DNA from: Rubrivivax sp.
GTDB taxonomy: Bacteria; Pseudomonadota; Gammaproteobacteria; Burkholderiales; Burkholderiaceae_C
Length of the DNA stretch: 39,782 nucleotides
Direction: 5' to 3'
NCBI GenBank assembly: GCA_004210455.1
Contig: SEFA01000062.1
Location: 1-39,782 of the forward strand
The notes under the pieces are model-generated. The model saw only the letters and a list, made by a program, of their open reading frames with translations, ran no database searches and was not told where the DNA came from. Shown piece after piece: positions 1 through 39,782 of the stretch (its first letter is position 1; every line of letters begins with the position of its first letter). The position numbers were made by a program, and so were the translations under genes.

Positions 1-2
1 TC

Positions 3-143
3 CCCACCCCGTCCAGCGGGAAACCGGCAACTCACGGGCCCGCCGCCGGCATCAATGTCCCCAGTCCGGGCGGGGCGTGGAGGCATTGGCTACCATCGCC
101 GCAGGACTTCAAGGCCGCCTGCACCCGGGCCGACAAGAACTGA
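3..143 (+). CDS. 3' end of an unidentified protein gene (partial)
   Basis: An open frame runs in from the left edge and stops at TGA 141-143, giving a 46-residue C-terminus that includes GINVPSPGGAWRHWLPS and ends TRADKN. The composition (Trp, Asp, Lys mixed with Pro/Gly) looks like a real protein end rather than a shadow of another gene, and the next gene starts 54 bases later. I do not recognise the family and the N-terminus is outside the window. No clear terminator follows it. Confidence 0.45.
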   Translation, partial: PTPSSGKPATHGPAAGINVPSPGGAWRHWLPSPQDFKAACTRADKN

Positions 144-197
144 CCCTGGGGCGCATCCGACCAACCTTCTTTCGCAGCTTTTCCGGACGAGGGACCC

Positions 198-1538
198 ATG
201 GACCAGGACCTGTTGTCGCCCACGTCGAGCGCCGCCCCCCGGGCGATTGACGTGATCCCCGAGGCCGCTGGCGCGCCGCCGCTGCCGCCCGCCGGATTGA
301 CGCTGCTGCAGCGCCTGTTCTCGGCCTATCCGGGCAGCGTCGGGCTGCGGCTGGGGCACTGGGCGACGCGACTGGGCCGGCAGGCGCACCAGCCGGCCGA
401 GTTCACCCTGGTCCTGAACGATCCCACCGCGCTGCGGCGCCTGCTGCTGGGGCGCGACCCGCTGCGTTTCGCCGAGGCTTACTTCTCCGGACAGATCGAC
501 GTCGAGGGGGACTTCTTCGCCGCGCTGCAACTCAAGGACCACCTGCCGGAACTGACGCTCTCCTGGGGCGACCGCCTGCGCCTGGCCGTGCGGCTGCTGG
601 CGCCGGTGCCGCCCGCGACCGACGCCGAACTGCGCGCCGACGGCGTGCGCCGCCACACGCGGGCCGAGAACAAGGCCGCGATCGCCTTCCATTACGACCT
701 GTCCAACGACTTCTACGCGCTGTGGCTGGACCCGGCGATGGTCTATTCCTGCGCGTATTACGAGACCGACGACACCCCGCTGGCACGCGCCCAGTGGTCC
801 AAGCTGGACCACATCTGCCGCAAGCTGCGCCTGCAGCCCGGCGAGGAACTGCTGGACATCGGCTGCGGCTGGGGAGCGCTGGTGATGCATGCGGCGCGTC
901 ATTACGGCGTGAAGGCCATCGGCATCACGCTGTCGGAACGCCAGTGGGCGCTTGCGCGGGAGCGCATCGCCGCGGCGGGTCTGCAGGGGCAGGTGGAGGT
1001 CCGACTGTGCGACTACCGGGACATGACGGGCCAGTTCGACAAGATTGCCAGCGTCGGCATGTTCGAGCACGTCGGCCTGAAGAACCTGCCGACCTACTTT
1101 GCCAGCGTGAACCGGCTGCTCAAGCCGGCGGGGCTGTTCCTGAACCACGGCATCACCCATGAGGAGGACGGCTGGGGGCAGGCCTTGTCGTCGACGTTCA
1201 TCAACCGCTACGTCTTTCCGGACGGCGAGTTGGACCGGGTGAGCAACGTGATGCGGGTGATGGAGCAGGAGCAGTTCGAACTCCACGACGTCGAAGCGCT
1301 GCGCATGCATTACGCGAAAACGCTGCGTGCCTGGGTCGCGACGCTGGAGGAGGGGCACGACCAGGCGTTGCAGTACGTGGACGAAGCGCATTACCGGATC
1401 TGGCGCCTGTACATGGCGGCCTCGGCGCTGGAATTCGAAACCGGCGAACTGGGCCTGTACCAGATCCTGGCCAGCAAGCGCGACGGCGGGCCGGCTCCGG
1501 TGCCGTTGACGCGGCGCTACATGTACGAGGTGAGGTAG
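198..1538 (+). CDS. cfa: Cyclopropane-fatty-acyl-phospholipid synthase
   Basis: Methylates cis double bonds of membrane phospholipid acyl chains from S-adenosylmethionine to make cyclopropane fatty acids, acting at the inner membrane in stress and stationary phase. The 446-residue protein has an N-terminal lipid-binding region (about 70-150), then HYDLSNDFY (165-173), MVYSCAYY (181-188, the family's conserved Cys segment) and the SAM-binding glycine motif LLDIGCGWG (218-226), followed by a full methyltransferase domain. It is slightly longer than the E. coli enzyme because of a Pro/Ala-rich N-terminus. The start at 198 has a GAGGGA ribosome site just upstream. It stands alone; the next gene, flagellin, has its own promoter starting about 20 bases after this stop, so the neighbourhood does not imply a flagellar role. 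The family call is secure. Confidence 0.95.
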   Translation: MDQDLLSPTSSAAPRAIDVIPEAAGAPPLPPAGLTLLQRLFSAYPGSVGLRLGHWATRLGRQAHQPAEFTLVLNDPTALRRLLLGRDPLRFAEAYFSGQIDVEGDFFAALQLKDHLPELTLSWGDRLRLAVRLLAPVPPATDAELRADGVRRHTRAENKAAIAFHYDLSNDFYALWLDPAMVYSCAYYETDDTPLARAQWSKLDHICRKLRLQPGEELLDIGCGWGALVMHAARHYGVKAIGITLSERQWALARERIAAAGLQGQVEVRLCDYRDMTGQFDKIASVGMFEHVGLKNLPTYFASVNRLLKPAGLFLNHGITHEEDGWGQALSSTFINRYVFPDGELDRVSNVMRVMEQEQFELHDVEALRMHYAKTLRAWVATLEEGHDQALQYVDEAHYRIWRLYMAASALEFETGELGLYQILASKRDGGPAPVPLTRRYMYEVR

Positions 1539-1558
1539 GCGTTTTTTCTCCCCCCGCA

Positions 1559-1586
1559 TTTAAGTCGCCCGGACAACCGGTCGTCC
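1559..1586 (+). promoter_or_regulatory. Candidate flagellar sigma promoter for the flagellin gene
   Basis: TTTAAGT (1559-1565), an 11-base spacer, then CCGGTCGTCC (1577-1586). The same element with identical spacing lies upstream of fliD at 29521-29548; I saw no other copy in the window. The AT-rich first block stands out in such GC-rich DNA. It resembles a sigma-28 promoter (TAAAGTTT-N11-GCCGATAA) but with a divergent second block and shorter effective spacing. Transcription would start about 75 bases before the flagellin start. Recognition by the FliA/LafS encoded at 33491 is inference. Confidence 0.6.
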
Positions 1587-1666
1587 TGTGAGTGGGAGGG
1601 CAGCTCAAGCCCTTCGATCAACGAAGCGCCCCGGCGCTTGCCCACACTCTCAAGGAGCGAATCACC

Positions 1667-2545
1667 ATGTTGAGCCTGCACACCAATGCCTCGGCCCTGT
1701 CGACCCAGAACTCGCTGAGCTCGACGCAGAAGAGCCTGGCCACGTCGATGACCCGCCTGGGGACCGGCTTCCGCGTCAACTCCGCGATGGACGATGCGGC
1801 CGGCCTGCAGATCGCCACGCGTCTGGACGCGCAGACCCGCGGCATGGCCGTGGCCCAGCGCAACACGCAGAACGGCATCTCGATGCTGCAGACCGGCGAA
1901 GGCGCGCTGAACGAAGTCAGCAACATCCTGCTGCGCATGAAGGACCTGGCGACGGAAGCCTTCTCGGCCTCGTCGACCGCGACCGACAAGACCGCGATGC
2001 AGGGCGAGTACGACGCGCTCGGCACCGAACTGACCAACATCATCAAGAACACGTCCTTCGGCGGCACGCAGCTGTTCTCGGACGGCGCGACCATCGACGG
2101 CACGCTGGGCAAGATGTCCGCCGCGATGAGCTTCCAGATCGGCGCCTCGGCCGGCGAATCGATGTCGGTGGACGTCAGCACGCAGCTGACCGCGCTGACG
2201 ACGGCGCTGGGCACGGTGTCGACGCAGTATGCCGCCACGCCGGCCGCCGGCACCGAACTGTCGGCCGCGACGAACGCCATGCTGACCACCATCGGCGGCG
2301 CGATCGACAAGGTCGGCGAACTGCGCGCCTCCTTCGGTGCCGCAGCCAACCGCCTGGACCATGTCTACAACAACCTGCAGAACATGAGCACCAACACGGC
2401 CGCCGCCAAGGGCCGGATCATGGACACGGACTACGCCGCCGAATCGTCGACGATGACGACCAAGCAGATGCTGATGCAGTCGGGCACGGCGATGCTCAAG
2501 CAGAGCAACAGCATGTCCGGCCTGGTCATGTCGCTGCTGGGCTGA
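1667..2545 (+). CDS. lafA: Lateral-type flagellin (filament subunit)
   Basis: Structural subunit of the flagellar filament, exported through the flagellar type III apparatus and polymerised under the FliD cap. The start MLSLHTNASAL is chosen at 1667 because AAGGAG lies directly upstream; the frame is open further 5' but without a good start. The 292-residue protein has the D0/D1 N-terminal helices (residues 1-150, with RLGTGFRVNSAMDDAAGLQIATR) and the C-terminal D0 (about 215-292, ending SGLVMSLLG). The variable middle is very short, as in lateral flagellins, so D2/D3 outer domains are essentially absent. It lies about 28 kb from its cap gene fliD, separated by metabolic and accessory genes, but shares a promoter motif with it. 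It is followed by a strong terminator. No second flagellin gene is seen in this window. Confidence 0.93.
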   Translation: MLSLHTNASALSTQNSLSSTQKSLATSMTRLGTGFRVNSAMDDAAGLQIATRLDAQTRGMAVAQRNTQNGISMLQTGEGALNEVSNILLRMKDLATEAFSASSTATDKTAMQGEYDALGTELTNIIKNTSFGGTQLFSDGATIDGTLGKMSAAMSFQIGASAGESMSVDVSTQLTALTTALGTVSTQYAATPAAGTELSAATNAMLTTIGGAIDKVGELRASFGAAANRLDHVYNNLQNMSTNTAAAKGRIMDTDYAAESSTMTTKQMLMQSGTAMLKQSNSMSGLVMSLLG

Positions 2546-2553
2546 TGACCGCG

Positions 2554-2575
2554 GGGCGCGCCGCGCGGCGCGCCC
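2554..2575 (+). repeat. Perfect GC palindrome after flagellin stop
   Basis: GGGCGCGCC, loop GCGC, GGCGCGCCC: a nine-base-pair perfect stem nine bases after the flagellin stop codon. No T-run follows, so it is not an intrinsic terminator by itself. It could stabilise the 3' end of the abundant flagellin mRNA; the real terminator is the next hairpin. Confidence 0.55.
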
Positions 2576-2590
2576 GACGACATCGACGCG

Positions 2591-2626
2591 AGGGCTGGAC
2601 GGCGACGTCCGGCCCTTTCCTTTTCC
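2591..2626 (+). terminator. Intrinsic terminator of the flagellin transcript
   Basis: An 11-base-pair stem (2591-2601 with 2606-2616, one G-T wobble) closed by a GCGA tetraloop and followed by TTTCCTTTTCC. This is the classic Rho-independent form and fits a highly expressed single-gene transcript. It would separate the flagellin from the FliK-like gene starting 36 bases later. Confidence 0.85.
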
Positions 2627-2661
2627 AACGGCACGGACACGTGCGGACGAGGCGGGGGCAC

Positions 2662-3681
2662 ATGGCGGGGGCAACATCGAATGCCGGCGCGGTCGGCGGC
2701 GTGAGCGGCGTCAATGGCGTCAACGGCATCAGCGGCGTCGGACGGCTTCAGTCGTCCCTCCGCGAGTTTTCCGGCCTGATGCCCGGCGCGGTGCTGCTCC
2801 TGTCCGGCAGCGGCGATCGCGGCGGCGACCGCGGCGGCACATCCGGATGGCGGCTGGAATCGCTGGACAGCGGCGAAGTCATGACGCTGATCGAGCTGCC
2901 GCTGGACGACCTGCTGCCGGGCGACCAGGTGCTGCTGCGCGTGCGCGCGGTGGTGCCACGGATGGAGCTGGAAGTGATCGAGCGCCGTCGGAATCCTGGC
3001 CGTCCCGACATGGCCGGTGGCGACGGAGGCGCCGCTGGTCGTACCCGGAACGACGGCGCGACACCCAGCGGCTGGGGACTGCTCACGGCGCTGCGTGTCG
3101 ACCTGGCGTCATGGCGGCGGCAGATGCTGACGCCCGTCGTCGACCCCCCCGCGCCGCGCACGCCGGCGGGGTTGGTGTCGGCGTGGACGCTGGCGCTCGC
3201 GCATGGGCAGGTGCCGGTCGGGCCGTGGGGCAAGCCGTTGTGGCTGCTGCCGCTCGCGTACTGGGTGCGCGGCGACCGCGGCGACCGCGGCGACGGTGGC
3301 GACGACGCGACGCACGCGACGCACGCGCTGTACGCCTCGCCCGCGCCGCGTGCGCCATCGACCCCCGAGAGCCTCGCGGCGGGCGAGGAGCCTGCGCTGA
3401 GCCTGCTGCTGCGCTGGCGCGGCGAGGCGGTCGCCTTGCAGCTCCAGGGCACGCGCGCGGCGTTGTCCCTCACCGTCCTCGCCGAGCATGAGCAGGTGCT
3501 GACGGCGCTGCGGGGCGAGCTTGCGCGCGTCGTCGCGGCACTGGTGCGGGCCGGTTTCCGTCTGCGGCGCCTGGGCTGGCGCAGGCAACCGCTGTGGGTG
3601 CCGGTGGACCCGTCGCCGCCGATGCGTTCGGACGCGACCCTGCTGACCGCGGCGGCGGAGCTGGTGACGGCGCTGGGGTAG
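2662..3681 (+). CDS. FliK-like (hook-length control family-like) protein of unclear role
   Basis: A 339-residue protein; start at ATG 2662 with a GGCGGGGG stretch upstream (GTG 2641 in frame is an alternative). Residues about 1-20 are a low-complexity SGVNGVNGISGV run. Near residues 70-105 is a beta-rich segment (EVMTLIELPLDDLLPGDQVLLRVRAV is split here as EVMTLIELPLDDLL and PGDQVLLRVRAV) resembling the N-terminal domain of FliK-like proteins. The C-terminal 80 residues (LSLTVLAEHEQVLTALRGEL onward) look like the helix-strand pattern of the FliK secretion domain. Two Arg/Gly/Asp-rich linkers from GGCGACCGC-type repeats divide the domains. A canonical fliK exists elsewhere in the cluster (31702), so this would be a second, divergent member or an unrelated late flagellar accessory protein. 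Codon third positions support coding. Function is inferred only from weak similarity and position after flagellin. Confidence 0.6.
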   Translation: MAGATSNAGAVGGVSGVNGVNGISGVGRLQSSLREFSGLMPGAVLLLSGSGDRGGDRGGTSGWRLESLDSGEVMTLIELPLDDLLPGDQVLLRVRAVVPRMELEVIERRRNPGRPDMAGGDGGAAGRTRNDGATPSGWGLLTALRVDLASWRRQMLTPVVDPPAPRTPAGLVSAWTLALAHGQVPVGPWGKPLWLLPLAYWVRGDRGDRGDGGDDATHATHALYASPAPRAPSTPESLAAGEEPALSLLLRWRGEAVALQLQGTRAALSLTVLAEHEQVLTALRGELARVVAALVRAGFRLRRLGWRRQPLWVPVDPSPPMRSDATLLTAAAELVTALG

Positions 3682-3709
3682 GGTCGGGCCGGCGCTAAGA
3701 TCCCTCGCC

Positions 3710-4297
3710 ATGGGAATCCGTCATGACGAAGTCAAGCACTGGCGGACGGCGATCGATCAAGGCGCCTTCGGCGTCTGGGACTTGAATCCGCCGCTGGAGC
3801 TGGTGCATTACTCACCGCGCTGGAAGGAGCACCTGGGCTTTCCGCATCCCGAACAGCCCGACAGCACCGCGTTCTGGCGCTGCCGCGTCCATCCCGACGA
3901 CCTCGACGCGATGATGCTGACGCTGCGCGCGCACCTCGACGGTTTCACCGACACCTATGAACAGCGCTTCCGGTTGCGCAGCAACGGCTCCGGTTATCGG
4001 AGCGTGCTGTCGCGCGGCCGGGTGGTGCAGCGCGACCACCGGGGCAACGTGCAGCGCATGCTGGGCACGATGGTGGACCTGACCGAGCGGCCAGTGGCGC
4101 CCTACGACAACCGCTACCTCGGCGAGGACGTGCCGGCCGGCGCGCTGGGCTGCACGCCCTTCCATGCGCTGCTGGGCTTGAGTCGTATCGAACCCGAGGC
4201 GCACGAGATGCTGCCGGCGGATGACGCAGGGCGGCTGCTGGACCAGCTCGCGGAGATCCTGGCGCTCTCCTTCCGTCAGGCCACCAGCAGGGCCTGA
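3710..4297 (+). CDS. Single PAS-domain (PAS_3-fold) protein
   Basis: A 195-residue protein whose residues about 10-125 form one PAS domain of the PAS_3 type: FGVWDLNPPLELVHYSPRWK at the start, the HPDDLDAM turn, an YEQRFRLRSNGSGYRSVLSR sheet and the terminal LGTMVDLTER, which normally marks the end of a PAS/PAC unit. After that comes about 65 residues with no recognised output domain: no kinase, GGDEF, EAL or helix-turn-helix. PAS domains bind ligands such as haem, flavin or small acids and sense redox or metabolites; the ligand is not predictable here. It follows the FliK-like gene by 28 bases in the same direction, so it may be co-transcribed. Possible role as a sensor adaptor for motility is inference from position only. 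Confidence 0.75.
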   Translation: MGIRHDEVKHWRTAIDQGAFGVWDLNPPLELVHYSPRWKEHLGFPHPEQPDSTAFWRCRVHPDDLDAMMLTLRAHLDGFTDTYEQRFRLRSNGSGYRSVLSRGRVVQRDHRGNVQRMLGTMVDLTERPVAPYDNRYLGEDVPAGALGCTPFHALLGLSRIEPEAHEMLPADDAGRLLDQLAEILALSFRQATSRA

Positions 4298-4591
4298 ACG
4301 GTACGGCGCGCCCCCCGAGGTTGGCTTTCAAACGCCGCCGGCGGAGACGCTCGGTCCCGCAAGCAGTCGCGCCGTCACCGTGATCGCCACGGTGCTGGTG
4401 GCCGTGATCCTGATGATGAATGCGGCGATGTTGTGGTCGCAGTGGCGAGCTTAGGTGGCGATCTTCGGGGCGGCAGGCGGCCGCACGCCGGCGATCAGGC
4501 CGCGCGCGACATCCTGTTCAGGGTGATGGTCACGGTCTACAACGACACCGGCGACGAGAACGTGCCGGTGCAGTGGACCGATCCTTGAGCC
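4298..4591. other. Intergenic stretch, possible remnant of a small membrane protein gene
   Basis: No confident gene. One frame (overlapping the PAS gene end, stop at 4452-4454) encodes a hydrophobic segment VTVIATVLVAVILMMNAAML followed by WSQWRA. A second frame, ending at TGA 4586-4588, finishes with RVMVTVYNDTGDENVPVQW, which reads like a natural protein tail. Both could be pieces of one short membrane protein joined by a frameshift, or chance. No convincing start codon with a ribosome site supports either. The region separates plus-strand genes from the end of the convergent sugar-acid operon; no terminator was seen. Confidence 0.25.
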
Positions 4592-6169
4592 TCAGGTCAC
4601 CGGCGCCGGATTGAACAGCACCAGCGCGTTCGCGAGCTTGTGCTGCTCCGCCCAGGTCTTCTTGCCGGAGGCGACGTCCAGCATCATGCGGAACATCTCC
4701 CAGCCCATCTCCTGGATGGACTTCTCGCCGTCGGCGATCTGGCCGGCGTTGATGTCCATCAGGTCGTGCCAGCGGCGCGCCAGGTCGCTGCGCGTCGCGA
4801 CCTTGATCACCGGGCATTCCGCCAGGCCGTAGGGCGTGCCGCGGCCCGTCGTGAAGACGTGCAGGTTCATGCCCGCGGCCAGCTGCAGCGTGCCGCAGAT
4901 GAAGTCGCTGGCCGGCGTGGCCGCGTAGATCAGCCCGCGCTGCTCGCGCGTCAGCTTGTTGCCCGGCGACAGCACGCCCGAGATCGCCGAGCTGCCGCTC
5001 TTCACGATCGAGCCCATCGCCTTCTCGACGATGTTGGACAGCCCGCCCTTCTTGTTGCCCGGTGTGGTGTTGGCGCTGCGGTCGACGCTGCCGCGTTCCA
5101 GGTAGGCGTCGTACCACGCCATCTCGCGCACCATCGCTTCCGCCACCTCGGGCGAGCTCGCGCGAGAGGTCAGCTGCGCGATGCCGTCGCGGACTTCGGT
5201 GTTCTCGCTGAACATCACCGTGGCGCCCGCGCGCACCAGCAGGTCCGCGCAGTAGCCCACCGTCGGATTCGCCGTGACGCCAGAGAACGCATCGCTGCCG
5301 CCGCACTGCACGCCGACCACCAGCTCCGACGCCGGCACCGTCTCGCGACGGCGCTGGTTCAGGCGCTCCAGGTGGAAGGCCGCCTGCGTCATCACCGAAT
5401 CGATCATCGACATGAAACCGACGTGCTTGGCGTCCTGCAGGCAGACGACGTCGAGCGCCTCCGCGGCGACGCCGTCCACGCCCTGGCCGCGCTGATCCGC
5501 GATCGGGATCACGCCCGGCGGCATCAGCCGCTCGGGCTGCAGCTTCTCGCAGCCCAGGCTGACCACCATCACCTCGCCGCCGAAGTTCGGGTTCAGACTG
5601 ATGTTGCGCACCGTGCGGATCGGGATCACCGCGTCGGGCGCGTCGATCGCGACGCCGCAGCCGTAGGTGTGCGCCAGGCCGACGACGTCGTCGACGTTCG
5701 GGTACTTCGGCAGCAGCTCGCGCTTGATGCGCTCCACCGCGAACTCGACCACTCCCGCCACGCATTGCACCGTCTGCGTGATCGCCAGGATGTTGCGCGT
5801 GCCCACCGAGCCGTCCGCGTTGCGGTAGCCCTGGAAGGTGTAGCCCGCCAGCGGCTCCAGCGCGGGCGCCTTCACCGTGGCCATGGGCAGGCCTTCGAGC
5901 TCGCGCGCCGGCGGCATGCGCAGCAGGCGCTCGTGCACCCAGCTGCCGGCCGGGATGTCCTGCAGCGCATAACCGATCGGGACGTTGTAGCGCAGCACCG
6001 CGGTGTCCGCGGGCAGGTCGACCAGCGCGACCTTGTGGCCCTGCGGCACCTGGTTGCGCAGCACCAGCCCGGAGGGCAGCACCGTGCCTTCGGGCAGTCC
6101 GCCGTCGTTGGCGACGATGGCGACGTTGTCGGCCTCGTGCATCTGGATGGTCAGCGGGGAGGTGATCAT
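4592..6169 (-). CDS. garD: Galactarate dehydratase
   Basis: Cytoplasmic metal-dependent dehydratase (UxaA/GarD family) converting meso-galactarate to 5-dehydro-4-deoxy-D-glucarate, the substrate of KdgD. The 525 residues match the full length of the E. coli enzyme (about 523). The N-terminal SAF-type domain (to about 95) has [11 protein letters not shown] and [12 protein letters not shown]. The linker has the family signature [18 protein letters not shown], and the catalytic C-terminal part has [48 protein letters not shown] and GNKKGG, ending FNPAPVT exactly as in E. coli. It is the last gene of a four-gene minus-strand operon, 103 bases after the permease gene. The start at 6169 is backed by a purine-rich CAGGACCTCGCC leader. 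The galactarate rather than altronate assignment rests on recalled overall similarity to GarD and on the neighbours. Confidence 0.93.
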
Positions 6170-6226
6170 GGCGAGGTCCTGGGTCGATTCAACCTGGGGA
6201 AAGGGAACGAGAAAGGCGGCGGGGAA

Positions 6227-6256
6227 GGCGAAGACGCGATTCTCGGCGCCTTCGCC
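6227..6256 (-). repeat. Hairpin between permease and garD
   Basis: GGCGAAG (6227-6233) and CTTCGCC (6250-6256) can pair over a 16-base loop in the 103-base gap between the two genes. No T-run follows on the transcribed strand. It may act as an mRNA processing or partial attenuation structure that sets garD expression below that of the upstream genes; that is inference. Confidence 0.35.
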
Positions 6257-6272
6257 TCCGGGCTTTCAGAGT

Positions 6273-7625
6273 TCAGACGGGCTTCAGTTCGACGCGCTTG
6301 ATCTCGCCGACGATGAGCAGGTAACTCGCCACCGCGATCAGGGCGTGCGCGCCGACGAAGATCAGCGCGCCGTTGAAGGACTTGGTCGTCTGCACGATGT
6401 AGCCGATCACGATGGGCGTCACGATGCCCGCGACGTTGCCGAAGGTGTTGAACAGCGCGCCCGACAGGCCGGCGATCTCCTTGGGCGAGGTGTCCGACAC
6501 CACCGCCCAGCCCAGGGCGCCCAGGCCCTTGCCGAAGAAGGCCAGCGCCATGATGCCGACCACGACGGCCTCGATGCCGACGTAGTTGCATGCGATCATC
6601 GAGGTCGACAGCAGCATGCCGACGACGATCGGCACCTTGCGGGCGAAGGTCAGCGAATGGCCGCGACGCAGCAGCCAGTCCGAGATCACGCCGCCCAGCA
6701 CGCCGCCGGCGAAGCCGCAGATCGCGGGCAGCGCCGCGACGATGCCGGCGTTGAGCAGCGACATGCCGCGTTCCTTGACCAGGTAGATCGGGAACCAGGT
6801 CAGGAAGAAATAGGTGAGCACGTTCACGCAGTACTGCGCGATGTAGACGCCCATCAGCATGCGGTTGCCCAGCAGCTGCTTGAGGTAGCCGAGCTTGGGG
6901 CCGGACGCTTCCTTGGCCTGGCCGCTGGACAGCAGCGCGCCGCCGGACTCGATGTGCTCGCGTTCCGCGGCCGTGATGGTCGGATGATCGGCCGGGCTGT
7001 TGTACATGGTGCGCATCCACACCACGCTCATCACGATGCCCAGCGCGCCCATGAAGTAGAAGACCTCGGACCAGCCGACCGCGTGCACGATCCACGCCAT
7101 GATGGGCGCGAACAGCACGGTGGCGAAGTACTGCGCCGAGTTGAAGATCGCCGAGGCGGTGCCGCGTTCCTTTACCGGGAACCAGGCGGCGACCATGCGG
7201 CCGTTGGCGGGGAAGGAGGGCGCCTCGGCCAGACCGACCATCAGGCGCATCAGGAACAGCGACGCGACGGCCAGCGGCAGGCCGAAGAGCATGGCGTCCA
7301 TGCCCATGTGATGCACGCTGCCCTGCAGCATGGTGAACAGCGACCAGAGCAGGATGCTCCAGGCGTAGACCTGCTTGGCGCCGAACCTGTCGAGCAGCCA
7401 GCCGCCGGGCAGCTGGCCCAGCACGTAGGACCAGCTGAAGGCCGAGAAGATGAAGCCCATCTGGATCGAGTCGATGCCCAGTTCCTTGGACAGGACGGGG
7501 CCGGCGACGCCGACCGTGGCGCGGTCCGCGTAATTCAGGACGGTCACGGCGAAGATCATCGCCAGCACGCCGAAGCGCGCGCGGCCGATGCCGCTCGTGG
7601 CCGAGGAGGAGAGGGATAACTGCAT
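6273..7625 (-). CDS. MFS hexarate (glucarate/galactarate) permease
   Basis: Inner-membrane major facilitator superfamily transporter, 450 residues with about 12 hydrophobic segments, of the anion:cation symporter family (GudP/GarP type). Visible hallmarks are the first helix RFGVLAMIFAVTVLNYADRA, the loop motif GQLPGGWLLDRFGAKQVY after the second helix, RLMVGLAEAPSFPANGRM in the fourth helix region and the AAWFPVKERGTASAIFNSAQY segment typical of glucarate/tartrate permeases. It should import D-glucarate and/or galactarate by proton symport. It lies between the semialdehyde dehydrogenase gene (133 bases upstream) and garD, in an operon dedicated to the same substrates. Which hexarate it prefers cannot be read from sequence, so no symbol is given. 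Confidence 0.88.
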   Translation of the reverse strand: MQLSLSSSATSGIGRARFGVLAMIFAVTVLNYADRATVGVAGPVLSKELGIDSIQMGFIFSAFSWSYVLGQLPGGWLLDRFGAKQVYAWSILLWSLFTMLQGSVHHMGMDAMLFGLPLAVASLFLMRLMVGLAEAPSFPANGRMVAAWFPVKERGTASAIFNSAQYFATVLFAPIMAWIVHAVGWSEVFYFMGALGIVMSVVWMRTMYNSPADHPTITAAEREHIESGGALLSSGQAKEASGPKLGYLKQLLGNRMLMGVYIAQYCVNVLTYFFLTWFPIYLVKERGMSLLNAGIVAALPAICGFAGGVLGGVISDWLLRRGHSLTFARKVPIVVGMLLSTSMIACNYVGIEAVVVGIMALAFFGKGLGALGWAVVSDTSPKEIAGLSGALFNTFGNVAGIVTPIVIGYIVQTTKSFNGALIFVGAHALIAVASYLLIVGEIKRVELKPV

Positions 7626-7678
7626 GTTGTCTCCGGAATCGTATCGAGGCCGGTCTGCGCCGGCTTGCCTGGGGGGAG

Positions 7679-7702
7679 GGCGGGCCGCCCCGCGGGCCCG
7701 CC
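7679..7702 (-). repeat. Hairpin between dehydrogenase and permease genes
   Basis: GGCGGGCC (7679-7686) and GGCCCGCC (7695-7702) form an eight-base-pair stem over an eight-base loop in the 133-base gap. A second, weaker pair, GCACGG near 7715 and CCGTGC near 7740, lies just before it on the transcribed strand. Neither has a T-tract. They look like mRNA stability or polarity elements inside the operon. Confidence 0.35.
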
Positions 7703-7758
7703 GATTCGGTCAGGGCACGGTGCGGGCCTGGATCCTGCGCCGTGCCGTCATGCGTGGA

Positions 7759-9198
7759 TCACGCCTGCGTGTAAGTGGTCTTGACCGTGGTGTAGAACTC
7801 GGCGGCGTAGCGGCCCTGTTCGCGCGGGCCGTAGCTCGACGACTTGCGGCCGCCGAAGGGCACGTGATAGTCGACGCCCGCCGTCGGCAGGTTGACCATC
7901 ACCATGCCGGCCTGCGCGTGGCGCTTGAAGTGCGTCGCGTGCTTCAGCGAGGTCGTCGCGATGCCGGTGGCCAGGCCGAACGGCGTGTCGTTGGCCAGAT
8001 GCAGCGCCTCGTCATAGTTCTTCGCCCTGATCACGCTGACGACCGGGCCGAAGACTTCTTCGCGGTTGATGCGCATGGCCGGGGCGGTCTCGGTGAAGAG
8101 CGCCGGTGTCAGATAGAAGCCGGGCGCGCCCGCGCTGCTGCTGGCCACGGCGTCGCCGCCGGCGGCGAGCGTCGCGCCTTCCGCCTTGGCGATGGCGATG
8201 TACTCCAGGTCCTGCGCGAGCTGTCGCTCGTCGACGACCGGGCCGATGTCGGTACCGGCCTTGCGGGCGTCGTCGACCTTCAGCGTCTTCATGCGCTCGA
8301 CCATGGCGGCCACGAAGCGGTCATGGATGCCTTCGGTCACGATCAGTCGCGACGACGCCGTGCAGCGCTGGCCGGTGGAGAAGAAGCCACTGTTGATCGC
8401 GGCCGCGACGGCGACGTCGAGGTCCGCGTCGTCCAGCACGACGAACGGGTTCTTGCCGCCCATCTCCAGCTGGAACTTCGCACCGCGCGCGACGCAGGCC
8501 GCCGCGACGCGCTGGCCGGTGGCCACGCTGCCGGTGAAGCTGATGGCGTCCACGCCGGTGTTCTCGAGCAGCTCGGCGCCGACCTCGGAGCCGCGGCCCA
8601 TGACGAGATTGAAGACGCCGTCGGGCAGGCCCGCGCGCTTCAGGATGTCGGCCAGGGCCCAGGCCGAGCCCGGCACCAGGTCGGCGGGCTTGAGCACCAC
8701 GCTGTTGCCGAAGGCCAGTGCCGGCGCGATCTTCCAGGCCGGGATCGCGATCGGGAAGTTCCACGGCGTGATCAGGCCGACGACGCCGATGGGCTCGCGC
8801 GTCACCTCGACGCCGACGCCGGGGCGCACGGACGGCACGACCTCGCCGCCGACGCGCAGCGCCTCGCCGGCGAAGAACTTGAAGATGTTGCCGGCGCGGG
8901 CGACTTCGCCGATCGCTTCGGGCAGCGTCTTGCCTTCCTCGCGGGCGAGCAGGTCGCCGAGCTCGGCGCGGCGCGCGAGGATCTCGGCGCCTGCGGCGTC
9001 GAGCACGTCGAAGCGCTGCTGCGGCGTCGCCAGGCTCCACTTGCCGAAGGCGTTGCGCGCGGCGGCGATCGCGGCGCGGGTCTGCGTCACGTCGGCCTGG
9101 GCGTATTCGCCGACCACGTCGCGCGTGTCGCTCGGGTTGATGTTGCGGGACGCGCGGGGGCCGTCGACCCACTCGCCGTTGATGAGGTTCTTGAACAT
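7759..9198 (-). CDS. 2,5-dioxovalerate (alpha-ketoglutarate semialdehyde) dehydrogenase
   Basis: NAD(P)-dependent aldehyde dehydrogenase oxidising 2,5-dioxopentanoate, the KdgD product, to 2-oxoglutarate for the TCA cycle. The 479-residue protein has the complete superfamily fold. Visible sites are TPWNFP with oxyanion Asn147, the cofactor-binding VVLKPAD with Lys170, FTGSVATGQ (221-229), general base Glu245 in LEMGGKNP and the nucleophile Cys279 in TGQRCTASSR, plus EEVFGPV and PFGGRKSSSYG near the end. The frame is open much further upstream, but the start [10 protein letters not shown] at 9198 is right because it overlaps the kdgD stop by one base (TAATG), implying translational coupling. 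The substrate call comes from the family type and operon; succinate semialdehyde dehydrogenases are close relatives. Confidence 0.9.
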   Translation of the reverse strand: MFKNLINGEWVDGPRASRNINPSDTRDVVGEYAQADVTQTRAAIAAARNAFGKWSLATPQQRFDVLDAAGAEILARRAELGDLLAREEGKTLPEAIGEVARAGNIFKFFAGEALRVGGEVVPSVRPGVGVEVTREPIGVVGLITPWNFPIAIPAWKIAPALAFGNSVVLKPADLVPGSAWALADILKRAGLPDGVFNLVMGRGSEVGAELLENTGVDAISFTGSVATGQRVAAACVARGAKFQLEMGGKNPFVVLDDADLDVAVAAAINSGFFSTGQRCTASSRLIVTEGIHDRFVAAMVERMKTLKVDDARKAGTDIGPVVDERQLAQDLEYIAIAKAEGATLAAGGDAVASSSAGAPGFYLTPALFTETAPAMRINREEVFGPVVSVIRAKNYDEALHLANDTPFGLATGIATTSLKHATHFKRHAQAGMVMVNLPTAGVDYHVPFGGRKSSSYGPREQGRYAAEFYTTVKTTYTQA

Positions 9199-10112
9199 TA
9201 CTGCGGACCCAGCTTGGAGATCAGGGCGCCCAGCTCGTCGACTTCGGCGGGCTTGAGGTCGGACAGCGGCGGGCGCACCGGGCCGGCGGTGTGGCCGATG
9301 AGGGTGGCGCCGGCCTTGACGATGGAGACCGCGTAGCCGTGGCCCTTGTTGCGCAGGGCGATGTAGGGCAGGAAGAACTCCTGGATCAGGCGGTCCGTCG
9401 TGGCGGTGTCGCCGGCGGCGTGGGCGTTGTAGAAGTCGATGGCGGTCTTCGGGATGAAGTTGAAGACGGCCGACGAGTACACCGGGCAGCCCATGGCGCG
9501 GTAGGCGCCGGCGAAGACTTCGGCGGTGGGCAGGCCGCCCAGGTAGCTGAAGCGGTCGCCCAGGGTCTGGCGGATGGAGACGAAGGATTCGATGTCGCCG
9601 AAGCCGTCCTTGAAGCCGATCAGGTTGGAGCAGGTGTCGGCCAGCTTGAGCAGCGATTCGGGCGTCAGGCGGCAGGCGCCGCGGTTGTAGACGATGACGC
9701 CGAACTTGACGCTGCGGCACACGGCCTGCACGTGGGCGACCAGGCCTTCCTGCGACGCTTCGGTCAGGTAGTGCGGCAGCAGCAGGATGCCCTGGGCGCC
9801 CAGGCGTTCGGCTTCCTGCGCGTACTGGATGGCGACCCTGGTCGGGCCGCCGGCGCCCGCGATGATGGGCATGCGGCCCTTGCAGGTCTCGACGGCGACG
9901 CGGATGACGTCGCTGTATTCCTTGGGTTCGAGCGAGAAGAACTCGCCGGTGCCGCCGGCGGCGAACAGGGCGGTGGCGCCGTAAGGCATCAGCCATTCCA
10001 GGCGCTCGGCGTAGGGCTTGGGCGCGAAGTTCAACTGGGCGTCGAAGTCGGTCAGCGGGAACGACAGCAGGCCGTGGGAAATGGTCGCTTTGAGGTCTTG
10101 GGGCGAGGTCAT
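9198..10112 (-). CDS. kdgD: 5-dehydro-4-deoxyglucarate dehydratase
   Basis: Class I aldolase-family (DapA/NAL superfamily) lyase that dehydrates and decarboxylates 5-dehydro-4-deoxy-D-glucarate to 2,5-dioxopentanoate. The 304-residue TIM barrel shows [16 protein letters not shown] (51-66), the catalytic Tyr142 in VIVYNRG, and the Schiff-base Lys168 in IGFKDGFGD. The NRG/KDG combination is the signature of KdgD rather than DapA. The frame extends to 10220, but the start at 10112 ([10 protein letters not shown]) is chosen because GGAGA precedes it and known family members begin there; the extra residues look like leader translated by chance. It is the first gene of the operon, with candidate operators upstream. 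Together with garD and the dehydrogenase it completes a three-enzyme route from galactarate to 2-oxoglutarate. Confidence 0.93.
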
Positions 10113-10167
10113 GAGGGGCTTGTCTCCGTGGCTACAACAGCGCTGGAACCCGTCATCGCACTTGAAT

Positions 10168-10181
10168 TGGTACCGGTACCA
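10168..10181 (-). promoter_or_regulatory. Perfect palindrome, candidate operator of the hexarate operon
   Basis: TGGTACCGGTACCA is a perfect 14-base palindrome 56-69 bases upstream of the kdgD start, a typical promoter-operator position. TGGTnnnnnnACCA symmetry suits GntR/FadR-type or LacI-type repressors that control sugar-acid operons in proteobacteria. The binding protein is not in the window, so the family is inference. Confidence 0.5.
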
Positions 10182-10225
10182 GCGTGAGCGGATGGTAGCG
10201 AGCAGGACATCCCTGTTCAAGAGCG

Positions 10226-10236
10226 ATGTCGTACAA
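10226..10236 (-). promoter_or_regulatory. GntR/FadR-like half-palindrome (TGT-N3-ACA)
   Basis: ATGTCGTACAA matches the FadR-subfamily operator pattern TNGTNNNACNA at all but the first base. It lies about 115 bases upstream of kdgD and 45 bases from the stronger palindrome. It could be a second site for the same or another regulator. Short motif, so chance cannot be excluded. Confidence 0.3.
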
Positions 10237-10441
10237 CTTCGGGTAATTACCTAATCGATCTTCGCGCAGCCCTCCCCCGATGGAGGGCGCTCATTCGCGG
10301 GCGCCCATTGGAGGTACCCCTTCAGAGGGAGGAGACCTAGGGGTAGTTGGCGGCGGGAGCGCCACCTACAACCGGTAGGCGATCGAGGGGAAGCAGTCCG
10401 CTTTGTTCCCGATGCGCCAAGGCATTACCTAGGAGTCAGCC

Positions 10442-10672
10442 ATGAGAACCGAAGCGAGAACCGCATTCCAACAGCAGGTCATCGAAGCGCTCGTCGAGAG
10501 CAAGGCCATCAACATCGACGCGGTGAGCGCGACCTTCGCCAAGTTCGGCGAACGCGCCCTGCTGCAGGGCGAGCCGCTGGTCACCATCATCAACCGCCAC
10601 GCCATCTGGAACTGCGGCTGGCCGGGACCGGAGCTCGACATCCTGCGCAACGGCCCGCAGCTGCGCGGGTGA
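10442..10672 (+). CDS. Small protein of unknown function, paired with the 452-residue protein
   Basis: A 76-residue protein with a good ribosome site (TAGGAG, 10430-10435). Residues 1-45 look helical and leader-like (VIEALVESKAINIDAVSATF, then AKFGERALLQGEPLV). The C-terminus is quite different: NRHAIWNCGWPGPELDILRN, with one Cys, two Trp and several Pro/Gly. It ends four bases before the next start, so the two are surely co-expressed. Small protein plus large partner is the layout of precursor-peptide/maturation pairs and of small regulator/effector pairs, but no known modification enzyme (radical SAM, YcaO, lanthipeptide synthetase) is adjacent. I do not recognise the family; coding is supported by the ribosome site and tight spacing. 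Confidence 0.6.
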   Translation: MRTEARTAFQQQVIEALVESKAINIDAVSATFAKFGERALLQGEPLVTIINRHAIWNCGWPGPELDILRNGPQLRG

Positions 10673-10676
10673 GGCC

Positions 10677-12035
10677 ATGAGCGCGGTCGTCTCGATGCCC
10701 GTGGTCTGGCCGGTGGTGGGCAGGCGGTCGGTCGCGGCCCGGCGTCGGGACGACCTGCTCGGCCGGGTGCACCTCGCGGTGCGCCTGGCCCGGAGAAGCT
10801 TGAAGTCGGCCGTGGCGGCCGCGGAGGAGTCGTCGGGGGGGACGTCGGGGGAGGTGCCTGCGAAGGGCGGCCCGGAACAGCCGGCCGCGCTGGTGCTGGG
10901 GAAGGTCGTCGGCGAGGCCGCGATGCTGTTGCGCACGACGGCGCCCCTGCGCGGCGAGGACGAGACGCTCGATGTCGAGTCCCGGCTGCTCGCGGTGCAG
11001 CTCGTGGCGCAGGCGCGCGGGGCGCGGGTGCGGGAGCGCCTGTGCAACGACGCCGGTCGAGCGCTGGAGCATGCGTCGGCGCATCTGTTCCTGGGCGACG
11101 CCGGGTACCCGGACGAAGCCTTCGACCGGTTGCTCCACGACATCCTCGACGGCGAGGATGCCTGCGGTCCGGAACGCCTGCCGAATCATCAGCTCGAATG
11201 CGCCTGGCTCGACCAGATCCGGCGCGGTCGGGTCGATGTAGAGCCGATCGATGAGGAACTGCTGGTCGCCACCTGCATCGGGTGGCCGCTCGACGTGCTG
11301 GGCTGCTCCACGCTGGACCTCTACATGTTCACGCACGTGGTGATGTACGCCTCCGACATGGGGCGGCGTGCGGTGCCTCTGCCGCGTCCTGTCGAGGACA
11401 TCCTCGCCGAAGCGGAAGCGGGTCTGGCCGCGGCGCTCGATGCGGACAACTTCGATCTGGCGGCGGAGCTGCTGTGGACCTGGCCGATGTTGCGGCAGCC
11501 GTGGAGCGCGGCGGCGATCTTCGCGTTCGAGCTGCTGGCGCGGGTGCAGGACGAGCACGCGTTCCTGCCGGGACCGCACTACGCGCGGTGGGCGGGATCG
11601 CCGGCGTGCGGCCTCGCGCATGAGGACGTGGTCATGCGGACCTCGTATCACGCGACGCTCGTGATGGGCATGTTGTGCGCGATCACGCTGCAGCCGGGCG
11701 CGGCACCGGTGTCCGCGGAGCGTTCCGTGGCCATCGGACGGCGGATCGACGGCGACCTGCTCGACGTCCTGCCGCCCAGGGCGGCGGTGCCTCGATGGCA
11801 GCGCGACTTCGCGGCGCTCGATGAACGCGAGCGCGCGTCGTTGACGTCGTTGTGCTTCAGTGTGTGGTTCCGTCGCGCGGCGTCCGCGAATGACATTCCG
11901 CGATTGCGCGCGGCCCTGGCCGCGACGCTGGAGCACGACGACTGCGACGGGCCGTCGGCGCATCAGGCCTTGCGACGCCTCCAGCGCATCACGGCCATCG
12001 GTCGCCTGCAGGCGGAATCGATGGCTTCGCGCTGA
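10677..12035 (+). CDS. Uncharacterised 452-residue protein, possibly DUF6895-like
   Basis: Mostly helical protein with no membrane segment or signal peptide. Recognisable stretches are LGKVVGEAAMLLRTTAP near 73-90, ERLPNHQLECAWLDQIR (166-182), then LDLYMFTHVVMYASDMG (213-229), and a YHATLVMGMLCA segment near residue 330. A THxxxYxxDxG motif flanked by a Leu/Trp-rich helical repeat (ELLWTWPMLRQPWS) resembles, as I recall it, the actinobacterial/proteobacterial DUF6895 family, whose function is unknown to me. The match is from memory and weak. The start at 10677 has GGTGAGG upstream, four bases after the small protein's stop. It converges with the lipoprotein gene, with 20 bases between the stops. 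Confidence 0.7.
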   Translation: MSAVVSMPVVWPVVGRRSVAARRRDDLLGRVHLAVRLARRSLKSAVAAAEESSGGTSGEVPAKGGPEQPAALVLGKVVGEAAMLLRTTAPLRGEDETLDVESRLLAVQLVAQARGARVRERLCNDAGRALEHASAHLFLGDAGYPDEAFDRLLHDILDGEDACGPERLPNHQLECAWLDQIRRGRVDVEPIDEELLVATCIGWPLDVLGCSTLDLYMFTHVVMYASDMGRRAVPLPRPVEDILAEAEAGLAAALDADNFDLAAELLWTWPMLRQPWSAAAIFAFELLARVQDEHAFLPGPHYARWAGSPACGLAHEDVVMRTSYHATLVMGMLCAITLQPGAAPVSAERSVAIGRRIDGDLLDVLPPRAAVPRWQRDFAALDERERASLTSLCFSVWFRRAASANDIPRLRAALAATLEHDDCDGPSAHQALRRLQRITAIGRLQAESMASR

Positions 12036-12055
12036 TCGCAGTCAACAACACCCGG

Positions 12056-13741
12056 TCACTTCACGTCGATGACGGTGCCGAGCGAGAACGCCCCCAGGGT
12101 GGCATCCCAGCGTTGTCCCGACGCGGCATTGTCCGCATTGGCCCAGCGGATCGCGAAGCGCGCATCGTTGGCGAGACGCGTGTCGCCGTCGGGCAAGGCC
12201 ACGCTGACCTGATAACGACCGGTCGGCAGATCGGCCGGCACGGACGCGGCGAGGGTCGCCGTCTGGTCGACGCCGCTCGGCAGCCACGTGCGCGGATCCG
12301 AGCCCGAGGCATCGATGCGACGCACCTCGCCGCTCGTGGCGCTCTTCAACACGAATTGAACGCCGCGCGGATTGAACACCCGCGCCCAGCCGTCGTTGCG
12401 CAGGTCCAGCTGCAGACTCAAGGACTGACCCCGCGCGACGGACGCCGCGTGCGACACCTTCACCAGCGCCAGCCGATAGCCCATCTTCCGGCGCACTTCG
12501 GCCATGCAGCCGCCTTGCACCCACTTGTCGTGGAAGGCGGTGCGGTAGTACTCGTCGTTGAGGTAGGTGAGGTTGTAGCGCGCGCCCTCGGCGAGGATGT
12601 CGGCGCATTGGCTGCGCGCCACGGCGCCGGCTTCGTCGGCCGGGTTGCAGGTCTCGCCGCCGAAGGGTGCGAGGTCGCCAAGCCGGTCGACGTAGTCGCG
12701 CTGTTTCGTCACGGTGGTCGCGTTGTCGTCATAGGTGCCGACATCCGTCTTGCTCGCCAGGAAGCAGTCGTTGTGCACGCCCACCCGCAGACCGCCGGCC
12801 AGCACCGCGCTCAAGTTCGGCAGCGTCGGCGTGCCGTCCATCACATACGGCGGATAACGGAGCTGGATGAACCGGCTCGCCGGCAGCGCGGCGAGCAACG
12901 CATCGCGGATCTGGTTGCGGCTGGTCGCCGCGGTCAGATTGTTGGAGGAGGTGTGCCACTCGCCCCACGCGCCGATGAAGCCTGCCTGCATGAACGCGAT
13001 CACGTCGGCGTTGCGCTGCAGCACCGGCTTGATCTGCGTGATGTGTGCGAGCACGCGGGACAGCGGCGCGTCCTTGGCGTTCTGGTAGTCGACCTCGGAC
13101 TCGGGGTAGTTGTAGACAGCGCGGATCACCAGCTTCACGCCAGCGGCGCGCGCATGCTCGAACGCCGTCTCGACCTGCGCGAGCAGTGCCGGGGTCAGGT
13201 CTGAACCGCGATAGGCGGACAGGTCCAGCTTGGAGAACAGCAGGCGATAGCCCGCCTTGTAGGCGTCGTCGGCGTCGGCGCGGGTGAACGTGTCGAGGTT
13301 GGACCAGGTCCACCGGTAGAAGCCGCGCTCGGGGTTGGGGAGTTCGGCGTCGGTCGCGGTGAAGGTGGCGACCGTCTGGGGATCGTCGGTGCCGGCGGGC
13401 GGCACGGGCGTCGGTGTCGGTGTGATCGGCGGTGTCTCAGGATTCGATGGCGTGGTCGGTGTCGTGGGCGTCGTGGGCGTGGTCGGATTCGTCGGTGTCG
13501 ACGGCGTTTCAGGCGTCGTCGGCGCCGGCGTCGTCGGCGTCGTCGGCGTTGGGGTCGTCGGCGTGGTCGGTGAACTCGCCCCCGTCGTCGGCGGCGCGGT
13601 CGACACCGGCGGGGCGGCCTCGCTCGATCCGGATCCGCCGCCGCAGGCCGCGAGGATCGCCATCGAGAACGCCGCGGCGATCGGGCTCATGCCGGGGAAA
13701 GGGCGGCGGACGGGGCGTTGCTTCTGCATGGATCGGCTCAT
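12056..13741 (-). CDS. Lipoprotein with Thr/Pro stalk and DUF4874-DUF4832-like domains
   Basis: A secreted, membrane-anchored protein. The signal peptide ends with lipobox LAAC (Cys33 from this start; Cys29 if ATG 13729, MQKQRPVRRP, is used, which is equally plausible since neither has a strong ribosome site). After Cys comes GGGSGSS, then about 65 residues of Thr-Pro-rich repeats forming an extended stalk. The globular part begins NPERGFYRWTWSNLDTF, as in DUF4874, runs through a TIM-barrel-like region (KLVIRAVYNYPES, FIGAWGEWHTSSNN) and ends in a beta-rich domain (ARGQSLSLQLDLRNDGWARV onward) as in DUF4832. Such pairs resemble glycoside hydrolases with beta-sandwich modules, so a surface polysaccharide-degrading or binding role is plausible but unproven. 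The long upstream open frame to 14074 is not part of it. Confidence 0.85.
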   Translation of the reverse strand: MSRSMQKQRPVRRPFPGMSPIAAAFSMAILAACGGGSGSSEAAPPVSTAPPTTGASSPTTPTTPTPTTPTTPAPTTPETPSTPTNPTTPTTPTTPTTPSNPETPPITPTPTPVPPAGTDDPQTVATFTATDAELPNPERGFYRWTWSNLDTFTRADADDAYKAGYRLLFSKLDLSAYRGSDLTPALLAQVETAFEHARAAGVKLVIRAVYNYPESEVDYQNAKDAPLSRVLAHITQIKPVLQRNADVIAFMQAGFIGAWGEWHTSSNNLTAATSRNQIRDALLAALPASRFIQLRYPPYVMDGTPTLPNLSAVLAGGLRVGVHNDCFLASKTDVGTYDDNATTVTKQRDYVDRLGDLAPFGGETCNPADEAGAVARSQCADILAEGARYNLTYLNDEYYRTAFHDKWVQGGCMAEVRRKMGYRLALVKVSHAASVARGQSLSLQLDLRNDGWARVFNPRGVQFVLKSATSGEVRRIDASGSDPRTWLPSGVDQTATLAASVPADLPTGRYQVSVALPDGDTRLANDARFAIRWANADNAASGQRWDATLGAFSLGTVIDVK

Positions 13742-14072
13742 TGACTGGTTTGTTGCCAATGTATTTCTGCTGAAGCCAAGAACGCCGCAACGGAGCGCAA
13801 CAGAGTGCATCGCGGGCGGTGGCTGGAGAAACCCTTTCGAGATTTCAAGGGGCGAAAGCTCGTTGAAAAAGGCCCAGTCGCGACGCACCTGGGAGACGAT
13901 CGAAGAGGTGGAGCGCGAAGAAGCTGACGCAGCACGCCAGGAATAGGCACCTTTGGGGGATGGCTCGGGGTCCCTGGGGTGAGACATCCGAACAACGGTG
14001 TCGGAGCCCTCGATTCGGGCCCTCCGGCGCGGCCCTAGAGTGACCTCATGCATTGAACAGAAGAGACGCCAC
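13742..14072. other. Divergent intergenic region, lipoprotein / GHKL gene
   Basis: Holds the promoters of the lipoprotein (leftward) and the GHKL-nuclease gene (rightward). A short open frame 13728-13946 on the plus strand ends in an acidic helix-like tail (TWETIEEVEREEADAARQE) but overlaps the lipoprotein's signal sequence and has no ribosome site. A small inverted repeat CCCTT/AAGGG lies near 13831-13851. I see no recognisable regulatory motif. Confidence 0.5.
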
Positions 14073-16043
14073 ATGACCGCATCCCCATCACAGAGCGACG
14101 AATCGACGCGCCCGCACTTCGAAGAGGACTACCTTCTCCGGACCATCGGCCCCATCGCGGAAGACGCCGGCATGGCGTTGACGGAACTCGTGGCCAACGC
14201 GTGGGACGCCGGCGCATCGCTCGTCGATCTGACGATTCCGTCGGCCGTCGGTGGAACGCTGATCGTCGAGGATGACGGTCACGGCATGACCGCGGACCAG
14301 TTCCGGGAGCGGTGGATGATGCTGGGTTACGACCGCCTCAAGCGACAAGGGGTGGAGGTCGAGTTCCCTGCGCTGCGCAAGGGCTGGCGGCGCTTCGCCT
14401 ATGGCCGCAGCGGCATGGGGCGCCACGGGCTTCTGTGTTTCGCGGATCGGTATTCGGTCGAGACCTGGCGCGACGGACAGTCCCTGCGCGTCGACATCGC
14501 CACGCCCGAGTCTTCGACGCCATTAGGTATCGAGAACGAAGTTCGAGCCCGCCGGGATGCCCAGGGGACGCAGATCTCCGTCGCTGTTCAAAGGCGACTT
14601 CCGGATGCCGGGCAGGTCCGCTCGCTTCTCGCAGCGACATTCCTCCATGACCCGCGTTTCATCGTGCGTGTGAATGGTGAATCCGTGGCGGGAGCCGATC
14701 TGTCCGATTCCATCGAGCGCATCGAACTGGAGATCGACGGTGGTCCGCCGGTCGTCGTCCGAGTCGTCGACGCCACACGCGATGGCAGGGGCGCCAGCCA
14801 TGCAGGCCTCTCGTTCTGGGTGAATGGCCGACGGGTCGGCACGCCAAGCTGGATGATCGGCGACGAGTCCGTGGTGAACGCATCCGGGCGATTTGCCCGG
14901 CGCTATGCGGTGATCGTCCAGGCCGGGGAGGGCTGGCTGCCTGAGGTAGACCGGCACTGGCAGCAGTTCCGACGAAGCGTGGCGGTCGATTCCTTGCATC
15001 TGGCGGTGCGCGATTACGTCCTCAGCGCGTTTGAGCAACTGGGGAAGACCGTCGCGGACGAAACTTCCGAGGCCGCGCTGATGCGTCACCGGGAGATCTT
15101 CGGAAGGCTCTCGCGCATTCGACGTGCCGAAATCGCCGCTTTCACGCGGGCACTGGTGAAGGCGACGCCAGCGGCCTCCCAGGACGTGCTGTCGGCTGCT
15201 GTGTTGGCTGCCATCCGGATCGAGCGCGCTCGGGGCGGTTCAGGCTTGCTCGACAGGCTGGCCGCACTCGATGATGCGGACATCGGTGGGCTCCAGGAGT
15301 TGCTGAGTCAGTGGTCCGTCTGCGACGCGCTCGCCGTACTCGAAGAGATCGATCAACGGATGGCGGTCATCGCAACGATCGAAAGGCTGAGCGCAGACCC
15401 CGGTGCCGACGAGTTGCGCGTGCTCCACCCCTTGGTCACGCAGGCGCGCTGGTTGTTCGGTCCGGAGTTCGAGAGCGCCGAGTACGCCAGCAATGTCAGC
15501 TTGCGGACGGCCGCGGAGAAGGTCTTCGGGAATCGACTGCCGATGGATGCCTTCCCGAACCACCGGCTGCGTCCGGATCTCATCGTCCTCGCTGATGCGA
15601 CCTGTTCCGTCGTGGCGCGTGAGGGGCTGGAACCGGGTGACGTAACGGCGTCGAAGATTCGCAACGTCCTGATCGTCGAGTTGAAACGCGGCCGCTCGAC
15701 GATCGTGTCGGATGACCTCGATCAAGCGATGCGATACGTCCGGGGTTTCCTGGACAGTGGAGCGCTGGACGGATCACCGTATTACTCCGCTTTCGTGGTG
15801 GGACATTCGATCGGATTCAAATCCGGCCGTGAGTCGGACATCAAGGATGGAGGCGTCTTGCATGGCCACGTGCGGGCGGTCACCTACGGTCAGCTCATCC
15901 GCTCTGCCCACCAGCGACTTTTCCGATTGAAGGAGCGGATCCCAGCCCGCTATGAGGAGATGACGGGTGCGGACCTGTCTGACAGGGTGATGCGGGCTGG
16001 CGCGCCGTCCCGCGTGGCGCTGATCGAGCCCGACGGCATCTGA
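14073..16043 (+). CDS. GHKL ATPase fused to a PD-(D/E)XK nuclease-like domain (candidate defence protein)
   Basis: A 656-residue protein starting at 14073 (AGAAGAGA upstream; the frame is open to 13998 without a better start). Residues about 15-250 carry the Hsp90/MutL/MORC-type ATP-binding fold: motif N ELVANAWDAGA (E38, N42), motif G1 DDGHGM (67-72) and the lid glycines GRSGMGRHG (111-119). A second fold and a helical region (250-470) follow. The C-terminus has the restriction-endonuclease-like motif: RPDLIV with Asp502, VELK with Glu536 and Lys538, and QAMRY (Q551, Y555), the Q-x-x-x-Y helix of RecB/Cas4-type nucleases. ATPases of the MORC/MutL branch are known in prokaryotic restriction-like loci, so phage or plasmid defence is a fair inference. 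It is a single gene between unrelated functions, looks less GC-rich than its neighbours, and its stop codon directly abuts the flhA stop. Confidence 0.85.
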   Translation: MTASPSQSDESTRPHFEEDYLLRTIGPIAEDAGMALTELVANAWDAGASLVDLTIPSAVGGTLIVEDDGHGMTADQFRERWMMLGYDRLKRQGVEVEFPALRKGWRRFAYGRSGMGRHGLLCFADRYSVETWRDGQSLRVDIATPESSTPLGIENEVRARRDAQGTQISVAVQRRLPDAGQVRSLLAATFLHDPRFIVRVNGESVAGADLSDSIERIELEIDGGPPVVVRVVDATRDGRGASHAGLSFWVNGRRVGTPSWMIGDESVVNASGRFARRYAVIVQAGEGWLPEVDRHWQQFRRSVAVDSLHLAVRDYVLSAFEQLGKTVADETSEAALMRHREIFGRLSRIRRAEIAAFTRALVKATPAASQDVLSAAVLAAIRIERARGGSGLLDRLAALDDADIGGLQELLSQWSVCDALAVLEEIDQRMAVIATIERLSADPGADELRVLHPLVTQARWLFGPEFESAEYASNVSLRTAAEKVFGNRLPMDAFPNHRLRPDLIVLADATCSVVAREGLEPGDVTASKIRNVLIVELKRGRSTIVSDDLDQAMRYVRGFLDSGALDGSPYYSAFVVGHSIGFKSGRESDIKDGGVLHGHVRAVTYGQLIRSAHQRLFRLKERIPARYEEMTGADLSDRVMRAGAPSRVALIEPDGI

Positions 16044-18224
16044 TCACCCCAAGGTGCCCACCACCGCAATCTCCTTCTGATCCGGCACCTCGTTGTACGA
16101 GAGCACGGCCAGCCCGGGCGCGAAGAGCCGGGCGTAGCGCGCCAGCAGCGGCCGCACCTGCGGCATGACGAGCAGCGCCGGCGGCGCGCCCAGCGACTTC
16201 ATCTGGTCCCGCGCCCCCGGCATGTGCTGCTGCAGCTGCGACAGCAGCTGCGGATCCACCGGGTAGCTGTCCAGCTGCACCTTCGCGCCGCCGGCCCGCG
16301 CCTGGTTCAGCGCATTCAGCAGGTGGTTCTCCAGGTCGCTGCCGAGGTTGAACACCTTCAGCGCGCTCAAGGCGCCTTGCGGTCCCTGCAGCTGCGACAC
16401 GATCTGCCGCTTCAGCGCGCAGCGCACCTCCGCCGCCAGCAGCACCGGATCCTTGGTCGCTTCCGCGTTCTCGACCAAGGTCGACGCGATGCTCTGGATG
16501 TCCTTCACCGCCACGCCCTCGGCCAGCAGCAGCCGCATCACCTTCAGCAGTTGCGCGTGCGTGTAGGCCTTGTCCAGCGCGCCGCCGAGCTTGGGCGCGA
16601 TCGCGTTCAGGCGCTCCATCAGCGCGGCGATGTCGTCGAACTTCAGCAGCTCCGGCAACTGCTCGCGCAGCACCTTCGAGACGTGGGTCGCGATCACGCT
16701 CGCCACGTCCACCACCTGGTAACCCAGCCCCAGCGCGTGCGCCTTGTGCTCGGCCTCGATCCACGTGACCGGCATCGCATACGCCGGGTCGAAGCCGGGA
16801 ATCCCGTCCACGTCGCCCCACACCTGGCCCGACGCGATCGCCATCAGCCGGTCCGGATAGACCTCCGCCTGCGCCACCACCGTGCCGCTCAGCGAGATCG
16901 CGTACTGGCTCGGCTTCAGCGACAGGTCGTCCCGCACCGCCAGCGTCGGCAGCAGCACGCCCAGCGTTTCGCTCAGCGACTGCCGCATCCCCCGCACCCG
17001 CGCCTGCAGCGGCGCGCCCTGCGCCGGATCGATCAGTCCCACCAGCTTGTAGCCCAGGCTCACCGACACCGCCTCCACCACCGGCAGCGCGCGCCAGTCG
17101 ATCTCCGGCGGCGTGCCGGCCACCAGCGCGCTCTCCACCGGCGCGGCCGGCTGGATGCGGTCGCGCGAGCGGTCGCCCATCCGCCACGCCGCATAGGCCA
17201 GCGCCACCGCGAACGCGCCGAAGGCCAGCCACGGCATGCCGGGAATCAGCGCCAGCACGCCCATCACGCCCGCCGCGCTGGTCAGCACCTGCGGTGACGC
17301 CAGCATCTGGTCGCTGACCTGCTGCTCGAACTCGCCCGAATCGCTCACCCGCGTCACGATGATCGCGGCCGCCGCCGACAGCAGCAGCGCAGGGATCTGC
17401 GCGACCAGGCCATCGCCGATCGTCAGCAGGCCGTACTGGCGGATCGCCTCGCCCAGCGACAGCCCGTGCATCAACGCGCCGATCGCGACGCCGCCCACCA
17501 GGTTGATCAGCAGGATCAGGATGGACGCGATCGCGTCGCCGCGCACGAACTTGCTCGCGCCGTCCATCGCGCCGTAGAAGTCCGCCTCGGTGCCGACTTC
17601 CTGGCGGCGCTTCTGCGCCTGGTCCTGGTTGATCAGGCCGGCGTTGAGGTCGGCGTCGATCGCCATCTGCTTGCCGGGCAGCGCGTCCAGCGTGAAGCGC
17701 GCCGACACCTCCGAGATCCGTTCCGCGCCCTTGGTGACGACGATGAAGTTCACCACCATCAGGATCACGAAGACCACCAGGCCGACGATGAAGTTGCCGC
17801 CGATGACCACGTTGCCGAAGGCCTCGATCACCTTGCCCGCCGCGTGCGTGCCCTCGTGCCCGTGCAGCAGCACCACGCGCGTGGAGGCGACGTTCATCGA
17901 CAGCCGCATCAGCGTCGTCGCCAGGATCACGCTCGGGAAGATCGAGAAGTCCAGCGGCCGCCTGCTGTTGACGCTGACCAGGATCACCACCAGCGACAGC
18001 ACGATGTTGAAGGTGAACAGCACGTCCAGCAGCACCGGCGGCAGCGGCAGGATCACCATCGCCAGGATGGCCAGCAGGAACAGCGGCGCCGCCACGCGCA
18101 GGTCGCGCAGCTGCTGTCCGAGGCGACCGAAGCGTCCCGCGTTGGCGGCCCCGGCGGAGCGCGAGGAAGCGGCGGACGCGGACGTCGCGGACGATGTGGC
18201 GGAGGAGGGCGGAGAGGACTTCAT
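16044..18224 (-). CDS. flhA: Flagellar type III export gate protein FlhA
   Basis: Inner-membrane export-gate component: nonameric ring that takes substrates from chaperones and uses the proton gradient. The 726 residues comprise a Ser/Ala-rich N-terminus, about eight transmembrane helices (about 45-330), the conserved cytoplasmic loop between helices 4 and 5 (RISEVSARFTLDALPGKQMA, then DADLNAGLINQDQA) and a large C-terminal docking domain ending VPDQKEIAVVGTLG. The open frame extends far upstream, but the start at 18224 overlaps the flhB stop (ATGA), so translation is coupled. It is the last gene of fliM-N-P-Q-R-flhB-flhA. There is no terminator: the stop meets the convergent GHKL gene's stop base to base. 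Confidence 0.96.
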   Translation of the reverse strand: MKSSPPSSATSSATSASAASSRSAGAANAGRFGRLGQQLRDLRVAAPLFLLAILAMVILPLPPVLLDVLFTFNIVLSLVVILVSVNSRRPLDFSIFPSVILATTLMRLSMNVASTRVVLLHGHEGTHAAGKVIEAFGNVVIGGNFIVGLVVFVILMVVNFIVVTKGAERISEVSARFTLDALPGKQMAIDADLNAGLINQDQAQKRRQEVGTEADFYGAMDGASKFVRGDAIASILILLINLVGGVAIGALMHGLSLGEAIRQYGLLTIGDGLVAQIPALLLSAAAAIIVTRVSDSGEFEQQVSDQMLASPQVLTSAAGVMGVLALIPGMPWLAFGAFAVALAYAAWRMGDRSRDRIQPAAPVESALVAGTPPEIDWRALPVVEAVSVSLGYKLVGLIDPAQGAPLQARVRGMRQSLSETLGVLLPTLAVRDDLSLKPSQYAISLSGTVVAQAEVYPDRLMAIASGQVWGDVDGIPGFDPAYAMPVTWIEAEHKAHALGLGYQVVDVASVIATHVSKVLREQLPELLKFDDIAALMERLNAIAPKLGGALDKAYTHAQLLKVMRLLLAEGVAVKDIQSIASTLVENAEATKDPVLLAAEVRCALKRQIVSQLQGPQGALSALKVFNLGSDLENHLLNALNQARAGGAKVQLDSYPVDPQLLSQLQQHMPGARDQMKSLGAPPALLVMPQVRPLLARYARLFAPGLAVLSYNEVPDQKEIAVVGTLG

Positions 18225-19369
18225 TCGGACTCCGGATCGGAGAGATGGCGCGGCACCGGCAGGTCGCCCGCCAGGTTGGGTTCGGTGGGACGGCGGCCCG
18301 CGTGGAAGGCCTTCAGCTGCATCACGTAGCTGAGCACCTGCGCGACCGCCTGGTACAGCGACGCGGGAATCTGCTGCTGCACCTGCGCGCTGTTGTAGAG
18401 CGCGCGCGCCAGAGGCGGCAGCTCCAGTAGCTGCACGCGGTGCTCGCGCGCCAGCGAGCGGATGTAGAGCGCCATCTCGTCGACGCCCTTGGCGACGACG
18501 TAAGGCGCTTCCGCCTTCGTGCTGTCGTAGCGCAGCGCGACCGCGTAGTGCGACGGGTTGACGATGACGACGTCGGCCTCGGGCACGGACTTGCGGACGC
18601 TGCGCCGCGCCAGCTGCTGCTGCAACTGCCGGATGCGCTGGCGCACCTCGGGCCGGCCTTCGTTCTGCTTGTATTCCTCCTTGACCTCCTGCTTGCTCAT
18701 GCGCTGGTTGCGCAGGAACAGCAGGCGCTGCAAGGGCACATCGATCAGGGCGTAGAAGGCGAGCACCGCCGCGAGCGTCAGCAGCCCGTCCATCACCAGC
18801 GAGGCCGCGCGGGCCAGCGCCATCGGCAGGCTCAGCCCCTGCAGCTGCACATACTGCGCCGCGTAGGCGGTCGTCAGCCAATACAGCACGGCGAGCACGC
18901 CGCCCGTCTTCATCAAGGTCGCGGCGAGCTCGGTGTAGTGCTTCGCGCTGAAGAGCCGGCCGAGGTTGCTCAGTGGATTGAGCTTCGAGAACTTGGGCGC
19001 CCATTGCGAAGGCGTGAACACGATGCCGCCGCCCAGCTGCGTCGCGAGGATCACCGCCGCGGGCAGCGCCAGCAACGGCATCACCATCTTCGCGAGCAGC
19101 CACAGCGACTCCTGCGCGGCCTCGCCCCAGAGCGCGTCCAACCCCTGCAACGCATCGTCGCCGCCCAGCGGCGCGAGCGCCAACCGGAACAGCCGCGCGA
19201 AGTCCTCCAGGTAGGACGGCGCGATCATCATCAGCAGCTTCAGTCCGACCAGCAGGCCGACCGCCGCGCCGATGTCCTTGCTGCGCGCGACCTGACCCTG
19301 CTCGCGGGCCTTGCGCAGCTTCTGCTCGGAGGCCTTCTCGCTCTTGTCGGCGGTGTCGGATTCAGCCAT
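18221..19369 (-). CDS. flhB: Flagellar export switch protein FlhB (NPSH variant)
   Basis: Export-gate protein that switches substrate specificity from rod/hook to filament after autocleavage. The 382 residues have the charged N-terminus SEKASEQKLRKAREQGQVAR, four membrane helices (about 33-215), the linker and the cytoplasmic domain. The autocleavage site reads NPSH (Asn271-Pro272-Ser273-His274) in ADVVIVNPSHYAVALRY, where most homologues have NPTH. Asn and Pro, which perform the cyclisation, are intact, so cleavage should still occur. It overlaps fliR by eight bases and flhA by four. A longer C-terminal tail than E. coli (about 30 residues after the conserved domain) is present. Confidence 0.95.
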   Translation of the reverse strand: MAESDTADKSEKASEQKLRKAREQGQVARSKDIGAAVGLLVGLKLLMMIAPSYLEDFARLFRLALAPLGGDDALQGLDALWGEAAQESLWLLAKMVMPLLALPAAVILATQLGGGIVFTPSQWAPKFSKLNPLSNLGRLFSAKHYTELAATLMKTGGVLAVLYWLTTAYAAQYVQLQGLSLPMALARAASLVMDGLLTLAAVLAFYALIDVPLQRLLFLRNQRMSKQEVKEEYKQNEGRPEVRQRIRQLQQQLARRSVRKSVPEADVVIVNPSHYAVALRYDSTKAEAPYVVAKGVDEMALYIRSLAREHRVQLLELPPLARALYNSAQVQQQIPASLYQAVAQVLSYVMQLKAFHAGRRPTEPNLAGDLPVPRHLSDPESE

Positions 19370-20189
19370 GGAATCCTCCAGGTCCGACCATGCCGACGAC
19401 GCCTGCCGCGTCAGGCACGCCGCGCATGCCTTGCTCCAGCATCCGCAGCAGCTGCTGCGTCATGCGCAGGTAGTGCGCCGGCACGTGGGCCAGCATCTGC
19501 GTCAGCATGAAAAGCCCGAACAGCGTGACCAGCGAGTACCCCAGCGAGAACAGGTTGAGCGCCGGCGCCACGCGGTTCAGGAAGCCCATGCCCAGCTGCA
19601 CGACCAGTGTCGCGGCCACCACCGGCATCGCCAGCAGCAGCGCCGCCGAGAACACCCACGCGAGGTTGTAGGCGAGGTTCTGCAAGGTCAGCAGCGACAG
19701 CCCGGCGCCCAGCGGCCAGGCGCGGAAGCTTTCGCCGAGCACGGCAGTGAACAGCAGGTGGCCGTCCATGCCGAAGAAGGCGAGCACGCACAGGATGTTG
19801 AGCAGCGCGCCGACGACGTCCGACGAGCTCCCGTTGATCGGATCGTTCATCACCGCCATCGCCAGGCCGAGCTGCGACGACAGCAGGAAGCCCAGGACCC
19901 CGATCACCGCGATCGCCAGATGGAAGGTGAGGCCCATGGCCAGCCCGAGGACCACCTGCTCGGCGGCGGCCAGCACGCCCTGCATCGAGAAGACCGGGAT
20001 GTGCACGGCGGTCGATTGCGCGATCGGCATCATCACCACCGCCAGCACCAGCGACAGCAGCACACGCGCCGACATCGGCATGCCGGCGTCGCCCATGGTC
20101 GGCGCGGCCGCCAGCATCGCCAGGATGCGGCAGAAGGGCCACCACAGCGCGCTGAGCCACGCGGTGAGCTGGCCGAAGTCGATGTCCAC
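19362..20189 (-). CDS. fliR: Flagellar export gate protein FliR
   Basis: Membrane subunit of the FliPQR export channel. 275 residues with six predicted hydrophobic segments; characteristic stretches are LSALWWPFCRILAMLAAAP, the LGFLLSSQLGLAMAVMNDP segment and LAMPVVAATLVVQLGMGFLNRVAPALNLFSLG. Translation begins at GTG 20189 (GTGGACATC) with GGGAGG nearby, 23 bases after the fliQ stop, the only non-overlapping junction among fliQ-fliR-flhB. The C-terminus ends in an unusual Gly/Val/Met-rich tail (AAGVVGMVGPGGFHG). Confidence 0.94.
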   Translation of the reverse strand: MDIDFGQLTAWLSALWWPFCRILAMLAAAPTMGDAGMPMSARVLLSLVLAVVMMPIAQSTAVHIPVFSMQGVLAAAEQVVLGLAMGLTFHLAIAVIGVLGFLLSSQLGLAMAVMNDPINGSSSDVVGALLNILCVLAFFGMDGHLLFTAVLGESFRAWPLGAGLSLLTLQNLAYNLAWVFSAALLLAMPVVAATLVVQLGMGFLNRVAPALNLFSLGYSLVTLFGLFMLTQMLAHVPAHYLRMTQQLLRMLEQGMRGVPDAAGVVGMVGPGGFHG

Positions 20190-20212
20190 GGGGCGCCTCC
20201 CGACGAGTCCTG

Positions 20213-20482
20213 CTACGACGCCAGCTGCGCCGCGCGCTCGAAGATCGAGACGCAGTAGTCCATCAGCAGGCCCACCATCCAGCGGCCCGCCAGGCCCAGC
20301 ACCAGCAGCGTCACCAGCAGCCGCGGCAGGAAGGCCAGCGTCTGCTCGTTGATCTGCGTCGCGGCCTGGAACAGCGCCACGACCAGGCCCGTCACCAGCC
20401 CCGGCAGGATGAGCACCAGCACCAGCAGCATGGTCAGATGCAGGCTCTCGCCGATCAGGTCGGCCGCGATCTCGGGCGTCAT
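20213..20482 (-). CDS. fliQ: Flagellar export gate protein FliQ
   Basis: Small two-helix membrane protein of the FliPQR pore. 89 residues, the usual family length, with MTPEIAADLIGESLHLTMLL at the start, a first helix LVLILPGLVTGLVVALFQAA, the conserved TQINEQTLAFLPRLL and a second helix LLVTLLVLGLAGRWMVGLL. Its ATG overlaps the fliP stop by four bases (ATGA). Assignment is unambiguous from length, motif and position between fliP and fliR. Confidence 0.95.
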   Translation of the reverse strand: MTPEIAADLIGESLHLTMLLVLVLILPGLVTGLVVALFQAATQINEQTLAFLPRLLVTLLVLGLAGRWMVGLLMDYCVSIFERAAQLAS

Positions 20483-21273
20483 CCCGCCACCCCGCGCACG
20501 CTGGACACCAGCGTGTTCACCGTCAGCGTCCAGCCGTCCACCAGCACGAACAGCAGCAGCTTCAGCGGCAGCGAGATCACCAGCGGCGACAGCATCATCA
20601 TCCCCATCGCCATCAGCACCGAGGACACGACCAGGTCGATCACCAGGAAGGGGATGAAGAGCATGCAGCCGATCTGGAACGCGGTCTTCAGCTCGGACAG
20701 CGTGAAGGCGGCCAGCTTCACCGGGAAGCTGTGGTCCTCGGGTCTGGCGACGTCCGTTTCCCCCGCCAGCTGCGCGATCTGGGCCAGCGCGCTCTTGCCG
20801 GTCTGCGCCAGCATGAAGCGCGACACCGGCTTCTCCGCGATCGCCAGCGCCTGCAACAGCGTGATGCGGTCGCTGTCGTAGGGCAGCATCGCCTGCTCAT
20901 AGACCTGCGTGCCGATGGGCTTCATCACGAGGATCGTCAGGATCAGCGCGATGCCGGTCACCAGCCGGTTCGGCAGGCCCTGCTGCAGGCCCAGCGCCTG
21001 GCGCAGCAGCGACAGCACGATCACGAAGCGGGTGAAGCTCGTCATCATCAGCACCAGCACGGGCAGCAGCCCGAGCAGCGTCATGATCACCAGCACCTGC
21101 GTCTTCAAGGTGAAGTCGCCGCCACCGGCGCCCGCGCCGGCGATGCGGATGGCCGCCGTCGCCGGCTCCGCCGCGACCGACGCGAGCGCGATCAGGCCGC
21201 CCAGCGCGACCAGCCTGAACGTCCACGGGCGGCGCCGCACACGTTCGGCGGCGGTCGCGTCGTCCATCGTCAT
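20479..21273 (-). CDS. fliP: Flagellar export gate protein FliP
   Basis: Core of the export channel, a 5-subunit ring with FliQ and FliR. The 264-residue protein has an N-terminal signal-like segment (LVALGGLIALASVAAEPATA, cleaved in E. coli), then LLGLLPVLVLMMTSFTRFVI, the family pattern LRQALGLQQGLPNRLVTGIA and the C-terminal ELKTAFQIGCMLFIPFLVID plus SVLMAMGMMMLSP. There is no fliO between fliN and fliP, as is usual in lateral-type clusters. Its start overlaps the fliN stop (ATGA). Confidence 0.95.
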   Translation of the reverse strand: MTMDDATAAERVRRRPWTFRLVALGGLIALASVAAEPATAAIRIAGAGAGGGDFTLKTQVLVIMTLLGLLPVLVLMMTSFTRFVIVLSLLRQALGLQQGLPNRLVTGIALILTILVMKPIGTQVYEQAMLPYDSDRITLLQALAIAEKPVSRFMLAQTGKSALAQIAQLAGETDVARPEDHSFPVKLAAFTLSELKTAFQIGCMLFIPFLVIDLVVSSVLMAMGMMMLSPLVISLPLKLLLFVLVDGWTLTVNTLVSSVRGVAG

Positions 21274-21614
21274 GACCCCAGGCGGTCCAGGTCCAGGCCG
21301 TCGATGTCCAGCACGCGCAGCGCGTGGCTGTCGCCGCTGACGACGACCTCGGCATGGCCGATCGGCGTGCCGTTCACCTTGATCACCAGCGGCGCGCCGG
21401 CCAGCGTGTCGAGCTCGACGACGCTGTCGGCCTGCAGCTGCGCGAGGTCATGCAGCGACACGCGCGCCTCGCCGACCTCCAGCGTCAGCGTGACCGGGAT
21501 CTTGCGCATCAGCGCGGGCAGGTCGCGGCCGGCGGGGCGGGACTCGACCACCCGGGCGTCTTCCGCCATCGGTTCGTCGAGCAGGCCGGCGATCAGATCG
21601 GTATCGCTCATCAT
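21270..21614 (-). CDS. fliN: Flagellar motor switch protein FliN
   Basis: C-ring component that with FliM builds the cytoplasmic switch and binds the FliH export complex. Here it has 114 residues, starting at ATG 21614 (a second ATG follows immediately and a TTG precedes it); GGAG sits upstream. The SpoA domain (about 35-105) shows IPVTLTLEVGEARVSLHDLA, the conserved SVVELDTLAGAPLVIKVNG and the end stretch DIDGLDLDRLGS. Short N-terminal extension compared with E. coli (137). The TGA of fliM directly precedes TTGATGATG. Confidence 0.93.
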   Translation of the reverse strand: MMSDTDLIAGLLDEPMAEDARVVESRPAGRDLPALMRKIPVTLTLEVGEARVSLHDLAQLQADSVVELDTLAGAPLVIKVNGTPIGHAEVVVSGDSHALRVLDIDGLDLDRLGS

Positions 21615-21617
21615 CAA

Positions 21618-22499
21618 TCACTCCAGGTCTTGGAAAGAGGTCAGGCACAACTTGCCCTGGTGTTCGGCCACGGCCGCGCTCATCAGCGGCGAGCCCTCGA
21701 CCATCACGGTCGCGTCGGCCAGCCGGATGGGGATCAGCGCGCCGGGCCGCAGGTCCAGCACCGCGCCCAGGTCCAGCTCGCGCTCCAGCAGGCGCGCCTG
21801 CAGCGTCAGGGCCAGGCGATGGTCCAGCGCTTGCTGTTGCGCTGGCGGACGCGAGGGACGGTGCTGCGCGGACAACTGGCGCAGCAGCGGCAGCAGGTAG
21901 GCGCCCGCCAGGGCCAGCGAGATCGCGGCTTCCTGATCGCCGTCGCGCAGCGAGGCGACCAGTTCCCAGCCGTCGGGGCCGAAGGCGGGCAGGGTGCCCC
22001 CCTGAAGCGGCGGCAGATCGTTCTCGAGGGGCAGGTCTTGCCTGGCGTCGCCGTCCGGACGCGAGGCCTGCGCCAGCCACGACACGCACAGGCTGGCGAA
22101 CTGCCCGGCGAGCAGGTGCAGCAATCGATCCTCGGTCGCGGTGGGCGGCGTGTCGGCGGTGGCCAGCGCGGTGTCCGCGCCCAGGCCGAGCCGCCTGGCC
22201 ATCAGCGCCAGCACCAGCGGCCGGTCGATGCGGCAGGCCAGCAAGCCGGCCGGGCCGGCGGCCCGCAGCCAGCGCAGCGCATCGCCCGCGTCCCGAGACG
22301 CGTCCGGCAGCGGACGCAGCGTCAGCGCCTGCAGTTCGTAGCGGCTGTGATAACGGCGGTTCCACGGCTGCACGAGCAGGCGCTGAAGCGCCTCGCGCAG
22401 GCGCTGGGCCACCTGCGGCAGCAGGTGCACCGGGCGGCCCAGTCTGCGCGGATCGAGCGCGGCGGGCCGGTGTGTCTGAGCGGTTGGCGACGGGGTCAT
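21618..22499 (-). CDS. fliM: Flagellar motor switch protein FliM, short form without CheY-binding motif
   Basis: C-ring protein. 293 residues, clearly shorter than E. coli FliM (334). Residues about 20-200 fit the CheC-like middle domain, though weakly (RRLGLGAD where others have GGxG), and 220-293 form the SpoA domain (DLGAVLDLRPGALIPIRLAD). The start reads MTPSPTAQTHRPAALDPRR, without the (L/I)SQxEIDALL motif that binds CheY-P in chemotactic motors. This is seen directly. It may therefore be insensitive to CheY or use another regulator. First gene of the fliMNPQR-flhBA operon, start overlapping a short upstream frame; promoter lies in the following 1-kb gap. Confidence 0.88.
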   Translation of the reverse strand: MTPSPTAQTHRPAALDPRRLGRPVHLLPQVAQRLREALQRLLVQPWNRRYHSRYELQALTLRPLPDASRDAGDALRWLRAAGPAGLLACRIDRPLVLALMARRLGLGADTALATADTPPTATEDRLLHLLAGQFASLCVSWLAQASRPDGDARQDLPLENDLPPLQGGTLPAFGPDGWELVASLRDGDQEAAISLALAGAYLLPLLRQLSAQHRPSRPPAQQQALDHRLALTLQARLLERELDLGAVLDLRPGALIPIRLADATVMVEGSPLMSAAVAEHQGKLCLTSFQDLE

Positions 22500-22830
22500 C
22501 TGGTGATCCAGAAAAGGAAAGTGGCGTTTTGAAAAAACGTCGACGCAAGGTCGTATAACCGACGAATTCTAGGAATCGATGGTGACTTAGACCAGCATTG
22601 GAACTGCTGTATCGAAGCATGCGGGAAATAAATCACAACTGGCCAGCCACGAGTCGCACATCGCAAAATCTGTCCGATTAAGAGCACTCCGAAGACAGTT
22701 GCAAAAATACCCACGAACACCGCGAGGTGGATTGATTTGTCACATTTATCAATCCAGAAACAAAATCGACTTATTCAAAGGCAAATGCGCGAACAGCGGA
22801 TCACCATTCTGGGAATATCGGTGGTGATTC

Positions 22831-22844
22831 GTGACATACGTCAC
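22831..22844 (+). promoter_or_regulatory. CRP/FNR-type palindrome upstream of the riboswitch
   Basis: GTGACATACGTCAC (GTGA-N6-TCAC), followed by A, is the half-site arrangement of CRP-family regulators. It lies about 70-80 bases before the aptamer, and about 82 bases before the start expected from TTGTTG-N17-TACAGT, an acceptable class I activator distance. Which CRP-family protein binds, if any, is unknown. Confidence 0.45.
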
Positions 22845-22883
22845 AGTGTCGTACGCTGTTTTGGTGCGGTGCAAAATGGGTTC

Positions 22884-22912
22884 TTGTTGCGCACCCTCAC
22901 AGTGGCTACAGT
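22884..22912 (+). promoter_or_regulatory. Weak candidate promoter of the riboswitch-fliE transcript
   Basis: TTGTTG (22884-22889), 17 bases, TACAGT (22907-22912). Both boxes are imperfect (about 3/6 and 4/6 to the sigma-70 consensus), but transcription would begin near 22919, right at the aptamer's 5' edge, as is usual for riboswitches. A weak promoter would fit dependence on the CRP-like site. Confidence 0.3.
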
Positions 22913-22916
22913 CCGG

Positions 22917-23040
22917 ACACATCAGGGCACACCCGAGCGAAAGCCGGGGTCGCAAAGCCTCCGGTCTACCGTCGGGCGCTCGCTGGAAACTCTTCCAGCC
23001 GGACGCCGGACCACGATAGCGGGGTTGCCAGACCTGAGTC
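22917..23040 (+). promoter_or_regulatory. c-di-GMP-I (GEMM-I) riboswitch
   Basis: The plus strand carries the hallmark GEMM-I pattern: AGGGCACACC, a GAAA-capped hairpin (CCCGAGC-GAAA-GCCGGG), CGCAAAGCCTCCGGTCTA, a variable second hairpin capped by GAAAC and TAGCGGGGTTGCC at 23017-23029. Flanking ATCAGG and CCTGAG are complementary and can close the element. Aligned with the Vibrio Vc2 aptamer from memory, the ligand-contacting positions are present: G20 (22926), A47 (22954) and C92 (about 23020). A G at position 20 favours c-di-GMP over cGAMP. It reads toward fliE, so it should tune the MS-ring/export-ATPase operon to cellular c-di-GMP. Only one copy is seen; whether it switches on or off is not decidable from sequence. 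Confidence 0.87.
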
Positions 23041-23081
23041 TGCGAGCCGCGTGACGCGTGGTTCACAGGCGCTCGCCTGCC

Positions 23082-23104
23082 AGGCCCCACCCGGGCTTGT
23101 TGTG
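23082..23104 (+). terminator. Possible expression platform of the riboswitch
   Basis: AGGCCC and GGGCTT (23082-23087 with 23093-23098, one wobble) form a stem over CACCC, followed by GTTGTG. This resembles a weak intrinsic terminator about 45 bases after the aptamer; a preceding CAGGCG-CT-CGCCTG inverted repeat (23066-23079) could compete with it. The T-tract is poor, so confidence is low. Confidence 0.3.
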
Positions 23105-23154
23105 ACCCTGCCTGCCCTCGCCGAGGTGCGCCCGTCTTGCAGAGAGAGGACGGA

Positions 23155-23187
23155 CATGGTCATTCACAGACATCTTTTCATTCCCTG
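23155..23187 (+). other. Ten-codon leader frame with strong ribosome site
   Basis: ATG 23155 follows AGAGAGAGGA at ideal spacing and encodes MVIHRHLFIP before TGA. It sits between the riboswitch and fliE. It might be a translated leader peptide or just the remains of an older gene start. No attenuator-like codon run is apparent. Confidence 0.25.
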
Positions 23188-23443
23188 AACCGGCCCGCGA
23201 CGGGGCGATCGGACTGCCGTCCGCGTGCCTCGCCGAGCCCGAAGGTGGTCGCGCCGCCGCATCGGTTCCGGATATTCACCAGACCAACGACGAATCAATA
23301 TCGCTGCCGATTTGGCGCGAGGGAGATGTTTTGTCCGAAATGCTGGGAATGAAACTGTCTGTAAATATCAGAAGAATGTCGTCGCAAAAATATGAGCCGC
23401 CGACGCGGTGACAAATAGAAAGGCGACATTCAAGTCCGGCGTG

Positions 23444-23508
23444 AATCTCCGCAACGGAGATTGAAGACAGAGCTGGCCAAGCCGGTCCATTCACCAGAGG
23501 GAATGGAC
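23444..23508 (+). repeat. Two perfect hairpins in the fliE leader
   Basis: First: AATCTCCG (23444-23451), CAA, CGGAGATT (23455-23462). Second: GTCCATTC (23485-23492), an eight-base loop, GAATGGAC (23501-23508). Both eight-base stems are perfect and stand in the less GC-rich leader 80-140 bases before fliE. Neither has a T-run. They could be mRNA processing, protein-binding or small-RNA structures; function unknown. Confidence 0.5.
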
Positions 23509-23586
23509 GGATAAGGTCAATGAATGGTCACGGGAAAACCCGCGCCGTCCGGCGTGGTCAGGTCCCTTATTGCCCGGAGCAAAAGT

Positions 23587-23934
23587 ATGTCGGCTGTGAT
23601 GCTCAATGCCGCCATCGGCCAATCGTCGATGGCGTCCCTGCTGAAACAGGATGCGGTGCGCCTGCAGCAGGAAGCGCAAGCGCTTTCACAGGGCGTAGTC
23701 CCAGGCTCCACCCATAACCAAAACGAGATCAGCTTCGAGCAGGTGCTGCGGCGCGTGGACGACCGCGACCAGGCCGCCGCTGCCCGCATGGAAGCGGTCG
23801 AGCGCGGCGAGAGCGACGACCTCGTCGGCGCGATGCTCGCCAGCCAGGAAGCCAGCCTGTCCTTCTCGATGCTCATGCAGGTCCGCAACAAGGTCGCGGG
23901 CGCCGTGGACGAGCTGATCAAGATGCAGCTCTGA
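23587..23934 (+). CDS. fliE: Flagellar hook-basal body protein FliE
   Basis: Periplasmic adaptor joining the MS ring (FliF) to the proximal rod (FlgB) and the first exported substrate. The 115-residue protein starts at ATG 23587 (MSAVMLNAAIGQSS) with CCCGGAGC upstream; the frame is open to 23524 without a ribosome site. The conserved C-terminal helical half is clear: ISFEQVLRRVDDRDQAAAAR, LVGAMLASQEASLSFSMLMQ and VRNKVAGAVDELIKMQL. First gene of fliE-F-G-H-I-J, downstream of the c-di-GMP riboswitch. fliF follows after 19 bases. Confidence 0.94.
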   Translation: MSAVMLNAAIGQSSMASLLKQDAVRLQQEAQALSQGVVPGSTHNQNEISFEQVLRRVDDRDQAAAARMEAVERGESDDLVGAMLASQEASLSFSMLMQVRNKVAGAVDELIKMQL

Positions 23935-23953
23935 GGCCTGCGGGACGCACACG

Positions 23954-25843
23954 ATGAACGAGCTGCAGACCCTCCAGAACGCGACCGGCGCCCCAGACGA
24001 CGCCGCGCCCGCGTGGCGCCGCCGCCTCGGCCAGGCGCTGGGCGGCCTCAACAGGGCCGCACCCTCGGCCGACGCCGGCATGCGCGGTCTGCGCGGTCTC
24101 GCGCCGCTGCTGATCCTGGCGACCGTCGTCACCGCGCTGGTGCTGATGCTGCTGTGGCGCGACCAGGCCGGCTACAAGCCGGTCTTCGGTCAGCGCGAGC
24201 ATGTGCCCACCGCCGACGTGCTGTCGGTGCTCGACGCCGAACACATCGCCTACCGGCTGCATCCCGAGAGCGGTCAGGTGCTGGTGCCCGACTCCGACCT
24301 GGGCCGCGCGCGCATGCTGCTCGCCGCCAAGGGCGTCGTGGCCAGGCTGCCGGCCGGCCTGGAGCTGATGGACCAGAACGACCCCCTGGGCGTGAGCCAG
24401 TTCGTGCAGGACATCCGATTCCGCCGCGGGCTCGAAGGCGAACTCGCGCAGAGCATGATGGCGCTGGACGCCGTCGAGGGCGCGCGCGTCCACCTGTCCG
24501 TCGCGAAGAGCAGCTCCTTCGTGCTCAACGACGGGCAGAAGAGCTCGGCCTCGGTGGTGCTGACGCTCAAGCCGGGCCGCTCGCTCAACCACGAGCAGAT
24601 CGCCGCGGCCATCAACCTGGTGGCCGGCTCGGTGGCCAACCTCGATCCGTCGCGCGTCAGCCTGGTCGACCAGCAGGGCAACCTGCTGTCGGCGCGCGTC
24701 GACATGAGCGAGGGCTTCGACGGCGGCGCGCAGGGCAACGAGGCGCAGCGCCGCATCCAGGACGACATCCGCCGCAACGTGCACGAGCTGCTGGCGCCGG
24801 TGCTGGGGGAGCAGAACTATCGCCTGAGCGTCACCGCCGACGTCAACAACGACCGCGTGCAGGAAACCCGCGAGCAGTACGGCGACGCGCCCAAGCTGAC
24901 CAATGAAGCCATGCGCGAGGAGCAGGACCGGGAGCGCATCGCGCTGGGCGTGCCGGGCTCGTTGAGCAACCGGCCGCCGGCCGCGCTGGCGGCGGCCGCC
25001 GCGTCCGCGGCGCAAGGCGAGGATCCCAACGGTGCGAACGCCAATGCCAACAGCAACACCGCGCGCAAGAACGCCGCCACGCGCCAGTACGCCTACGACC
25101 GCTCGATCACGCAGGTGAAGAAGAGCCGCGGCCGGCTGGAGCGCCTGAGCGTGGCGGTGCTGTTGAACACCGCGGCCGCGCCCGGCGGCGCGAAGGACTG
25201 GACGGCGTCCGACCTGCGGAAGGTCGAGCAGCTGCTGGGCGGCGGCCTGGGCATCGACACGCAGCGCGGCGACAAGTTGAGCGTTTCCACGCTCGCCTTC
25301 CCGGCGCCGCCGGTCGTCGAGCCCTGGTACCAGCAACGCGACACCCTCGTCGAGTTCGGCGGCTGGGGCGCCTACACGCTGGCCGCGCTGCTCGGCTACC
25401 TGCTGCTGGCGCGTCCGCTGATTCGCATGGGTCAGCACGCGCTGGGCATGGGCGGCGCGCGCAAGGACCCTCGCAACGAGGGCCGCAACGACGGCCGCGC
25501 CGATCGCAGCGGCGGGTCCGGGATCACGCCGCTGGAACCGCTGTCCGGCGCGTCGGGCGGCACGGGATCCGGGGCGCAAGCCGGGATGTCGCCGGCGGGC
25601 GAGGGCGCACCGGCGCTGGTCGGACCGGCCGGCGGTCTCCTCGGCGGCACCGGGGGCGCCGGTGGCGCGGCGTCGTCGGGCTCCGCGGTCACCACGCTCC
25701 TCGAGAACTACGAACTGCCGCCGCCGGGCTCTCCGGTGGACGTGCTGGTGGACCACCTGAAGGTGCTCGCGGCCAAGGAGCCGGAGCGGGTGGCGGAAGT
25801 CGTCAAGCAATGGGTGCAGAAGAAAAATGGCCGAAGCGAGTGA
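23954..25843 (+). CDS. fliF: Flagellar MS-ring protein FliF
   Basis: Inner-membrane ring that anchors the rod and surrounds the export gate. 629 residues, longer than E. coli (552). First transmembrane helix at 49-68 (LAPLLILATVVTALVLMLLW), then ring-building motifs: NDPLGVSQFVQDIRFRRGLE, ARVHLSVAKSSSFV and SVVLTLKPGRSLNHEQI. An Ala/Asn-rich linker (about 340-370) precedes the YAYDRSITQVKKSRGRLERL region, and the second helix is near 471-489. The cytoplasmic end has a Gly-rich low-complexity insert of about 90 residues, then the FliG-binding tail DVLVDHLKVLAAKEPERVAE to VVKQWVQ. It overlaps fliG by 17 bases. Confidence 0.95.
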   Translation: MNELQTLQNATGAPDDAAPAWRRRLGQALGGLNRAAPSADAGMRGLRGLAPLLILATVVTALVLMLLWRDQAGYKPVFGQREHVPTADVLSVLDAEHIAYRLHPESGQVLVPDSDLGRARMLLAAKGVVARLPAGLELMDQNDPLGVSQFVQDIRFRRGLEGELAQSMMALDAVEGARVHLSVAKSSSFVLNDGQKSSASVVLTLKPGRSLNHEQIAAAINLVAGSVANLDPSRVSLVDQQGNLLSARVDMSEGFDGGAQGNEAQRRIQDDIRRNVHELLAPVLGEQNYRLSVTADVNNDRVQETREQYGDAPKLTNEAMREEQDRERIALGVPGSLSNRPPAALAAAAASAAQGEDPNGANANANSNTARKNAATRQYAYDRSITQVKKSRGRLERLSVAVLLNTAAAPGGAKDWTASDLRKVEQLLGGGLGIDTQRGDKLSVSTLAFPAPPVVEPWYQQRDTLVEFGGWGAYTLAALLGYLLLARPLIRMGQHALGMGGARKDPRNEGRNDGRADRSGGSGITPLEPLSGASGGTGSGAQAGMSPAGEGAPALVGPAGGLLGGTGGAGGAASSGSAVTTLLENYELPPPGSPVDVLVDHLKVLAAKEPERVAEVVKQWVQKKNGRSE

Positions 25844-26864
25844 TTTCATTCCGCCCGGCAGCGCCGCGTCGCTGAGCCCGGTCGAACGTGCCGCCATCGT
25901 GCTGCTGAGCATGGGCGAGGAGCCCGCGGCCGCCGTGCTGCGGTGCCTGTCGCGCGACGAACTGCTGGACGTCACGCAGGTGATGTCGCGGCTGTCGGGC
26001 ATCAAGGTCGACTGGGTGCGCGCCTCGCTGCAGACCTTCTTCGACGACTACCGCGAGCAGAGCGGCGTGCACGGCGCGTCGCGCACCTACCTGAAGCGCT
26101 CGCTGGACCTGGCGCTGGGCGGCCAGATCGCGTCCAGCGTGCTCAACAGCATCTACGGCGACGCGATCCGGCCCAAGATGCAGCGTCTGCAATGGGCCTC
26201 GCCGAAGTGGCTGGCCGAGCAGATCAGCCATGAGCACCAGCGCATGCAGGCGGTGTTCCTGGCCTTCCTGCCGAGCGCGCTGGCCGGCGACGTCGTCGCC
26301 GCGCTGCCAGAAGGTCCGGCCGGCGGCCGTGACCGCGTGCTGCTGCAGATGGCGCGGCTGTCGGAGGTCGACGCCGAACTGCTGATGGAACTCGAGGACC
26401 TCGTCGAGCGCTGCCTGGCCGGCCTCGGCCAGCAGGGCGCGGCCGTCGAGGGCGTCAGGCAGGTCGCCGAGATCCTCAACCGCATGCCCGGCCAGCGCCA
26501 GCAGATGGTGGAGCTCCTGCGCGCGCACGACCCGGGCGTGGTCGGCGAGATCGAGTCCTCGATGTACGAGTTCTTCATGCTCTCGCGCCAGAGCGAGGCC
26601 ACGCTGACGCGCCTGATCGAGGAAGTGCCGCTGGAGCTGTGGGCGGTCGCGCTCAAGGGCGCCGAGCCGCCGGTGCGCGACGCGCTGCTGGCCGCGATGC
26701 CGCGCCGCCAGGCGCAGAGCTTCGAGGACCTGATGCGCCGCGGCGGCCCGATGCCGATGAGCCGCGTCGAGCAGGCGCGCGCCGAGATCATGGCGCAGGT
26801 CAAGGCGCTGGTGGACGCGGGCGAGATCCAGGTCCAGCTGTTCGCCGAGGACGTCGTCGAATGA
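25827..26864 (+). CDS. fliG: Flagellar motor switch protein FliG
   Basis: Rotor protein that touches the stator and transmits torque. 345 residues in three domains: N-terminal FliF-binding (SPVERAAIVLLSMGEEPAAA), middle domain with the EHQRMQAVFLAFLPSALAGD segment (EHPQ-like, here EHQR), and C-terminal torque domain. In the last, ALKGAEPPVRDALLAAMPRR retains Lys264 and Arg281 (E. coli numbering, aligned from memory). The following QAQSFEDLMRRGGPMP keeps Asp288 but has Leu at 289 and Pro at 297, where E. coli has Asp and Arg. The helix normally VDVDDRSIQ reads SRQSEATLT. Start at 25827 lies inside fliF; the stop overlaps the fliH start. Confidence 0.95.
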   Translation: MAEASDFIPPGSAASLSPVERAAIVLLSMGEEPAAAVLRCLSRDELLDVTQVMSRLSGIKVDWVRASLQTFFDDYREQSGVHGASRTYLKRSLDLALGGQIASSVLNSIYGDAIRPKMQRLQWASPKWLAEQISHEHQRMQAVFLAFLPSALAGDVVAALPEGPAGGRDRVLLQMARLSEVDAELLMELEDLVERCLAGLGQQGAAVEGVRQVAEILNRMPGQRQQMVELLRAHDPGVVGEIESSMYEFFMLSRQSEATLTRLIEEVPLELWAVALKGAEPPVRDALLAAMPRRQAQSFEDLMRRGGPMPMSRVEQARAEIMAQVKALVDAGEIQVQLFAEDVVE

Positions 26865-27652
26865 AGACGCTTCGCCCGCATCGCTTCCCGCCGCTGGCCC
26901 AGGTCAGCCGGGCGTCCTCGCTGCTCGACGGGCAGTCGGGCGCGCAGCTGCAGGCCAGCCTCGCGCAGGGCTTCCAGGAGGGGCTGGCCAAGGGCTACGA
27001 GGAAGGGTATGCGAGCGGCCTCCAGACCGGCACCGCCGAGGCACGCAGCGCCGCCGAGGCCAGCGGCCATGCCGCGGGTCTCGCCGCCGGTCGCGAGGAC
27101 GCGCGCGCTCTGCTGGTCAGCCCCGTGGCCGCGGTCGACACGCTGCTCACGCATCTCTGCAAGTTGCAGCAGGACTACCAGTCCGCGATGCGGCGCGAGG
27201 TCGTCGAGCTGGTCGAGCGCGTCGCCCGCCAGGTCATCCGCGCGGAGCTCACGCTGCGTCCGACGCAGTTGATGGCGCTGGTCGACGAGACCCTGTCCTC
27301 GATGCCGCCGACGCGAGACGGCGTCGAGGTCTTCCTGAATCCCGAGGACAGGCAGCGGCTGCTGGAACTGGGACCGGAGCGCGTGCACGAGTGGACGCTG
27401 CATGCGGACGCGTCTCTGGACCCGGGCGAGTGCCGCGTCATCGCCGGCGGACGCGAGGCCGACGCCGGCTGCCGCCAGCGCCTGGCCGCCTGCATGGACC
27501 AGGTGCGGGGTCAGTTGATGCCCGAGACGACCATCGATGGAGAGGGCGGCGCTTCGCAGCAGCCGCAGTCATCCGTCGATCCGGACGCGCATGCTTCCAC
27601 CGCGGCTGGCGCATTCGATGCGCTCGGCGCGACCGGGGAGGGCGCACGATGA
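26861..27652 (+). CDS. fliH: Flagellar export ATPase regulator FliH
   Basis: Stator-like regulator of the FliI ATPase, linking it to FliN at the C-ring. The 263-residue protein begins at ATG 26861, overlapping fliG by four bases. It has the N-terminal GxxxG-type helix repeat (QGFQEGLAKGYEEGYASGLQ, then HAAGLAAGRED), a coiled region and the conserved C-terminal VVELVERVARQVIRAELTLR and FLNPEDRQRLLELGPER, ending with an extra low-complexity tail. The GxxxG pattern and position before fliI make the call firm. Confidence 0.93.
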   Translation: MKTLRPHRFPPLAQVSRASSLLDGQSGAQLQASLAQGFQEGLAKGYEEGYASGLQTGTAEARSAAEASGHAAGLAAGREDARALLVSPVAAVDTLLTHLCKLQQDYQSAMRREVVELVERVARQVIRAELTLRPTQLMALVDETLSSMPPTRDGVEVFLNPEDRQRLLELGPERVHEWTLHADASLDPGECRVIAGGREADAGCRQRLAACMDQVRGQLMPETTIDGEGGASQQPQSSVDPDAHASTAAGAFDALGATGEGAR

Positions 27653-28980
27653 TCAGCATTGCGCTGCGTCGCGTCGAACTCGGCGACGTGCCGGTGTCGA
27701 CGCCGACCGGCCGCCTGGTCGGCGCTTCGGGTCTGCTGCTCGAAGCGAGCGGCTGCACGTTGCGCACGGGCCAGCGCTGCCTGATCGAGCAGCGGCTCGA
27801 AGGCGCGGTCGAGGGCTCGCCCGACGGCTGGCTGGCGGCGCAGGTCGTGGGCTTCCGCGACCAGGTCGCCTACCTGATGCCTTTCAAGAAGCCCGACGGC
27901 CTGGCCGCCGGCGCGCGTGTGCTGCCCGCGCCGGAGCGGTCGTCGCTGATGATCGGTCCGCAGTGGCTGGGCCGCATCGTCAACGGTCTCGGAGAACCGA
28001 TCGACGGCCGCGGCCGTCTCGGCGGCGACCTGCCGCTGCAGATGGTGCCGCCCAAGGTCAATCCGCTGCGCAAGAAGCCGGTGCATGAGCCGCTGGACGT
28101 CGGCGTGCGCGCCATCAACGGCCTGCTGACGCTGGGCCGCGGCCAGCGCGTCGGCCTGATGGCGGGGTCCGGCGTCGGCAAGAGCGTGCTGCTGGGCCTG
28201 ATCACGCGCAACACGGTCGCCGACGTCGTCGTCGTCGGCCTGATCGGCGAACGCGGTCGAGAGGTGCGCGAGTTCATCGACCTCTCCCTCGGCGCCGAGG
28301 GCCTGGCGCGCGCGGTCGTCGTGGTGGCGCCGGCGGACGAGTCGCCCCTGATGCGCCTGCGCGCCACCGAGCTGTGCCACAGCATCGCCGCCCACTACCG
28401 CGACCAGGGACAGCACGTGCTGCTGCTGGTGGACTCGCTGACGCGTTACGCGATGGCGCGGCGAGAGGTCGCGCTGGCGCTCGGCGAGCCGCCGGCCACG
28501 CGCGGCTACCCGCCGTCGGTCTTCAGCCTGCTGCCGGAACTCGTCGAAAGCGCCGGCAACGGCGAGGGCGACGGCAGCATGAGCGCGATCTACACGGTCC
28601 TCGCCGAGGGCGACGACCAGCAGGATCCGGTGGTCGACACGGCCCGCGCGATCCTGGACGGCCACATCGTGCTCACGCGCGCGCTGGCCGAGCGCGGCCA
28701 CTATCCCGCCATCGACGTGGCGCAGTCGATCAGTCGCTGCATGGCGCTGGTCGCCGACCGCGGCCAGCAGCAGGCCGCGCGCGAACTCAAGCAGCTGATG
28801 GCCCGCTTCGAGCAGGTCCGCGAGCTGATGCCGCTGGGTGCCTACGTGCCCGGCGCCGATCCGGCCACCGATCGCGCCGTCGCGCTGTGGCCGCGCATCG
28901 AGGCCTTCCTGCACCAGGGGACCCATGAAGGCGCGCCGCTGGCGCGCACGAAAACCCAACTGACGGAGGTGCTCGCATGA
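27649..28980 (+). CDS. fliI: Flagellum-specific export ATPase FliI
   Basis: Hexameric ATPase (F1-beta related) that unfolds and delivers substrates to the export gate. 443 residues, the standard length. Walker A AGSGVGKSV (172-180, Lys178), GERGREVREFI (200-210), Walker B VLLLVDSLTRYAMARRE (Asp262), GEPPATRGYPPSVFSLLPEL (279-298) and GSMSAIYTVLAEGDD (309-323) are all intact, so it should be active. The frame is open upstream, but ATG 27649 overlaps the fliH stop by four bases and is the family start. Confidence 0.96.
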   Translation: MISIALRRVELGDVPVSTPTGRLVGASGLLLEASGCTLRTGQRCLIEQRLEGAVEGSPDGWLAAQVVGFRDQVAYLMPFKKPDGLAAGARVLPAPERSSLMIGPQWLGRIVNGLGEPIDGRGRLGGDLPLQMVPPKVNPLRKKPVHEPLDVGVRAINGLLTLGRGQRVGLMAGSGVGKSVLLGLITRNTVADVVVVGLIGERGREVREFIDLSLGAEGLARAVVVVAPADESPLMRLRATELCHSIAAHYRDQGQHVLLLVDSLTRYAMARREVALALGEPPATRGYPPSVFSLLPELVESAGNGEGDGSMSAIYTVLAEGDDQQDPVVDTARAILDGHIVLTRALAERGHYPAIDVAQSISRCMALVADRGQQQAARELKQLMARFEQVRELMPLGAYVPGADPATDRAVALWPRIEAFLHQGTHEGAPLARTKTQLTEVLA

Positions 28981-29513
28981 GCGGCAGCCAGGATTCGCTG
29001 CGTCGCAACCTGGGCAGGCTGGCCGAGCTGCAGCAGCGCCAGCTCGATCGCCAGCAGGCGAAGCTGGTTGCGCAGCAGCAGCTGTGCCAGCGCGTGCAGG
29101 GCACCGTCGACCGGTTGGAGGCCCTCGGCGCGCAGGCCACGCTGAGCGGCGTCGCGCTGCCCGGCCTGGCGCAGAACAGCGCCGCCTACAAGCAGGCGAT
29201 GCGCGGCTGGGCCGACCAGCAGCGCGCCGAACTGGCGCGCCGCGAGGCTGAGCTGGCGCTGGCCCAGGCGGACACGCTGGCCGCCGCCCGCAAGCAGGAG
29301 ACGCTGCGTCAACTGGTCGACCGCGCCGACGCGCGCGCCCGCACCGAGCAGGCCCGCCGCGACCAGAAGGGCCAGGACGAGATCGCGTCGCAAAGCGCCC
29401 AGAACGACAGCGCCTATGGCGGCCTGAGCGCGTTCGGCGCTCTCGGCGCTCTCGGCACTTTCGGCGGCTTCGGCCCGAAGACCCGCAGCACCGACCGGGG
29501 GAATCGTGGCTGA
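28977..29513 (+). CDS. fliJ: Flagellar export protein FliJ
   Basis: Coiled-coil stalk protein that inserts into the FliI ring and contacts FlhA. 178 residues, Gln/Arg/Ala-rich and helical: LAELQQRQLDRQQAKLVAQQ at the start, then AELARREAELALAQADTLAA in the second helix. The C-terminal 35 residues differ: a Gly/Phe/Ala repeat (GGLSAFGALGALGTFGGFG) from short DNA repeats, then basic residues. That tail is probably a recent low-complexity addition. Start overlaps fliI by four bases. Last gene before the fliD promoter. Confidence 0.9.
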   Translation: MSGSQDSLRRNLGRLAELQQRQLDRQQAKLVAQQQLCQRVQGTVDRLEALGAQATLSGVALPGLAQNSAAYKQAMRGWADQQRAELARREAELALAQADTLAAARKQETLRQLVDRADARARTEQARRDQKGQDEIASQSAQNDSAYGGLSAFGALGALGTFGGFGPKTRSTDRGNRG

Positions 29514-29520
29514 GCGCCCG

Positions 29521-29548
29521 TTTAAGTTCCGGCCGCGGCCGGTCGCCC
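29521..29548 (+). promoter_or_regulatory. Candidate flagellar sigma promoter for the fliD operon
   Basis: TTTAAGT (29521-29527), 11 bases, CCGGTCGCCC (29539-29548), matching the flagellin element at 1559-1586 in both blocks and spacing. It starts seven bases after the fliJ stop and lies about 45 bases before the fliD start. It should drive the late operon fliD to flgJ. Confidence 0.62.
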
Positions 29549-29593
29549 ACCACAAGGGAAGTCTCAACCTTGGACCTTGTGGAGGAGTCCGCC

Positions 29594-30952
29594 ATGGCGA
29601 CTAGTTTCGATCCGACCTCGACGGCCACCAGCCTGGCCACCGCGTACACGCAGCCGGCGCAGACGCTGCTCGACGCCCAGACCAAGGCCGCGCAGACCGC
29701 GTCCAGCGGCCTGACCAAGCTGCAGAGCGCGCTGAGCGCGTTCAAGACGGCGCTGGCTGCCTTGTCGTCCAAGCCCGGCCAGGCGGTGACGCAGTACAGC
29801 GCGACGCCCGGCGACAGCGCGGTGATGACCGCGACCGCCGCGGCCGGCGCGCAGCCGACCAGCACGCCCATCTTCGTCGAGCAGCTCGCGACCACGAACC
29901 AGGTCGCCTTCCAGGACCTGCCGGCGGTGCCGGCCGGCCCGGGCAGCATGTCGGTGCAGCTGGCCAACGGAACCAGCTTCAACGTCGATCTCGCCAGCGC
30001 CGACGGCGACGGCGACGGCACCTTGTCGCAGACCGAGATCGCCCGCGCGATCAACACCGCGGCCAGCGGCAGCGCGACGGCCATGGTGGTGACCGTCGGC
30101 GGCGCGACCCAGCTGGTGCTGAGCTCCGGCGTCAGCGGCGCGGGCGGCAAGCTGAGCATCGACACCTCCGGCCTGTCGGGCCCGCTCAAGACGGCGCTGG
30201 ACGACACCAGCAAGCGCAAGGAACTGGTCGGCGCGCAGGACGCCGTCGTCTGGCTGGGCGCGCAGGGCACCGGGGTGCGGCTGCAACAGGCCGGCAACAC
30301 GGTGACCGCGATCCAGGGCGTGTCCATCACGCTGAAGAAGGCGCAAGCTCCCGGCGACTCCCCGGTCACGCTGACCGTCGCCCGCGACGACTCCGCCACC
30401 AGCGCCAAGCTGCAGAGCTTCGTCGACGCGTACAACGTGCTGGAGAAGGCGCTCGACGACCTGACCGTCGTCGGCAAGGAAGGCACGGCCAACGGCGCCT
30501 TCGCCAGCGACGCCGGCGTGCGCGCGCTGCGCGACCGCATCGGCAACGCGCTGCGCAACGACTACGCCGGCGCCAACCTGCGCACGCTGGGCGTGTCCAT
30601 CGAGCGCGACGGCAGCGCCAAGCTCGACGGCGCCAAGCTGACCAAGGCGCTGTCGGCCACCCCGGACGCGCTCGACAAGCTGATGGGCTCGGCCTCGCTG
30701 TCCAACCCGTCGGGCCTGCTCGGCGCGATGGACAAGCTCGCCGACGCCTGGACCAACAGTGCCAACGGCCAGATCAAGCAGCGCCAGACCACCATCCAGT
30801 CGCAGCAGAAGAGCATCAGCGACCGCCAGCTGCGGCTGGACCAGCAATACAACCAGGCGTACTCGCGCTACCTCCAACAGTTCACGCAGCTGCAGAACCT
30901 GCAGTCGCAACTGGGCGGGACCAGCAGCCTGTTCGACGCCGTCCCGGCCTGA
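29594..30952 (+). CDS. fliD: Flagellar filament cap protein FliD
   Basis: Cap at the filament tip that folds exported flagellin (LafB in lateral clusters). Start at 29594 (MATSFDPTSTATSLATAYTQ) with GTGGAGGAGT upstream; 24 more bases are open in frame. 452 residues: N-terminal helix region, a middle part with a calcium-like DGDGDGTLSQTEIARAI loop, and the conserved C-terminal DAYNVLEKALDDLTVVGKEG, LRDRIGNALRNDYAG, TLGVSIERDGSAKLDGAKL and ISDRQLRLDQQYNQAYSRYL. First gene of the late operon. The C-terminal coiled end is typical of the family. Confidence 0.93.
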   Translation: MATSFDPTSTATSLATAYTQPAQTLLDAQTKAAQTASSGLTKLQSALSAFKTALAALSSKPGQAVTQYSATPGDSAVMTATAAAGAQPTSTPIFVEQLATTNQVAFQDLPAVPAGPGSMSVQLANGTSFNVDLASADGDGDGTLSQTEIARAINTAASGSATAMVVTVGGATQLVLSSGVSGAGGKLSIDTSGLSGPLKTALDDTSKRKELVGAQDAVVWLGAQGTGVRLQQAGNTVTAIQGVSITLKKAQAPGDSPVTLTVARDDSATSAKLQSFVDAYNVLEKALDDLTVVGKEGTANGAFASDAGVRALRDRIGNALRNDYAGANLRTLGVSIERDGSAKLDGAKLTKALSATPDALDKLMGSASLSNPSGLLGAMDKLADAWTNSANGQIKQRQTTIQSQQKSISDRQLRLDQQYNQAYSRYLQQFTQLQNLQSQLGGTSSLFDAVPA

Positions 30953-30978
30953 ACGCCGGGAAGACCGATGACCACACG

Positions 30979-31365
30979 ATGAGCCACGACGCCTACCAGA
31001 GCTACCAGTCCGTCCATCTGCACGCGCAGACCGCGCAGGCCTCGCCGCTCCAGCTCGTGCTGGTGCTGATGGACGGCCTGCTCGACGAGCTCGCCCGCGC
31101 CCGCGCCCACATCGAGGCGCGGCGTTTCGAGCTCAAGGCCGCCAGCCTGGACAAGTGCGTCGCCATCATCAACGGCCTGTCCAGCGCGCTGGACCTGGAC
31201 ACGGGCGGGGAGGTCGTGGTCAGCCTCGCCCGGCTCTACGACTACTGCGCCGAGCGGCTGTACCGCGCCGGCATCGAGCTGGACGTCGGTCCCGTCGACG
31301 AGGTCCGCGGCCTGCTCGCGCAGATCCGCGGCGGCTGGTTGGGCGTGCAGGCCAGACACGGCTGA
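30979..31365 (+). CDS. fliS: Flagellin export chaperone FliS
   Basis: Cytoplasmic chaperone that binds the flagellin C-terminus and prevents early polymerisation (LafC). 128 residues, all helical, with YQSYQSVHLHAQTAQASPLQ, the conserved LQLVLVLMDGLLDELARARA and IINGLSSALDLDTGGEVVVS, then LARLYDYCAERLYRAG. A four-codon mini-frame (ATG 30968 to TGA 30982, MTTR) with its own GGGAAG overlaps this start, which may couple translation to it. fliT follows after 13 bases. Confidence 0.93.
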   Translation: MSHDAYQSYQSVHLHAQTAQASPLQLVLVLMDGLLDELARARAHIEARRFELKAASLDKCVAIINGLSSALDLDTGGEVVVSLARLYDYCAERLYRAGIELDVGPVDEVRGLLAQIRGGWLGVQARHG

Positions 31366-31378
31366 GAAAGGAACGGCG

Positions 31379-31705
31379 ATGCCTCATTCCCAGCGTCATG
31401 TGACCGCCCGGCTGCAGCAGCTGGGTGAGCGCCTGCGCGACGCCTGCGCGCAGCGCAACTGGATCGCGCTGGCGCGCAGCGATGCCGAGCTGGCTCAGGT
31501 GCTGGGCGGACTCGACGTCGCGGCGCTGACGCCCATCGAGCGGACCGCGCTGCGGCAGCTGCGCCGTCTCCACCAGCAGATCAGCGGCGAATGCCAACGC
31601 GAACTCGAACGCGTCGGGCAGACCTTGGAGCAGATGCGCCAGCAGCGCCAGGGCTGGTCCGCATACGCGGAATCCGCCGACTGGGGCACGGAGGCGCAAG
31701 CATGA
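31379..31705 (+). CDS. fliT: Flagellar chaperone FliT-like protein
   Basis: A 108-residue helical protein in the position of fliT/lafD, the FliD export chaperone. It shows RLQQLGERLRDACAQRNWIA near the start, then LTPIERTALRQLRRLHQQI, and ends ECQRELERVGQTLEQMRQQR plus a short acidic tail. FliT sequences are poorly conserved, so the call depends on length, helix pattern and the order fliD-fliS-fliT-fliK. AAAGGAAC lies upstream of ATG 31379. The stop overlaps the fliK start. Confidence 0.8.
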   Translation: MPHSQRHVTARLQQLGERLRDACAQRNWIALARSDAELAQVLGGLDVAALTPIERTALRQLRRLHQQISGECQRELERVGQTLEQMRQQRQGWSAYAESADWGTEAQA

Positions 31706-32925
31706 CGATGACGATGAATTCCTTGGTCGCCGCGAAGACGCCGACCGCTCCCTCGCTCGGGATCGGCCCTGCGGCCGGCGCCGCCAAAGGCGCAGCCACC
31801 AGCGCGGCCGTGCCGGCCTTGCCCTTTGCGCCACTCCTGACGGCGGCGGACGATGCACCGGCGATGACGGTGCCGGACGACGCGGCGAACGAAGTCCCGG
31901 TCGATGTGCTCGACGCAGCGTTGATGCAGGCGCTCGACGAGATGCTGAATCGTGGGTCTTCCGCGGCAGCCATGCCCGACGCCGATGCGGCTGCGGACGA
32001 GGAGTCGACGGCCGACACGCCGGACGACACGCCGGACGACACGCGGGCCGTGGTTCCGACACCGACCCTGGCGATGCTGATGCCCGCGTCGATCCCCGCA
32101 GTCATGCCGCCGACGCCGGCGGCGCGTGCGCTTCCGTTGTCTTCCGCTGCGTCGGATGGCGCGGGCGACTCCGCGCCGTCGTCGCAGGCGGTGTCCAGGT
32201 CCGCGTTGTCGACCGACCTGGCCGGTCTGCTGGCGATTCCGGGTTCCGACGCCGTGGCGATGCCGGCGGACGTTCCGGCCTGGCAAGGCTTGCAGCGCTG
32301 GAGCGCCGACCTGATGACCGCGATGGCGCCCGCGACCTCGGCCACGGCGACGGCGACCGGCGCGGCCCTTGCCGGCGGTGGCGACGCGACGGGCTCGACG
32401 CTCGCGCTGCCCGCCTCGCGCGAAGCCTGGCAGCAGCCGCTGATGCAGGCCCTGGGTGATCGGCTGCAACTGCAGATCGCGCAGCGCGCGGACAGCGCCC
32501 GGCTGCACCTGGAGCCGCCGCAGCTGGGCCGCATCGAGATCGACATCCGCCAGCAGGGCGGGGCGCTGCAGGTGCAGCTGTCGGCCAGCAACGACGAGGT
32601 GCGCCAGCAGCTGCGCCAGATCGCCGAGCCGCTGCGCCACGAGCTGGTGCAGCGCCATGCGGGCGACGTGTCGGTGCAGGTCGCCTCCGGCGCGCAGGCC
32701 GCCGGCGACGGACGCGGCCGCGACGGCGCGGCCTCCGGCGGTCAATCGCCATCGAACGGCCAACAGCGCGACGAGCAGCGCCAGCCCGGCCGCGCGCTGC
32801 AGGAAGAGGACCTCGGCGCGTCCGGCGCTTCCGGCGCATCCAGCGCATCCAGCGCATCCAGCGCATCAGCTGCCTTCGCCGACGCGTTGGCGGGCAACGT
32901 CGGCAACACGAGGACTTCGCGATGA
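31702..32925 (+). CDS. fliK: Flagellar hook-length control protein FliK
   Basis: Molecular ruler that is exported during hook growth and triggers FlhB switching (LafE). 407 residues: a long Ala/Pro/Asp-rich disordered N-terminal two thirds, then the conserved secretion-switch domain RLHLEPPQLGRIEIDIRQQG and LQVQLSASNDEVRQQLRQIA near 270-320. The last 90 residues are Gln/Ser/Gly-rich and include a DNA repeat (GCATCCAGC three times, about 32836-32866) encoding Ala-Ser repeats. Start overlaps fliT (ATGA). Confidence 0.9.
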   Translation: MTMTMNSLVAAKTPTAPSLGIGPAAGAAKGAATSAAVPALPFAPLLTAADDAPAMTVPDDAANEVPVDVLDAALMQALDEMLNRGSSAAAMPDADAAADEESTADTPDDTPDDTRAVVPTPTLAMLMPASIPAVMPPTPAARALPLSSAASDGAGDSAPSSQAVSRSALSTDLAGLLAIPGSDAVAMPADVPAWQGLQRWSADLMTAMAPATSATATATGAALAGGGDATGSTLALPASREAWQQPLMQALGDRLQLQIAQRADSARLHLEPPQLGRIEIDIRQQGGALQVQLSASNDEVRQQLRQIAEPLRHELVQRHAGDVSVQVASGAQAAGDGRGRDGAASGGQSPSNGQQRDEQRQPGRALQEEDLGASGASGASSASSASSASAAFADALAGNVGNTRTSR

Positions 32926-33440
32926 AGAGCAGGACCCAGCTGATCGGCGTGATCGCCGTCGTCGCGCTGCTGGCCGCGGGCGGCGCGGGCGCCGCCGTGT
33001 GGTGGATGAAGACGGACGGCGCGAAGGCCGCCGTCGCCGGTGCCGACGCGGCCCGCGGCGGCAAGGATGCGAAGGATGCGAAGGACGGAGCGCCTCCCAA
33101 GGACGACGGCAAGCCCGCGCCCGACTACAAGTACGTGACGCTGGACAAGGTCCTGGTGATGCTGCGCGGCCCCAACGGTTCGGCGGTGTCGCACTACATG
33201 GCCGTGGACATCGTCTTCAAGGCGCTGCCCGAGCAGGAGAAGCGCACCAAGGACCATCTGCCGCTGCTGCGCACGGTGGCCGTGAAGGCGCTGTCCACGC
33301 ACACGGTCGAGAGCGCGCAGGCGATGAGCGTCGAGCAGTTCGCGCAGCTGCTCAACCAGGCCTATGCCGAGAGCTACGCGGCGGACCGGCGCGACGCGCC
33401 GTTCGCCGAGGCGCTGATCGGCAAGCTGATCATCGAGTGA
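32922..33440 (+). CDS. fliL: Flagellar basal-body-associated protein FliL
   Basis: Single-pass inner-membrane protein that rings the stators and supports torque (LafF). 172 residues: a transmembrane helix LIGVIAVVALLAAGGAGAAV at about 8-27, a Lys/Asp/Ala-rich linker from GAAGGATGC repeats (KDAKDAKDG), and the periplasmic domain YKYVTLDKVLVMLRGPNGS, SHYMAVDIVFKALPEQEKR and MSVEQFAQLLNQAYAE. The start overlaps the fliK stop by four bases. Length and domain order fit FliL well. Confidence 0.9.
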   Translation: MKSRTQLIGVIAVVALLAAGGAGAAVWWMKTDGAKAAVAGADAARGGKDAKDAKDGAPPKDDGKPAPDYKYVTLDKVLVMLRGPNGSAVSHYMAVDIVFKALPEQEKRTKDHLPLLRTVAVKALSTHTVESAQAMSVEQFAQLLNQAYAESYAADRRDAPFAEALIGKLIIE

Positions 33441-33490
33441 CGGCACCGCCGCACGCGACCCGCCCCACCCCGCCCACAGGAAACAGCACC

Positions 33491-34216
33491 GTGCAGCACG
33501 CCTACGCCGAATGGGACGCCGTCACGACGGCGGGCCTGAGCGCCGCGCAGAGCGCCGCGCTGGAGCAGCGCGCGCTGCTCGAGTACGCGCCGCTGGTCAA
33601 GCGCGTGGTGCGTCAGCTGTCGGCGCAGGCCAGCGCGGTGATGGACCGCGAGGACATGGCGCAGATCGGCCTGATGGGCCTGCTGGAGGCGCTGCGCCGC
33701 TACGGGCCGCCGGATGCCGGCTTCGGCGCGTTCGCCGCGCTGCGGGTGCGCGGCGCGATCCTCGATGAATTGCGTCGGCAGGACTGGCGTCCGCGCACGG
33801 TGCGCCAGGACAGCCACAAGCAGCGCGACGCGCTGCGCGCGCTCACCCGGCAGCTCGGCCGCGAGGCGACCGAGGCCGAGATCCTGCGCCATCTGAAGCT
33901 CACGCCGCGGCAATACCAGGACTTCCTCCAGGCCGAGGTGGCCGAGGAGATGGCCAGCTTCGACGAACTGGTCGAGGAACTCGCGCGGCTGCCCAGCGAG
34001 CACCGTAACCCGGAGGCGCAGCTGATGGTCACGCGCTCGATCGCCCAGGCGCTGACGGCGCTCAACGAGCGCGAGCAGCGCGTGATCCAGCTCTATTACG
34101 AATTCGACGCCAGCCTCAAGGAGATCGCCGCCGTGCTCGATCTCACCGAGGCGCGCGTCTCGCAGATCAACAAGGCCGCGCTCGCCAAGATGCGCGCCTT
34201 CCTCCAGCAAGTCTGA
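33491..34216 (+). CDS. fliA: Flagellar sigma factor FliA (sigma-28, LafS type)
   Basis: Alternative sigma factor of RNA polymerase for late flagellar genes. 241 residues from GTG 33491, chosen for AGGAAAC upstream; GTG 33437, overlapping the fliL stop, is an alternative. Region 2 is EYAPLVKRVVRQLSAQAS then DREDMAQIGLMGLLEALRRY, followed by RGAILDELRRQDW. Region 3 is QRDALRALTRQLGREATEAE, and region 4 is LTALNEREQRVIQLYYEFDA with helix-turn-helix SLKEIAAVLDLTEARVSQI. It lies within the late operon, as lafS does in Vibrio. The two shared TTTAAGT-N11-CCGGTCG elements are its likely targets, held in check by FlgM (36299). Confidence 0.94.
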   Translation: MQHAYAEWDAVTTAGLSAAQSAALEQRALLEYAPLVKRVVRQLSAQASAVMDREDMAQIGLMGLLEALRRYGPPDAGFGAFAALRVRGAILDELRRQDWRPRTVRQDSHKQRDALRALTRQLGREATEAEILRHLKLTPRQYQDFLQAEVAEEMASFDELVEELARLPSEHRNPEAQLMVTRSIAQALTALNEREQRVIQLYYEFDASLKEIAAVLDLTEARVSQINKAALAKMRAFLQQV

Positions 34217-34248
34217 CGACCGGCGCAACAGGAAAGAAGGAAACGGAC

Positions 34249-35184
34249 ATGCAGGCACTCGTCGGAATCGCGATCGTCCTGGGCTGCGTCTTCGGCGGCT
34301 TCATGCTGCACGGCGGCCAGTTCAAGGTCATCTGGCAGCCGGTCGAGTTGCTGATCATCGTCGGCGCCGCGGTCGGCGCGATCGTGCTGGGCAACCCGCG
34401 CCACGTGCTGTCGGAGATGCTGCTGCAGCTGCGCAAGCTGGTGCGTCGCAGCGACCATGGCCAGGAGTTCCAGCGCCAGCTGCTGCTGCTGATGTACGAG
34501 CTGCTGCAGACGGCGGCCGGCGGGCTGAAGGCGCTGGACGCGCACGTCGAGGCGCCGCACGAGAGCGCGCTGTTCCAGCGCTACCCGCTGATCCTGGACA
34601 ACCGCAAGCTGCTTCACTTCATCGTCGACAACTTCCGGCTGATGGCGATGGGCAAGATCAACGCGCATGAGCTCGAAGGCGTGCTGGAGCAGGAGCTCGA
34701 GGCCATCCACGACGAGCTGATCCAGCCGTCCAAGTCGCTGCACAAGATCGCCGAGGCGATGCCGGGCTTCGGCATCCTGGCCGCGGTGCTGGGCATCGTG
34801 ATGGCGATGAACCATGTCGCCGAGGGCGCGGGCACCGGCGAGATCGCCGTGATGGTCGCCGCCGCGATGGTCGGGACCTTCATCGGCATCTTCTTCTGCT
34901 ACGGCGTGATGGACCCGCTGTCCAACATGATGAAGCAGCTGGTGCATCACGAGCTGTCCTCGCTCGAATCGGTGAAGGTGGTGCTGGTGACGCATGTGTC
35001 GGGCAAGCCGCCGCTGCTGGCGATCGACGCCGGCCGCCGCCTGGTGCAGCTCAACATCAAGCCCAGCTTCGCGCAGCTGGAGAGCTGGATCGACGCGATC
35101 GGCGCGGACGCGTCCCAATCCGGCGCGCCGCGCCGCCGCGCGGGCGACCGCCCGGCGGGGGAAGGAGAGCGCCGTGCAGCCTGA
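34249..35184 (+). CDS. motA: Flagellar stator protein MotA (LafT type)
   Basis: Inner-membrane stator subunit conducting protons with MotB. 311 residues: helices 1-2 (MQALVGIAIVLGCVFGGFML, then QPVELLIIVGAAVGAIVLGN), a cytoplasmic loop, and helices 3-4 (AMPGFGILAAVLGIVMAMNH and AAAMVGTFIGIFFCYGVMDP). In the torque loop, LDAHVEAPHESALFQRYP keeps the conserved Pro and Glu, but the position of E. coli Arg90 appears as Ala or His. The C-terminus has a longer Arg/Gly-rich tail than E. coli. AAGGAAAC lies upstream; motB overlaps by 11 bases. Confidence 0.95.
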   Translation: MQALVGIAIVLGCVFGGFMLHGGQFKVIWQPVELLIIVGAAVGAIVLGNPRHVLSEMLLQLRKLVRRSDHGQEFQRQLLLLMYELLQTAAGGLKALDAHVEAPHESALFQRYPLILDNRKLLHFIVDNFRLMAMGKINAHELEGVLEQELEAIHDELIQPSKSLHKIAEAMPGFGILAAVLGIVMAMNHVAEGAGTGEIAVMVAAAMVGTFIGIFFCYGVMDPLSNMMKQLVHHELSSLESVKVVLVTHVSGKPPLLAIDAGRRLVQLNIKPSFAQLESWIDAIGADASQSGAPRRRAGDRPAGEGERRAA

Positions 35185-36259
35185 GGTCGTGTCCATCGGA
35201 CCTGGCGGCCTCCAGGGCCTGGGCGGCGCCGGCGGTGCTGGCGGGAGGAGCGCGCGCGATCACCATCCGACGGTGGTGAAGCGCGTCTCGCGCCGCGCCG
35301 AGGACGAGAGTCACGGCGGCGCGTGGAAGGTCGCCTTCGCCGACTTCTGCCTCGCGCTGTTGTGCCTGTTCCTGGTGCTGTGGCTGCTGGCCTCGCGCAA
35401 CGCCGAGCGCCTGCAGGTCGTGCTGCAGAGCGCGGGCGCCAACCTCATCGAGGACGGCCAGGGGCTGACCAACTCGCTGGCTGCGGGTTCTCGCGGCAGC
35501 ATGATCGAGCGCCATCCGGTGCCCGCGCGCAGCGAGGAGCCCAATCCCGGCGATCCGCAGCACGGCTCGACCGATTCGCGCATGGGACGACCGAGTCTGG
35601 ATTCGCCGGAGCAACTGCAGGCGCTGGCGCGCCGCATCGCCGCGCTGGCCGCGGAGGAGGGCCTGGAAGGTCACCTGCGCAGCGCCGTCACGCCGCAGGG
35701 CCTGCGGCTGCAATTGCATGACACCGAGGCCAGCGGCATGTTCGAGCGCGGCAGCGCGCAACCGGCCGCACCGATGCGCGCGCTGCTGCGCAAGCTGGGG
35801 CCGCTGCTGGCGGAGATCCGCAACCAGTTGCTGATCGTCGGGCACACCGACGCGACGGCTTATCAGGACAAGGGGCCGGGCGCCTTCACGAACTGGGCGC
35901 TGTCCAGCCACCGCGCGATGGCGGCTCGCCAGGAGCTGCTGGTCGGCGGCATGCCCGAGTCCAGCGTGCTGCAGGTCACCGGCATGGCCGACGCCGCGCC
36001 GCTCGATCCGCTGGCACCGACGGCGGCCGCCAACCGCCGTATCGAATTGATGCTGCTGACGGCCAGGCAGGCGCAGGCGATCGCCGGGATGTTCGGCCCG
36101 ACGGGGCTGCGCGACCCGGGCCGCGACGGCGACGCCGCGGAGCAGGTCCGCGGCGCGCTCTCCAGATCGAATGCTCCGACCACCACGCCCGCCACGTCCC
36201 CCGCGCCCGCCTCGACCTCCGCGCGCGCCGCGCCCGACGCGTCGTCGGCCTCCCGCTGA
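35174..36259 (+). CDS. motB: Flagellar stator protein MotB (LafU type)
   Basis: Peptidoglycan-anchored stator partner of MotA. 361 residues from GTG 35174 (GGAGAGC upstream, inside the motA end). A basic/Gly-rich N-terminus precedes the single transmembrane helix WKVAFADFCLALLCLFLVLW with proton-accepting Asp57, matching the proton-type rather than the sodium-type pattern. The OmpA-like domain near 165-300 shows LLIVGHTDATAYQ, NWALSSHRAMAARQELLVGG and AANRRIELMLL. Ends in an Ala/Ser/Thr/Pro-rich tail. Assignment firm. Confidence 0.94.
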   Translation: MQPEVVSIGPGGLQGLGGAGGAGGRSARDHHPTVVKRVSRRAEDESHGGAWKVAFADFCLALLCLFLVLWLLASRNAERLQVVLQSAGANLIEDGQGLTNSLAAGSRGSMIERHPVPARSEEPNPGDPQHGSTDSRMGRPSLDSPEQLQALARRIAALAAEEGLEGHLRSAVTPQGLRLQLHDTEASGMFERGSAQPAAPMRALLRKLGPLLAEIRNQLLIVGHTDATAYQDKGPGAFTNWALSSHRAMAARQELLVGGMPESSVLQVTGMADAAPLDPLAPTAAANRRIELMLLTARQAQAIAGMFGPTGLRDPGRDGDAAEQVRGALSRSNAPTTTPATSPAPASTSARAAPDASSASR

Positions 36260-36298
36260 AGAGGCCCCATGCGCACCAGCAGATCCAAGGGTGAACGA

Positions 36299-36610
36299 AT
36301 GAAGATCACAGGCACCAACCCGCTGAACCCCGCCGCCGGCACGACCGCGTCGGCGCCCGTCGAATCGACTGAGCGCGTGAGCGGCGCGGTCGGAGCGCTC
36401 GGCGCCGGGCCGTCGTCCGGTCCCGCGATGCTGGCCGGCGAGCTCGCGAGCGAGTCGCTCAAGCCCGCGCAGGCCGCGCTCGCGGCGATGCCCGAGGTCG
36501 ACGAGATGAAGGTCGCCGCGTTGCGCGACGCCCTGGCGAAGGGCGAGATCAAGTTCGACGCGAACCGCCTGTCGCAGCTGATCCAGCGTTATCACGGAGG
36601 CCGCGCGTGA
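36299..36610 (+). CDS. flgM: Anti-sigma-28 factor FlgM
   Basis: Binds FliA until the hook is finished, then is exported. 103 residues from ATG 36299 (MKITGTNPLNPAAG, the usual MKI start, AAGGGTG upstream); ATG 36269 with GAAGAGG is an alternative. Typical disordered Ala/Ser/Gly-rich N-terminus, then the sigma-binding end VDEMKVAALRDALAKGEIKF and DANRLSQLIQRYHGG. Lies 39 bases after motB, so flgM is fused to the late operon here instead of standing beside flgA on its own. Overlaps flgN by four bases. Confidence 0.92.
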   Translation: MKITGTNPLNPAAGTTASAPVESTERVSGAVGALGAGPSSGPAMLAGELASESLKPAQAALAAMPEVDEMKVAALRDALAKGEIKFDANRLSQLIQRYHGGRA

Positions 36611-37071
36611 GCACCGCCCTGGCCCGCACGGCGCGTCGCGCCGACAGCACCGCGGTGGTGATGCTGCAGCAGCTCGGCGAGGGGCTCTCGCAGGATCTGC
36701 GCGGCTACGAGGCGCTGCGCGCGCTGCTCGAGCGCCAGTTCCACGCCGCGCTGCGGCACGAGGCCGAGCTGATGGCGGCGCTCTCCGCCGAGATCCTCGC
36801 GCAGGCCGCGGAGATGGAGGCCCAACGCTCGCGTCGCCGCGAGCTGCTGGTCGCCTTGCTCGGCCGCGCCGCGCAGCCCAGCCTGCGCGCGTTGCTGGAG
36901 CGGCTGCCCGCGGCGACGGCCGAGCCGATCGCGACGCTGCGCCGCGCGATCGAGCGCGCGCTGGCCGAGTGCAAGGCGATGAACCTGCGCAACGCGCAAC
37001 TGCTCGGCGAGCAGCAGGCGCTGATGCAGCAGCTGCTGGGCCGCGAGGAGCACGTCTATGCGGAACGTTGA
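36607..37071 (+). CDS. flgN: Flagellar export chaperone FlgN-like protein
   Basis: Helical chaperone for the hook-filament junction proteins FlgK and FlgL. 154 residues starting at GTG 36607 within the flgM stop (GTGA). Composition and pattern fit: LQQLGEGLSQDLRGYEALRA, then AELMAALSAEILAQAAEMEA, and the end ALAECKAMNLRNAQLLGEQQ, the conserved C-terminal substrate-binding region. Family conservation is low, so the call also rests on the flgM-flgN order. Overlaps the next gene by 14 bases. Confidence 0.85.
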   Translation: MSTALARTARRADSTAVVMLQQLGEGLSQDLRGYEALRALLERQFHAALRHEAELMAALSAEILAQAAEMEAQRSRRRELLVALLGRAAQPSLRALLERLPAATAEPIATLRRAIERALAECKAMNLRNAQLLGEQQALMQQLLGREEHVYAER

Positions 37072-37918
37072 TGTCCGGGCGGGTGAGGTCCCGTCGCTGC
37101 CGATTGGCCCGGTGGCACCGGCGCGGGCCGCCGGAGCCTTCGGCGTTGCGGGAGCGGGAGCCTTCGGTCCGCCGCGCTTCGACGCGCTGTTCAACGAGCT
37201 GAACCGTGACGTCGTCCGCTACATCGAGCGAGGCGACGGCGGCTCAGGGGGCGGCATCGGCGGCGCTGGCGGCGCTGGCAGCGGCCTGAGTCCCGAAGGG
37301 GCGTGGGGCCGCGCGCGATCGCTGTCGGTGGCGGGCATGGACGCCGCGCCGGGCACCGGCGGTTCCGCGGACGATGGCGTCAGCGAGTCGCAACGCCAGG
37401 CCTTCATCGACGAGGTGCTGCCGCTCGCGCGCGGTGCCGGCGCGAAGCTGGGCGTCGCGCCCGAGGTGCTGACCGCGCAGGCCGCGCTGGAAACGGGCTG
37501 GGGTCGGTCGCCCATCCGCGCGGCGGACGGCGCGAGCAGCCACAACTACTTCGGCATCAAGGCCACCGGCTGGCAGGGCGCCGTCGCCCAGGCGATGACC
37601 ACGGAATTCGAAGGCGGCCAGCCCGTCGCGCGAAGCGAAGCGTTCCGCGCCTACGCGTCGCCGTCGCAGTCCTTCGACGACCTGGCCCGGCTGGTCGGCA
37701 CGAGCCCGCGTTATCAAGGCGCGCTCAACGCCGGCGCCGATGCCCACGTCTATGGCGCGGCGCTCCTGCGCGGCGGCTACGCCACCGATCCGGCGTATGC
37801 GCAGAAGCTGGCGCAGGTCGCGGCGCGCGTGTCGGCGCAGGTCGGCGCGCTGCCGACGATCACGCCGATGTCGGTCACGACAGGTGCATCGACCCGAGCG
37901 GTGGGAGCTTCGAAATGA
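37058..37918 (+). CDS. flgJ: FlgJ-like flagellar glucosaminidase lacking the rod-cap domain
   Basis: Peptidoglycan hydrolase that opens the wall for the rod. 286 residues; the C-terminal glucosaminidase domain (about 115-255) is clear: FIDEVLPLARGAGAKLGVAP, LTAQAALETGWGRSPIR with catalytic Glu145, NYFGIKA (163-169), FRAYASPSQSFDD (196-208) and YATDPAYAQKL (241-251). The N-terminal 110 residues are Gly/Ala-rich and do not show the FlgJ rod-binding domain. So it is a dedicated hydrolase; a separate rod cap may lie further on, beyond the window. Located after flgN rather than after flgI. Last gene of the late operon, overlapping flgN by 14 bases. Confidence 0.85.
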   Translation: MRNVDVRAGEVPSLPIGPVAPARAAGAFGVAGAGAFGPPRFDALFNELNRDVVRYIERGDGGSGGGIGGAGGAGSGLSPEGAWGRARSLSVAGMDAAPGTGGSADDGVSESQRQAFIDEVLPLARGAGAKLGVAPEVLTAQAALETGWGRSPIRAADGASSHNYFGIKATGWQGAVAQAMTTEFEGGQPVARSEAFRAYASPSQSFDDLARLVGTSPRYQGALNAGADAHVYGAALLRGGYATDPAYAQKLAQVAARVSAQVGALPTITPMSVTTGASTRAVGASK

Positions 37919-37941
37919 CGATCGATGTCGTCGTGAAGGGA

Positions 37942-38718
37942 TCAGCGCAGTTCGGCGGGCTCGACCAGTCCCGCGTCCAGCACGCGCGCCTGGATCACGC
38001 GGCCGCTGGCGTTGTTGCGCACGCGGATCAGGCCCTGGCGCGCGCCGCTGTCCAGCGCTTCGCCGGCACCCTCGACGCTGACGCCGCCGCGGCTGGCCTG
38101 GATGCGCACGGCGTCGCCGCGCTTGACCACGATCGCCGCGGCGAGCAGGCGCTTCTGCAGCAGCTGGCCCGGACGCAGCGTCGTGCGCGCGGCGAAACCG
38201 GGCGCCAGCGTGGACAAGGCGTCGGGCGACTGGCTGATGTCGCGGCGCTGCAGCTGCAACTGGTCGTCGGTGACCGGCTGTCCGCTGGCCACGCCCTGCG
38301 TGACGACCAGGACCTCGGCGCTCAGCGTGGCACGCAGCAGGAAGTCCTGCGGCGGCACGCGGGCGGCGTCGTCGGTGCAACGCGCGACCAGGCGCAGACG
38401 CATCAGGCTGCGGCTGTCCTGCAGCGCGACGTCCCAGCCGGTTGGGCAGGCCGGCCGCGGACGCGGCGCGGGCTGCTGCAGCTGCAGCTCGGGCGAGATG
38501 AGTCCGGACTGCTGGGCCTGGTCCAGCAAGGCGCTGCGAGCGGTGTCCAGCACCTGGGCGTCGAGCAGGGCGGTGCCGGATGCCTCCGATGGGGCGCCCG
38601 CGGCCATGGCGGCCGGCAGGCCGTACGGCAAGGACGCCGCTGAGATCGCGACAGCGATCGACAGCGGACGACAGACAGCAACGATTTCGGAAACGAACGG
38701 GAAGAGGGAGTCGCGCAT
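37942..38718 (-). CDS. flgA: Flagellar P-ring chaperone FlgA
   Basis: Periplasmic chaperone for P-ring protein FlgI. From ATG 38718 it has 258 residues: a signal peptide (PLSIAVAISAASLPYGLPAA then MAAG), a variable region with Gln/Pro-rich LISPELQLQQPAPRPRPACP, and the SAF domain TLSAEVLVVTQGVASGQPVT, APGFAARTTLRPGQLLQKRL, GDAVRIQASRGGVSVEGAGE and the end ARVLDAGLVEPAELR. The frame is open to 38943 inside flgB; the chosen ATG is the closest to the signal peptide but has no clear ribosome site. Its start overlaps the flgB start on the other strand by two bases. Confidence 0.88.
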   Translation of the reverse strand: MRDSLFPFVSEIVAVCRPLSIAVAISAASLPYGLPAAMAAGAPSEASGTALLDAQVLDTARSALLDQAQQSGLISPELQLQQPAPRPRPACPTGWDVALQDSRSLMRLRLVARCTDDAARVPPQDFLLRATLSAEVLVVTQGVASGQPVTDDQLQLQRRDISQSPDALSTLAPGFAARTTLRPGQLLQKRLLAAAIVVKRGDAVRIQASRGGVSVEGAGEALDSGARQGLIRVRNNASGRVIQARVLDAGLVEPAELR

Positions 38719-39103
38719 GAGCATCGATTTCAGCAAGGCGGCCGGGGTGCATGACGACGCGCTGCGTCTGCGCGCGGAGCGGACCAAGGTCCTCGCCTCC
38801 AACATCGCCAACGTCAGCACGCCGGGGTTCCAGGCGCGCGACATCGATTTTGCCGCGTCCTTGCGCAGCGCATTGGGTTCGGGCGACGGATCGGGCGACG
38901 GTTTCAACGGGGAACTTGCGCTCGACACCGGCGACCAGGACATGAAGTACCGCGTTCCCTACCACCCGGCGCAGGACGGCAACACCGTCGAGCTTGGCGT
39001 GGAGCAGGCCGCCTTCGCGCAGAACGCGCTCGATTTCCAGACCAGCCTGAGCTTCGTGAACATGAAGCTCAAGGGCCTGGCCAAGGCCATCAGCGGCCAG
39101 TAA
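38717..39103 (+). CDS. flgB: Flagellar proximal rod protein FlgB
   Basis: Proximal rod component next to FliE. 128 residues from ATG 38717 with AGAGGGAG upstream, although the frame is open far back in this direction. Conserved features are ALRLRAERTKVLASNIANVS followed by TPGFQARDIDF, and the C-terminal helix NTVELGVEQAAFAQNALDFQ then TSLSFVNMKLKGL. First gene of flgB-C-D. Divergent from flgA with overlapping starts. Confidence 0.95.
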   Translation: MSIDFSKAAGVHDDALRLRAERTKVLASNIANVSTPGFQARDIDFAASLRSALGSGDGSGDGFNGELALDTGDQDMKYRVPYHPAQDGNTVELGVEQAAFAQNALDFQTSLSFVNMKLKGLAKAISGQ

Positions 39104-39168
39104 CCGCCGGCAGTCACACCGCCAGTCACACCGCCGGTCACCCCGGCCAGCCGCCCAGGAGCCCCCCC
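39104..39168 (+). repeat. Short direct repeats in the flgB-flgC gap
   Basis: The 65-base gap contains CAGTCACACCGC at least twice and a degenerate third copy (GGTCACCCCGGC), followed by the flgC ribosome site (CCAGGAGCC). The repeats encode nothing and may come from slippage. Confidence 0.5.
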
Positions 39169-39594
39169 ATGTCCTTCAAGCAGATCACCCAGATCGCCGG
39201 TTCGGCGATGTCCGCGCAGACGGTGCGCCTGAACACCATCGCCAGCAACCTCGCCAACGCGCAGTCCGCCGCCGGCAGCGAGACCGCCACGTACCACGCC
39301 CGCAAGCCGGTGTTCGCCGCGCTGGCCGCGCGGGAAGGGCTGGGCGATCAGCAACTCGCGGGCACGCGCGTGCAGGTGCTGGACGTCGTCGAGAGCCAGG
39401 AGCCCCTGCGCAAGGCCTACGAGCCCGAGAACCCGCTCGCCAACGAGAACGGCGAGGTCTTCTATCCCAACGTCAACCCGGTCGCCGAGATGACCGACAT
39501 GTTGTCCGCCTCGCGCGCCTTCGAGACCAACGTCGAGGTGCTGTCGCGCGTGAAGTCCATGCAGCAGTCGCTGCTGCGCCTCGGCGAAAGCTGA
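39169..39594 (+). CDS. flgC: Flagellar proximal rod protein FlgC
   Basis: Rod protein next to FlgB. 141 residues, the usual size. N-terminal helix FKQITQIAGSAMSAQTVRLN then TIASNLANAQS, the middle part RVQVLDVVESQEPLRKAYEP and NPVAEMTDMLSASRAFETNV, and the last helix EVLSRVKSMQQSLLRLGES. CCAGGAGCC upstream fits the start at 39169. flgD follows after 47 bases. Confidence 0.95.
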   Translation: MSFKQITQIAGSAMSAQTVRLNTIASNLANAQSAAGSETATYHARKPVFAALAAREGLGDQQLAGTRVQVLDVVESQEPLRKAYEPENPLANENGEVFYPNVNPVAEMTDMLSASRAFETNVEVLSRVKSMQQSLLRLGES

Positions 39595-39641
39595 TCGACG
39601 CCGGATCAAGACCTGCCCCCGATCCTCCCAGGAGCCCCGAC

Positions 39642-39782
39642 ATGACCACTTCCGTCAACAACAACTCGACCGGCAGCGCTGCCTCGTCCTCCGGCGCCAT
39701 CGCTGGCAACGGCGACAGCGCCGGCCTGAGCAGCCTGTTCACCACGCTGCTCGTCGCGCAGATCAAGAACCAGGATCCGCTC
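39642..39782 (+). CDS. flgD: Flagellar hook cap protein FlgD (partial, 5' end)
   Basis: Start of the hook-assembly scaffold. The 47 residues in the window begin MTTSVNNNSTGSAASSSGAI and reach GLSSLFTTLLVAQIKNQDPL, the family signature (FLTLLVAQLKNQDPL in homologues). CCAGGAGCC lies upstream. The gene runs off the right edge. Confidence 0.92.
   Translation, partial: MTTSVNNNSTGSAASSSGAIAGNGDSAGLSSLFTTLLVAQIKNQDPL

Follow-up and report, generated by a model that had tools for sequence, protein, structure and literature searches.

The locus

The window analysed here is a stretch of 39,782 nucleotides (contig SEFA01000062.1 of the Rubrivivax sp. assembly GCA_004210455.1), and it carries two divergent blocks of lateral flagellar genes with an RNA leader between them. 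The features are as follows.

16044 to 22499, minus strand: divergent lateral flhA-flhB-fliR-fliP-fliN-fliM genes (Pfam, NCBIfam)
22831 to 22844, no strand assigned: GTGAC-N4-GTCAC dyad, CRP/FNR-family-like, centred about 82 bp upstream of the predicted transcript start
22884 to 22912, plus strand: predicted sigma70-type promoter (TTGTTG at 22884-22889, a 17-bp spacer, TACAGT at 22907-22912), its -10 conserved in 22 of 27 leaders
22916 to 23032, plus strand: c-di-GMP-I aptamer of the C23/U42 subtype (RF01051, 57.2 bits), contact bases invariant in 29 aptamers
22948 to 22955, plus strand: aptamer core segment GGUCGCAA, which contains A47 and is the target of the anti-core strand; its complement lies downstream in 22 of 27 leaders
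23029 to 23042, plus strand: hairpin P4 (CAGAC-CUGA-GUCUG), 100% of cells paired in 22 leaders, four of its five pairs never varying
23046 to 23062, plus strand: hairpin P5 (GCCGCG...CGUGGU), 97.0% of cells paired, two-sided changes in three of six pairs
23082 to 23098, plus strand: hairpin P7 (AGGCCC...GGGCUU), 97.7% of cells paired, two-sided changes in six of six pairs
23100 to 23107, plus strand: anti-core strand UUGUGACC, which complements 22948-22955 and in the 22 leaders has every one of its 176 cells paired
23156 to 23188, plus strand: short upstream open reading frame, AUG to UGA (MVIHRHLFIP), with the Shine-Dalgarno-like stretch AGAGAGAGG before it and a conserved start position
23587 to 23934, plus strand: lateral fliE, first gene of the co-oriented block (Pfam FliE), start conserved
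23954 to 37918, plus strand: fliF, G, H, I, J, fliD, fliS, fliK, a fliL-like gene, a FliA-type sigma factor gene, motA, motB, flgM and a FlgJ-type muramidase gene (Pfam, NCBIfam)

The gene towards which the leader is read is fliE (Pfam FliE, 56 bits), and its start at 23587 sets the predicted leader at about 667 nt. The order of the genes, flhAB-fliRPNM and then fliEFGHIJ with a lafBCEFSTU-like block, is that of Flag-2 lateral clusters; in Escherichia coli 042 the Flag-2 order is reported as LfhAB-LfiRQPNM-LafK-LfiEFGHIJ (PMC7526173), and the downstream order of LafB, C, E, F, S, T and U is also shared with the Flag-2/Laf clusters. The individual matches vary in strength. flhB and fliP exceed the Pfam cut-offs, flhA, fliR and fliN fall slightly under those of NCBIfam, and fliM is matched weakly (24.8 bits vs a cut-off of 219.6). 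The matches to fliL (weak), motB and FlgJ are under the NCBIfam cut-offs, which are strict equivalog cut-offs, and the LafU and MotB models score alike (188 bits each, both under cut-off). fliQ was not found or scored in the cluster, and the open reading frame at the place of lafD gave no match. Beside the flagellar block, at 13998-16040 and 12056-14074, lie a partial match to a BbrUII-type restriction enzyme (101.8 bits, cut-off 550) and a DUF4874/DUF4832 gene.

Strong FliF-family matches are found on two contigs of the genome, C22 (178 bits) and C27 (229 bits), and with a second one on C27 the cluster in the window looks like a secondary flagellar system. This and the Flag-2 order bear out the first-pass annotation, which had called the cluster lateral. 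Two weaker YscJ/FliF-family matches, at 76018-76518 on contig C99 (103 bits) and at 61507-62007 on contig C119 (80 bits), possibly represent two type III secretion systems of the same genome.

The riboswitch leader thus sits between lateral fliM and fliE, in the slot that LafK occupies in E. coli 042 Flag-2, much as the earlier note had proposed when it placed the element where LafK acts in Vibrio. No open reading frame of more than 113 amino acids lies wholly inside this slot (22533-23586), so that it holds no gene of LafK size, and the two open reading frames scanned there gave no Pfam match.

The aptamer

A cmscan search of the whole window returned a sole Rfam match at gathering thresholds, RF01051 (c-di-GMP-I, GEMM-I), at 22916-23032 on the plus strand (57.2 bits, E 9.3e-9, model positions 1-87 of 87). 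The first-pass annotation had named this search as the check on its call of a GEMM-I riboswitch, whose signature motifs are present in the sequence as it quoted them; with a gathering cut-off of 35 bits the score is far above chance. Beyond RF01051, a permissive scan of 22400-23800 gave just a sub-threshold match to a CRISPR-repeat model (E 3.3). The interval had been drawn at 22917-23040. The aptamer in it is real but ends near 23032, and 23040 does not hold as a right-hand limit either, as conserved features continue to about 23160. All three contact bases are present, although two of them had been numbered one base early (G22926 and A22954, correctly 22927 and 22955): in Vc2 numbering, 22927 corresponds to G20, 22955 to A47 and 23028 to C92. 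None of the three varies among the 29 aligned aptamers of the genus, one of the 30 loci (L023) having been left out. Judged by the covariance model and the contact bases, membership of the c-di-GMP-I family is secure.

Which ligand would such an aptamer bind? GEMM-I variants with 3',3'-cGAMP as ligand exist, and the window aptamer has the unusual changes of a C23/U42 subtype (C at 22930, Vc2 A23; U at 22950, Vc2 A42), which might be read in favour of cGAMP. Against this, position 20 is G in all 29 genus aptamers, as in c-di-GMP-selective members, and G at this position favours c-di-GMP over cGAMP. A cGAMP riboswitch is therefore highly improbable, and from comparison with the modelled family the aptamer almost certainly would bind c-di-GMP. 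The C23/U42 subtype (GGGCACACC...GGGGUCGCAAAG) is itself widespread in the family, and positions 23 and 42 seem to change together.

Conservation of the association with fliE

Mitsuaria chitosanitabida and Roseateles aquatilis belong to the same genus as the window genome, and their FliF proteins are 84% and 82% identical to that of the window over the best segment. Among 16 genomes of the genus, RF01051 is matched in 14 (E up to 0.01) and a close FliE relative (E below 1e-30) is present in nine; in each of these nine an RF01051 match starts 533-705 nt upstream of lateral fliE on the same strand. The seven genomes that lack lateral fliE hold eight RF01051 matches, and none of the seven that were aligned shows the C23/U42 letters.

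A riboswitch precedes fliE in 16 of 61 named fliF loci (model R1). Rfam, run on 30 of the 61, confirmed it in 15 of 15 Roseateles-group loci and in one of the 15 others (Aquincola). The 45 loci without it are mostly from Massilia/Telluria, and three of them do not extend far enough for fliE to be seen; no Massilia-type locus in this set has a riboswitch before fliE. The gap between fliM and fliE measures about 0.8-1.3 kb where the riboswitch is present and a few hundred bases in most loci where it is not, and a wide gap with no riboswitch is seen in Jeongeupia, Aquabacterium A7-Y and Janthinobacterium CG3. In Jeongeupia (L072:2639-3256) the slot is filled by a LuxR-type response regulator gene, that is, by neither LafK nor a riboswitch. 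The notion that LafK and the riboswitch are strict alternatives was rejected, given this LuxR-type gene and the gap of only a few hundred bases in most Massilia-type clusters.

A search with the C23/U42 aptamer signature (up to two mismatches) found 72 places in 55 of 399 genomes of the family. Outside the genus there are 68, of which 16 lie upstream of lateral fliE (eight of these duplicate named loci, as judged by contig or sequence) and 52 have no fliE relative in the stretch examined, mostly 1.5 kb on each side. Removal of repeats leaves a set of 27 distinct leaders, which are orthologous and not independent of one another. In 27 of 27 fliE lies downstream of the aptamer and in sense; the leaders were chosen for fliE, yet they include every genus or named locus with a riboswitch at lateral fliE or fliF. 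The first-pass reading of the riboswitch towards fliE is thus upheld, both by the Pfam FliE match downstream in the window and by this common orientation. From the conserved synteny, a transcript from the riboswitch very probably runs into fliE.

Promoter and upstream dyad

A -10 hexamer stands at a fixed distance before the aptamer in 22 of the 27 leaders (TACAGT in 21, TACATT in one), and the transcript of the window is predicted to start near 22919. The promoter at 22884-22912, with its weak -35, was not listed by the promoter scan. The dyad is 92-94 bases before the GGG of the aptamer in 19 of the 27 leaders, 84-86 in three, and absent in five, as counted with a pattern that is loose and post hoc.

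The leader downstream of the aptamer

Conservation does not stop with the aptamer. The anti-core strand UUGUGACC lies directly after P7, about 70 nt beyond the aptamer, and it is the same 22 of 27 leaders that carry the -10, this strand and the start codon of the short open reading frame. Structure counts, pairing probabilities and start-codon counts refer to these 22; the five leaders without UUGUGACC were left out. In addition to P4, P5 and P7 there is a less regular hairpin, P6 (73.9% of cells paired, two-sided changes in two of four pairs). The counted structure as a whole has 95.3% of its cells paired; on none of the five measures did a single one of 500 shuffles equal the observed value.

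A complement of the core segment GGUCGCAA occurs downstream in 22 of 27 leaders, where shuffling would give 0.9. When every 8-mer of the aligned 49-nt aptamer part is treated in this way, those free of overlap with GGUCGCAA have their complement in at most five of the 27. The variants UUGUGGCC and UUGCGGCU of the anti-core strand keep all pairs, with five changed cells of 176, all still paired; the aptamer side of the helix is invariant, so that no two-sided covariation supports it. Three of the leaders without UUGUGACC (L079, L117, L176) carry GCGACCC, which pairs with the overlapping GGGUCGC and is found also in six of 52 non-flagellar loci. L114 and L120 show no comparable complement of 7 bp.

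RNAalifold, given the 22 leaders and no structure, picks seven of the eight core/anti-core pairs. For the window RNA (22920-23187) the folding energy is 3.8 standard deviations lower than that of shuffled sequences, and its minimum free energy structure has eight of eight. The mean pairing probability of this helix is 0.96 in the window and at least 0.84 in 18 of the 22 leaders; it is low (0.03-0.38) in L046, L050, L054 and L062. In a test of single sequences against shuffles the result was weak: for roughly every second flagellar row, 70-115 of the 200 shuffles were as good as the real sequence. The case for complementarity between core and anti-core strand rests on the position-wise test over the 27 leaders and on conservation.

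Is the anti-core strand peculiar to flagellar leaders? Of the 52 non-flagellar loci of the same subtype, six were dropped for want of a recognisable aptamer end, and in the remaining 46 the complement of GGUCGCAA occurs in three (1.4 expected), with positions 40-130 searched vs 55-130 in the flagellar leaders. The contrast is not absolute, since overlapping GC-rich segments have an excess in the non-flagellar leaders too (CGGGGUCG in 17 of 46, 6.9 expected; GGGGUCGC in 15, 7.1 expected). We gave up the idea that U42 exists for the sake of the anti-core strand, since the subtype is found at 72 places, 52 of the 68 outside the genus are not near lateral fliE, and 3 of 46 have the complement. By eye, two non-flagellar GEMM-I leaders (L029:1501-1622 and L032:1501-1593, each with 150 nt beyond) have an apparent core-complementary strand, in L032 GGAAGUUUUGCG against CGCAAAGCUUCC, with a start codon close by. 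Platforms that invade the core may be common in this genus.

The core holds A47 and bases that are paired in the aptamer, and the core/anti-core helix and the bound aptamer should for that reason exclude each other. An exchange between the two, as judged from conservation and complementarity, appears quite probable.

A start codon follows UUGUGACC at 44-68 nt in all of the 22 leaders (ATG in 21, GTG at +49 in the other), and other 24-nt stretches have an ATG in 3-10 of the 22. If a strict Shine-Dalgarno criterion is applied, 15 of 22 retain an ATG between +32 and +79 (nine and six in the two adjacent 24-nt stretches), compared with 0-2 of 22 in any stretch elsewhere; some leaders have two competing ATGs. 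The start lies about 290-525 nt before fliE, the low end being the GTG of L054, worked out from its 340 nt. The peptides range from 8 to about 80 amino acids and have no conservation past the first codons. We accordingly rejected the idea that the interval between riboswitch and fliE encodes a conserved small protein, as the start region is conserved and length and sequence are not. We regard translation of the short open reading frame as probable.

The stretch nearer to fliE is not without conserved pieces, and these could represent another promoter. In the window an inverted repeat, GTCCATTC-N8-GAATGGAC, lies at 23485-23508, about 80 nt upstream of fliE, with altered forms in two near relatives (by eye). 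In four other leaders (L026, L020, L022, L024) a repeat like TCAAATATGTC...GACATATTTGA is kept 100-250 nt before fliE in an otherwise diverged leader, again by eye; it is a possible operator or second promoter.

These pieces bear on a different reading of the locus, namely that the riboswitch belongs to a stand-alone short RNA, a sensor or sponge, and that fliE has its own nearer promoter. The merRNA of Bdellovibrio offers a precedent (PMC3627812), and the strongly conserved part of the leader does stop about 290-525 nt before fliE, with conserved blocks near fliE in some leaders. An RNA of the merRNA type has no conserved gene downstream, however, and here fliE follows in 27 of 27; the element keeps the same place and orientation before fliE in these 27 leaders and is absent from 42 sister clusters with a visible fliE. 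The conserved translation start also argues for an mRNA leader. Such a stand-alone RNA seems improbable.

A possible switch and its sign

How might such a leader work? A promoter just upstream would yield a transcript with the c-di-GMP-I aptamer as its 5' end. With no ligand, UUGUGACC (23100-23107) would pair with the core GGUCGCAA (22948-22955), including A47, on which the ligand stacks; binding of c-di-GMP would lock the core and free the anti-core strand. This exchange would set the level of translation of the short open reading frame that starts at 23156, and its translation would decide whether RNA polymerase (by Rho-type polarity) or the message survives the untranslated stretch of about 400 nt to fliE. 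The co-oriented block also contains motAB and the gene of the FliA-type sigma factor, and through them the switch would extend to the lateral system as a whole. The reading we favour, with some reserve, is of a switch, probably of the OFF type, in which ligand binding and anti-core pairing are mutually exclusive and control the block with fliEFGHIJ, motAB and the FliA-type sigma factor gene.

The output step is the more tentative part, and polarity coupled to the short open reading frame falls somewhat short of an even chance. A role of Rho in this leader is conjecture. In the window leader no strong C-over-G stretch was found (the maximum is 1.43 over 78 nt, and other leaders range from 1.07 to 2.82). 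Control of a short open reading frame by a riboswitch together with Rho has been reported for the Mbox riboswitch of Mycobacterium tuberculosis and for B12 riboswitches (PMC12810186, PMC11260477). As described there, these resemble the scheme proposed here in logic (riboswitch, translation of a short open reading frame, Rho-sensitive leader) and differ in ligands and genes.

Could the leader be a plain attenuator, the aptamer and the P7 region forming a ligand-dependent terminator and the short open reading frame being incidental? The P7 hairpin, which immediately precedes the anti-core strand, is rich in GC and covaries strongly, and in Cd1 of Clostridioides difficile the terminated product rises with c-di-GMP (PMC6366702). 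P7 is not followed by a U-run, however (UGUUGUGACC), a terminator scan of the plus strand from 22600 to 23700 found no terminator-like site, on which ground an intrinsic terminator was rejected, and the start codon of the short open reading frame is conserved. Attenuation of this kind appears improbable.

The sign of the core/anti-core switch is a separate matter. By analogy with Cd1 and with the usual opposition of c-di-GMP to flagella, an OFF switch would be the better bet, by about two to one in our estimation. Lateral flagella are surface organs in other bacteria, and a rise of c-di-GMP at a surface might instead turn the lateral operon on. Locking the aptamer in silico does open the Shine-Dalgarno region in the window (accessibility 0.35 to 0.49) and in L044-L047, L049, L061 and L151; over the 22 leaders its accessibility goes up in eight and down in four. 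The start codon, on the other hand, loses more than 0.05 in accessibility in 11 of the 22 and gains in three. With the shifts thus mixed between start codon and Shine-Dalgarno region, accessibility modelling was set aside as a guide to direction. An ON switch also runs against the general opposition of c-di-GMP to flagella and against Cd1, which is an OFF switch, and one chance in four is about what we would give it.

A more far-reaching proposal is that the riboswitch replaced LafK as the gate of the entire secondary system, by way of a strand that invades the ligand pocket, a short open reading frame whose translation protects from Rho, and the CRP-like site upstream. This is rather unlikely as a whole; if true, one RNA leader would integrate cAMP-type and c-di-GMP signals for lateral motility.

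Relation to known systems and significance

Vibrio cholerae Vc1 and Vc2 have the same aptamer family and contact bases as the window and stand before other genes. Vc1 lies before gbpA and is described as a positive regulator (PMC4744006). A close parallel is Cd1 (Cdi-1-3), a GEMM-I aptamer in the leader of the C. difficile flgB operon, which is likewise an early flagellar operon and includes the gene of a flagellar sigma factor; Cd1 differs in giving a terminated transcript with c-di-GMP and in serving the peritrichous flagella of a Firmicute (PMC6366702). Rho is reported to act in the flgB leader, in a paper that regards the riboswitch there as Rho-independent (PMC7446863). Compared with Cd1, the window leader belongs to a secondary system, the lateral flagella of beta-proteobacteria; it shows no intrinsic terminator and has a core-complementary strand and a short upstream open reading frame. 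The Flag-2/Laf clusters differ from the window in the element between the LfhAB-LfiRQPNM and LfiEFGHIJ groups, which is LafK in E. coli 042 Flag-2 (PMC7526173) and the riboswitch leader in the window.

GEMM-I control of a flagellar operon with a sigma factor gene is already known, then, from Cd1; the novelty lies in a lateral operon as target, a position in the LafK slot and a platform that is conserved. A literature search, with subscription papers mostly outside it, found no c-di-GMP riboswitch for a lateral flagellar cluster or for this bacterial group. The genome of the window has a second c-di-GMP-I riboswitch (contig C71, 11831-11932, 57.9 bits), directly before an FhaC/ShlB-type two-partner secretion transporter gene. 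A c-di-GMP programme that takes in lateral motility as well as surface proteins would be consistent with this arrangement.

Discussion of how c-di-GMP controls flagella has mostly centred on proteins (PilZ brakes, transcription factors). The conserved leader suggests that in Roseateles-type bacteria c-di-GMP may directly gate the building of lateral flagella. If so, the first lateral operon would be controlled by c-di-GMP directly at its RNA, in a block that also encodes a FliA-type sigma factor and the stator. The exchange between core and anti-core strand, with the short open reading frame, would also offer a testable expression platform for GEMM-I riboswitches that have no obvious intrinsic terminator, in culturable Roseateles strains.
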